Part shown: piece after piece, positions 1 to 64,000 of the stretch | Layout: every line of letters begins with the position of its first letter | Position numbering within the stretch: the stretch's first letter is position 1 | Assembly (NCBI RefSeq): GCF_964355755.1 | Contig: NC_092678.1 | Coordinates: 6,048,922 to 6,112,921 of the forward strand | Source of the DNA: Antedon mediterranea | Lineage: Eukaryota; Echinodermata; Crinoidea; Comatulida; Antedonidae | DNA length: 64,000 nucleotides | Reading direction: 5' to 3' | The notes under the pieces: generated by a model | Told to the model about the DNA's origin: nothing | What the model saw: the letters and a program-made list of their open reading frames with translations, nothing else | The model's database searches: none | Made by a program: the position numbers and the translations under genes

Positions 1-379
1 GCAGCCTATGGCCGCTTAACCTTTGTCTAAAAGATCGTCTAAAACTTGTAATTTTAAAAAACGGTACTTAGTGTTGTACTGTATTCAGGAATAGTCTTCC
101 TTATATCCACAGTATACTCTTCATGTTCAATTATTTATACTACAAAATATCGTTATGTGATACTTACTGTATAACATAACAGTTAAATGTAAATGAATAA
201 CCAATTTACTGCACGATAATCTAATCTATACACAAGACTATTGTTCCTATTAATTAAAATACACAATACTATAGTTAACCATTGTATCTCAGTCTTACTA
301 TCTCTAACACAACCATCTACAAAAGCTGAAGTATAGTCATATCTTGGGACCATTGCACAGTTTAACCATACCACTACTG

Positions 380-495
380 TATATAGGCTTTCTATGCTTC
401 TATGAATAGATGTTCGGTTAAACGCAGGAACGTTAGTTTATCATACCCGGTACTGTTTTGATTTTACTCTCAGTCGGGAAATTACCTCGCATACT
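380..495 (-). repeat. Interspersed repeat R1, partial copy
   Basis: Read on the minus strand this stretch matches the start of two longer plus-strand copies at 25,446-25,840 and 31,357-31,690. Shared words include GAGGTAATTTCCCG, ATCAAAACRGTACYGGGT and TTCATAGAAGC. Family not recognised. Confidence 0.6.
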
Positions 496-589
496 AATTG
501 TTTTCTTATATTTTTTACAAATAATAAAAGTATTACTTATTTTTAGCATTAATCTGAATTTTGATATTTAAAAAAATGTGTGTAGTTTT

Positions 590-765
590 TTGCTTTCTTG
601 TAGATGCTTTAATTTTGCTGATTTTTATTTTATTTCTGTGCTCTGTTCTGGGTGGACCAACTAGCATAGGTGTTTAGCACTTGTTTAGGTTCCTTGCCTT
701 TTATAGTTGTTTGTCTTCTTGTATATGGCAGAAAATTGAAATAAAATAAATAAATAAATAATCAA
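590..765 (+). mobile_element. Possible retroposon 3' tail ending in (AAAT)n
   Basis: A stretch ending in a tandem AAAT tail after a T-rich segment resembles the 3' end of a LINE or SINE. No coding remnant is seen, so the call rests on the tail alone. Confidence 0.25.
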
Positions 766-1471
766 CATGCTTCTATTATATATTATTTGTTTTGTTTTAT
801 CACTCGGTGTTGAATAAATAAAATAAAAATGTACTTTACACAAAATGTGTTAATACTGTAAACGCAAAGCTGCCTGTTTCAATTATGTAATCCAAATTTA
901 ATTTGTTTTTAACTATAATCTAGAGTATTTTATTTGGGTATAATCACGCTACAAATTTAATCAAAGGATGAAGGCAAAAAGGAGAATGATCTAGATCACT
1001 AATAGAATAATAATGACTGCCCTGGATATACTAGAGATTAATATACAAGGAGAAACTATATTATTATTACTGTGTTACACAGGGTTTTATACCATATGCT
1101 ATACCTGTATCAGAATTCCTATATGACACTAATTGCAAACAAGCTTATATTTCATAAATAACCAATGGAATTGATGCAAGTTTAATTCCACAGTGTATAG
1201 AGTACAACGTGTCATCGTAATTACTAAATATTAAAAGCATGTAATTTACTACATATTAATTATAACAGTGTTTGATTTTGTACAGGTCCGCTGGCAAATA
1301 GTCTGTAAAATCGTTGATGGGCGACTGTCAGACCAGTTCATTTTTCACAGAAATGTCATAAATAAATATCGAATACCATCTTTGTAACAACTTTGTAAAT
1401 TTTTTAAAAAATGATTATATACAGAGTGAGTTTGAGTCAGCAATTTGATATTGTTTCATAACAGATTTCAT

Positions 1472-1545
1472 TTAGGTGGTCAAGGGGCTAGTGGTCAAGG
1501 GGCTAATGGTCAAGGGGCTAATGGTCAAGGGGCTAATGGTGAGGG
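1472..1545. repeat. 15-bp minisatellite, about 4-5 copies
   Basis: Tandem copies of GGTCAAGGGGCTAAT with single-base variants. Confidence 0.85.
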
Positions 1546-1799
1546 GACTATTACACCACAGTAGTTGTGCACTGTTTTATTATCGTATTCATCAAGGTCA
1601 AGCTAGCTTTAACAACGAACTGTAACATTCAAAGTTTTTTCTGCAGCATCATACTATTGAATCATATTATTGTATAATAATAATACTATAATAATATCCT
1701 GGATTATATAGTGCCTAATGTTGTGAAACCTCAATGCGCTGAGCATTATTACCCCAAACATACTACCACAATGCAGCTAGTAATCGGCGCAAAGTTGTG

Positions 1800-1953
1800 T
1801 CTTGATCTAACAGGGTTCCCATTTATAAACCTGGGTGGAGAGAGGCACAAGTAAAGTATCTTGCCTAAGGATACAAGCAATGCGGCAAGAGTTGGATTCG
1901 AACCTCGGTCTCATGATCAGTAGTCGAACATCCAACATACTGCGCCACGCGCC
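1800..1953 (-). mobile_element. tRNA-derived SINE
   Basis: On the minus strand the element opens with a tRNA-like head: A-box-like TGGCGCAGTATG and a perfect B box GGTTCGAATCC at the usual spacing. It continues with CTTAGGCAAGATACTTT and CTCCACCCAGG, words that recur in conserved central parts of invertebrate SINEs. This is a retroposed Pol III element, not a functional tRNA gene: there is no acceptor stem pairing. Confidence 0.75.
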
Positions 1954-2033
1954 CTTACGTATGCAGTAGTATCATATCATTATATTACTTGTAACTTAAT
2001 AATAAACAACATCTCGGCTAGTTTGCAATCATA

Positions 2034-2177
2034 AAGCTCTGTCTACACTATCAAATTTTATGTGACAAAAAATATGCCCATGGACATGATGATGTCGTAT
2101 CACTACCATATTTGGGCATATCACCACCATATTTGGGCACACACATTTTTTTTGTCAAACTAGTGTAGACAGGGCTT
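2034..2177. mobile_element. MITE with AAGCYCTGTCTACACTA inverted ends
   Basis: The left end AAGCTCTGTCTACACTA and the right end TAGTGTAGACAGGGCTT are inverted repeats. The interior carries repeats of CACCATATTTGGGCA. A sister copy lies at 23,006-23,118, and a further fragment with the same internal word is at about 59,410-59,500. Too short to encode a transposase. Confidence 0.75.
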
Positions 2178-2639
2178 AAAACAGTTCTTCATTATTAATT
2201 TACAATAAATACTATATAATAATAATACATTGATTATGACATTAATTATTCAAACACATGACATATTTCAGTGAATATCATTATAAATTCATTATTATAT
2301 TTTATAATATTTGATTTATGAAACTTTAAATATTTTCTTTGCTAAAAATTAATATTGACAGGATTCTTGGTAAACAAAACATATTTTATTATAAAGAGCT
2401 AATTGAATTGAATATACTGTATGTGATAACACATTAATGCGCTATTTTAAGCCATCTCACGTGCGAGTTTCAAGAGTATTACTGTATAAATCACTTAAAC
2501 AATTTCAATCAAAAGGTTAAAGGTCACAAATAAGGTTAAAGTTCACATATAAATGCCTCCCATCTAAAAATAAACACAGAAAACATAATACTACAAATAA
2601 CAAATAATTTTGATAACAAAACAGATAATAAATTATAAG

Positions 2640-2785
2640 TAGATCTCTATAATAAATTAAGGGGACATCTTCTGGAACCAACAAAGTGTCCTTTTTAATA
2701 TACAGTAGTAGTATCCTGGTTTGTTTCACAGGAAGTGTCCCCTTAATAGAGGTTCCCCTAATAGGGGTGTCCCTCCAATGAAAAG
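2640..2785 (-). repeat. Interspersed repeat R2 (AAGGGGACAC motif)
   Basis: Related to copies at 57,680-57,855, 61,655-61,810 and, more weakly, 9,410-9,500 and 62,570-62,720. Shared words are TTAAGGGGACA, GGGACCCAACAAA and AATAGGGGTGTCCC. Likely a short non-autonomous transposon; no coding capacity. Confidence 0.6.
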
Positions 2786-5082
2786 CTCCTAATATGATTT
2801 TGATAAACAAATATTTTTAGTTTTTTATGATGGACCAACACTATTATTTCATGATTTTGTTTTCAATAAAATTATTATTATTGACAATAGTGAGTACATT
2901 TCACCTGCTCTGTGATGTATAAATAGTTTCTTTGTATTCATAATTCATACTGTACTTAACACTTTTTGCTATCTTTGTTTTGACAGATAAAAAACTGGAG
3001 AAAAAATGTATGCCATATAATATTGTACCCATTACAATAACCAGAAGTAATCTGGTTATAGCTATACATGACAGTACCATAGTTAAGATTGGTGTCAGCC
3101 TGATCATTTTTTGATAGGACACATCTGTTCATATTGAACTTTTAATTTTTATATATCAGACTTTTAATTTCTCCTTAATTAATTAATTTCTTCTATACAC
3201 ATCCAACATCTAAACATCCATAAATTAGTTACTAGATAAATAATCATAGAGTATGACATCAAATGAATATTCCCCAAAGGATTCTAATATTTACTGATTA
3301 GTAAATTGTTTGGAGGGGAATGCCTCTTAACAGTTACCAATGAACCAAGATTTATTTAACTGGTGAATGGATACATCATATAATATTAACAGTCAAAATA
3401 AGTATAAAAAAGTAGTTCATCATTTTACAGTAACTGTCAAAAGGGGAAGGCGCACCTTGTTACATACAGTAATACCCTCTTAAAACTGTACCACTCATGT
3501 GGCCACTTCCCTGAAAAATGTTGTTGAACAATACTCATGTCGTGTCTTGCTTGTCAGTAAAGAAATCGTCCTACAATTTTTTTCTGAATAATTTCTTTTT
3601 TATCAATTTCTACTTTTCAATTGACTACCCGATTTAGTGTTTAATTATGATAATAAAAGGCGCTAATGTACGATAGCACCGTGAATAACTAATGATATAC
3701 AAAATATATGACCAGAAATGCCCTCTGGCAATAGAAGACGAGAATGACTAATTCCTCTTCTTTCCGATTCAGAAATGCAAAAAGTACAACAATCAATCAA
3801 TAACTATCAGAAAAGAAATAGACGCAAAGGTTACACTGGGGACTCGCAAACGAACCGTAATAAAGATTATTCACAGATGCTTGCGAAGAAATGAAGAAAC
3901 GACAGCGCGGTGCCAACCCGACTTATATTTATCAATTTACTACGCAAACTGAGCCTTAATAGCGAGTCATTATTAGACAGTTTGTAACCGTGAGTAGTCA
4001 ATATCTATATCAGATAATTGGAAAAGGTTTGCTAACATGTCTAGATACATTTCAGTTTAAGTATTTTAAACATCCATGGATTACATGGCGAAGTATAGAA
4101 ATCATACTAATAATTAATCTACAGTTTACAGTATAAAGAAAAGAGACTCCAAAAGAGACCACAAACATTGCAGATGGATGATTTATATATTTTTATAAGC
4201 AATTTTGAATATTAAAACTAATTAAAACTCTATATTTGTATATTGAAAAATGAAGAAATCTTTAAAATAGCCATTTATTCTACAATAATTTTTAGAAACA
4301 GCTCTTATTCTTAAATCATCAAATCTTTAGTGGTCATAAAATGGATATTTATTTGTCTAAGTGTCTATAGAGAAAAAATTGATAGCAAAAATAAAGTACA
4401 GTATAAATAGATTTTAGTTTTATATTGTACAATAAAGCATACAATAATAATAGCTCAAATTTGAGAGAACGACGACACAAAAATAAATTTCACTGGATCA
4501 TTCCATTGTGATAATGGACTAGTCCACCATCCACGCCACCACACGGGGCATTCTCCAGCACATGTATCACACCATTTACTTTATACAAATGCTGTGTATG
4601 TTACAAGCTACTGTCTGTCTAAATTGGATGGTGGAAAAAGTTTAAATAATAATTTAAAATAAAACTAAATTTGTTTTGTTATCATTCACATGGCAATTCA
4701 GTACGTTCAAATTTTCTTCGTTAAAGAATTGAAGAGAAAAGCTTTTCTCTGAGTTTTTTTTTTGTGATTTCATCTTACACATAGCGTGATAAGATTAACA
4801 ATGATTTATAATAGCTTTTTTTAAATCTTTTCCTGCAATGCTTTAACCATTATCTGTTCAGATCTCTGATTTATATCACTATGCAATGCACACAATGACA
4901 GACTGTTCTTTACAAAAAATAGCATTCATTCCAACTATAAATTTGACTATAGATCTATAAAATACAGTAGATATATATTTTAAGTATTATTTACTCAAGA
5001 TTATTTAATAATTCTTTCATTTTATAAATAGGTAATATATGTTTATTGAATGTCAATAAAGATATTGAGATAATATACTTAC

Positions 5083-7492
5083 TTTTTATCTAAGGTACAC
5101 CAGCCACAGTATGGGTCTCCATCTTCCTCTAAGTTCGTTCCGATGCACTCATCACACGTCGTATACTGAGCACAGTTTTCAAGACGAACTCTAAATAACT
5201 CTTTCTCAGTTAGGACAAGTAGTGTCTCGTTGTTGACCATCATGTCTGACCGTACAGGACTTCTTTTGGCCAGCTCTATATCTTCATAGATACGAGCCGA
5301 TGTGTTACTGGTAAGATGCGTCTATAGATCAGTAGTATTACATAGCATTAGAAATATATTGTATAAGAACAGAATAACATATCCAATATTGTAAAAAAAA
5401 GATATAGCCTGGAAATTTTATATTGATCTCTCAGGCAAGCTTGAGGGCAGGAAAGCTAACTTGAAGGGTAGCAAGGCCAACTTGAAGGGCAGCAAGGCCA
5501 ACTTGAGGGGCAGCAAGGCCAATTTGAGGGACAGCAATGTCAATTTGAGGGACAGCAAGGCCAATTTGAGAACAGCAAGGCCAACTTGAGGGGCAGCAAG
5601 GCCAACTTGAGGAGCAGAAAGGCCAACTTGAGGGACAGAAAGTCCAACTTGAGCAACAGCAAGGCCAACTTGAGGGGCAGCAAGGCAAACTTTAGATAAC
5701 AACTAAACATGGAATTATTTTTAAAGGCACAAGGGTGAAGACCATGTTATTCAAACACTGTATACGCACCTTAAGTAAACGTCCATTTTCTGTACCAAGG
5801 AAAGCTATAGTATGACCTCTTTCAATATTGATTGTGATTGCTTTAAGTTTGTCATTTTTTAGTGCCAACACAGCATCAGCAGTAGTTGGATGATTCACAG
5901 ATCCTTGAGATGTTGAAATTGCATCAGTGTTTCTACACTTATAATTCTCTATATTCACATTACTTGCTGGGTTGTCCTGAAATAATTGTCCAATCAGTCA
6001 ATGTAAAACTATATAGCGTTATATTATAAATAAAGTATACCACAATTTATATACACTACACAATGCATAGGCTGGCGTAAGCCTGTGTACTCAGGTACAC
6101 CACTGGCCCATTGGAATACCACCAAGCACACCAGATTAAAAGGTCATAAGGCATTCATTGGCACGTCAACATGAATATCCACTACATCAAAATGTTCATA
6201 TCTGTGGATGAGTACCAGTGCAAAAGCTGTGCACGTTCACTACTAATTACAGGTGGGCATATTATGATGTGTAACTGTTATGATTTTAACATTTTCATTA
6301 ATTGTAAAATACTACTTTCTTTCTTTATTATGTAATTTGAATAAATACAGTATACCGGAATATTACAGAAAAATTTAGACAAAACCAAATTGTGCGTCAT
6401 TTTCATTAACTTACTACTAGTGAAGTGTTCATATTTATTGTTAAAAATATTACTTACAGTGGCAGAACATTGTGTTCTTGGCGCACCATACGTCAATACA
6501 TATTCTTCAGCATTTGCTTTAGAAAATAAACACCCAAATATGGCACCATCAAAGGCTTTTTCAATATCTTTCAACGTATATATACACAGAGCTGATTCCG
6601 CATCAGTAGCACTACGTGTAAACACACCATATAATAGCATATCTTCTTTATTCACGCCAAATGCGGTAGATAAATCAGAACCAGCCGGGCCAAAATAAAC
6701 AGCTTGGATATTTTGATATTTGGTCGTGCCGTTGACACATTGCAGATAAATATCGGAAAGATGATCTAAACTATCGCCATCGCAAATACGACTAATCCTA
6801 GGTACTTTTCCCTTGATATTATTGTCAAAATCATATATATTCGCAACAAAATATCGAAATCTTTTGTAGCTAAACCCACCAACATAGTTCACAAGATCAT
6901 CTCTTTTGTAAACGTCTTTTACGCGAAATGTATTTTCATTGGAATCATAGACTTTAAAACTAATTGTTGACCTTATAGATATAGTGTAGAAAGAAGATAC
7001 GGATGCTGCAATATATAAATATGTCATGTCATCTTTGGTTGCAAGGTATCCAATGGAAGAATCATGACCACGACTAACAATGTCTTTGGCAGACTCTTCA
7101 GGCGTCAAATCATCAATCAATCGGGATTCGCATTGTGATTGGACATCCTCATTTTCGTCACTTCCGCACGTTATCAACCGCTCGTTTTCCTCATCAACCA
7201 CTAAAATCTTATTAATGATGGCGCACTTGTCCTCCGAACATGTCTTATTAGACCGCTCTATTACATCTAATGAGTCTGATAAACGGTAGATATATCGCTG
7301 GCTACTTATGTAAACTTCTCCGTTACTTCTCACAGCCAAGTGAAAGAAGGTCTCATCAGAGCTGCTGTCAGCTGCGAAATTAGAATAGACATCTAGTGAT
7401 TCGCTCCGGACGTTATCTGCCAGAAATGAAAGACTGTAAAGTATAGAAAGCTGAACCAATATACATCTGACTGCCATCCCACTTGAAGCCAT
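5083..7492 (-). CDS. Plexin-like receptor gene 1, sema and partial PSI exons (3' part not found)
   Basis: Encodes a secretory-pathway protein with an N-terminal hydrophobic signal (start MASSGMAVRC) and a sema propeller. Coding exons: 7,492-6,458, 5,976-5,770 and 5,321-5,083, each with clean AG/GT borders (donors GTAAGT, GTGCGT, GTAAGT) and compatible phases, giving 493 residues plus two bases. The last exon ends in a PSI module with CAQYTTCDEC and DPYCGWCTL, the plexin-type signature. In gene D the sema end and PSI lie in two exons (132 and 113 nt); here they are fused into one of 239 nt, so an intron was lost or gained. The protein is far more diverged from D than A, C and D are from each other. 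The start at 7,492 follows acceptor TTCTTCTAG. The remaining exons are not recognised in the window. Confidence 0.8.
5432..5697. repeat. 21-bp minisatellite in gene 1 intron 2
   Basis: About 12-13 copies of GCCAACTTGAGGGGCAGCAAG with substitutions. It lies between exons 5,976-5,770 and 5,321-5,083 of gene 1. Because the unit is a multiple of three and lacks stops, it is open in more than one frame; I regard those frames as fortuitous. Confidence 0.9.
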
Positions 7493-7714
7493 ATTACCTA
7501 GAAGAATAAATAAAGCATAAAGTCTGTGTACTGTAGATTGCCACATTTATCAACATCATCATATGAAAAAAATGAAAGACATCACCTAATATGGTTACAA
7601 TCATACAGTATTTTTCTTTGTATCTTTTTTTATTAATATTTAGGCAAATTGCCAAGGATAATCATAATAATAATTCATTCACGATCCTTCATAAAGGTGG
7701 CAATATCACAACAC

Positions 7715-7862
7715 AAGACGCTTTACTGTACATAAACAAAGTCTTACTACAAGTCTTTGGGAGTGGAGTTGTAATTTTTCATTAGAACAAATCCTGACTT
7801 GAACCCAAGACCCTTGGATTGGTAGACGAACATCATAACCACCATGCCACAACTCCACTCTG
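7715..7862 (-). mobile_element. tRNA-derived SINE, family S2
   Basis: Homologous to 62,170-62,342. On the minus strand it starts GGAGTTGTGGC, with an A-box-like TGG..TGGTGG, and carries a degraded B box (GGGTTCAAGTC). It sits in the intron between the noncoding 5' exon and the first coding exon of gene 1. Confidence 0.7.
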
Positions 7863-8206
7863 TAGTAGAGCTCTGTAAATATACATACAGTACAGTAACA
7901 CATCAATTGCAATCAGTATGCAATTAATATACTATACCTGTATATTTTGGATGTTGAATTTTATTATCAAACCATGAAACACAAATTTACTAAGATATGA
8001 AATTTATTTCCAAATACTAAACAAAATTCCAATACTATTTATCTCATCAATAATAACACGAACACTCGTTACACATTTAAGTATAATCTTAACGTGTTAT
8101 AAAAACATTTCATGGCATAAGTCTTACATTAAAACAAAGCTACTTGCTTGCAGTGCTTTTATCCCTAATCTGTTGGATTTAGCGCTAAGCAAACAACTAT
8201 ACACAA

Positions 8207-8300
8207 ACACAGCCACTGTCACACAGCCACTGTCACACAGCCACTGTCACACAGCCACTGTCACACAGCCACTGTCACACAGCCACTGTCACACAGCCAA
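8207..8300. repeat. 14-bp minisatellite
   Basis: Six to seven near-perfect copies of CAGCCACTGTCACA in the first intron of gene 1. Confidence 0.9.
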
Positions 8301-9548
8301 CTGTGCAATTGGGACTGGACCGTTTTTAGAGGTGTTTACCACCTGTTGGTCCCGATCCTTCACTAACAGTGTTAGTGAGAAGTTGAATAAATAAAAAAAA
8401 TAAATATACAGTACATACAGTACAGCAGTACATACTCTATTGAGAATGGAGAGTTACATCTTAAATTTTTATTGACAGAAAGTAACATGAAAGCTTGATT
8501 CACACTAGGATGCAACGTAATGATGTAGACATAACGTATTGACGAAAAGTGCATTAAAAACATAATGTACTGTACAGTGGGAACTTAAGAAAAGCACGGT
8601 TCTGTAGACGTTTTAAACACCGTTTTTAAAGTGTAACATTAATAGAGGGTTGCAATAGTGTTAAAACATATTATTTCTTGGTTTACACTAGGATGCAATG
8701 TACACTATCAACGAAAAGTGCTGTAAAAGCATAACTAATACTATGGGAAATACTATGGTGCAAAAATTAAATTCTGTTACATGAAAGATAGTTCCCATCC
8801 TTTTTTGTACAATATAATTTTAATCGGTCTAGTTTTACTACTGTAACTACTATGTGTACCACGAATCTATATAACAAAATATATAACAATTATTTTTTAT
8901 CCGAAAATATTTTTTATTTTAAACAACAATAGTACAACATGAATTAATTAGTATTTTCTAAATATCAATATTTCAATCTAAGAAAACTTTCTAACGTTAT
9001 CACTTTTTTTTCTTTTTTTTTATGTTTTAATAAAAATTGCCAAAGAAAAGTCAAATTTTCAGTTTATTGACAAATGAATAATTTTGAATCTTAAATCTTT
9101 AAAGAAACTGGTTCTGCAATAATTTCTTGTGTGAAAAGAAATCCATGATTAAAATATTGATTATTTTTCTAAAGTGATATTTAATCACATAAGTTAATTT
9201 TTTTCTGTAAACTAGTCATCCATTGCAGATTCTTGATATTAAATAAACGTATTCACATCATCGAGTAGTTTTGATAGTAGTCGCTACTTACACTGACAAC
9301 TGTTAGACGCCAATAACATATTTGAATGTGATTTGTAGCTCATAGAAAATCTTGAATGAATGATGGCAAACATCAAGCTCAAATGAAGGATGAAAAAAAA
9401 CTTTAGAGGCGCCCCTCTTCAGGGGACACTTATGTGAAACGAACCAGGGGAACTACAGTATACTGTAATAACACCAGACCCACCTTAAAGGGACAAGTGT
9501 CCCAGCATTGATGTTTTCAGTCGATATAGTTTAAATAAATAAATATAG

Positions 9549-9650
9549 TCGTGTGCAACGTGACTCTACAGCCACTATGTTGGTAGGTTGGTCGGTAAAC
9601 ACTAACTTGAGCACGCGACTGCAGCCATGTATATGGCCTTGTTCCTTATG
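9549..9650 (+). repeat. Interspersed repeat R3
   Basis: Matches the reverse complement of 62,870-62,985. Shared features are GACTCTACA, a GGTTGGT/GGTCGGT run, TAAACACTAACT, GAGCACGCGACT and a palindromic ATGGC block. Family not recognised. Confidence 0.6.
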
Positions 9651-10123
9651 ACCACTCCACTGAGGACAGATACAGATACAAGCTAGGTGGTTCTTCACTT
9701 GTATATTATTGGTATTATAGTACACCAAATTGGTTGTGCTAATTTTATCTAGGTTTCAATAATTTCAACTTCCAGTATTTTGTATGGAGTGTCGCTAGAT
9801 ATGTCTTGATTATATATTGTCTGTACTTATGGTTCTTCTTGATGTCTCGCCGTCCTTAGTACCGTAGCAGCAGTTGATTTTATTATCACAATCAAAATAA
9901 ATGCGACTGATTTTAAACACAACCGATATGCCACAAACCGTATGCCAAAATAGTTACATACCAATTTCAATGGCCTACAATAACAATTTAAAATTCTGAA
10001 TTAACAAGTAAAGGAATTTACCCATCACACCTATCTGATTTCAAACGCTGCGGCAATTGTGTTGGCATACTGTAAATGTATTACTACAGCGAAAAATTAA
10101 GCAACAAAAATTGTCTAGGCCTA

Positions 10124-10665
10124 GGCCGGTGTAAGATTGAAATGTGTCCATCATTCAAAAGTGTCCGGGTGGACACTATTCAGCATTGGATAGTGTCCAA
10201 TTGCATGTTTCAACGGGTTCGCGGGCGTTTTCCAACAATCTAATGCTGTCTGGCGCGTTTAATAATGTCTGACCCTTGGATTGAATACCGTCCGTGGTTG
10301 AGATTTGAGATTCAGGTTTTGATCGTGATTGCGCATGCACTTGTCTTTTTTTAACGACCACTATTTGTTAATAATGCCAAACTAGTTTTTATTTTTCCAA
10401 GATTACTTGGCTTAAAACACCTCCAATTAGCGACCATTATATTATTTGGTATGAATAAAGACAAGAAGAATAAATAATAATAAATAATATAATAATAATC
10501 ATGTAATAAAAACAAGTAAAATACTGGTCCTCTTCCAATTAAAGAACACTTTAGTTTAGACACTTCCAATTAGCGACCATTTTTATTGTTTTGTATGAGT
10601 AAAGACAAGAGTAATTGTCCAGTGGACACTTTCAAACACCGGACACATTTAAATCTTACACCGGC
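10124..10665. mobile_element. MITE/foldback element with 26-bp terminal inverted repeats
   Basis: The ends GGCCGGTGTAAGATT.. and ..AATCTTACACCGGCC are inverted over 26 bp with one mismatch. Subterminal repeats (GTGTCC, GTGGACACT) are also inverted. An internal block around CCAATTAGCGACCAT occurs twice (about 10,424 and 10,565). No transposase reading frame. It lies in the first intron of gene 1, near its promoter. Confidence 0.75.
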
Positions 10666-10987
10666 CACTTATCTACAGTTTGTATATGACCTTGACATCT
10701 GTGTCTCCATCATCCACTCACAATCATACCATTCTCCATAATCATGTATACAAAAGTATTTTAATTAAAATACAAAAGTAATCCCAGCCTAGGTTACCTA
10801 TTCTCTAGGGTCTTATTTAATAGACTAAAACACATAAATAGTAAATAACCAATAGATTTGTATATATAAATAATAATTCAACCTAGGCCTACTTTCACTT
10901 ACCCCACGGATTGACCCCTGTTAGCCTAGACAACACAAACCTACCTAAGCCGCCTCTCAAGTTCACGGACTTCCGTCTCAGACTCAC

Positions 10988-11300
10988 CTGTGTGCACGCA
11001 CGGTACACTACTTTGAAATCGACAGTACCCGCGACAATACCGTTAATACAGGAACAAACAGGATGTCATACGAACATAATCCTCTACTATAATAATTTAA
11101 CTATAAATGCATACAATGGATATGCCTCCGAAGTGAAATTCCTCTGAAAACGTGCACAATAAACGTATTTTAGGACTACGATTTCAACTGCATACCACAA
11201 CACACCGTGCAGTGTGTTGATCAACTGAAAATACTTGGCGAATGCAGCAGTTGCAAAAGGTTAATGACCTTTGTTATTGTACATATAGAGGGCGCAATAT
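10988..11300 (-). promoter_or_regulatory. Promoter/noncoding 5' exon block of gene 1
   Basis: Homologous to blocks upstream of heads D, C and A. Shared words read on the minus strand are TTGATCAACACACTGC, CAGAGGAATTTC, GTATGACATCCTGTTTGTTCC and a GATTTC segment. The block ends in a good donor, CACACAG|GTGAGT, with exon end at 10,988, joining to acceptor 7,498. Conservation between strongly diverged genes suggests a promoter plus noncoding first exon. The transcription start cannot be placed from sequence. Confidence 0.6.
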
Positions 11301-12751
11301 CAATTTTCTGTTCTTTCTTTCTCACTAAGAGTGTGATTGAATAAACTCTTTTTCACTCAAAAAATAAAAGTACAAACATTTATAACATGTAACACAAGTA
11401 TATAATTCGATCAAATATTCTTTCCTTAATACCAACCGAGATACCAACATAATGCCTACATAATTCTTAAATCCTTCATGTTAGCTCTTCCACGCTTCGA
11501 GTGGTCTACGAAACTTTAATTGTATATTTTGAAACTTACTTGAAACAAAAACCAAAATATTTCTTAAATTGCTGTTACAAAACGTTATTTAATTTAATTT
11601 TTTTTTTCTTATTCATTTACGGTGGTATAAAATATCAAAAGAACCAAGAAAATTGCTAATATATAAATATTTGTGTTTTACATACATCTAAATATTATAC
11701 AAGTCATTTTTAAAAAGCAATGTATTTACAATAGGATAGCATGAAAATAATTGATGTTTTATGCTGGTACTATATGCCATGTAATTTAATGATCTTTATA
11801 ATCTTTAAAGGATCTTTTGTTACTAGTATTTTAAATCACACTATTGCTGCCAATCAATTCTGAATAATAGATGTAATTATTAAATATAAAATTAAACAAT
11901 ATATAAAACATTTCATTTACAAAAAACAATTTGTTTTGTTTTATATATGTATTTTAATATGTATTACTGTATATATATTTTTTATACATATATGAATAAT
12001 TTCTAAACAGCCCAGTGATATACTGAAATTTAATTTGAAACGACAAAGATGATAAAAAGTTGTCCCAAACAAGATTCCAACCCGGAAACTTCTGCTTGAT
12101 GGCCAAACAATTAGGAACAGCACTAGCCTTTTAATCATTATATATGTATATATTATTTAATCAATATATATGTATATATTATTTAATCATTATGATATAT
12201 ACAGTATTATCTGCTTTATATTTATATACTCTAAGTACTCTCACTTTGACTGATGCTTTTTGTTTATTTTACTTTGTATCTCCATTGAGATCCAGTCACT
12301 GATATCCACAGCATTGTTTTTTCAGTAATTTGCTCTTGTATTTATATATATATATAAATCATACTGTCAAATTATAGAAACAGTTCTCATATTTCGGAAC
12401 ATGATCTCATAAGCATAGCTCATTGGCGAAAGTTCCGTATTTTTAGTTATATGAAAAAAATGTCTCTGGCGGGATTCAAACCTGTGATTCGAACCTGCGA
12501 CCTCTGGATTATCATACCACTATAATACAAATGGATTAGAAAAAATATACAAAGTTTTATTTCAATAGATATCATTAGTTTTTTAAATAAACATATTACT
12601 GCCATTAATTCAGAAAAAATTGAATATGGTTAGAGCACTGAAAATCCAAAGAGGAAAAAATGTTTATTTATTTTTTATTTTATTTATTTATTTTGTTTAT
12701 TTTTCTTCCAGTAAATTGGTCAAATAGCAGAGCAGACTGTTCTTAAATCTA
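11301..12751. other. Short intergenic stretch between gene D and gene 1
   Basis: AT-rich, with a 30-bp duplicated TATATATGTATATATTAT segment near 12,130-12,190 and a SINE fragment near 12,465-12,520. No exon is seen, in particular nothing encoding a plexin GAP or Rho-binding domain. Together with the immediate start of gene 1, this supports the short tail of gene D. Confidence 0.6.
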
Positions 12752-12757
12752 TTTATT
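12752..12757 (-). terminator. Polyadenylation signal of gene D
   Basis: AATAAA on the minus strand about a dozen bases after the stop codon at 12,769. This would give an unusually short 3' untranslated region. Confidence 0.55.
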
Positions 12758-12768
12758 ATTGTAGCTTA

Positions 12769-12969
12769 TTATAATGTAGTCTCTGCCTCTTTCTCCGTGA
12801 CACTTTTTATCTTCCGTCGTCGGAAAAAGTACTGAAGAGTCATGACAGCTATAAAGATGAGAAACCCCAACAGCAACATCGTACGAACAACAATCAACAC
12901 AATATTATTAATGTTGTTTGTAAGGTATATGATCTCTCCAAATGTTATGTAGAGGTTGTTATGATATGC
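12769..12969 (-). CDS. Gene D last exon: membrane helix and 17-residue tail
   Basis: The exon follows acceptor TTTTTTCACAG. It encodes a linker, a hydrophobic run from NNIVLIVV through TLQYFF containing one Arg (residue about 1220), a basic stop-transfer RRRK and a tail ending EAETTL, then TAA. The C-terminal T-T-L fits a class I PDZ ligand pattern (S/T-x-hydrophobic). An Arg inside a membrane helix is known from receptors that pair with acidic adaptor helices; here that is only a suggestion. Confidence 0.88.
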   Translation of the reverse strand, partial: AYHNNLYITFGEIIYLTNNINNIVLIVVRTMLLLGFLIFIAVMTLQYFFRRRKIKSVTEKEAETTL

Positions 12970-15900
12970 CTGTGAAAAATAGAGAAAAAAATATCATTAC
13001 TATTACATAAAACCAATCAGTTGAAAGACAATTGATTTTTTAGAAATCGCGGTAAATGAAAAAAAATATTTGAAACGACCGACCAATCATCAAAACTGTA
13101 GCCAAGTGGGGAGTGAGGAAAGATGTCCCCATTCCTGCATGCTCACAAATGAATAAATATGTCGTAAGCTACCTATTTATACAATAATTTTGTCTCATAT
13201 TTCAATGTGTAAGTGCAATTTCCGGGGACTAAGCAGTTCTATTTTTCAAAAGTTCCTTATGTCAGTTTCAGGGGGAGGGGGTCGGTCACTGGGTTAGTTC
13301 CATGAGTGAATGAGTTGATTACAATTTCGTACTAACCCCCAGCTCCCCCAACAGCAACCAGCCTACGCCTATGCAACAGAATGTAGTACGTCTAAAAAAT
13401 AATATTTGCTTCTTTTGCTCTTACCGTGACCAAAGTAGACTTAAGTTTTTCTTCAGGAAGAGCAACCTCCACGTGTGTCTCGGTAAGTCTAATGACCTCC
13501 AACTTGATGCCTCCTATAAATACACTAATGTCACGTTCATCACTGGCGAACGTTAAATTACTCCCCTGCAATATAATAATCTTACTATAAATAATTCACC
13601 AAATCTCTGCGTGTCTGTCCATATGTTCGGCTTTATTCAGAGACCATCTCCCTGGACTAGGTGTCGCATGGTCTTAAAACTTGGTGGGTGTAGCTCGGTA
13701 TAAGAAAGAATGAGTTTGTGTTTGTTAGGTCATCAAGGTCAAAGGTCAAATCTAATCAAAATCTAATTGCTTTGATCGAGCTGAAACTTGGGTAAAGTAC
13801 TACTGAGAATATAGGGTGAGTATGAACCTGATGATGTTTTAAACTACATTTGAAACCTGCTCTGAAGCGGGTATACTTGCTAGTAATAATAATAATGCAG
13901 TAATACCAAAGAGGGTATACTGTGAACCACTGATTTGTATTGTAACAAATTTGGATCACAGGGCTATTGTTAAATAAATTGAAAATGTTATTAATAGTTT
14001 ACTTACAAATAGATACAAAAATTTATTCTCATCTGTCAGTTGGTAAAATCCTTGTTCGTCTACAAAAATGGCGTAACGTGTGGAACCTTCAAACGTATAG
14101 TATACCGGGTCTGAGAAAAACGTAAAATTTGTATTGCCATCAATATCCATACTATCTAAGATGAATCTAACAGTCGCTTCCCTTCCTCCGATGTTGTTCA
14201 CTTGTCGTTTTCTGTGAGCTGAACTGAAATCAACAGCGGGTGAATTACAGATCATTGATTTTTGTTTTTTGTCTGTGCAATTCTGTAAAGATAATCAATG
14301 GTATTAGGTAACACTACCTTTCTTGCAAAAAATAAAAGATATATTATTATCATTATGAGCAAAGATACCCTCAACCCGCACCACCCCCCTCCTCATACAC
14401 ATGTATCGGGAGGGGGGTAACATACTTACCGACTCGAAACTCTGGTCTTCGATTTCAACTATCATTTTGGCATTTTGTACATACTGAAAGTTAATACCAT
14501 CTACTGTTACAACACGACCACCACTGTAAAAAAAATAATCAGTATAGTATAAGAGGGTGGGTTCACACATGAATCAGTATAGTATGAGGGTAGGTTCACA
14601 CACAAATAAAAGAGTACAAGAGATTGGATTGACACACAAATCAAAGAGTACCAGAGGGTGTGTTCACACGCGAATCAAAGAGTACAAGAGAGTTCACACA
14701 CTAATCAAACAGTACAAGAGAGTGGATTCACACACAAATCAAAGAGTACAAGAGGGTGGGTTAACATACGAATCAAAAAGTGCAAAAAGAAATAAAAGAG
14801 TACAAGAGGATATCAAAGAGTACAAGAGGGTGTGTTCACACATGAATCAAAGAGTACAAGAGGGTGTGTTCACACATGAATCAAAGAGTACAAGAGGGTG
14901 TGTTCACACATAAATCAAAGAGTACAAGAGGGTGTGTTCACACATGAATCAAAGAGTACAAGAGGGTGTGTTCACACATAAATCAAAGAGTACAAGAGGG
15001 TGTGTTCACACATGAATCAAAGAGTACAAGAGGATGTGTTCACACATGAATCAAAGAGTACAAGAGGATGTGTTCACACATGAATCAAAGAGTACAAGAG
15101 GATGTGTTCACACATGAATCAAAGAGTACAAGAGGATGTGTTCACACATGAATCAAAGAGTACAAGAGGGTGTGTTCACACATGAATCAAAGAGTACAAG
15201 AGGATGTGTTCACACATGAATCAAAGAGTACAAGAGGGTGTGTTCACACATGAATCAAAGAGTACAAGAGGGTGTGTTCACACATGAATCAAAGAGTACA
15301 AGAGGGTGTGTTCACACATGAATCAAAGAGTACAAGAGGGTGTGTTCACACATGAATCAAAGAGTACAAGAGGGTGTGTTCACACATGAATCAAAGAGTA
15401 CAAGAGGGTGTGTTCACACATGAATCAAAAAGTGCAAAAGGAAATAAAAGAGTACAAAAGGATATCAAAGAGTACAAGAGGGTGTGTTCACACATGAATC
15501 AAAGAGTACAAGAGGGTGTGTTCACACATGAATCAATGAGTACAAGAGGGTGTGTTCACACATAAATCAAAGAGTACAAGAGGGTGTGTTCACACATGAA
15601 TCAAAGAGTACAAGAGGATGTGTTCACACATGAATCAAAGAGTACAAGAGGGTGTGTTCACACATGAATCAAAGAGTACAAGAGGGTGTGTTCACACATG
15701 AATCAAAGAGTACAAGAGGATGTGTTCACACATGAATCAAAGAGTACAAGAGGGTGGGTTCACACATGAATCAAAGAGTACAAGAGGGTGGGTTCACACA
15801 TGAATCAAATAGTACAAGAGGGTGGGTTCACACATGAATCAAAGAGTACAAGAGGGTGGGTTCACACATGAATCAAATAGTACAAGAGGGTGGGTTCACA

Positions 15901-18900
15901 CACAAAAATAGTATACCAGAGTTCGTATACGACATACTTTGTAAATAAATATTTTTCTTTCACTTACGATTTTATGCTTTCTTTGGGGAAGTAATCAACA
16001 ATGTTCGGATTTGTCCGGTAGCAATACTCAAACACTGAAAATTCAATGTTACCAAAGGTGACTATAATTGTCCAGCAACCACTGCTTTCAATACTTCCAG
16101 TTTTACATTCAATTTCTTTGTTACTGTTTCTAAAGAATAAGAAGAGAATTAATTTAAATGTGTATATTTTGATATCCGGCAATAAAACACATGTGACTAT
16201 AAGTGCCAAGGAGTAGCAAAAGAGGTCAGAAGACCACGATCACCATACAACCAAAGAACTTATAACACAAGAATCTCCTGTTCGTCCGAAGCGCGTAACA
16301 ATTTCGAAAGGCATTGTGGGATAGAATAGAGCTAATGGGTGGCGCCATTGTGAGCCACGGAGTCGGGCGCCCGCATCAAATTAGAAAGTCAAAATCATAG
16401 AGGGGATCTGCTAATACTCTAGGGGGGATAGAGTAATTGACTGAGGAGTAGGGTGCCCGCATCAAATTAGAAAGTCAAAATCAAAGAGGGGATCTGCTAA
16501 TACTCTAGGGGAATAGAGTAATTGACTTCCTAGTTTGGAGGGGCGCTGCTCCATGCTGTGAAATGGCGTTGCCCAGTTTGACCTTTTAACCCTGTACTTC
16601 CCATACTGTGTTTTGAATGCAAATTGAAGAACAGGAGATTCTTGTGTTATAAGTTCTTTGATACAACGTACTGGCACACCAACAATAATATTCAGGTAAA
16701 CACCAAACTATTAACAAAAAATGCATCATTTAATTTACCTTATAATCACGCAATCAGCTGTATGAATACTGACAGATACAGAATTAAAGTTAAGGTTATT
16801 GCCTGTAATATTTATAACAGTACCTCCAGCCATGATGCCTGTTGATGGCTGTGCAGAAGAAAACGTTGGTGTCTGTAACCAAAATACATAGCAATTTTTA
16901 GTCAAAGAGAAGGCATTAAGACAGTGGAACCGTAATCCAAAGCCATAACATCAGCAAGGGTTGGAGGCTCACTTGCTCCATGGTTCTGGCGGTAGGACAA
17001 CTCTTCTCGGATAAGGACTATAAGCCGTAGGTCCAGTGTACACACATTGCTTGTGTGCCCTTTAAAGAACCTTTATCTTTCAAACCGAATCTTTCGAGAT
17101 GAGTAGGGGTTACCCTGGTGTATTAGTTCACACACTCAGCCAGTGTCGTGGACAGACGTAATGGCGCCGTATTTGGCTGCCGGTGACACGATGTGACCCT
17201 TAGGGGAGAAGAATGTTGTTGAAAAGGTATAACATCTAAGTCCGTAGCGCTCTGATCTTCATGAAATAGCGCTATATTTTTGTGTAAATGGTCATAGATT
17301 CTATATTTTTGTTTTTCGCTCATCTGTGTAAATTGGCCTTGACATTTTAAATTGACATTTTACCTTTACTGTCGCTGCACGTGTGGTCGACGCTGCTCGC
17401 AATTTTTGTGTATTTTTGTATATTTCTAAACGTTTATGATGTCTATGATAGTTTTTTTATATTGGTAATATTGTCCTAGTGACTGTGAATATTATTTCAA
17501 GATAAGTTGGTGATATTTTAGTGGTTTTTATTGATGAATGACTGCATAATACTATGGATCTGGCCCAGGCTCTAGGATATGCTATTCATCGAACGAATTG
17601 CATTCCATTGGACAAAAGGTGCGCGGACAACCGCTGTCTAGACCCACCATGGACATACCAAAGGAAGCGAGACGGAGAAAACGGGGTAAGGCAGGAGGCA
17701 TTAGGAAACGTTTACGTGCTCGCAAAGCAAGACCATACATTCCTACAATTATTATGGGAAATGTTCAGTCGATATCAAATAAAATGGACGAACTTAGAGC
17801 GAACGCGAAATACTTTCGTGAATTCCGTGATGCCAGTATAATGTCATTCACTGAAACATGGTTGCAGGATAGGCATGATGATTCTCATATCGAAATAAAT
17901 GGTTTTAAATTACTTAGGGGAGACAGAACATGTGAATCAGGAAAGAAAAGGGGTGGTGGTATCTGTATTAACGTCAACGAAAGATATTGTCATCAAAATA
18001 ACGCAGTCGTGAAGAAGCACAGATGCTCACCAAATTGTGAAATTCATGTTGTAAGCGTACGCCCCTATTATATACCCAGGGAATTTTCACACGTTGTCAT
18101 TGTTACTGTATATATTCCCAAAACAAATCTGGTTAATAATGCATCGACAGAGATTGCAGAAGTACTGTACGACATAGAAGCTACCTCGCCCGATGCATTC
18201 GTTGTCATAAACGGAGATTTTAATCGCGGATCATTGAAGAAGACAAGCGAATACTACTACCAACACGTTACATGTCCTACGCGCGAAACAAGTATATTAG
18301 ACCTTTGCTACACAAACGTGAAAAACGCATATGTTTCAACCCAGTGGCCGTGCTTGGGAGATCATTTTTTAATCGTACTAAACCCGAAATACATTCCATT
18401 AGTTAAACGAGAGAAGCCAAGGACTATTAAAGTAAAGAAATGGACAGCAGAAGCAACGGAATGCCTACAAGATGCATTTGATGATACGGACTGGGAGATG
18501 TTTATTAATAACGCTAATGATCTGAATGAACTTACGGACACAGTGTCTGAATATATAAACTTTTGTAGTGATATGCTTATCCCAACTAAAAAGGTTAAAG
18601 TGTTTGCGAATAATAAACCGTGGATAACCAAAGATGTGAAAATTATTATTAACCGGAAACAGAAAGCATTTGCTGAAGGTAATAAAGCGAAATTAAAAGA
18701 GGTCCAAAAAGAATTAAAATGTGCAATACGTAAAGAAAAATACAAGTTTAAAAATAAAGTTGAAAAGAAGTTCACGGAAAATAACATGAAAGAGGTGTGG
18801 CAAGGAATGAGGTTAATGAGTGGACATATAAATAATAAACAAAAATCTGTATCGCTACCAAAAATTGACAAAGAATATGCAAATGAATTCAATATATTTT

Positions 18901-21900
18901 TCAATCGTTTTAACAAATATGATTTTTCAAAAGAAATTAAGGAACGGAAGTGTCAGCTTGAATCAAATATAAATGACATAAAAATTGATACAAATGAGGG
19001 TGAAGTATATAAGTATTTTAGAAATTTGAATGCTAAGAAAGCTCCCGGGCCCGATAAACTTAAACCAAATATTTTAAAATCATGTGCAATGCAGTTATCG
19101 TATATTATTTTTAATTTGTGTTTCACAACTAGTTCACTTCCAGAAACATGGAAACAATCATCTATTGTTCCTATTCCAAAAAGCCGTGTTATTAAGTATA
19201 TGAATGATCTCAGGCCAGTTGCCTTAACATCAGTTGTAGGTAAAATATGTGAGAAAATTGTTTTAAAATGCTTAGAACCAATAGTCACTACGCATACTGA
19301 TCCCATGCAATTTGCATACAGAAGTGCTCGGAGCACAGAAGATGCGATTGTCGTTAAACTTGAAAGGCTGTATCGTCATTTAGATAAAACAAAGGTTGGA
19401 AATTCAGCCCGTGTTATGTATTACGACTTCTCCTCTGCGTTTAACACCATTCAACCCCATTTACTAGTAGATAAGCTGTGTAAGATGGCCATTCCCCTTA
19501 ATTTGATTCTTTTTATTCTGAATTTTCTAACAAACAGAAAGCAGTATGTGAAGCTTAGCCCAACAGTATGTTCTGATGTTAGTGTTTCCAATACAGGTGC
19601 GCCACAAGGCACTGTATTAGCCCCTTTTTTGTTTACCTTGTATACAAGTGATTATAGATCTAAACATGATTCTTGCCCAGTTGTACGATTTGCTGACGAT
19701 ACGGCGATGATTGGCTTGATTCAGAAGGACGATTGCACTTCATATTTAAATGAGATTAATAATTTTGTAAAATATAGTAATGATAACTTTTTAGAATTGA
19801 ATGTTGAAAAAACAAAGGAAATGATTATAGATTTTAGAAAGAAAACGAATAAATGTGATCTAGTTGACATAATGGGTAGACAAATTCAGAGGGTGGAAAC
19901 ATATAAATATCTGGGGGTTGTATTTAACAATAAATTGACGTGGAGTAACCACTTGGATCTCGTTATGAAGAAAGTAAATACTAGAATGTACTGTTTAAGA
20001 CAACTAAACAAGTTCCAAGTTCAGTGTAAATAATAATATTTTGATTACATTCTATCAGTCTATTATTGTTGGGGTTTGGAAATATTGTATTGCAAGGTGG
20101 GGTGGAAATGTTACAGAGGGAGATAAGGGTAGAATTGATTGTGTGGTAAGAAGGGTTGAGAGGATGTCTGGTTTGTGTCAGCAGTCGGTGAATTCAGTTT
20201 ATTGCGAGAACCTGGACAGGCTTTTTGGGATGGTGTTGAGGGATGAAAGTCATCCTGTGAATTCCGATTTAGGCAGTCTCAGGAGTGCTCGTAGTGGAAG
20301 ATTGCGATCCGCGGCTGCTGACACAAACCGATATCTTTTCTCCTTTCTGCCCACAGGTATCAGGAGACATCAGCGACATTCATCCAGATGAGCACCATGA
20401 AATAATATGTAATAATATGTTCTTGTTGTGAGTTTTTAATATTGGTATTGTTGTATTGTCATGCTATTTTATATATTGTAATTATGATGTATTTGAAGAC
20501 GAGTAATGTAAATTTTCTCCTTGTGGGAACGAATAAAGATTATACTTGATACTTGATACTTGACTTGATACTTAACTCTTAGCATAAACTGTGTCTCACC
20601 AATCCAAGAAAATCTATGTGAAAACTGTGGTAACATTTTTTACCAGTGTAAATGAGCCAACAAATAATTAATCTGAAGTGGGTTTTTAATTGTATGTTTT
20701 TACCTGATATTCAAGAGTTCCAACAATTGTGGGATTACCATTTACCATCACTGTAACACTTTGAAAACCAGCATTAGGAAAGCTTGGAGCCTTACAAGAA
20801 ATTCTATAAAAAAAAAAAAATTTTTCTAATTAATTTTTTTATTGTCTTTTAATAGGCCTGCTTAATGGTTCAATTATAAGACCATTCTCAAATTCTCTTT
20901 CGGCAACCAATACTTGACCTGATAATCACAATAGGTTCCCAGAATTTCCAGCCCTCTCAGTCCTTTCAGTTCCACAAAAAATAGGACATAAGCAACTGAA
21001 ATTTCACTTCAATTCAAATGTTGACATTTTTCGTGTGCCTGAAAGTTGCGTGGAGTTGCGCGGAGTGCTTATGTTCCGTGTCAACATATGCGCACCTTTA
21101 ATGTTCTAGGCCTACTTCTTAATTATTTCCTATGTAGATATTTATAACATCCTGTATAAAGAACATTAAAACACACCCTTGAAAGGATCTTTTACTGTAT
21201 AACCAGAAAAAACAAACATATAACCAGTGGCTGTATTCACCATGTTGATCGTTGAGTTGCGTTGAATTTAAAATCGTTAAAGTGGAAAATAAAATAACAA
21301 TGATCGAGTCGGAACGCTAATATTTACACATTTTTACGCGATCGTTCATAGTTTCTTGGTTCCTTGAGCGTTGCTAGGACGGACGTGAAGTGTGAAAAAA
21401 CCATGCACAGCCGGGCCCGCGTAAAAATTGAAAAAGTTTTGATACTTCAACCCAGCCTAGGACATGCTTTCGATGGTATCTTAATCTAGGCTTACACTAA
21501 AGACAAACATCAAATAAATTGTTTAAAATTATACAATAATTTAAATTGACTCGTTGTTTTGAAATATTAGACCTTAAAAAGTGTACAAAAAAGGTGAAAA
21601 ACATTGTTGCGTTGTAAAAATTCAAGAATTGTCAGCTCGTTTCTATTTTTGGACCATTTGATTGGTCAGTTTTAACAACCGCAACGTTAAAGTTGAACCA
21701 GGTTCAACTTTAACGATTGCAGATTTTAAAGATTTTTAACATTGATTTTACCCCTTTTCCTATAAAGTCGTTGATCCAGTCAATTTGATTGGTTAATTAC
21801 GCATTACGTGACATTTAGAATTAGCCCAACGAAACGGAAAATGATATCCAATGGTGATTATTAACATGCTCTAATGCACATTCAGCTTTCTGATAATTTT

Positions 21901-24900
21901 TGTCATGCGACATTTCTGACTGATCACGTTCTGAAATCAACTTGTTGTGCATGCCGTGTATTCTAACTAATCTACTCCTTGTCTAAAGTTGGAGCACTGC
22001 CTTTTTGAATGGCCCTTCAATCATTTACGATCGCTAAATTTAATCAAGTAAGTGTGTTATAAAACAAATAATGAATGTTTTGTATTCGTTGAATAGAGAA
22101 AATATTTTATTTGACGAAAAAATTACTGCTCTATTTTCAACTTGGCTGCGCCTCTTTCTAACTCATAAAATGTTCTCACCATCATAAACATTATTTGTAT
22201 ACTATAGAATGCTGTTAATATTGTATCGCCTTTGGTCTAATGGAAGGTGATAGTTCAAATCTATGCTGGGGAGACTAAACTCTAACGGATTTACGCATTA
22301 TTACAAAGATTACTCACTCTTTGCCAACTTGATATGTTTTACGTCTATTCTTACATGGTTTTCCACCAACGTCAATATCAAGATCTTCGACTCTCTGCCC
22401 AAGATCTTGACCAATCAGAGTGATTACATCGACATACTGTTCGCCTGCTGACGTCGGAACAACCTTTGGTAAAATCTTGAAAATTTGGTAAAAGCATTAA
22501 TAAGTAAATAATAAATTGATTAGTGTAATAAACACATGCTAATGTATTTAACAGTATGTTTTTAATTAATAAACACTGCATTTTTCTAAAAAAGAGGACA
22601 GGGTCAGAGTTCAAAACCTGTTTGTAATAATACACAAAAGTTGAATTTCCCTTTAAAAACAATGTTAGCATTTTAATTAATTATAGGTTTAGTTGGCCGT
22701 TAGAGGGCAGGTTAAATTATTGGTAAAACACAATACTCAGGGGAGGATCCAGAATTTTCCTACTAACATTACCTATACTAACCTTATTCACTATTGGTGG
22801 TGGACAAGAAGGTGGTTGTCCTGCTGAACATCTAGACTCCAACACACATATCCCTGTATTACACCATGTACAGTTGTACTCAGGTGGGGTAGTTAGTGGA
22901 GACAGACAAGTACTGCAATCAGGTCGGCCCACAGAACAATCGTACAAAGTTACTATATATGAATTTTCAATTGTTTTAATTATTTTCTAAATTAAAAAAT
23001 GTATAAAGCTCTGTCTATACTATCAAACTTTATGTGAAAAGAAATGTCATAATATCACTACCATATTTGGGCACATCACACGTTTTTTTGTCAAATTAGT
23101 TGATAGTATAGACAGCTTTAGAAGAAACCAAACTATTTTATCAAGTATCTACATAATCAATCAATAAACTATATATTAATCAATCAATAAATAATTAATC
23201 AAATCATTAATCAGACAAAAATTCAATCAATAACATGCTTTAATATTTTAAGTCTATGAATTATTCATACATAGTTTACTTACAATAGGAAAGTATTATA
23301 TATATTTGTTTATATATTTATATATATTTGTTTATATATTTATATATATTTGTTTATATATTTATATATATTTGTTTATATATTTATATATATTTGTTTA
23401 TATATTTATATATATTTGTTTATATATTTTATTTTAAAATTTAAATACCTTTCCAATTGAAATCAATGTAGTTGGTGTTATTCCACACAACTTCAATTGT
23501 TGTGTTTTTCTCCTGCGATATCCCATCAGAGACATACTGGGAAACGAGAAATGGGAAATTTAAGTATCATTATTGGTGAATCTTTAACTAGAGTACCTTC
23601 ATTGTACATCTTATATTCTTGATCTTAAGCAGTGTTTACACGCACTAGAGTTAAGTCTGTTCTATGCACGCTTAAGCTGATCCAAATCATACCAGAGTTA
23701 TATAAGCGGTATAACTCCGATAGATTTCTTTCAGGTACATCCAATGTTACTCAACTGTCATAGATTTTAGAATGTAAAATTAAACAAGTGTTTTCCATCA
23801 GGGTATTTGTAGCTGCTTTAATATCGCGCCCAGATTCAGTCCAGCTCCCTGAGAAAAATATTGCGAGAAATGGGTTCAGTGGTAAGCATAGGATTGTTCA
23901 CACCAAAATCGTATGATTTGAATCTGTGCCTGATTCAGAGCGATGGATCAAGAAGCCACTTGTTTCATGAAATCATATAATTTATTTCTTTTGACCAATC
24001 AACAGTGAGCATGAATGACCTCCTTTGACACTGGATAACCAAATTTGTGCTCAATATGAGGACATGTCCAACACTCTGATATTTTTCTCAGGGCACCTGA
24101 ATATGGATGCGATGTGAATTACAGTGTATATCAGATGTTTACACAACAGATTCGTTTTCAGATAATTTATTAGTAATATATTACAATTTAATTCCTTACC
24201 TTATAATCGTCACAGATAATATTTTTATCATCAATCCTTGTAGCTGGAACAGTGTCTATTCCATTAATTACACAAATGTAATCTGAGACCTGTAAATAAT
24301 ATAAACACACAGATGCTTTATATCAGTGATTAAAGGGCCTTTCACACCTGTTCCGGCACGGTTCCGGTCCGGCGAATCGAACATCAATGTTTCGTTTTCA
24401 CGCGGCTATGCGCCAATCGATATGCGCGTAGCCGCGTAAAATCGAAACATTGACGTTCGATTGGATTTTCCGGCGCCGGACTGGAACCGTGCCGGAACAG
24501 GTGTGAAAGACCCTTAATGGTAGTAAAGAACTTAGATAGTAAGAAAACACATTGGTGATCTATTTGATAATAATACTAATATGGTCATTACTCTGATGGT
24601 GATAGCCTACTGGTCAACAGTGTACCAAAACTGCCTAAAGTCATTTCAATTATATATAAATAGAAATAACTTTTACATACATTTAAAAGATTGTTGGCTT
24701 TAATCATAATCTTCTTTGTCGTTCCAGTGTGAAAAAACTCTAGTTCAGTCTGTGAGGCTATTTGAGGACATTTCTGAAAAAAAGAATGATAACTTATGTC
24801 AAATGGCACCCATGGCAAACAGAACACTAGACTGGTGTTACTTTCATGTAGAGGCTGAAAGCAAAAGCTTACAAGTCCCTCATTACTTGTACAATTTTTC

Positions 24901-27900
24901 TTAGGTAAGGCAAATACTGTAAAACCAGAAACTTTCGCGAATCCGTTACATCAGTCATTTTTGCAACATAAAACATTCGCAAACTTGAAAAAGTAGAAGT
25001 AAATACTATAACAGGATCACGTATGCACGACATTTGTGTTATAAAGACGCTAATGCATTAGCTATTGTATGTTGTAGTAGGCCTATATGTTCTGAAAACT
25101 TTAAAGATTTCAATCACTTGCAAAATTCACGTTTAATGTGCGTGAAAGTTTCTGGTTTTACAATACTTTGCAGGGTGATTTTGCCAATGTTTTTTGTTAT
25201 TTTTTTTTAAAAATTAATTTATTGTGGCTAAATTTACTGATTCATGTGAGAGGGCATTTCAATTATTTATACTTGTGACTAAAAAGTGATTTTGTCGAAT
25301 GTTTGGTTTTAATTTTTCTAATTTTCCAACGATGGCCTCTGGTTCGTCAACCATAATATAATTCAACTCAAATCAACATTTATTTCTTCGAAATATAAGA
25401 ATGGCAATAGTAAATGTAAAAGTTTCTTAATTTAGAAATAAGTATCGTCATCGTGAGGTGGTTTCCCGAAAGATCGTAAAATCAAAACGGTACTGGGTAT
25501 GACCAACTAGCGTTATTGTCACCGGCTAGTCATCCATTCATAGAAGTACTAATGTAGTAGCCTACCTGTACGGTGACCATAGAATGTGACCCGAGGCATG
25601 ACTAACTACGACTTTTAGATGATAGAAAGTTGAGAAAAATTGTTACGAGTAGTTGTACGACATGAAGATGTTTATGAAATTATGTTAAAGATGTAAAAAC
25701 ATATTACATTAGGTATATAAACAGTAATGAGTGTTAGTAAAAATAAAATAATGTAAAAAAGACATAAGGAAGAAAAGCAAAGAGATTATGGAGCGGCTGT
25801 ACCTGAATATACAATAAAAATATTGTAAGTTTAAAGCAACATGTACACTTGTTCCGTTTCATGGAATGGAAGCTGGAGCTGTTCGATTCTGTATATGATG
25901 TTCTATTATTCAACAACATTATAATACACTGTATTTAATGAGACTCCAAAAGTCTAAAACATGACAAATATTTTCTCAATGAATTTATAGCATTCCCAAT
26001 AACAATTTTTTTTACACTGAATTATTAGGTGAACTTGTCTTTTTTTCTTTTATATGCATCATGTTGTTACATTAGTTTCATATCCTGTTTGGATATCAAG
26101 GTTTTAACTCATTTCAGTACCAAAAAGGAAAACAAAACCGAAAAAGGATTGGTATTATATTGAACACTTCCTTATACAAAAATAGAAGCATTAAACAAAT
26201 AGTAGCTTCATTGAAAAACAACAAGAATACAATAATTTCCACCTCAATGAAACCTCCAGTAAGTCTTTACAAAGTTGCTGTAATTTGTTGTTTTTTTTTT
26301 AGATAAAGATATTTGGATTGAATCCTTTGTTGCCAGAGGCTTCTTCTGGTCCATTGAATATTGAACGTGCTGTGAGTTCGGTATACCAGAGTTAAAACTT
26401 ATCTTTCGGGTCTAGGGACAGACATACCAGTTCTGAATTGACAGGAACATCTTCCATGATGGAACAAGACCTACTAACCCCATCAGCACATGTGTTTTCC
26501 AATGTACACCACAAACAGTCAAAGTGGCTAGCAGCACATGTAGAGCATCTATTATTAGATATAAGAATTAGATTAATATAACAGTTAACATTGGTCTGCA
26601 TTTAGTTAGATAGATAGCATGACATTATCTATCAACTGAATAAGGAAAATAGTTAAATCCTGTGATTAAACTTAATCATATACACATTTTATACTGCCAG
26701 CAAAAATGCGGAGTTGATCCGAAACTGTGACCCAGTGATGCGAAATGTATTCAGTGTCAAGTCAACGAGGTAGTTTTAACCATGTCTATACACTGAAAAT
26801 GTTTTAATATGCCCAAACCACAAAGAAGGGAAGTAAGTTATAGCTTAAGCTCCTGTTTGGCTTAAGTACTTTGGTATATTATAGTTTTCAGGTTAGGAGA
26901 ACTAGTCCCAATCTCAACAACAAAAATGTTACACACATACAGAACTTACACATTGCAGGAATAGAAATCGTATGATGTTTCTATGAACTTGACTTGAGTT
27001 AAAGTTGAAAGGATATAGATGGTTACCGATACATGATCTGTAAAATGAAGGAACCCAACAATTATGTTAAACAATGCAGTGGCGGATCCAACATTTTGAA
27101 ATAGGAGGAGCAAGGCCTAAAAAAAGTGGAATTACATGCTTAGGCCATAACCTAAATGCCCTATCTTTTGCATTGCAATTTCCAAAATCACCATCCGAGC
27201 CCTCTTTCCTGAAAAGGGCTAATAGGAAACATGTTTAATCCGCCTATCAGGTCTCATTTAACAGGAAGCCTACATTTGCTACAAAGATACAACTGCGTAA
27301 ACTAGTAAATCACTATATTTAATTGCACCAACTTCAAGTAAACTGGTTGAAAAAAGTTTTCATTGATAGCATCAGGAAGGGGAAATAAGCTTACCTGAAT
27401 AAGAGTGTATCAACTATTCAACTAGACCTATGTATATTGAATTTATATCATCTATTTTTTATGAAATATTTCAATTCATGCATATTTTAGCTAAAAAAAG
27501 CTCAAGAGGAAGACTAATTTATTTATTTTTTTAGAGTACTTAAAATTTAAAAAGCAAACCAATAACCAGAGAAAGTTTCAGAGTTGAACAATCTATTATA
27601 ATAATGACAGATGGTTTTACCAGATCCTTCAGGTACTGGCGGTAGCACGGCAGGACTTTCACAATAAAGTGTCTGGTTTACTAAAGTCGCTTGCCGGGTG
27701 ACACTGACATCAACTCCATTAAATATACAAAGATAACTGTCACTACCAGTTAAAGCTGGTAGATTTGTAAATTTAATTTCCAGCTAGAAAGAGCAGAAAA
27801 TACAAAATATCATACTATCCAGCTTACACTAGCAAACTCTAATACAGATCCAGAGCTATAACCATTAGTCTAACTGTGTGGGAACGGCCAATCTGGATAG

Positions 27901-30900
27901 CACAACCATGGAGTTATAAAATTACACAACCAAGCTTGATCCTGCTCAATAAGCTAGTGTCATGATCGGGAACGATTTGATTTGATTTTTTAATAGTACT
28001 GTATTTCTTTGCAAGCCCATATAGCCAGCGGGATTTGTAGGTTCGAAGGTAGGTTTTTCTTTAAATGCCCTTTTCAAACAGAGACCATCAGTGAAAATGC
28101 TTGTAAATAGGCCTACTTATGAAAATGGTATGGCCAATATGTTATGGCCTTAAAGTTTTATTTTCTTCTAGCCTTTTGCTTACACTTTACACTTGCCCTT
28201 TTTGAGAAAAAATGTAACATGAAATAACATCAGTAATTTTGGTAATATATCTAGATCATGAATGGACAGTTGACTTTTGCAACAGATTGAGGCAATGGAT
28301 GTATGTAATAAAAATAAGCTATAAGATATCATACATACAACCCTTATTGATCACTAGTGGCCACTAGTTGATATATAACATAGACTGTATAGAATATATA
28401 TCTTATTATTAACTTACCGTTGATGCACCATCATTGTATGGTAAATTTGGAGGTGAAACACTATCGATAGAAATACATATGTCGTTGTAAGCAAGCCACA
28501 CACCAGAGGAACAAGTATCGTATGTGCTACACCTGAAAAAATAAAATACAATCAGTTGTAACAGACCTAACTGTTAGTTACTAGCCAAAACCTTACTCTA
28601 AATGTTAGTTACTAGCCCAGACCTAACTGTTAGTTTAGCCCAGACCTTTTCTGTAACTGTTACTAGCCCAGACCTACAGTTAGCTACTAGCCCAGACCTC
28701 ATTCTGTTTTTCAATTACTCAATCTTACAGTATGGTAGACAATGTGCCAACCTATTTTGACTGTTAGGATGGAAGTTAGGTAGTAGGCCTACCCTGGTAG
28801 GGTGAAGGAACGCTCTCTAACTTAATATTAATTCTTGTGGAGTTGGATAACTCCCAGTCCACTCAGCTGTAAATGAGTACCTAGTTGAAAATACTAGGGA
28901 GAAAAAAGGCAGCGTGGAAAGGAACTGGCCACCCTCTACCACATAATGCCGAGGCTTAGTACATTGGGCTCCTAACAGCTCATTCCCCTATGTTCAGAAT
29001 GAACCCTGGACTCACATCACCTATTAATTCTTGTAAATATACGGTTACTGTATACAGCTGGGTTAAAATATTGTATCTAACTGGGTCTGCCTAAGCTAGT
29101 TAAGTTGACATAGGGAGGGAGACACTTGCACTTTCTAGGTACCTGAAATACAATGCATGCTGCGCTATTTTGTATAATTTGCAAGGCATTAAAATTAAAT
29201 TGGGACATTCTCTAAGAAGTGAATTACACATTAAAGTCTAAGCATTTTTAGCCAATCCCTCAATTTATTAATTCCTGTCTCAAGACAAGTCACAGTCCTT
29301 GACATCAGTAGTTAATATGGATGCTGGAAATGTTTGAACAGGGAGGTATAAAAATAAACTCCCTGGTTTAAATGATACAATTAAAAAATTAAACTTTAGA
29401 ATATTTATATAATTATACAGTACTGTAATATAATAGTGTTAGCTTTTAGTTGGGCAATTGGTTTTGCCTATTTTCTGTGATATATTTATCACAGAAAATA
29501 TATCCTTGTAATCATAATAAACCTACAGTACAAACACCTATTCTAATGAACATGATATCTCACATTTCAAATCTACTTCCTGAAACACTTCCTAGTTTAT
29601 ACAATGTATCTATATATTATTACATAATGGCAAATTTCAGTAAATCACGCATAATTCTAAATACTTACTTAATATTTTGGTACTAATTGTTAGACACAGA
29701 CACAATTAACGGTTAAATTCAATTTTTAAAACCTAAGGAACACAATAATAGCCTCTTACCTGTTCATCAGTGTACACCATCCACAGTATGGGTCACCAAC
29801 ACCGCCACCAACCCCCAGACATTCACTACATGTTGTATACTGTTCACATTCTGCAACAGGCACTTTTGTAATCTATAAATATATATTTTAATTTTTTTTT
29901 CAAAATATGCATGGTTTGCATATATAGAATCATCTTTGCTAAACATCAAAATTCTCATCGAATAGCTTTATTTGAGGTCACTACACACGCAGTTCCAAAG
30001 GACTAGTTTGTACCCCCAAAGCCTCGCTAAATTATTAATTATTTATCAAGGTACAACCTTAAAACTTGTTACACCTAGTTTTTCATAACCAGTGAACTTG
30101 AATCAACTGGCAAGATTCAAGATTATTTATTTTTCTTGGAAATTTTGAGGTTAGATCCACAACAGACTATACATACTTGCTGTTTAGTTATGACGTATAT
30201 AGAATCATTATCTTTGCTCAACATCAGTCCATTTCTTATAACTGAACTGCCGGCATCTATCGTTTTCGTCTCATACTTCTGAGCAGATGTCAATGAATCT
30301 AATCGTAGCTATATATATAAATAGTTAAATTTTTTGGATAAATTTTAAGCAGTTATACACCAACATACAACATATATATTGTGTTGTCTCGCACCCTAGA
30401 TAGAAACCAAGATAAATGTCATGAAAACTTACCTTCACAAGATCACCTTTGTCATCTCCTAGAAATATCACACTTTCCTGTACCTCGTCTATGTATTGAA
30501 ACGCGACTGATGTGAACAGTGTGTCATCCTCCTGGTAAATAGCATCTGCTACAATCGGGGCATCACCACCAAGGTCTGGAATCTGCTCAAGGTAATGGCA
30601 ATAGGGCACTTGTTCATCTACTAGCAGTTGTTCCTAAAATAATTAATTTAAACAATTCTGGTTATATCAAACATTAATGATATGGGGAAAATATAATGCA
30701 CTCAGAAATCTATGTTTCCTATTTTTATGACATTTTTTGTTTCCAAATGATTTTTTGTTAATCCATTTATTATTAATTATGACCAACAAATAATAAATGA
30801 TAAATTAGCTGCCAAATGTAACCGTAGTCTTTATTGTTTAAGAAAAATAATGTTTTGGTCAAACTGTTTTATGAATCTGTTATACAATCAGTACTCTGTT

Positions 30901-33091
30901 TTTGCTGCATTGTTTGGGGTAACAGTATTACCAAAGCCAATTACAATAGACTGAATAGGGTAGTGAAGACAGCTAGCAAACGCTTAAACGTAAACTTAAA
31001 CCCCTTAGAAAACATGTGCAATGATCTTGTAAATAAGAAAGTTAAATCTATTATCGCTGATGATATGCATCCCTTGCATGGAGAGTTTATAGTTTTAAAT
31101 AAGTATGGTAAATTAAGAATGATGCGTATTAAAACAACTTGATTTAGGAATGCCTTTCTACCTTCAGCACTGCAGACAGTATATTTATTAAAAACAAACC
31201 TAGATAAGATAATTAGAATTTTCATTGTTGATAAAATTTTGGTTTTTTGCAAGTGTTTCTACTAATTGAGTGTATTCTTTTTGGCAACAAGAAGACAAAT
31301 TTCATACTGTACTATCTTGGTTTGTATGACAATAAAAGATCTGTGTATCTGTATCTGTCGTGAGGTAATTTCCCGATTGATCATAATCAAAACGGTACTG
31401 GGTTTGGTCTACTAGCGTTCCTGCTCCCAACCAGTACATCCATTCATAGAAGCTTTAATGAAGTAAGCCTACCTGGTGGTAACCATAGAATGGTTCCGAG
31501 ATAACGACTATACTTCGGCTTTTAGTCAATAGAAGATTGAAAAAATTGTTATAATATTAATAAAAAGACATTTGTTAGTATAAATTTAAAACATATAGAT
31601 ATAAGGAAGAAAAGCAAAGAGATTATGGAGCGGCTGTACCAGAATATACAACACTAAGTATTGTAAAGTTAATATACTAAACAATTTAGGCGATCTTGTC
31701 AAAGGTCAAGCGCCTTCAGCCTGCCACGTTTCGATATTCAATATTGAACTTGACCTATAACAGTTTATTTGTGATTTATATAGAATCCAAATAATTTGAT
31801 AACTATAGAGAAAATAGATAAAAGCGAAATATACAAATCCCAATAATGTGCTTTGCTTACTAACTATACTAGGATTTTTTTTAATAATTTATATTCATGT
31901 ACAATTATTGATTAATTGATAATATATATATATTAATTATGTGTGAACATTTCTTACCCATAAAGTATTTGCTCCGCAATCATGCTGACTAGATCCAGCC
32001 CACTGGACAGTTTTAAATGTCGTATTTCCTTGTGCGCATTCCTTATATGCATTCAAGAACGAATATTCTATTTTATCCGACAAAGAATATACACAAACAG
32101 CAGATTTCCGCTCTGGAATCGAGCTTGCACCATTTTTGGACCTTCCAAAGGTTACAACAAGTATGAGTGATGATGTGTTTGGCTCAGACGGCACCCTATT
32201 CGCCAAGTAAGCTGACTGGGCCAGCATGTATTTCTGGCCATTATGATTGCAAACAAGAGGCAGTTCAATATATGATACCTTATAGGTCTGATCAGATTCA
32301 CAAGTATGTGTAATGTATGTTTGGTAATTAGGGGTGGTTTGTGAGTAATTCTCATCATAAACAACAACATAATAGTTAATATTATTACTATTAAATCCAT
32401 GTATAAAGTCCATTTTAAATCCTTGTTTTATATGACTGTCTGACGCTTTCTTTTGTGATTTTTGCAGCATGCTTTTCTGTACCTCAAAATCTACTAAAGA
32501 ACGTGTAGCGAATAGCGGTAAATCAGGGTCAATAGCAGCTACAGTTCCAATATATAAGTTTGGTTCACCAGCCGGATTCTGTATAATCATTGCTACACTA
32601 TTTCCATCTGTGTTTACCACGGGAACACTAATTGGTAGACCAATATCTACATAGTATCCATCTGTGTATATTGACCAAATAAACAGCTGATCAATAGTTG
32701 TCAAGTTAGAACGATATAAAAAATCGCAACCTCCTTGATAAACAGTTCCACATGAAATAATTATATCACCAAATTGTAATAACAATTTGTTTGAATTATT
32801 CCTGAATGTTCGTTCAAAAGCACACTCTGCAGGGGGCGCACGTGTACAGTCCGGATTATCTAATTTTGGTCCAATATCTCCTTGTACTATTAGTCTTAAG
32901 TCACCAGCATCAAGTCTATAAACTTTGTTTAAGCCTCCAATAAATATGTTTTCCAATTCATTATCATACACCACTGAGGAAAAATTTCCGCCAGGATCTC
33001 TATATTTGTCATAGCTTTGTGATAAGGCTGGACATAATACAACAAAAGTGACTGCAAACTTCCAAAATATCTTCCAACAATGTTGTGCCAT
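12769..33091 (-). CDS. Plexin-like receptor D: full plexin ectodomain, one membrane helix, no cytoplasmic GAP
   Basis: Twenty coding exons read in one unbroken frame for 1,257 residues. Exons: 33,091-31,958; 30,633-30,433; 30,308-30,177; 29,872-29,760; 28,532-28,418; 27,783-27,621; 27,037-26,950; 26,548-26,428; 24,773-24,681; 24,289-24,200; 23,536-23,449; 22,952-22,783; 22,475-22,318; 20,803-20,704; 16,872-16,739; 16,129-15,968; 14,523-14,430; 14,282-14,007; 13,565-13,425; 12,969-12,769. Order: signal peptide, sema (to about 490), PSI1 (497-546), IPT1, PSI2 (645-680), IPT2, PSI3 (783-830), about four IPT modules, membrane helix (1214-1240), 17-residue tail. Plexins bind semaphorins and signal through an intracellular R-Ras/Rap GAP of roughly 600 residues; that part is absent and there is no space for it before gene 1. 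Likely a decoy, co-receptor or adaptor-coupled receptor (inference). MET/RON-type receptors are excluded by the three PSI modules. Confidence 0.9.
13425..28532 (-). CDS. Gene D stalk: PSI1 end, IPT and PSI modules
   Basis: Fifteen exons from 28,532-28,418 to 13,565-13,425. Recognisable pieces: [19 protein letters not shown] completes PSI1; LYCESP in IPT1; [14 protein letters not shown] is PSI2; [13 protein letters not shown] ends IPT2; [13 protein letters not shown] and [15 protein letters not shown] are PSI3; [19 protein letters not shown] opens IPT3; [16 protein letters not shown] opens IPT4; [12 protein letters not shown] opens IPT5; [19 protein letters not shown] is the last IPT. Near residue 1078 the sequence AHRKRQ is a dibasic site, possibly a convertase site, though P4 is His rather than Arg. 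A LINE, two MITEs and a 1.4-kb minisatellite lie in its introns. Confidence 0.88.
14537..15905. repeat. 34-bp minisatellite, about 39 copies, in a gene D intron
   Basis: Unit CACACATGAATCAAAGAGTA followed by CAAGAGGGTGTGTT. Variants differ at single bases (GGTGTG, GATGTG, GGTGGG), and there are two shared degenerate blocks near 14,780-14,820 and 15,430-15,475, indicating higher-order duplication. The array lies between exons 16,129-15,968 and 14,523-14,430 and starts right beside the latter's acceptor. Confidence 0.95.
16252..16660. mobile_element. MITE with perfect 32-bp inverted ends and 7-bp target duplication
   Basis: The ends at 16,252-16,283 and 16,629-16,660 are perfect inverted repeats beginning CAAAGAACTTATAACACAAG. 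They are flanked by direct repeats ATACAAC at 16,245-16,251 and 16,661-16,667. The interior holds a duplicated segment of about 62 bp (16,369-16,430 and 16,452-16,513). The length of the target duplication is near that of hAT elements (8 bp); the superfamily is uncertain. The perfect ends indicate a recent insertion, about 80 bp from exon 16,872-16,739. Confidence 0.9.
16950..17130 (+). mobile_element. SINE-like segment
   Basis: Contains GGATAAGGACTATAAGCC, CCCTTTAAAGAACC and TCGAGATGAGTAGGGGTTACC. From memory these resemble conserved body words of invertebrate SINEs. No clear Pol III boxes or ends are defined. Confidence 0.45.
17345..20575 (+). mobile_element. CR1/Rex1-like LINE, nearly full length
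   Basis: Carries an apurinic endonuclease-reverse transcriptase reading frame (see CDS), a short 3' untranslated region and a 3' end of tandem TTGATAC-like repeats at about 20,545-20,573, typical of CR1-group LINEs. The 5' border is uncertain. It is inserted in the intron between gene D exons 20,803-20,704 and 16,872-16,739, antisense to the gene. Confidence 0.85.
17598..20391 (+). CDS. LINE ORF2: endonuclease and reverse transcriptase, one frameshift
   Basis: An 811-residue frame (17,598-20,033) continues in another frame at 20,041-20,391. Order: basic N-terminus, AP endonuclease ([39 protein letters not shown]), then reverse transcriptase ([61 protein letters not shown], catalytic FADDTAMIG) and a C-terminal [13 protein letters not shown] segment. 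The TLYTSD and FADD contexts fit the Rex1 branch of CR1. A single extra A in the run near 20,030 (TGTAAATAAT) breaks the frame; otherwise no stops. The copy is young but probably not autonomous unless the frameshift is a sequencing error. Confidence 0.88.
21685..21715. repeat. Perfect 31-bp palindrome
   Basis: CGTTAAAGTTGAACC, one A, then GGTTCAACTTTAACG: two perfect 15-bp arms in a gene D intron. Confidence 0.9.
23006..23118. mobile_element. MITE, sister copy of 2,034-2,177
   Basis: The ends AAGCTCTGTCTATACTATCAAA and TGATAGTATAGACAGCTT are inverted, with internal CACTACCATATTTGGGCACA shared with the other copy. It lies in the intron between gene D exons 23,536-23,449 and 22,952-22,783. Confidence 0.75.
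23288..23430. repeat. 22-bp AT-rich minisatellite
   Basis: About six copies of TATTTGTTTATATATTTATA plus TA, ending about 20 bases from the donor of exon 23,536-23,449. Confidence 0.9.
24330..24517. mobile_element. Palindromic MITE flanked by TTAA
   Basis: The two halves are inverted over most of their length: AAGGGCCTTTCACACCTG and TTCCGGCACGGTTCC on the left, GGAACCGTGCCGGAACAG and GTGTGAAAGACCCTT on the right. TTAA borders both ends (24,330-24,333 and 24,514-24,517), as in piggyBac-type insertion. It is GC-rich against an AT-rich background and lies just 5' (gene sense) of exon 24,289-24,200. Confidence 0.8.
24919..25161. mobile_element. MITE with 21-bp inverted ends
   Basis: GTAAAACCAGAAACTTTCGCG on the left and CGTGAAAGTTTCTGGTTTTAC on the right differ at one position. 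Flanking AATACT (24,913-24,918 and 25,162-25,167) is a likely target duplication. No coding capacity. Confidence 0.8.
25446..25840 (+). repeat. Interspersed repeat R1, long copy
   Basis: Aligns along its length with 31,357-31,690, from GTGAGGTRRTTTCCCG to GAGATTATGGAGCGGCTGTACC. No coding frame and no clear terminal repeats. Family not recognised. Confidence 0.65.
28560..28710. repeat. Imperfect tandem repeat of about 25-30 bp
   Basis: Five irregular copies of a unit containing CCTAACTGTTAGTTACTAGCC just upstream (gene sense) of gene D exon 28,532-28,418. Confidence 0.75.
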
Positions 33092-33107
33092 CTTGAATAT
33101 TCGTACT
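29760..33107 (-). CDS. Gene D head cassette: signal peptide, sema, PSI1
   Basis: Four exons: 33,107-31,958 (16 noncoding bases, then ATG at 33,091), 30,633-30,433, 30,308-30,177 and 29,872-29,760. The signal peptide ends near [16 protein letters not shown]. The sema part carries [11 protein letters not shown] and [20 protein letters not shown]. The PSI exon has [12 protein letters not shown] and DPYCGWCTL and ends in phase 2. Compared with A and C, exon 1 of D is 51 nt longer, adding 17 residues around [16 protein letters not shown]. The whole cassette is duplicated as head C. Confidence 0.9.
30789..31356 (+). mobile_element. 3' fragment of a Rex1-like LINE
   Basis: Encodes a decayed reverse transcriptase C-terminus: [14 protein letters not shown], then in another frame [35 protein letters not shown] and, past a stop, [11 protein letters not shown]. 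It ends in ATAAAAGATCTG and tandem TGTATC. It lies in the first coding intron of gene D. The equivalent site in head A (near 49,495) is uninterrupted. Confidence 0.8.
31357..31690 (+). repeat. Interspersed repeat R1, copy abutting the LINE fragment
   Basis: Starts directly after the (TGTATC)n tail of the LINE fragment and aligns with 25,446-25,840. Together with the LINE piece it forms the block missing from head A. Confidence 0.65.
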
Positions 33108-33778
33108 CTGCAAAATATAGTAAGATAATATGTCAAGAAGATGTAAGACACTAAAACTTGTTGGAATATAGTGCATTTCAAACATGATAAAATATTTGTA
33201 AGAATGTAAAACTTAGGCCTAGTTTGCAATGGATCTATACCATAGATGGTCGTTTAAATGCAGTTTGAATTAACTTCTTATTTAGGTTGGCCGACTGAAT
33301 TATGCAAGATTAAGACTATGAACATATTGAAAGCAAAGGGCGTGCATACAAAAAACACCACCAATAAACTAATTTTCTTTGGTTATATTTATTTATACTT
33401 TTTTACAAAAACGGTCTAAAATTGCATAGTTTTCACATTAATTGAAACCGCATAAAGTTGAATGTTATTTCAAATAGGTAGCTGACTACTTATTCATCAT
33501 AGAGGGTTTATAAAACAATAGGTCACTATGTCATGGTGAACATGGGACCAGCTTTTAAATGAGTGGTCGCATGCCAATAGTATGTATTCGACTAAAATCA
33601 AATTACTTAAATGTTTAATTTAAAATTAGTAACCTGGCTAATTTTATATATATTACTGTCCAAATTGATGAGTTCAAATCAAGTTGTTTGTTTTTTTTTG
33701 TATTTTCAAAAGAATTTGTTACTGTACCTTTAATAGGGTTTCAATGTAGTAGCTTCAAACTTTGCATTTCAGGCTCGC

Positions 33779-34050
33779 CTGTACATGGTACAACTGCTGT
33801 GAAATCAACAGTACTGCTAATATAGCAACAAACAGGATGTCATACATAAATATATAACTATAAAAGCATACAGTGGCTAATGCATTCAAAGTAAAATTCC
33901 TCTGAAAAGTGTACAATAAACATATAATTCAACTCATACCACATTGGGCAGTGTGTGTTGATCAACTCAAGAATACCAAAGATAGAGATAATGATATGCA
34001 ACAAAAACTTGTGGTATACTTCAGCATATAGATGGCGCTGTCACAATAAT
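33779..34050 (-). promoter_or_regulatory. Promoter/noncoding 5' exon block of head D
   Basis: Minus-strand words shared with the other heads: TTGATCAACACACACTGCCC, CAGAGGAATTTTACTTTG, TATGACATCCTGTTTGTTGC and TGTTGATTTCACAGCAG. The presumed first exon would end at 33,779, where the donor reads ACAG|GCGAGC rather than GTGAGT as in gene 1 and head A. It would thus need a GC-AG intron or another donor. The target acceptor is TTTTGCAG at 33,108. Confidence 0.55.
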
Positions 34051-34428
34051 TAAATCAAAGATTTTTTTCTTTATTTTAATCATTTTTTCTGGAGAATAAA
34101 AGTATACCTTTTTTAGGCACTTCTTGGTTTGAGTAGGGCTACAAATTATAATTATATTTATATTTATCTGATTATCTTTACCTTTTGTTTTTTATCTTTA
34201 TATTTTATATTTTGTTGGTTTTTAAATTTTTTTATTGTAGATAAACACTTGAAACACTTCCTAGTTTATACAATGTATCTATATATTATTACATAATGGC
34301 AAATTTCAGTAAATCACGCATAATTCTAAATACTTACTTAATATTTTGGTACTAATTGTTAGACACAGACACAATTAACGGTTAAATTCAATTTTTAAAA
34401 CCTAAGGAACACAATAATAGCCTCTTAC

Positions 34429-36914
34429 CTGTTCATCAGTGTACACCATCCACAGTATGGGTCACCAACACCGCCACCAACCCCCAGACATTCACTACAT
34501 GTTGTATACTGTTCACATTCTGCAACAGGCACTTTTGTAATCTATAAATATATATTTTAATTTTTTTTTCAAAATATGCATGGTTTGCATATATAGAATC
34601 ATCTTTGCTAAACATCAAAATTCTCATCGAATAGCTTTATTTGAGGTCACTACACACGCAGTTCCAAAGGACTAGTTTGTACCCCCAAAGCCTCGCTAAA
34701 TTATTAATTATTTATCAAGGTACAACCTTAAAACTTGTTACACCTAGTTTTTCATAACCAGTGAACTCAACAACTGGCAAGATTCAAGATTATTTATTTT
34801 CTTGGAAATTTTGTGTTTAGATCCACAACAGATTAATACATACATACTTGCTGTTTAGTTATGACATAAATAGAATCATTATCTTTGCTCAACATCAGTC
34901 CATTTCTTATAACAGCACTGCCGGCATCTATTGTTTTCGTCTCATACTTCTGAGCCGATGTCAATGAATCTAATCGTAGCTATATATAAATAATTTAATT
35001 TTGGAGAAATTTTAAGCAGTTATACACCGACATACAATATATATATTGTGCTGTCTCAAATTGTCCTCGCACCTTAGATAGAAACCAAGAAAATATCCTG
35101 AAAACTTACCTTCACAAGATCACCTTTGTCATCTCCTAGGAATATCACACTTTGTTGTACCTCGTCTACGTATTGAAACGTGACCGATGTGAACAGTGTG
35201 TTGTCCTCCTGGTAAATAGCATCTGCTACAATCGGGGCATCACCCCCAAGGTCAGGAAGCTGCTCAAGGTAATGGCAATAGGGCACTTGTTCGTCTACTA
35301 GAAGTTGTGCCTAAAATAATTAATTTAAACATTTCTGGTTATATAAAACATTAATGACATGGGGGAAAAACAAAACACTCGAAATCTATGGTTCCTATTT
35401 TTATGACATTTTTTGTTTATAATTTTTAGATTTTGTGTTGGTCTGTCCCACCAACATATTTTTTAGTGAGGGATTGTACCCCTCACTTTTTAACAGCAAA
35501 AATCATTAAATTGTTAAAAAGTAGAAAGTAAGACTTCTATCGACATATCGTATGTAATTTCAGAAAATACAGTATATATATTTTGCGTGAATATACCCAG
35601 TGGCGCATCAGGACCAGTCCCTAAAAAGCGTGTAACCCAAAATAATTGTATTCTTCGGGGCGGAATTTTTATGTGCTCAGAAATCGATTGAAACAACCTA
35701 TAAATTACTCAAAGAGTCTAGACCTGCCCTTGGCAGCCCCCAGCCTAAGGTTGCTCACTTTGCTCGCAAAGTATTCCATTTTTGTACGTCCCCCCCACTA
35801 TGAAAAACGTATCTTCGCCGTTGTTTCTTACCCATAACGAATTTGATTCGCAAGAATGCTGATTTGATCCAGCCCATTGGACAGTTTTAAATGTTGTATT
35901 TTCTTGTGCACATTCCTTATATGCATTCAAGAACGAATATTCTATTTTATCCAACAAAGAATATACACAAACAGCAGATTTTCTTTCTGGAATCGAACTT
36001 GCACCACTCTCGGACATTCCAAAAGTTACAGCAAGTATGAGTGATGAGGGGTTTGGCTCAGAGGACACTCTATTAGCCCAGTAAGCTGACTGGGCCAGCA
36101 TGTATTTCTGGCCCTTATGATTGCAAACAAGAGGCAGTTCAATATATGATACGCTATAGCCCTTGTCAGATTCACAAGTATGTGCAATGTATGTTTGGTA
36201 AGTAGGGGTTCTTCCCGAGTAATTCTCATCGTAAATCATGATGTAATAGTTAACATTATTACTATTAAATCCATATATAAAATCCATTTTAAATCCTTGT
36301 CTTATATGACTGTCTGATGCTTTCTTTTGTGATTTTTTAAGCATGCTTTTCTGTACGTCAAAATCTACTAAAGAACGTGTAGTGAATGGGGGTAAATCAG
36401 GGTCATTGGCAGCTGGAGTTCCAATATATAAGTTTGGTTCACCACCTGGATTCTGTGTAATCATCGCTACACTATTTCCATCTGTGTTTACCACGGGTGG
36501 ACTAACCAGCTGACCAATAATTGTCAGGTTAGAAATATACAAAAACTCGCAACTTCCTCGATAAACAGTTCCACACGAGATGATTCTATCACCAAATTGT
36601 AATAACAATTTGTTTGAATTATTCCTGAATGTTCGTTCAAAAGCACACTCTGCAGGGGGCGCATGTGCACAGTACGGATTATCTAATTTTGGTCCAATAT
36701 CTCCTTGTACTATTAGTCTTAAGTCATCAGCATCCAACCTATAAACTTTGTTTAAGCCTCCGATAAATATGTTTTCCAATTCATTATCATACACCACTGA
36801 GGAAAAATTTCCGCCAGGATCTCTATATTTGTCATAGCTTTGTGATAAGGCTGGACATAATACAACAAAAGTGACTGCAAACTTCCAAAATATCTTCCAA
36901 CAATGTTGTGCCAT
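34429..36914 (-). CDS. Plexin-like head C: signal peptide, sema, PSI1 (no own stalk)
   Basis: Four exons identical in arrangement to head D: 36,914-35,832 (exon starts at 36,930), 35,310-35,110, 34,979-34,848 and 34,541-34,429. Lengths 1083, 201, 132 and 113 nt give 509 complete residues with intact splice sites. The N-terminal stretch is identical to D, while the middle of the sema exon differs by many substitutions and lacks the 17-residue insert. After the PSI donor comes unit 1 of the duplication, so C has no stalk of its own. Its phase-2 donor fits the acceptor of exon 28,532 (skipping head D) and also, in frame, the acceptor of D exon 1. Confidence 0.82.
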
Positions 36915-37601
36915 CTTGAATATTCGTACTCTGCAAAATATAGTAAGATAATATGTCAAGAAGATGTAAGACACTAAAACTTGTTGGAATATAGTGCATT
37001 TCAAACATGATAAAATATTTGTAAGAATGTAAAACTTAGGCCTAGTTTGCAGTGGATCTATACCATAGATGGTCGTTTAAATGCAGTTTGAATTAACTTC
37101 TTATTTAGGTTGGCCGACTGAATTATGCAAGATTAAGACTATGAACATATTGAAAGCAAAGGGCGTGCATACAAAAAACACCACCAATAAACTAATTTTC
37201 TTTGGTTATATTTATTTATACTTTTTTACAAAAACGGTCTAAAATTGCATAGTTTTCACATTAATTGAAACCGCATAAAGTTGAATGTTATTTCAAATAG
37301 GTAGCTGACTACTTATTCATCATAGAGGGTTTATAAAACAATAGGTCACTATGTCATGGTGAACATGGGACCAGCTTTTAAATGAGTGGTCGCATGCCAA
37401 TAGTATGTATTCGACTAAAATCAAATTACTTAAATGTTTAATTTAAAATTAGTAACCTGGCTAATTTTATATATATTACTGTCCAAATTGATGAGTTCAA
37501 ATCAAGTTGTTTGTTTTTTTTTGTATTTTCAAAAGAATTTGTTACTGTACCTTTAATAGGGTTTCAATGTAGTAGCTTCAAACTTTGCATTTCAGGCTCG
37601 C

Positions 37602-37873
37602 CTGTACATGGTACAACTGCTGTGAAATCAACAGTACTGCTAATATAGCAACAAACAGGATGTCATACATAAATATATAACTATAAAAGCATACAGTGGC
37701 TAATGCATTCAAAGTAAAATTCCTCTGAAAAGTGTACAATAAACATATAATTCAACTCATACCACATTGGGCAGTGTGTGTTGATCAACTCAAGAATACC
37801 AAAGATAGAGATAATGATATGCAACAAAAACTTGTGGTATACTTCAGCATATAGATGGCGCTGTCACAATAAT
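37602..37873 (-). promoter_or_regulatory. Promoter/noncoding 5' exon block of head C
   Basis: Almost identical to the head D block, including the altered GCGAGC donor at 37,602. It follows the same order of conserved words up to the ATGGCGC site near 37,856. Confidence 0.55.
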
Positions 37874-38174
37874 TAAATCAAAGATTTTTTTCTTTATTTT
37901 AATCATTTTTTCTGGAGAATAAAAGTATACCTTTTTTAGGCACTTCTTGGTTTGAGTAGGGCTACAAATTATAATTATATTTATATTTATCTGATTATCT
38001 TTACCTTTTGTTTTTTATCTTTATATTTTATATTTTGTTGGTTTTTAAATTTTTTTATTGTAGATAAATTATTAAATGCTGTGTTACTGAACCACTTTGG
38101 AAATCTGTACATATGTATTTTGTTAAAGTGATTGTATTTACTTACAATTGAGGTAACCAATCAAATGGCGTACA

Positions 38175-39281
38175 AACAAATAAATAAAACAGGTTTAAGT
38201 TTCTTTTAATTTGTTTTAAAAATATATATGATTTTTATATAATGAAAACAGTATAAATTATCAACAGTTTCTAAGCATCTTTATTTGAATTTTCTGCATA
38301 ATTGTAAAAATATGAAAATGTATAAAAAGAAAATTTAGAAATTGTATTAATATAACATGTAAATGTATAAAATGTAAAATACTACACCAGTTACAGATTA
38401 TATTTGGTCTAAATTTACAATTTTTATATTACGCTGCTTAAATGTGATTTTTCATAAGCACACAGAATCATTGCATAAACTGGCAAGTAATTGTAATTAA
38501 TCAATCAACTATTTCCATCTGTGTTTATCACGGGTGGACTAACCAGCTGACCAATAATTGTTAAGTTAGAACTATACAAAAATTCGCAAGTTCCTCGATT
38601 AACAGTTCCACACGAGATGATTTTATCACCAAATTGTAATAACAATTTGTTTGAATTATTCCTGAATGTTCGTTCAAAAGCACATTCTGCAGGGGGTGGC
38701 ATTGTACAGTCCGGATTATCTAATTTTAGTCCAATATCTCCTTGTACTATTAGTCTTAAGTCACCAGCATCAAGTCTATAAACTTTGTTTAAGCCTCCGA
38801 TAAATATGTTTTCTAATTCACTATCATACACGACTGAGAAAAAATTTCCCCGAGGATCTTTGTATTTTTTCATAGCTTTGTGATAAGGCTGGACATAATA
38901 CAACAAAAGTGACTGCAACCTTCCAAAATAAACAAATAAATAAAACAGTTTTAAGTTTCATTTAATTTGTTTTAAAAATATATATGATTTTTATATAATG
39001 AAAACAGTATAAATTATCAACAGTTTCTAAGCATCTTTATTTGAAAACGGAATCTTGATCACTTAATATACTGGTTTTTTTTCTGCATAATTGTAAAAAT
39101 ATGAAAATGTATAAAAAAAATTAGAAATTGTATTAATATAACATTTAAATGTATAAAATGTAAAATACTACACCAGTTACAGATTATATTTGGTCTAAAT
39201 TTACAATTTTTATATTACGCTGCTTAAATATGATTTTTCATAAGCACACAAAATCATTGCAAAAACTGGTAAGTAATTGCA
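38175..39281. repeat. Direct repeats (about 330 bp) flanking fragment B
   Basis: 38,175-38,498 and 38,931-39,281 align from AACAAATAAATAAAACAG to ACTGGYAAGTAATTG. The right copy has about 38 extra bases near 39,045-39,082. Fragment B lies exactly between them. Confidence 0.9.
38508..38929 (-). pseudogene. Sema exon fragment B (broken)
   Basis: Homologous to the first third of the head exon, from just after the signal-peptide start to NTDGNS. It has no start codon, no splice sites and an extra base near 38,870 that shifts the frame between SYDK and KYKDPRGN. Closer to A in some residues ([24 protein letters not shown]). A dead duplicate. Confidence 0.9.
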
Positions 39282-39527
39282 ATCGAACCAAAGACTCCAC
39301 TTTTTTATAACACACATGACACAAGTCATTATGTGACTTATACAACTTAAATGAATTAAAGTTGGGACAGTACTAAACTAATGGGTTGAAATAACACATT
39401 TTAAGAATGAAACATCCATTTTTTTAAATTAAAAATCAAATTTCAAAAATGTATAAAGAACACCAATTTAGATTTTGTTCTTGATAATTTTCAACAGGGG
39501 AGGATCCAGGAAGGAAGGTGGGTAGGA

Positions 39528-40020
39528 AGGGCTATGGGACCAAGGGAGGGCCATCTGACTAAAGGAGGCCTATGGGACCAAGGGAGGGCCATCTGACTAA
39601 GGGAGGCCTATGGGACCAAGGGAGAGCTATGGAGCCAAGGGAGGGCTATGGGACTAAGGGAGGGCTATGGGACTAAGGGAGGGCTATGGGACCAAGGGAG
39701 GGCTATGGGACTAAGGGAGGGCTATGGGACTAAGGGAGGGCTATGGGACTAAGGGAGGGCTATGGGACCAAGGGAGGGCTATGGGACTAAGGGAGGGCTA
39801 TGGGACTAAGGGAGGGCTATGGGACCAAGGGAGGGCTATGGGACTAAGGGAGGGCTATGGGACTAAGGGAGGGCTATGGGACTAAGGGAGGGCTATGGGA
39901 CCAAGGGAGGGCTATGGGACTAAGGGAGGGCTATGGGACTAAGGGAGGGCTATGGGACTAAGGGAGGGCTATGGGACTAAGGGAGGGCTATGGGACTAAG
40001 GGAGGGCTATGGGACCAAGG
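39528..40020. repeat. 19-bp G-rich minisatellite with G-quadruplex pattern
   Basis: About 25 copies of GGGACTAAGGGAGGGCTAT (variants GGGACCAAGGG). Each unit plus the next GGG fits G3-N5-G3-N1-G3-N4-G3 on the plus strand. Confidence 0.95.
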
Positions 40021-41343
40021 AAAAAAATATAGAAATGTCCTATATAGTAATATAATACCCAATTATTACAAATTATAGTCTTACTGTATATCGCACTCGT
40101 TTATGTATACTGGTAAATTATCTCAAGCAACCAAATTTTTTTCAGCGTCTTAGTCTTAAAGTTTAAAAAAAATGCATTATACCATTCTTTATTTCAAACT
40201 GATTGCGGCATAAAATGAAAAATCTGTGCACAAAAAATAATAGCAAGACCTATACTATTTCATATTGTATCATATTCTTATGAAAAAATGTACGTCAACA
40301 TTTTTTTTTTAAATTGGTAGAAACCACAGCTCCACCAGGCTACAATTGTTTACGACCATCCTTCCCCCAAAACTTTCCCTCACTCCCTCCACAAAAAAAT
40401 CATCCTGGGCCACCCCTAGTCTAATAAATATATATCAAATGGAATTTATATTTTAAGCCATATTTCACTAATTTTAATAAAAAGTGTTTGATTTAACTAA
40501 ATATTATGAATTAATCTTTTAATTAAAATTAATACTGTGAATAGTTATTATGATAAAGTGTATTATTTTTCGATAAAATGACTTTAATTACTTTTAGCAA
40601 TAGTTAAAAAGAAGTGCAATTTTGCTACCCTATCAGACATATAATATATACTCGGTGAGAAGATTTAAAATTTCTGAATATCTCAAATATAAAGACAATT
40701 TTGATTTAAATACAGTATAAGTAAAACTGTAACATACAGAAAACTGTCTTCTTGAAATAAGTAATATAATAATTAATAATTAAGAAAATGATATTAATCC
40801 AGTAGGATTTTAAAGTTTCTTTTATAAGTTTTTTGTTTTTTCATATTTGTACATCTTATATGTGGAAAGCTCTGCAACGTTGTTATAACAATCTTGATTT
40901 CCTTTATGTTTTTTAGCTTGCAAACAAATCTGCTCTGTTTACTTTGTCGTGCTGTCTTTTTAACATAGAGTAGCTTTGTGATGCGTTATGTCTTCTTGAT
41001 AAAAAACTGATTTGCATTTTAACTTTAGCTGAGAAAATGTCATTATGTTTGCGATATCTAACAAACTTCACAGTTTACTAATGTGAGTAGTTCAGTCTTT
41101 AGATGAATTGAGAAGTCAACTTCATTTTAAAAATATGCTAATAACACATTCATCTGTTGCAAGATTTAATTCTTCAACACCAAACATATGTAGTAAATGT
41201 TTACAGCTATTATATTGTTCAAAATGGCCGACATAACTGCTCCACTGAGTGTTATATTTTCATAATAATGATTCAAATAAAGCTTCCAATGACATGGTCA
41301 CAATTTTAGTCATCCAAAAATTAAGCACTTTTAAAATAGATAC

Positions 41344-44300
41344 TTATCTCAAACAGCATTTTCCAACTTCACAATATTTTTCTTTGGAGACATATTCAAG
41401 AGTTCCAACAATTGTGAGATCACCATTTATCCTTACTGTAACGCTTTGAACATCAGCATTAGGAAAGCTTGGCACATCGCAAGAAATTCTATAATATTTA
41501 AAAAATGTGTAATAAATGTTTTTGAAATGATTGCATGTTTGTAGAGTTGTTCCCATTAATTAATCAAAATCATACAAATGATCTAAAGCTATTAAATGCT
41601 TTTTTGGTCTAAATTAGTACATATATCTCTTCAAAACTTATTTCCGTCGCAATACGAGAGTATTGAGTGAGTGCAGAATCTGTTTGGGCTTTAGCCTATT
41701 CTCATTCCTGGTTATTTTTACATTGATGACTGAATAAATATTATTATTATTATTATAATTGTTTTAAAATAGGCAGTGCTGTTGGAGGTTGTTCACAGGG
41801 AATGGTTATAATTTTTTTTTCATACACAAAAAAAAAATTAGAAAAAATAACTATTTAACAATCGTTAAATAGTGCACACTATAGCACACCATGTGACCCA
41901 CAATCGTCCAATAAATAACAGGAATTCATGTAGGTGTTATATAAAACAAAATAACCTTGAGGCAAGTCGATATGTTTCCCTTTCAATCTTGCATGGTTTT
42001 CCACCAACGTCAATGTTAAGATCTTCAACTCTCTGCCCAAGATCTTGACCAATCAGAGTGATAATATCAACATATTTATTGTCTGCTGACGTAGGAACAA
42101 CTGGTGGTAAAATCTAGATATGAAAGAATTAATTAATAATTAGGTGATCATTTAGAATAAAATGATCACCTATTGTTTTTGTACAAAATCTTTATTATTC
42201 TTCTTCTTCTTCTTCTTCTTTCTGTACACTTTTTGTTTAACAAATATCTCAAAATGTTAAATGTCAATGATTACCAAAATTTCACAATGTCTTTCAAATA
42301 CTTTAACTTGATTTTCGCAAAAATTTTAGTATGTGCTTGTTCAATTAATTATCTTTCTCATGAGTTGTCAACATTTTCATTTTGATGACGTCATCACGCG
42401 TAAAAACTTGAATAACCTAGGTCGTGTAATTACAGCTACCCCATACATTTGAATATCTTACAGCTCTTCAGAATTAAAGGTGACCTTGAAGATTATAACT
42501 TATTATTAAAGCTGATGAAATGTAGATATGAACATCGGATGTTGTGATGTTATCATATGGCCAGTTGAAGTTAAAAAGTAGTTTTTAAATTTCTTTAGTC
42601 GAAGTTATACAAATTTCAAAGAGCGCGCATTGCACTTCTACGTGTCAAATTCTCTTCCAATCCTTATATTTATTTGCTCAATTCATTATCTTTCGAAATT
42701 GTCATCTTTGAGTTTATTTTGATAATTCCATCATACCAAAAAATTAGAACATGTGGGTCCCGTAATTTCACCTATTCTACACTGTATATAGAAATACAGT
42801 ATACTGTACATATTGTATATGACACATAATAGATACAACTCAGCACTATAAGTGTATATGCATCATGTCATAGGATGGCGTACATCAACTTTTTAGGATC
42901 GTATGTTAACGTACATGCATGTTTAAAAAATGTTAATTTCATTAAAATGATAAAAATGATCACCTATAATTCGTCAAAGTGACGAATTAAATTCTAGTTC
43001 ATATTGTATTTGATATACATTTTTAATAAAACAAATGTAATTCACTTGATCAAACAAGAAACCAAAGTACGGTAAGAGTTAAAGACTTCATAGTGGCAGC
43101 TTGTATGCTTAGCCTCGTCCTTTGAATGGATTTAAAGCATTGATGTGTATCAAAAAGACTCATAGAAACATTATTGGTACCTTCCCAACAACAAAACTGA
43201 AGTATAAACAATTCAAAAAATGTTTAACTAATACCAGTTTAGTTAATTATACTCATCATTGGAAAAATCTTAGGCAAGCACATAATACAGTGACTAAATT
43301 ACTGACATTATTCACTTTTGGCGATGGACAAGAGGGTGGTTTTCCTGCTGAACATCTGGACTCCAACACACACTTCCCTGTATTGCACCATGTACACTTG
43401 TATTCGGGTAGAGTAGTTAGTGGAGACAGACACCTACTGCAATCAGGTCGGCCCACAGAACAATCGTACAAAGTTACTACAAAACAAAATGTTTATGTTT
43501 ACAGTACTTTTAATATATTTTATTTTGATAATTATTAATTGTTACTCAAAAGAGAATAAGAAAAATTTTCAAATTACAAAATTTATACTATACAAATATT
43601 TACTGGGCTAAGGGGCATGGGTAAAAATGTGAGAAAGCCCAGTAAATATTTGTTTTATATACCGTACCACCCAAGTTGGCTGGCTAGGCCGAAGCGAACA
43701 CAAAAATGGACTTGGTTGGCTAGCTAGTTAGTGGCACAGTTTCGTTGCCAAGAAGCAAGCAAAAATGCCTGCATTTGATAATTAGTCGCTTCCAAATATT
43801 CAATAAACATTCCCAAATTATACTTTATCGTAGGCTAGGCTAGGGCTAGCTACGCAATTGTTGTGTCACACGTATGGATTTGATTGTATTAAAAAAGAAG
43901 AAGATAAAGGAAACAGACATGCGCAGTTTAACCGGTGTATGGTTCAAGGGCATGGCACTATAGACCGGTGATTAACCAATCAGATGCCGTGAATTGAAAG
44001 GTGCCGGTATATAACAGGATTATTTTATTACGTAATCAATGAAATAATCATTTAATCAATCAGTAATGAAAACAAATTATAAAAAGATTCTGACAGAATC
44101 AATAAGGTTATATGCATATCACCTAAAACTGATTTTTCTTTATTGCCAGGAATTAATGTTATATTCTGAAAGTGTATGCGATAGGTAATTAAATTGAAAA
44201 ATTGAAAATAAAATACCTGTCCAACTTGAATCAATGTAGTTAATGTTATTCCATGCATCTTTAATATTTACGTTTTTCTCCTGTGACATCCCAACAAGTA

Positions 44301-47300
44301 CATACTAAAAATGAGAAAGCATAAGTATTATCATTTATAATTTTGTTTCATATTTCAATGTATAGGCCTAAGTGCAATTTCCAGAGACCTAGCAGCTCTA
44401 TTTTTCAAAATTGTCTTAGCTCCACTGCAACCATAGTGGGCTGTTCCACATTTACAATTTTGCATAACATTCATGTACAATAAAAGTATAAATTATGTGG
44501 CTAAATGGTGTATTTTGTCCTATCATTAAACAGACCATGGTTGAAAAGACATCAAGCTAGAAGGATTAAAAAAGCAATGTTTTATGATTTCCTTTTCCCG
44601 CTAATCAATTTTAATACACAACAATTGCACAGAAAAGTTAGTTTTCAAATATCTTATACTTGGAAAAGAAGGTGTTTCATCATAGTTTTTTTTTTTAAAA
44701 TTGATTATACTCTACTAAAATTATATTTATATGATAGGGAAATTCGTTTTGTACTTTGTTCTAATAGGGGTGGGGGATCAAGATTTCCACATCCCCCTGT
44801 GAAAGGTTGCCGAAACCGGCTTTTTGAGAGTAATACTAAAATTACTAACTTTATTTACTTTTGGCGATGGACAAGAAGGCAGTTGTCCTGCTAAACATCT
44901 GGACTCCAACACACATTTCCCTGTATTGCACCATGTACAGTTGTATTCAGGTGGAGTAGTTAGTGGAGACCAACAACCACTGCAATTAGGGAGGCCCACT
45001 GAACAATCGTACAAAGTTACTAAAAAAATAATTTAACATTTTGATATTTACCGCAATTTTAATATATTTAATTAAAATTAGTAATTTGATAATGCTATTA
45101 GATAAAAAAATGAATACTAGGATAAAATGCAATTTTTATTTTATCAAGGAGTTATGTAATCAATGAAATAATGATTTAATCAATAAATATTGAAATTATA
45201 AAAATGATTTTTCTTTATTGCTAGGAATTAATGTTATATTCTGAAAGTGTATGTGATAGAATCAAATAGAAAATAAAATACCTGTCCAACTGGAATCAAT
45301 GTTGTTAATGTTATTCCATGCAACTTTAACAGTTATGTTTTTCTCCTGTGACATCCCATCAAGTACATACTAAAACGAGAAGTATTATCAGTGAACTTAC
45401 AACTCTCTCTAATGTAAAGAGGACCTTATATCGACATGGAACTCAACTCAAACAATCTCAACTGAAAGGAACTAGTTGCGCGAGAGCACTTATGTTGAAA
45501 TTTTGAGAAACTGAACGGAACACAAAAGAAACATGTGTGCAAGCGCTTACCGTATGTTGACACTGGAACTGATTGTAATTAGTAGTGGTTATTACGGTGC
45601 TCACAACAAGATTCGTAGTTGTATATAGGAATCAGTATGCTCAAGCGCTTTTACGGTGAAATCAAACTGATCCCTACTGATCGTGGTTACCCATACCGCA
45701 CACGTGACTCAATTCAAAGTTTCAGTTCCTTTCAGTACCGGAAAAAATAGAACATGGGCAACCAAAAGCAACTAAGCTTATGTTGCCATTTTTTTTGTGC
45801 CTATCAGTTGCGTTTAGTTGATAGAGAGGAGTTGACTAGGACAAGTTGACTGGAGTCAAGTTGACAGGGACGAGTTGACTGGGACAAGTTGACTGGGGTC
45901 AAGTTGACTGGGGACGAGTTGACTGGGGTCAAGTTGACAGGGATGAGTTGACTGGGACAAGTTGACTGGGGTCAAGTTGACAGGGATGAGTTGACTGGGA
46001 CAAGTTGACTGGGGTCAAGTTGACAGGGATGAGTTGACTGGGGTCAAGTTGACAGGGACGAGTTGACTGGGACAAGTTGACTGGGGTCAAGTTGACTGGG
46101 GACGAGTTGACTGGGGTCAAGTTGACAGGGATGAGTTGACTGGGACAAGTTGACTGGGGTCAAGTTGACAGGGATGAGTTGACTGGGACAAGTTGACTGG
46201 GGTCAAGTTGACAGGGATGAGTTGACTGGGGTCAAGTTGACTGGGGTCAAGTTGACAGGGATGAATTGACTGGGGTCAAGTTGATTGGGACAAGTTGACT
46301 GGGGTCAAGTTGACTGGGGTCAAGTTGACTGGGACAAGTTGACTGGGTTAAATTGTTAACAAGGACCAGTTGACTGGGACAAGTTGACTAAGTTGGTTTA
46401 GGCCAAGTTGAAAAAAGATAATTGAAGCTATACTTGTTATATATTTATACATTAAAATTTGTTTATTAATAAAATATTAGAATTTAATTGTTTACCATAT
46501 AATCGTCACAGATAATGGTTTTATCATCAATCTTCATAGCAGGAACATCTATTCCATTAATGATGCAAAAGTAAATCAAGGCCTATATTATTATAAGATA
46601 CAAAAAACACATGTTTTTAATATTTTATCTATGATTTCCTGTATTACTGTTATTTCAATGAATAGGAACAAAGTAGCAGAACATTTAGTTGTCAAAACAT
46701 AAAAACCCATTAGATCAGTTAAATTAACATCTAAATAATTAAACAGTCTTTTGAAATCAACTTTCCACATAGATTGTGGTTTTATCCAGTAATTAATAAT
46801 TATGTGTAATATTGTTAATAAAGGTTAAGGGGGTGGGGTGCAAAAGCTCCCTCAGTGTAATGTTGGATTATTAGGGCTATAAAGCATGATCTTTTAAAAT
46901 CTTATTTTTCTTTTCCATCGCACATCAACCCTCAAGGCATGAGCACTACTATTGGACAGAATTTTTTTTTTTTTTTCTGTACTCCATTTTCATGCCTTAT
47001 GTATTTTGTCTCATGACATTTATTACTATAGCTCCTCAAACCCGTCACAGGTCACTAACCAAATGCAAAAATTCCCTAATTCGGCATGATGAGGACATGG
47101 ATAGATCGTAAAATGTCGCTGTTAAATTAGTAAATAGATTTATCTTTCTAATCTCATGACAGAAATATATATAATAAAAAAAATTATCGGTTTGTTTGTA
47201 TAAGATGCAAAAACCAAAAAGAAATATTCAATTGCAAAAAAATGTTACACACATTTATGAGATTGTTGGCTTTAATCGTAAGCTTCTTTGTCGTTCCGGT

Positions 47301-47345
47301 ATGAAAAAACCCTATTTCCGTCTGCGAAATTATTTGAGGGTATTT
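41344..47345 (-). CDS. Plexin-like stalk exons, copy A (IPT2 to IPT3, PSI3 duplicated, terminal stop)
   Basis: Eight exons homologous to gene D exons 9-14: 47,345-47,253; 46,582-46,496; 45,369-45,282; 45,019-44,850; 44,304-44,217; 43,476-43,307; 42,113-41,956; 41,488-41,344. The IPT2-end and PSI3 exons (88 and 170 nt) are present twice in tandem and in phase. All splice sites are present and the eight exons join in one frame of 333 codons ending TAA at 41,344. The last exon reads past the position of D's donor into YVSKEKYCEVGKCCLR and stops, so there is no membrane helix. Copies of D exons 6-8 (IPT1 second half, PSI2) were not found. Could belong to a secreted product of head A through a cryptic donor, or be an orphaned relic. 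Confidence 0.7.
42141..42966. mobile_element. Possible DNA element with TAGGTGATCATTT ends
   Basis: TAGGTGATCATTT at the left and AAAATGATCACCTA at the right are inverted; the left end also has a nearby inverted partner forming a hairpin (42,141-42,171). A CTT microsatellite lies inside. Absent from the equivalent intron of gene D. No transposase seen. Confidence 0.45.
43593..43652. repeat. 17-bp perfect inverted repeat with 26-nt loop
   Basis: CAAATATTTACTGGGCT and AGCCCAGTAAATATTTG could form a hairpin upstream of exon 43,476-43,307 of copy A. Confidence 0.85.
45829..46395. repeat. 15-bp minisatellite
   Basis: About 37 copies of GTTGACTGGGGTCAA and variants (GGGACAA, CAGGGATGA) in an intron of copy A between 46,582-46,496 and 45,369-45,282. 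The period of 15 keeps a frame open on the minus strand; not coding. Confidence 0.95.
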
Positions 47346-47649
47346 CTGAAAAATAATGAACAACAACAATAATCCAATATAAAACAACATAATTTTTAAG
47401 GCCCCACATTAGAACTTAAGAATTTAATAGCATATATAATATTAAGTCTTTATTTGGAGGGAGCAGCTAATAGTAACATAGGCGATCATTCAGGGTCATG
47501 GTACAGTGGTCTTTAATTGGAGGGAGACCTGTATTCAGATTTCAAAAAATAAAATGGGAAGCAAACCCGTATCTAGACATCATTATATATACTGTACACT
47601 ATATTCTACAGATTTATATCAGGGGTTTTGGGGGAGGGGAGGTACGTCG

Positions 47650-50600
47650 TTAAAGTAAATTTGTAACATTGATAGAAATACAAACTTTAATGTAAGCAAG
47701 CCAGGCACCAGATGAACAAGTATTGTATGTGCTGCACCTGAAAGAATATGACAATGAAATATTAAGGTCCTCTAGTACGTGTTTATGATGCAAAGGGTTT
47801 CATAATTAAAATAGATTTGTAATACAAATACATAATTGTCATCTTCTGTATAATTAATTCACAAAAGAATTAAATATGTATATTTATTGAATCCTGTTGG
47901 ACCATGGTATAGTATAGTCAGAAAGGGCAGGCCACTGGAAAATTCACTATAGCAGGTTTTCACAATAATTTATCAGCAATAGCAATGCTTTCCCTAATAA
48001 TATGATCAAAATGTGGCCTTGTTTTATAACTAACTAAATCAAGCATGCAATGTATAATTATTTTCATTTTTCATGTTTTTGGAGGACAATACATCTTTAA
48101 CAATGTGAAGAAACATCACAATAGCAAATGTCTAACAATTGTTATGATAGTTGCCATGGTAGTTGCCATGGTAGTTATAAAAAACAAAAAGTTTTAGTGA
48201 AGTTATTACAATGTTTAAAAACGCATAAACAAATTATTGTTACACTCTATATAGTAAGGATGACTATTCAATATAGAATTGATTCTACTTTTAATCTAGA
48301 TTTCTGTTTCTGCAACGTAACCTCCAGAAATGATGTTATATCACCAACAAACAAACAAATAAAATAACGTTTGCAACATGACTAGGAATAGTCATTACAA
48401 CATTAACAATTAAGGAATTTCATATTTCATTTATACTTATTAATATGCGGCTCTGTAATGTAAATAGAATAGATATAGCCTCTTACCTGTTCATCAGTGT
48501 ACACCATCCACAGTATGGGTCACCAACACCGCCACCAACCCCCAGACATTCACTACATGTTGTATACTGTTCACATTCTGCAACAGGCACTTTTGTAATC
48601 TATATAAAATAACATTTTAATCTTTGTGCAAAATATGCATGGTTTGCATATATAGACTCATCTTTGCTAAACATCAAAATTCTCATCGAATAGCTTATAT
48701 TTGAGGTCACAACACACGCGGTTTCAAAGGACTGGTGTGTATTAATTATTTATCAAGGTACAACCTTAAAACTTGTTACACCTAGTTTTTCATAACCAGT
48801 GAACTCAACAACTAGCAAGATTCAAGATTAATTATTTTTCCTGGAAATGTTGAGTTTAGATCAACAACAGACTATACATACTTGCTGTTTAGTTATGACG
48901 TATATAGAATCATTATCTTTGCTCAACATCAGTCCATTTCTTATAACTGCACTGCCAGCATCCATTGTTTTCGTCTCGTACTTCTGAGCAGATGTCAATG
49001 AATCTAATCGTAGCTATATATATAAATAATTTAATTTTTTGGAGAAATTTTAAGCAGTTATACACCAACATACAAAATATATATTGTGTTGTAATTATCC
49101 TCGCACCCTAGATAGAAACCAAGCTAAATGTCATGAAAATTTACCTTCACAAGATCACCTTTGTCATCTCCTAGGAATATCACACTTTGTTGTACCTCGT
49201 CTACGTATTGAAACATAACTGATGTGAATAGTGCGTCGTCTTCCTGGTAAATAGCATGTGCTACAATCGGGGCATTACCCCCAAGGTCAGGTATCTGCTC
49301 AAGGTAATGGCAATAGGGCATGTGTTCATCTTCTAGAAGTTGTGCCTAAAATAATTAATTTAAACATTTCTGACAAATGATAATGACATGGAGGAAACAA
49401 CGATACACTCAGAAATCTATGGTTCCTATTTTTATAACATTTTTTGTTTCCAAGTGATTTTTTGGTAATCCATTTATTATTAATTATGACCAACAGTTTA
49501 TTTGTGATTTATAAAGAATTTGATAACTATAGATAAAATAGATTTGATTGAAGTCGGACACTTGGTAAAAGACTATTAAGTTGACTGTTTATTGACTGTA
49601 ATTTGTTGAACCACCTTCTGTAACTCAATTTACAGTACAGTAGGTTTGTCTTAAAAAGGTGTTCTTCAAATATTTCTATGAGATTTAAATAATAATTTAT
49701 TTGGAAGCTACATATTATTTAATAGAGGAACTTTTCTTGAATGAAGATGCTTATTTATTTATATAATTATATACAGTAAGTGTATTAAGTTTAGTGTATG
49801 TGTATTCAGGGAAATACTGTATGTTTGTGATATGGTTTAAACAATTATAAATATGCTTTTTTGATAACAAAAAAACAATTTGGTGGACAGGAATTATTTG
49901 ATTTGCTGTTTAGACTATTTATACGAGTACTGAAAATATACTATTTAAAAATATAGTATTTAAAGATATATTGTATTTAATAAAAATATATTATACAGTA
50001 TTTAAAAATATTAGTATTTAAAAATATATGTATATTATGCTTTAAAAAAATGTATTTACATACATTTGTTTAAAGGTAATATTCTACTGAAATATTTAAA
50101 TTGTAATATAGGTTACAGAATAGTGTTTTTATCACCTGTTAATTTATATTACATTAACAGTTATTTTCTGAGAAAAGTAGATAATGAAGCAATATCTCAT
50201 GTACATGTAGGTTCTAACCTCTCCCTTTCCTCCCCTCCCTCCCCTCCCTCCCCTTGCTACAGGTCATGACCATATTAAAAGTGATTAATCCTTTAAAATT
50301 ATTACATATGTTCTTTCTTTGGAAATTTAGATATGGACGTAAATTATTATCATTAATAAAGTAACTGTATGTCATTAGATGGATTATATTATAGATATTT
50401 CCGTATATAATTATTACATTATTTTTGCAAATACAGGTATTATCATAATATCATGATTACTTTTTAAAAATACACTTGTTATTAATTTATTCTTGCATAG
50501 TAATCAAATTTGGGATAGATATTTCCTGAAAGTATAACAACAATTTAAATATTTAATAAAAAAACTATAAACCTTAAAATAATAATTTAGAATCTGTTTG

Positions 50601-52081
50601 TTTGTTTGTCATCACTCTAGCGCTCACAATTTTGATTCGAATGACTCCAAATTACTACCATACATGTCGCCTGGTGCAAGGACGACACTGTTCAATTTTG
50701 GTAAAAATCCGGACCATGGTCCCAAATCTGGACCACTTTCTAAAATTATTTTTAGACCTGCCAGTGCTAGTGTTAAAAGATAGGACAGAATTTTCAAAAG
50801 CCGGTGAGCAGTCTTAAATTAACAAGTAAACTAAAATTTCAATTTCTCGAGAACTGTTTGTCAAAAAAACGAAAAGCGAAATGTACAAATCACACTAATG
50901 TACTAGGAAAAAAGATTTTTTTAATAATTTATATTATGTACAATTATTGATTGATTGATAATATATATATATTCTAATTACGTGTGAACATTTCTTACCC
51001 ATAACGGATTGGATTTGCAAGTATGCTGATCTGATCCAGCCCACTGGACAGTTTTAAATGTCCTATTTCCTTGTGCACATTCCTTATATGCATTCAAGAA
51101 TGAATATTCTATTTTATCCGACAAAGAATATACACAAACAGCAGATTTCCGCTCTGGAATCGAGCTTGCACCATTCTCGGACATTCCAAAGGTTACAACA
51201 AGTATGAGTGATGATGTGTTTGGCTCAGACGGCACCCTATTCGCCAAGTAAGCTGACTGGGCCAGCATGTATTTCTGGCCTTTATGATTGCAAACAAGAG
51301 GCAGTTCAATATATGATACCTTATAGCCCTCATCAGATTCACAATGATGCGCAATGTATGTTTGGTAATTAGGGGTGATTTGTGCGTATTTCTCATCATA
51401 AACAACAACATAATAGTTAACATTAATACTATTAAATCCATGTATAAAGTCCATTTTAAATCCTTGTCTTACATGACTGTCTGATGCTTTCTTTTGTGAT
51501 TTTTGAAGGAAGGTTTTCTGTACGTCAAAATCTACTAAAGAACGTGTAGTTAATGGGGGTAAATCAGGGTCATTAGCAGCTGGAGTTCCAATATATAAGT
51601 TTGGTTCATCGCCCGGATTCTGTGTAATCATCGCTACACTATTTCCATCTGTGTTTATCACGGGCGGACTAACCGGTTGACCAATAATTGTTAGGTTAGA
51701 ACTATACAAATACTCACAAGTTCCTTGATAAACAGTTCCACACGAGATGATTTTATCACCAAATTGTAATAACAATTTGTTTGAATTATTCCTGAATGTT
51801 CGTTCAAAAGGACATTCTGCAGGGGGTGGCGTTGGACATTCTGGATTATCTAATTTTGGTCCAATATCTCCTTGTACTATTAGTCTTAAGTCACCAGCAT
51901 CAAGTCTATAAACTTTGTTTAAGCCTCCGATAAATATATTTTCTAATTTATTATCATATACCACTGAGGAAAAATTTCCTCCAGGATCTCTATATTTGTC
52001 ATAGCTTTGTGATAAGGCTGGACATATCAAAACAAAAGCGACTCCAACCTTCCAAAATATCTTGCAACAATGTTGTGCCAT
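47650..52081 (-). CDS. Plexin-like head A: predicted secreted sema-PSI protein
   Basis: Exons 52,081-50,999, 49,345-49,145, 49,013-48,882, 48,599-48,487 and 47,737-47,650 give 538 residues: signal peptide, sema and complete PSI1, ending ISINVTNLL and TAA. The fifth exon matches D's ([15 protein letters not shown]) but has a small deletion after ISIN and a stop where IPT1 should continue. The D donor is gone. So the simplest reading is a soluble sema-PSI protein. A weak donor (AAA|GTTTGT) before the stop would join in frame to exon 47,345. The exon begins at 52,102 after acceptor TTTTGCAG. Loss of function is possible but the rest of the frame is intact. Confidence 0.78.
49860..50050. repeat. 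AT-rich low-complexity block
   Basis: Irregular repeats of TATTTAAAAATATA in the first coding intron of head A. Nothing coding. Confidence 0.6.
50219..50262. repeat. CCTCCC-rich simple repeat
   Basis: Polypyrimidine run of TCCCCTCCC units in the first coding intron of head A. Confidence 0.85.
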
Positions 52082-52811
52082 TTTGAATAATGTACAGACA
52101 ATCTGCAAAATATGTTTAAAAAATAAGTTAATATCAAAGAAAATATGAACAAATGCTCAAAATGGTAATAATTGATGTCCCCATAACTTTTTTTAAATTT
52201 TTTTGTTGAGTATGTTATTTTAATGTCATGTAATAGTTATTCACTTTGACAAAAAACTGATTTACCTGAATAAAATGTAAAGTAAAGAAATACTTATTAT
52301 CTGTCAGAAAATGGTTTTTGGTTAAAATTATCTGTTTTGTCTGTCTTTTATAATTTTTTGGGGGGTTTTCTTTTTCACAGAAGTGAATAATTTTATCAAA
52401 CTGCAAAATGGCCTATTTTGAAAAATGAGACTTTAAAAAGTCTCATTTTTCATGTTTTTTGGGGCGTTGGGAGAGAAAATACATTAAAAAATAATTCAGT
52501 GCATTCAGGACACAGTAAAACTATTTCCAAAAATGTTCTCTGAATTCATGTGGGTACCAGATGTACAGTGGAACCATATCATAAATGGTTGTGTATCACG
52601 GTAACAATTTAGGTTGGTGTACCCACCAGTTGTGGTTATTTCACTTCATTTTTACAGTATGTGATTTTGTTCATTTCTATCAATTGGCATATTCGATTTG
52701 GAACCATGCCTGTTCATCACTCAAAAAAACACCACATAACATTTTGTTTACTTGATCTGAGACAACAATTGGAATTGAATTCTTTTGATCTTCGATTTAC
52801 CTCTTTAGTGT

Positions 52812-52993
52812 GGATCCCACTAGTGACGCAACATAACGCAATGCAGCACGTATTGACGCAAAGTGTTGTTTTGAGTAATCAAAGTGGGAACCAATGACGC
52901 AACAATGCTGCCAACATCGCAAGTTTGATTTCACGCAGGCGGGGGTAAACACAATTATCGGAATGGCATTTTCTTACGCTAGTGGGAACCCCG
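52812..52993. mobile_element. MITE family M4 (CCCACTAG ends)
   Basis: Inverted ends ATCCCACTAGTGACGCAAC and CGCTAGTGGGAACC. Related to 57,963-58,255 and to fragments near 8,493-8,560 and 8,682-8,755. It lies in the first intron of head A. Confidence 0.65.
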
Positions 52994-53335
52994 CTTTTGT
53001 GAATTCATTGGTATGCAAATTACGTGTTCGCTCAAGAATATCAGAGAACAGCGTCGCGATATCAACAGTTTGCCAGACATAGTGTCATTTTGTAACGGCC
53101 AACTAAAAACACCAGTATTTCAGAGCTTTGCAATTTCAATAAAAGACACTCTAGTGTTTAAATTGATTGAAATATATTATGATAGTTACTATTTTCTGTG
53201 TTCTGTGTACATTAAAAAAAGTAATTTTTAATAATGTTTAATAATATGTGATTAAGTAAGATTATTTAACAGATTTTATAGTTTACACTCCTTAAATTGT
53301 ATCACATTAATTAACTATATATAACATACACTCAC

Positions 53336-53650
53336 CTGTAAATAAACCGTTTGAAAACGACACCACTGATACAGGACCTCAGTCAAGCCAATATTATATC
53401 TTTTCTAATAAAAATACAGTATATAAAAGCTATAAATAAAGCATACAGTGGAAATTTATTGGAGTACAATTCCTCTGAAAACTATGCATTGCACTATAAT
53501 TGCGTCATGCGCGTATTGTGTTGACGTGATTTAGACTATATTATTAAGACCACCACACTGCTGTGTGTGCTGATCAACTGAAAAATAATTTGTGAATGCG
53601 GTTGGTTGGTTGGTTCAATGTCCTTTAATATTAATGATGCATGGTAGAGG
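53336..53650 (-). promoter_or_regulatory. Promoter/noncoding 5' exon block of head A
   Basis: Shares with the other blocks TTGATCAGCACACACAGCAG, CAGAGGAATTGTACTCC and a TGCTTTATTTATAGC segment (minus strand). It ends in a good donor, TACAG|GTGAGT, at 53,336, pairing with acceptor 52,103. An extra segment near 53,500-53,540 is not in C or D. Confidence 0.58.
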
Positions 53651-54857
53651 GGGTGGAATACGTTTTTAAATGTTGTTTCCCAAATAGTATTAATAATAGT
53701 AATAATATTGATATAAAGTGATGCAGATCGGTAGGACCAGTTAATTAAGATTTTGAGAGTGTACAAAAAATCGGTTTATTCGTGCGTTACCAATTTCATT
53801 TGACGTAGGCCTTTCTCTAAATTAATAATAGTAATACATACAATTTTTGCTTAATATACATATATATACAACATATCCATATTATTTACGAATTCAATTT
53901 GTTTGTCTGTCACTTAGCAACATTGACGGACGTGTAAATGAATCATGTGATAGACAGTAAAGCAGGGGATTTCCCCCCTTGGCGGTGTGACATGATTTAG
54001 TAACAATTAGACAATCATGAAACAGCCAAAATTATATGTGCATGTTTATAACCATTAATAAAAATATATTTATTATTTTGTAAACCAATTCTGATTTCAG
54101 CCCACGAGCATGTTTTTTTAAGGATTAACTCCTTGTTTTTTTTTCTAATCAAAAAGTTGTATAGGCTCATTTCCACAGCCGTTGATTTTGTTCATGGCTC
54201 TGCGGCGTTCCATATTCAATCGCCCTCTGTTGTTAGCGAAGAGGGAATTTCCCTTTTCGTCACGTCATTGTATATCTTTTAGCTTTGTAAAACTTTTTTT
54301 GCAGAAGGTCCTAGAAGTTGCATAGGCTATTATATTGATTGCATTAGGGTAATCATGTGTTGAGTTAATTCAACTAGTTATGTAAACTTATTTAGCCTCG
54401 ATAGAGAAGTAGGTCTAGGCCTGACTTTTAGTTAGCCTAGCCTAGGCCCTCTAGTCTAAGCCTAGCTAGACTCTATCGCGCTTACAGCATGATGCACACA
54501 GACAGTTAGTATAGTAGGAGCAGGGAGGTATTTATACCTCCCTGGTAGGAGGCCTAAACTTCCGACCGAACATCTTGGGCGCTAGTGCAGTTTCGCACCC
54601 CAGTGTTATACCTTCGATTTCTCACATACATTTTTTCTCACACCCACATCATAACTAGCTATGTCTGTAAGTAATTATAATACATCACTGTGTATTGTGG
54701 AAAAAATTGCCTACTAGCTATAAATAGGTTCCAGGCCTAGGTAGTTTGGTAGTTGTAGCCTATAGTAACCTTGTAGTAGTTACTGCTACTAGGTACTATA
54801 TGACATTAATCTTGTGTGCAATGCTTGTTAAACTCCTCAGATAAACAAGATATAAAG
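53651..54857. other. Divergent intergenic region between head A and APEH
   Basis: About 1.2 kb separates the head A promoter block (leftward) from the APEH start (rightward). It is richer in TAGGCCTA words (54,400-54,480) than its surroundings. A noncoding first exon of APEH may lie here: an acceptor-like CTCCTCAG is at 54,833-54,840, just before the start codon. Confidence 0.5.
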
Positions 54858-57800
54858 ATGTCTGTTGACAGAGCAGTTGCCTTATACCAGGAAGCATCAA
54901 GGATCCCTGCCATCGTATCTGGCAGTATCTCCTGTCACAGCAAGTCTGCACAAGAGAAAAAGTCTTACACTGTGACATCATGCTGGAGTCAACGTGATCT
55001 TCAGCGAATGGAGAGTATTAAAAGCTTGAGGCAACACCAGATCATCACGGATGCCGAGGGTATAGCAACTAGCTGCATTGGTTTTCCAACCGAGAGTAAA
55101 GGAGAGTAAGTGACCTTTTAATATTTAAAGAGGTCATCAGTTTTCTGCTTCGCAAGAATCATTGTAAATCTTGAATAGTGGTGTAACTCAGAGGCCTGAG
55201 GCACCTGGTTTAGAAAACCCTAAGCCTCTAACACTGGAGGCCTCTAGCATTTTTAGCCTTTTTGACATAAATGCAATTCATTCCTCCCGTCCCACAATTG
55301 TTATGTTTAACATAGATTTATACTTGTATTTCTTATTAAATATCATATTAGATTACTGAGAAGAGTTTCTCCATCTGGTAAACTAACTGCTGTGGTTAGA
55401 AAGCTCACTAACAAGAACGGAGAAGAAAAACAGTATATAGATGTGAGTTTGAGGAAGGAAATTAAAATAGAAATACTATTCCACTGTTCAAATAGCCATC
55501 CCACCTAAGTGGTATAATATTCTACTGTAAAAGATATTTGGACCATAAACTTTCAGATAAACTGACGTTTGGAAATTTCAAATTATAACACATTTCAAAT
55601 TATAACACAAACCTAATCATAGACTTAAGATTAAACTAAACTGATGTTTGGCAATGCCAATTATAACACACCTAAGTCAGTGTATCCTTGCCATCTGATT
55701 GGTTGAATTTACATCACATGCCATGCATTATTTTCTTCTATTTCAAATATTGAAAGACTATTGCATACTCAGTTTTTTTGTAAAAAATTAAAATTGATGT
55801 ACAGCGTGTAGGCCTGAATATTAAACGCAGGGAAATCCCTCTGTAGACTATGCCATGTCTTCTCTCATAGCCAAAATCCTAGCCTTTGGTAGTGGCGGGT
55901 TACTTTAGAACAGTAGGTTTCTTTAAAACAGTAAGAGTCAATCTTGTACAAGTGAAAGTAACTAACTAAAAGTATTCTAATCTACTGATATAAATGATGA
56001 GTAATATTCATTGTGGTTATACACAGGGTGATAATTGCATACCTTTGCTATGAGTACAGATGATACTTCGAAATATCACATCTGTTTACACCTGTTACTT
56101 ATGATCTCCTTATTCAACTTTATTCATTTGTATGCTATTTATGAATTAGGTGTGGAATAGTCAACAGAAGATATTAGCAGTTGATGTCGCAGCTGTGGAG
56201 AAAACTGGAAAGATCTATGAGGACGGTAAGATTCTGATCATTGCGTAGTATCCATCATTCAGGTAGTTGAAGATTTTAAGGTGGTTTAAGATTGCTATCG
56301 AAATACCATCCTATGTGTAGCCCTACACTAAACATCCAAAAGATATGGCAGGGACATAGCCACCAGTATGGTTGGTAAGGTTTCTCATAGAGATCTTTGA
56401 CAACCCAGTGGCTTGAACAGAGATTGTTCCATTTTTTGTGAAAACTTCTACTAATTAATTAATTGAACAAAGTATCAAAGAGTTAATTAATTTAATATGG
56501 ATAAACCTTATTGGATAAGTTACGTGAAGTGGTAAGTAATTAGCTGTTCTCAACGTTTTTAAATATTTTCTTACTTTAATTTTTTTATTTAGAACAATTT
56601 GGCTGTTTGGAATGGTCAGCATCAGAAAAGAAATTGATGTTTGTTGCTGAAAAGAAACAACCAAAGTCATCATCTTACTTTGGTATCAAAAGTAGCAAAG
56701 ATGATGAAGAAAATGATAATGATGGGAAGGTAAAGTAAGACGTAGTGTATTAAACATCTTAAATGGCAAAAACTTATCTAAAAAAGTTGTGAATTTCAGA
56801 AGCTATTAAACAGTGGATGCTCTCATTAATGCATCTAATGAATATTCATGATATGAAATTGGTGCATGCTTTATGGCATAATGGAGATACAGCTCCTCCA
56901 GTAATAACATCTGTGGGTATAGAAGTAGAACCTTTGAAAATGTTCTTTCAAGAAATAAACTGTATCATACTATCACATCTGAAGATTTATCACAAGTTGG
57001 AAGTTCTAAAATCAGGCCATCCACTTCAGTTGACCTAGAGTCGTTAACATATGAAACGCTACTTGGGCATTAATATCCTACAGCAAGTTTATTTATATTG
57101 TGGGCAGTCAACTTGTTTATCTCCGAAAAAGATCCACTTTACATCGTACATTAACATCGTTACAGGTTCAGCTCCTAAATGTCTAAAAAATATAGATTGT
57201 ATAGAGTAACTAATTTTTTTTTACTGTAGGGGAACGAGTACGTTTATCTTGAAGACTGGGGAGAACAGCTAGTATCCAAACACTTGCCAACACTGTGTGT
57301 GCTCGATATCGAGAGCGGTGCTATCAATGTTGTTGAGGGCGTGCCGGACGACATCTCACCTGGCCAGGTAAATAAATGACAATCTCATACCATTTATTTT
57401 TACAGTACATTGTTGTATTTGAAACTTAGTTGTATTGTGTGTTAATACTGAAGTAAAACTAGCTTTATTGTAATCTTTGTTTCATGTTTTTTTCTTTAGG
57501 CTTTGTGGGCTCCAAATGACAGAGATATTGTATTTATTGGATGGGCTAATGACCCATACAGACTTGGACTTCGGTTTTGTCCAATAAGAAGGTACAAACT
57601 TGTTGCCGCTTTTTTTTGCAGTCAAAGTAGTCTGTATCTTGTTTGTATTGACAAAGTTGATGTAGAGAAAGGGAATGTCTAGGAGGGTTCTGGTAGAACC
57701 CTATTAAGGGGACACCTTCGGGATCCAACAAAATGTCCCTTTAATAGGTGTCCTATGAGTAGGGGTTGGCCATAGTGTTAAAACATATTCATTGTCTTCT

Positions 57801-60800
57801 TATTAATAGGGGTGTCCCCTGAATAGAGAAGTCACAAAGGAGAGGTTCGACTCTATTTGTAACACATAAACTCTTTCTTCTTTGATAGTTCCAAGCTTTA
57901 TCATCTGAAGGTGCAAGAAAAAACAGTTGGTTTGTATATTGGTTTACTTTTTTTTAAAACTTAAGCGTGGTTCCCACTAGAATGCAACGCAGTATCGACA
58001 CAAAGTGCCATATTGCGCAATCACAATCAAGTGGAAATCGGCTATGCAACAGTACATGCAAACATTGCTACGGAAAATCAGTTTGGCAAGAAACATAGTA
58101 CATAGCGTGTAGTCAAGTACGCGGAATGAACCGGGTCAAAGTCTGTGGAAACTAACGTTGATGCGCAGCTAAGCATGTAGAGCCAACACAATTATTGGAA
58201 GGGAATTGTCTCGCGTTGCGTAGGTTGTGTTGCGTCGCTAGTGGGAACCATGCTTATTAGAGTATAAACATTAACAACATTTTAATGTATCATAAAGGTA
58301 GTGGTCACCAACTGACAAACATTCAGTTTCATAGTGTTGTGTAAAAGACAAATTGAATACATCAACCCTTCAAGAATCATGGTAGAGAAGTACCACAGGC
58401 TCTGAACGCTTATATATACACATCTTCGTATTTCTTACATTTTCTCCCTCAGAAACTTTGTCTGACGGTAATCAAGCTGTTTCTAACCCTAGATTCAACA
58501 TCGACATGAGCAAACTAATCTACCTCAGGAACTGTGAAGGTGGGCCTCATATGCAGTGCTCACAACTTTTTATGGTATGCGTAATACATCAATTTAGAAC
58601 ATACACACTCTTTTATCCTTGGAAGCCTTTTGAGAATACTATTTGAAATTCTTTTGTCAACCATCATCACAAATAATAATTTAAGTTTATCTAAATTATT
58701 GCCACAAGAATAGGAATACATTTAAAAGTTGAATTTTATTTGTAGTATGATTGGAACACAAAAGAGACAAAAACTGTTGTGAAAATACAAGACAGACCAA
58801 AGAAATCAGGTAATCAACACCATTCACTAATATGGTATCAATGGAAATAGCACATTTTAAACCATGTAATATTGACCCTTGACCTTGAAGATAATGGTTT
58901 ATTGTATTTTCTACTACTGTAGAGTTTCCTGGCTTATACCTCACTACTCTTCCAAGAAGATGTTGGGCATCTGATAACAAGAGAATATACACTCACAGCA
59001 TTTGGAGAAGTTGCAGGGTAAGACGCATTCACATGGTTATCTGTCACATAGTATTCTACAGTACAAGTTATAAAGGAATGGAGACTAAAGCTGCTTTCAC
59101 ACTGAGCCGAATTTACTCAGGTTATATTTTTCGATCACACATACATTTTGTATGGAATCTGGAATGCGTTAGTGTGAATGGTTCTATTCTTAAATACTAT
59201 ACATATGTCACGATTTTTTATATGCCTACTGAACCAGAATAAGAGCTTTGTGGGAACATAACTTTACTAGAATTTAGCCAGGTTTCCCAAAGAACTGTGT
59301 CATTGTACTAGTGGAACAATACATGCACTATAGCAGACACATATTTGGTAGAATTACAGATTGATGGCAGCATCATGGCAAGACAAGGTCAATGGCAACT
59401 AAAATTTTAAGAAATGATGTGCCCAAATATGGTAGTGATAAGCTCAAATATGGTTCATATATGGGAACATCATATTATTAGTAGACAGTTTTTAAAAACC
59501 ACAATATCTTTATTTTTTTGAAGGAAATAGTTGAGATAAATATAGAAACTGAAGTAGTCAGAAAAGTGACCAGTTTTGGTAGCAGTAAGATTGGTACAGA
59601 ATGGTCAAAGTATAGTGCCTGGACAGTGCTAGATGTTTCAGATGACCTTATACTTGCTGCATGTGCCGCACCTAATCTACCACAACGATTGGTTCGTTCT
59701 AAAGATCACTTGTTATTTTTACCTACTACAAAAGCAGTATAGGACCATTACCTACTTCACAAGTTCCTTTGGAATTTCGAGGGCCTAAGAACTATTTAGG
59801 GACTACTATTTGCAATTACCATTTTATCATCACTTTGCGTTGATTACTAGCTGCATTATGGGATTATGTTTCCATATGTAAAAATGTGAAGCGTTTAGAA
59901 TCATTGTACAATAAGTGCTATATAAGAACGAATATTATTATTATTATTATAAAGTGATCCCTTTTGTCTAGGTGGACATAGAAAACACTAACAAATGGTA
60001 AACATGTGAAGTTTCAAATTGCTTATACCCTAGGTTATAGGAAAGCTTTTCCCAGGAGGTGATATCAAATGGAACTATCTAGATGAAGAACATTTAACAC
60101 TTTCGGATTTCAAATTTGAAATTAAGAATTATACTCCTAAAGAAAAAGGTGAGATACAGTATTCAATGATGATTTTACGTGGGTTGTTTTACTGATTATG
60201 TATTTCTGCAATTTTGGAATTGTCCTTTAGTGGTAAATTGATAAGCAATTCAATTCAACAGCACAGAACAGAAAGGAATAGCAAAGGCTTAAGAAGGGCT
60301 ACATCTGATGACAGCGGATGACAGAGCTGAGGTAGTGGTAGTGATAAGCCATTTACCACCCACTCCTCCAAAATTTGGTCGGTTTTTGAGAGAAGAACCA
60401 AATGGCTCAACCTATACAAAAAGTGGTGATATATATTGTGCATTATTAAATGATAATTTAATTAAGTATTTGCCCAACTTATGGTAGTAAAAATATAAAT
60501 ACAAATTTTAAATAATTTTGTAGATAGCTTTGACTTTGAGGCAATTTTATTGACTCCCGAGAATGACACTTCGGAGCGTAAACTGCCATTGATTGCACTC
60601 CCTCACGGTAAGTTTATATATTTCATTACATAACAATAAAAATAATGACAGATTATAATTCATAAATGTCCAGGGCTGAATGCCTTAACCACTAACTAAC
60701 TATTATAAATAGTAAACTAATCTAACCCTGAAAATAAATAGATAAACATACATTGATGTAAAATGTGTTTCCTAATCATTTAATTTGCATACAGGTGGTC

Positions 60801-63562
60801 CACACTCGACTCTTGTAGCAGACTACATGCTGTATCCATCTACCTTTTGTCGCCTTGGGTTTGCAGTTTTATTAAGTAAGTGAAAACCTTATGGTTCTAT
60901 ATTTGGTTGGTCCTACGTTTCCTATACTGAAATATGGTTCCAACTCATCCTAGTATAGCTTTTAAAAGGGTCGTGGTTAAGAATAAAAGATGCATAACAT
61001 GCAGTACTTAATATTAATTTTTTTTAAAGGGCGTGGTTAATGATGAATGACTGATGAATTTTGTTAAAACGTTGTTTTACAGTAAATTATAGAGGGTCAC
61101 TTGGATTTGGGAATGATTTTATCCTGTCACTACCTGGAAATGTTGGATGCAATGATGTCAAAGACTGCAAGGTATTCAAAGAGAATGAAGATATAAACTC
61201 AAATATTTGAGAACTATTTGTGAACTCAATGATCAAAATGATGTTTTTCAAATTTTTTTTTTCAGCAAGCCATTGATCAAACTATACAAGATGGCATTGC
61301 TGATGGGGACAATGTGGTGTTACAGGGAGGTTCACATGGGGGCTTTCTGGTCTGTCATCTCATTGGACAATACCCAGTAAGTTGATGGTAAAATACATAA
61401 ATATCCTGCTTTGTTAAATCACATTAAACATATAATCTCAAACTGAAAAGCACATTATATTAATGTATTGACTCTAATCCTGGACTAACTAGTTCAGAAC
61501 TAATAATGATAGTTCTTTCTAAATACGAGCCTAAATAAAAGGTTGAGTGTGTCTAATTTAGAAATCTTGCTATTTTTAGAATGACTTCAAAGCTTGTGTA
61601 GCCAGAAACCCTGTGACAAACATGGCATGTAAGTATAAACCAAAGAAATTGTGTGATTACAGTGGAACCTCTTTTAAGGGGACACCTTTGGGACCCAACA
61701 AAAAAATAGGGGTTGGCCGTAGTGTTAAAACATATACTGGCCCTTGTTCATTGATTAGAATGTGTCCCTTTAATAGGGATTTCCCCTGAATAGGAGTGTA
61801 TAAAAAAGCAGGGGTTTTACTATATCTTCTTTAGTAAAAAGGCACTAAAATTACTTGTATAGCATCAATTCAAAGAGATGTACTTTTTAAAAAGTATGTA
61901 CATGTTTCAATAATACTAGTGATTAATGAAGACATTCAAACATTATTTTTCTAAATTTTTGTTACAGCAAAGCTGGGAGCTACAGATATACCAGATTGGT
62001 AAGACATTATTTGATCATTTTTTTGGGAGGTGTTTCCGATATTGGTAAAAATCAAAATGGCACATTTGTATTCAAAGTTCTGTAATTAACTTATTAACTC
62101 ACAAACTGCATTTTATTTAATGAGGGTGATCCATCCAGCTATTGCTGATCATTAGGGACCCTCAGAGGTTCACAAGACAAACATATACACAAGATGCTCT
62201 ACGTAAACAAAGTCTTATTACAAGTCTTTGGGAGTGGAGTAATTTGGTCCTTAGAAAAAATCCTGACATGTGACGGGACTTGAACCCAGGACCCTTGGAG
62301 TGGTAGCCAAGCATCATAACCACCAAGCCACAACTCCACCTTGATCTTGGACATCTAAAGCAATGCTTGTGTGTCCCTCTTGTATATTCTTTTACATGTT
62401 CTATCATTTATCTATAATTTAATAGGGGCTATACTGAAAGTGGACTTTCCTTCTCTCATTCCCGATTGCCATCATCTGAAGTCTATGCTGCTATGTTTGA
62501 AAAATCACCATTATTCCATGTTGATAAGGTAAATATAAAATATACCAAATTACTATACTATCTGTATACAACCCTACATTTGGGACACCCTTGTTTTGGG
62601 AAACCCTTTTTAAAAGTAGACACTATCCTTTGAGATGAAGAAAGGGCAATATTATATGTTTTAACACTATGGCCAACTCCCATTCAAGGGTTCCAAAGGT
62701 GTCCCATGTACTGTATACCTTTATTAAACTGCAAGTGAAAATATGAAGATTCGATTATTTTTTAATGCTGTGTTTAGCTTGGAAGTTTTAAAGGTATATG
62801 TATAGACAATATATGACAATAATTATTAACAACTTAAACAACAATTTAAAAGAATAAGTTTAAAAGCAACAAAGCCATATATATGGCTAAAGTCGCGTGC
62901 TCAAATTTGAGTTAGTGTTTACCGACCGACCGACCAACCAACCAACCGACCGACACAGTGAGTTGTAGAGTCGCATGCAAACTAAAAACATACTTTAAGT
63001 TTACCAAACTAAATTTATAATGTTTTTTCTACTGTAACTACACACAGGTGAAGACACCAACAATGATCATGATTGGTAATGCTGACAAAAGGGTTCCTCC
63101 TCAACAAGGTTATGAATATGCTAAAGCCCTAAAGGCAAGAGAGGTTGAAGTAAGGTAAGAGTCTGTCTTTATGTCCCTAGTATGAGTCCCCACAGACCAT
63201 CATACAGTATATAATATATATTAGTGAATATATTAGATTTTCCACACTGTGCATGAAAATTGCAAATGCTAGAGCAGTAGCCTTAAAAAATGAAGTTTGC
63301 TCCTAAATGGAAGAAGAAGAGTATGATATATAAAAGTTATGTACAGACGTCCACACATTGCTTAATACAAGGTGCGTCAAACCACCAAATTTGCCAGAAG
63401 CGCAAAGCACTGATCATGTTAAATACTGCTATTCTATTTTATGTTTTGTATTGTCTTTTTAGAGTGCTAACATATCCAGATGACAACCATTCTCTTGCTA
63501 AGACCAATTATGAGGCAGATGCATTCATTAACATGTTTAAGTGGTTTGTGGATCACTTGTAA
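54858..63562 (+). CDS. APEH: Acylaminoacyl-peptidase (acylamino-acid-releasing enzyme)
   Basis: Cytosolic serine peptidase of the prolyl oligopeptidase family (S9C); removes N-acetylated residues from blocked peptides. Twenty-one exons in one frame, 713 residues (human about 732): 54,858-55,105; 55,352-55,442; 56,150-56,225; 56,593-56,729; 57,230-57,367; 57,500-57,591; 57,889-57,929; 58,453-58,574; 58,746-58,809; 58,923-59,017; 59,524-59,691; 60,034-60,148; 60,524-60,607; 60,795-60,875; 61,083-61,171; 61,266-61,376; 61,580-61,628; 61,968-61,998; 62,426-62,528; 63,048-63,154; 63,463-63,562. N-terminal propeller: [32 protein letters not shown]. Hydrolase: [16 protein letters not shown], catalytic Ser570 in GGSHGGF, Asp658 in GNADKRVP, His690 in DDNHSL. 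All three sit 17 residues before their human counterparts (587, 675, 707). Donors at 57,929 (GTTTGT) and 59,691 (GTTCGT) are weak. The start [15 protein letters not shown] is the first Met after a likely acceptor; an in-frame ATG at 54,816 lies before it. Confidence 0.95.
57680..57855 (+). repeat. Interspersed repeat R2 in an APEH intron
   Basis: AACCCTATTAAGGGGACACC, GGGTTGGCCATAGTGTTAAA and AATAGGGGTGTCCCCTGAAT are shared with 61,655-61,810. Confidence 0.65.
57963..58255. mobile_element. MITE family M4, full copy in an APEH intron
   Basis: The ends AAGCGTGGTTCCCACTAG and CTAGTGGGAACCATGCTT are inverted repeats with one mismatch, flanked by TTA. Internal words (GCAACGCA, GACACAAAGTG, AACACAATTAT) match 52,812-52,993. 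Lies just after exon 57,889-57,929. Confidence 0.75.
59740..59957 (+). mobile_element. Retroposon 3' end with (ATT)n tail
   Basis: The sequence AAGTGCTATATAAGAACG followed by an ATT microsatellite is the usual look of SINE or LINE 3' ends in invertebrates. A similar (ATT)n tail is at 41,735-41,760. Confidence 0.5.
61655..61810 (+). repeat. Interspersed repeat R2 in an APEH intron
   Basis: AACCTCTTTTAAGGGGACACC, GGGACCCAACAAA, GGTTGGCCGTAGTGTTAAAA: same family as 57,680-57,855 and 2,640-2,785. Confidence 0.65.
62170..62342 (-). mobile_element. tRNA-derived SINE, family S2, better-preserved copy
   Basis: On the minus strand it begins GGTGGAGTTGTGGCTTGGTGG and has a B box GGTTCAAGTCC. Shares AAGACTTGTAATAAGACTTTG with 7,715-7,862. 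In the APEH intron before exon 62,426-62,528. Confidence 0.75.
62870..62985 (-). repeat. Interspersed repeat R3
   Basis: Reverse-complement partner of 9,549-9,650, with a run of GGTCGGT/GGTTGGT. Confidence 0.6.
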
Positions 63563-63856
63563 GACATTTGTAGCACAAATACTGCATGCAAGAAATGCAT
63601 GATTTTAGGAACATATTGGATAAGACTAGAAAGTCACATTAGGTAAAACAAAATCAGGTATTAAGTATTTTGAAGGTATGGCGATCTCCTAAAACTAGAC
63701 CAAAAATCTCCGTGTTATGTTTAAAAAAATAGTTTGAGTTATTTAAGTTACACAAGTCCAAACAGACTGGCTAGGCTAATTAAAATGATGAACTTTTCAA
63801 ACAAAAGGCAGTTCACTGCTTGATGTATGTATGTTTTTCTTTCTGTTTTGTTTACA

Positions 63857-63920
63857 AATAAAATCATTCAAAGAAGAAATAATTGTCTTAGATATATTTT
63901 TATTCCTGTTATATCAATAA
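63857..63920 (+). terminator. Polyadenylation signals of APEH
   Basis: AATAAA occurs at 63,857-63,862 and 63,915-63,920, about 300-360 bases after the stop codon. Confidence 0.6.
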
Positions 63921-64000
63921 ATACTCTTTATATTGCACATAGGTTCTAATGTATAAAGTATTTTGCATAAATTTCACAAATATTAAAAGTTTTCAAAAGC

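Follow-up and report, generated by a model that had tools for sequence, protein, structure and literature searches.

A plexin ectodomain on a 17-residue tail

The analysed stretch of the Antedon mediterranea genome (64,000 nucleotides, free of N; the window) carries on its reverse strand, from 33091 to 12769, 20 exons that join into one open frame of 1,257 codons and a stop, with GT-AG boundaries at 19 of 19 introns. The encoded ectodomain has the order sema, three PSI and about six IPT domains, followed by a single membrane helix, a tail of 17 residues and the stop. Every exon was placed by the joined frame, with Pfam matches covering exons 1, 2, 4–7, 9–12, 15 and 16. Coding exon 1 (31958..33091) holds the start codon, most of the sema domain and, as judged by eye, a likely signal peptide; sema continues through exon 2 (30433..30633) and, by position, exon 3 (30177..30308), and ends in exon 4 (29760..29872), which also encodes the first half of PSI1 and which paralogue comparison identifies as the final exon of the ‘head’. 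Exon 5 (28418..28532) provides the second half of PSI1 and the start of IPT1, which runs through exon 6 (27621..27783) to its end in exon 7 (26950..27037). PSI2 was recognized by eye in exon 8 (26428..26548), IPT2 spans exons 9 to 11 (24681..24773, 24200..24289 and 23449..23536), and PSI3 occupies exon 12 (22783..22952), which is 86% identical to that of a GAP-bearing paralogue at 2.47 Mb on the same contig, C9. IPT3 is assigned by position to exons 13 (22318..22475) and 14 (20704..20803); IPT4 lies in exon 15 (16739..16872) and in exon 16 (15968..16129), which extends beyond it. Exons 17 (14430..14523) and 18 (14007..14282) precede exon 19 (13425..13565), which by position holds the last IPT domain, and exon 20 (12769..12969) encodes the membrane helix, the tail with its C-terminal ETTL, and the stop.

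Sema (34.3 bits), PSI (41 bits, three stretches) and TIG (96 bits, five stretches) score over the Pfam cut-off, as do TIG_plexin, TIG_2 and PSI_Plexin-B, while no cytoplasmic plexin family does so anywhere in the 1,257-residue protein. The closest solved structure is Plexin-A4 (E 3.4e-101), aligned over residues 32–1119, and an alignment of such length to known plexins rules out a chance joining of exons. Hydropathy analysis identifies one helix, at about residues 1212–1240, after the last IPT domain. Two hallmarks of plexins are thus present, the sema-PSI-IPT ectodomain with three PSI and repeated IPT domains, and the single membrane helix after the last IPT domain, the latter also indicated by a homologous exon in three paralogues; the third, the cytoplasmic Ras/Rap GAP with its Rho-binding domain, is absent. 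The initial annotation had proposed this 20-exon, single-frame model with its helix and stop, and exon joining, Pfam, the structure match and hydropathy all bear it out.

Absence of the GAP and nature of the last exon

Exon 20 contains no plexin family over the Pfam cut-off; as a control, the partial cytoplasmic sequence of the 2.47 Mb paralogue scored 171 bits for Plexin_cytopl. A search with GAP exons taken from the complete paralogue most similar to the gene found no credible GAP exon from the stop to the sema exon of the next gene. The sole match in this interval, at 12066, covers 11 residues of one short GAP exon (E 0.10); it was taken for chance and would be a relic at best, and the proposal that GAP relics lie behind the stop was rejected on this basis. 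At the DNA level, the sequence past the stop was compared with the GAP region of the 2.47 Mb gene: the exon common to both genes matched at E 4e-9, and every other match was short, with E of at least 0.01. The next gene, a complete plexin on the same strand (gene 1; 1..7546, sema exon frame 7546–6278), extends past the window; we have assigned to it the membrane exon at C9:6001048 and the GAP exons reaching to C9:5984974, both outside the window. Its 5' region lies at 11034..11234 on the reverse strand, with 203 bases at 70% identity to part of the upstream region of the short-tailed gene, and begins about 1.5 kb past the stop, in agreement with the earlier description of an exon-free interval of only that length before the promoter of gene 1.

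A gene model that misses its GAP exons, with transcripts leaving exon 19 or a hidden site to reach a distant GAP such as that of gene 1, is highly improbable. Same-strand GAP exons do occur from C9:6000689 downward, about 61 kb past the stop, and the 11-residue match at 12066 could be counted in its favor; however, the real GAP exons sit behind gene 1’s own start and membrane exon, and exon 20 has no credible donor before its stop. The best GT in this exon scores 1.7 against 6.0–12.5 for the 19 real donors, and a hidden donor was rejected accordingly. The earlier claim that the gene lacks a GAP is upheld by both observations, on exons and on donors.

The alignment of exon 20 to the membrane exon of two GAP-bearing paralogues in one comparison, and of three in another, extends as far as the residues KIKS, which read RIKS in the 2.47 Mb gene; the short-tailed protein ends beyond this point, inside the juxtamembrane coiled coil. 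Exon 20 is, by this alignment, a shortened form of the juxtamembrane exon of GAP-bearing plexins. The tyrosine kinase that marks Met and Met-LP receptors is likewise missing, as the stop falls 17 residues after the helix. A Met-LP receptor with an overlooked kinase was rejected, given that none of 148 kinase matches at E <= 1e-8 lies inside the window (133 of 773 candidates scored) and that exon 20 is of the type seen in GAP-bearing plexins. Because exon 20 holds no plexin family and no credible GAP exon precedes the next gene, the gene is classed, by its sequence, as a GAP-less plexin derivative and not as a signalling plexin.

GAP-bearing plexins elsewhere and the mosaic origin of the gene

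Genome-wide searches gave matches only on contigs C1–C11; for plexin GAP exons there were 57, all on C9, which we grouped by hand into 15 multi-exon and four single-exon loci. The question raised earlier, whether a GAP-bearing plexin exists elsewhere in the genome, is thus answered by 15 multi-exon loci on the gene’s own chromosome, and the absence of the GAP is therefore a derived loss. Plexin expansion has been reported for a starfish and is cited for a sea urchin (PMC6374515). With the last 113 residues of the short-tailed protein as query, the only match at E < 1e-3 besides the gene itself was the 2.47 Mb gene.

The head has a different closest relative from exons 9–15 of the stalk (exons 5–20). 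Exons 1–4 share 89.6% amino-acid identity over 509 codons with exons 1–4 of gene C, a complete GAP-bearing plexin at C9:5889242–5819702, 190 kb away, with dN/dS of 0.26–0.27. The head at C9:5889 kb probably belongs to gene C, judging by exon order, by phase (gene C exon 5 follows it in matching phase) and by the failure to find another convincing candidate for its sema exon within the 80 kb read. An identical stretch as long as the longest one shared by the two heads arose in 7 of 10000 permutations, and the pair appears to carry traces of gene conversion. Seventeen residues in the sema domain of the short-tailed protein are missing from the other three heads, including that of gene C, and its ligand binding may therefore differ. 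For exons 9–15 the closest of the complete genes is the 2.47 Mb plexin; exons 9–20 align with it over 561 codons with dN/dS of about 0.50, only in-frame gaps and no stop, although the block of exons 9–11 (90 codons) gives 0.94 with YN00 against 0.49 with NG86. Judged by these comparisons, the gene is a mosaic among partial copies, a point missing from the initial annotation. As the complete paralogues share its chromosome, each step of its history (duplication, exchange of heads, loss of the GAP exons) is open to reconstruction and testing.

Duplicated heads and the integrity of the locus

The upstream region of the gene, comprising promoter and 5' leader (33092..34245, reverse strand), is 99.9% identical to 38068–36915, which precedes a second intact sema head on the same strand (34429..36914; exons 1–4 at 36914–35832, 35310–35110, 34979–34848 and 34541–34429). 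No exons 5–20 of its own were found for this head. Further upstream on the reverse strand lie a fragment of another exon 1 (38508..38930), which matches in two frames and is frame-shifted near its start, and a third copy (41392..52081) with an intact head (exons 1–4, 52081–48487) and a degraded stalk in which exon 5 hits a stop, exons 11 and 12 are doubled, and exons 6–8 and 15–20 were not found. The flanks of the first two heads are 99.9–100% identical and abut at 34250/34245; their interiors diverge by as much as 15 per 100 bases, with no alignment across intron 1.

Near-identical abutting flanks with divergent interiors and an unalignable intron 1 would result from two alleles as well as from a fresh tandem duplication combined with conversion, so that an assembly artefact has to be considered, in which two alleles or copies were laid in tandem and either the gene or the second head (36.9–34.4 kb) is not a real neighbor. 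We regard this as improbable: it would affect exons 1–4 only, the 20 exons of the gene are collinear without gaps, and at the junction with the next gene, that gene’s own 5' region is retained.

The same recent duplication, together with the broken pieces nearby (the exon 1 fragment at 38.9 kb and the degraded stalk at 47.8–41.4 kb), would also suit a young, dying duplicate that lost its GAP recently and encodes an idle protein whose frame is merely unbroken so far. Against this stand the intact state of 20 of 20 exons and of the splice sites of 19 of 19 introns, and dN/dS below 1 in both head and stalk. In neutral simulations (substitution only, 2000 runs per divergence level) the frame stayed fully open in 4.6% of runs at 0.02 changes per site and in 0 of 2000 at 0.05; neutral drift past about 2% per site thus usually makes a stop. 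A dying duplicate is, on balance, unlikely, although the open frame gives no date for the loss of the GAP, and a very recent loss would look identical.

Proposed function and known relatives

We propose, with a probability of about one half, that the gene encodes a membrane-anchored plexin, derived from a complete plexin and devoid of GAP and Rho-binding domain in the genome itself, that binds the semaphorin of gene C and dampens or tunes its signal. Because the head is shared, both products would bind the same semaphorin, with ectopic gene conversion keeping the two heads matched. The short-tailed protein would be unable to turn on Rap GAP activity, and would reduce or adjust signalling through ligand uptake and by pairing with signalling plexins. 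A decoy or co-receptor role, as inferred in the initial annotation, remains our best guess from the sequence, and it gains support from the sharing of the ligand-binding head with a GAP-bearing plexin. If the protein does bind but not signal, Antedon mediterranea would have, in a gene of its own, a built-in antagonist or co-receptor of semaphorin signalling.

Through its C-terminal ETTL the protein may recruit a PDZ adaptor, much like a neuropilin tail; the terminal TTL fits the type I consensus (S/T)-X-(A/V/L/I) (PMC6499541), a fit that is about 4% likely by composition alone. One may accordingly picture not a decoy but a co-receptor or adhesion molecule that sends its own signal through such an adaptor, in the manner of neuropilin 1, which operates with a non-catalytic tail of 44 residues and a PDZ-binding end. 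This too is unlikely, as it hangs on few residues with that 4% chance of arising by composition, and exon 20 contains no Pfam family over the cut-off.

The initial annotation regarded the protein as an undescribed class, which is too strong in light of Plexin-A1 to -A4 of the sponge Amphimedon queenslandica, described in a genome survey as having only a short intracellular part without conserved domains (PMC6374515), and of truncated plexin-B1, a short form described as cell-bound, partly secreted and a possible decoy (PMC1838422). The crinoid protein shares with the four sponge plexins a short intracellular part lacking conserved domains; in contrast to them, its genome also contains the GAP-bearing paralogues from which its truncation can be traced, and it has its head in common with a complete plexin. 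Truncated plexin-B1 arises by alternative splicing. It too is a plexin ectodomain without the signalling part, but it is a form of plexin-B1 itself, whereas here a separate gene is involved. Met-LP receptor kinases, described in echinoderms and lophotrochozoans (PMC6374515), also combine a complete plexin ectodomain with the lack of a plexin GAP, but carry a kinase where the present protein ends 17 residues past the membrane. Neuropilins are semaphorin receptors with a short non-catalytic tail, which in NRP1 ends in a PDZ-binding motif; their ectodomain (CUB, coagulation factor V/VIII-like and MAM-like) is unrelated, and the likeness is one of working mode only (PMC4854174). Within the same genome, gene C, gene 1 and the 2.47 Mb gene have a homologous ectodomain and membrane exon, but run on into GAP/RBD exons. 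To our knowledge, a built-in antagonist or co-receptor of this kind is otherwise known from plexins in truncated form, from surveys of sponge genes or from the unrelated neuropilins.

A more elaborate arrangement, which we consider improbable, is that the locus forms a head-switching array, in which sema heads with their own upstream regions (at 52.1, 36.9 and 33.1 kb) would be spliced in turn onto one shared GAP-less stalk (exons 5–20), and ectopic gene conversion would swap head sequence with gene C; this would keep the silent receptor in step with the signalling one while head variants multiply. The intact second and third heads allow a direct test of head exchange by splicing. As a separate observation, TAGGCCTA is in excess, with 9 occurrences observed against 0.65 expected.

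Structure of the GAP-less plexin gene

Joining the exons on the reverse strand between 33091 and 12769 reproduced the gene proposed in the initial annotation, with 20 exons forming one frame of 1,257 residues. Pfam assigns a sema domain, PSI in three stretches and plexin-type TIG/IPT domains to the ectodomain, and among solved structures the best relative, Plexin-A4, aligns over residues 32-1119 (E 3.4e-101). The C-terminus consists of one membrane helix, a 17-residue tail and the stop. No comparable splice donor precedes this stop in exon 20, where the best candidate scores 1.7, while the lowest of the 19 real donors scores 6.0.

Intron 16 contains a minisatellite array of 34-bp units (14624-15915); two further arrays lie at 39429-40112 (19-bp units) and 45787-46364 (mixed 14/29-bp units). 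Within intron 14, antisense to the gene, is a non-LTR retrotransposon-like open frame (17550-20391, forward strand; 827 aa, then 127 aa), in which a reverse transcriptase was identified by eye. The sequence TAGGCCTA occurs nine times on both strands of the window, against 0.65 expected.

Loss of the GAP

The absence of a GAP, also claimed in the initial annotation, was borne out by queries with GAP exons taken from a complete paralogue: nothing credible was found between the stop and the sema exon of gene 1, the next plexin downstream, the sole match being 11 residues at 12066 (E 0.10). These queries clearly match GAP exons farther downstream. A 5' region near 11.2 kb and a sema exon (frame 7546-6278) belong to gene 1 itself. 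The gene model also assigns to it a membrane exon (C9:6001048) and the GAP exons that extend as far as C9:5984974, because they are on the same strand with no other sema start between. GAP-bearing plexins do exist elsewhere in the genome, a point raised earlier: a genome-wide search, with 86 of 86 candidates scored, matched GAP exons 57 times, in every case on contig C9, and by position the matches group into 15 loci with at least two exons and four with one. Plexins of this genome therefore do possess the GAP, and this gene has lost it. Upstream of an apparent single GAP locus (C9:12715498), two sema exons lie 2 kb apart (C9:12682750 and 12684767, forward strand); they may be another instance of head doubling.

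Alignment shows exon 20 to be homologous to the membrane exon found in paralogues that bear a GAP (two of them in one comparison, three in another), with 39% identity to that of the complete, GAP-bearing gene at C9:2.47 Mb. In this paralogue, the cytoplasmic part of which scores 171 bits for Plexin_cytopl, the membrane exon runs into a juxtamembrane coiled coil and splices to GAP exons. Exon 20 keeps the helix and the residues KIKS, then reaches a stop in place of the coiled coil, and has no counterpart of the paralogue's donor; the number of codons missing depends on the alignment (twelve by protein, six by DNA). A family profile search found no plexin family match in exon 20, the best match being TMEM154 at 16.9 bits, under that family's cut-off of 30.3.

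Origins of the head and stalk

Segment-by-segment comparison indicates that the gene is a mosaic. Its head (exons 1-4) has 89.6% protein identity over 509 codons (dS 0.19) to C9:5889242-5875721. That matching head leads to an in-phase exon 5 (C9:5855 kb; E 2.2e-6, the search being small) and, beyond it, to the rest of gene C, a complete plexin 190 kb away with stalk, membrane exon and GAP. The sema exon of gene C is the only convincing one within C9:5820-5900 kb. The stalk of gene C is only 36-40% identical to that of the GAP-less gene, where it matches at all. The nearest matches of exons 5-7 are exons at C9:6043-6042 kb (80, 56 and 69%), while exons 9-15 are 61-86% and exons 16-19 48-70% identical to the 2.47 Mb gene; over exons 9-14 a degraded stalk elsewhere in the window comes about equally close (58-83%, better copies taken).

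Also in the window are a head that is intact but lacks exons 5-20 (36914-34429), a fragment of exon 1 at 38.9 kb, and a further intact head (52081-48487) followed by the degraded stalk. All four heads, that of gene C among them, have open frames, with dN/dS of 0.24-0.49 across six pairs and two methods. In an identity-run test of these pairs (10000 permutations each), the runs shared by the GAP-less gene were reached in 0 permutations with the 36.9 kb head, 7 with gene C and 29 with the 52.1 kb head; the three remaining pairs gave 3568, 1138 and 133. The rarity of such runs in pairs with the GAP-less gene points to ectopic gene conversion involving it. Its exon 1 sema sequence carries a 51-base in-frame stretch (17 residues, alignment columns 409-459) absent from the other three heads.

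Comparison of 38068-34250 with 34245-29581 shows the 36.9 kb head to equal the GAP-less gene over ~1.3 kb, upstream and in the first part of exon 1, but for one mismatch, and over ~0.5 kb across exon 4 with none (flank identity 99.9-100%), while differences reach 15 per 100 bases in the interior and the copies of intron 1 are unalignable. This apparently mosaic pattern, allele-like or conversion-like, would reflect a tandem duplication of very recent date, its interior exchanged, or else a pair of alleles placed side by side; exons 5-20 are untouched by this question.

Maintenance of the reading frame

Against the 2.47 Mb gene, exons 9-20 contain no stop and only in-frame gaps, with dS 0.43 and dN/dS about 0.50 over 561 codons. 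Blockwise dN/dS for the stalk is 0.29-0.61 (NG86); YN00, computable for blocks excluding exons 19-20, gives 0.94 for one block (exons 9-11, 90 codons). Of 2000 neutral simulations with substitutions only at 0.02 changes per site, 4.6% retained the open frame; at 0.05 changes per site, none of 2000 did. Therefore, either the GAP was lost so recently that the frame has yet to be broken, or selection keeps the GAP-less frame; the open frame itself gives no date, and selection seems the likelier of the two.

Proposed role and known relatives

Since the gene has the head of a signaling plexin and lacks the GAP, its simplest role is probably that of a decoy or non-signaling partner. Its product would bind the same semaphorin as the signaling plexin, and would limit or shape the semaphorin signal as a tethered decoy or within a receptor complex. 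The tail ends in TTL, which fits the type I PDZ consensus (PMC6499541), a fit with a probability of about 4% by chance. Neuropilin 1 is a precedent for a semaphorin co-receptor served by a short tail, of 44 residues, whose end binds PDZ domains (PMC4854174).

Four Amphimedon plexins likewise have short intracellular parts without conserved domains (PMC6374515), and a truncated plexin-B1 is mentioned as a possible decoy (PMC1838422), the role proposed here in tethered form. Among the literature matches listed (abstract openings, with subscription journals mostly outside), no bilaterian gene of this kind was seen, and one may still be in print. Given these precedents, we place the gene as a variant of known short-tailed or truncated plexins. 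Plexin expansion is described in a starfish and, cited from earlier work, in sea urchin (PMC6374515). The same paper describes Met-LP kinases as carrying a full plexin ectodomain; on the chromosome that holds the plexins, a sema match at C9:21411134 (reverse strand) precedes two same-strand kinase exons (21383461-21382521) by ~28 kb, a candidate Met or Met-LP gene.
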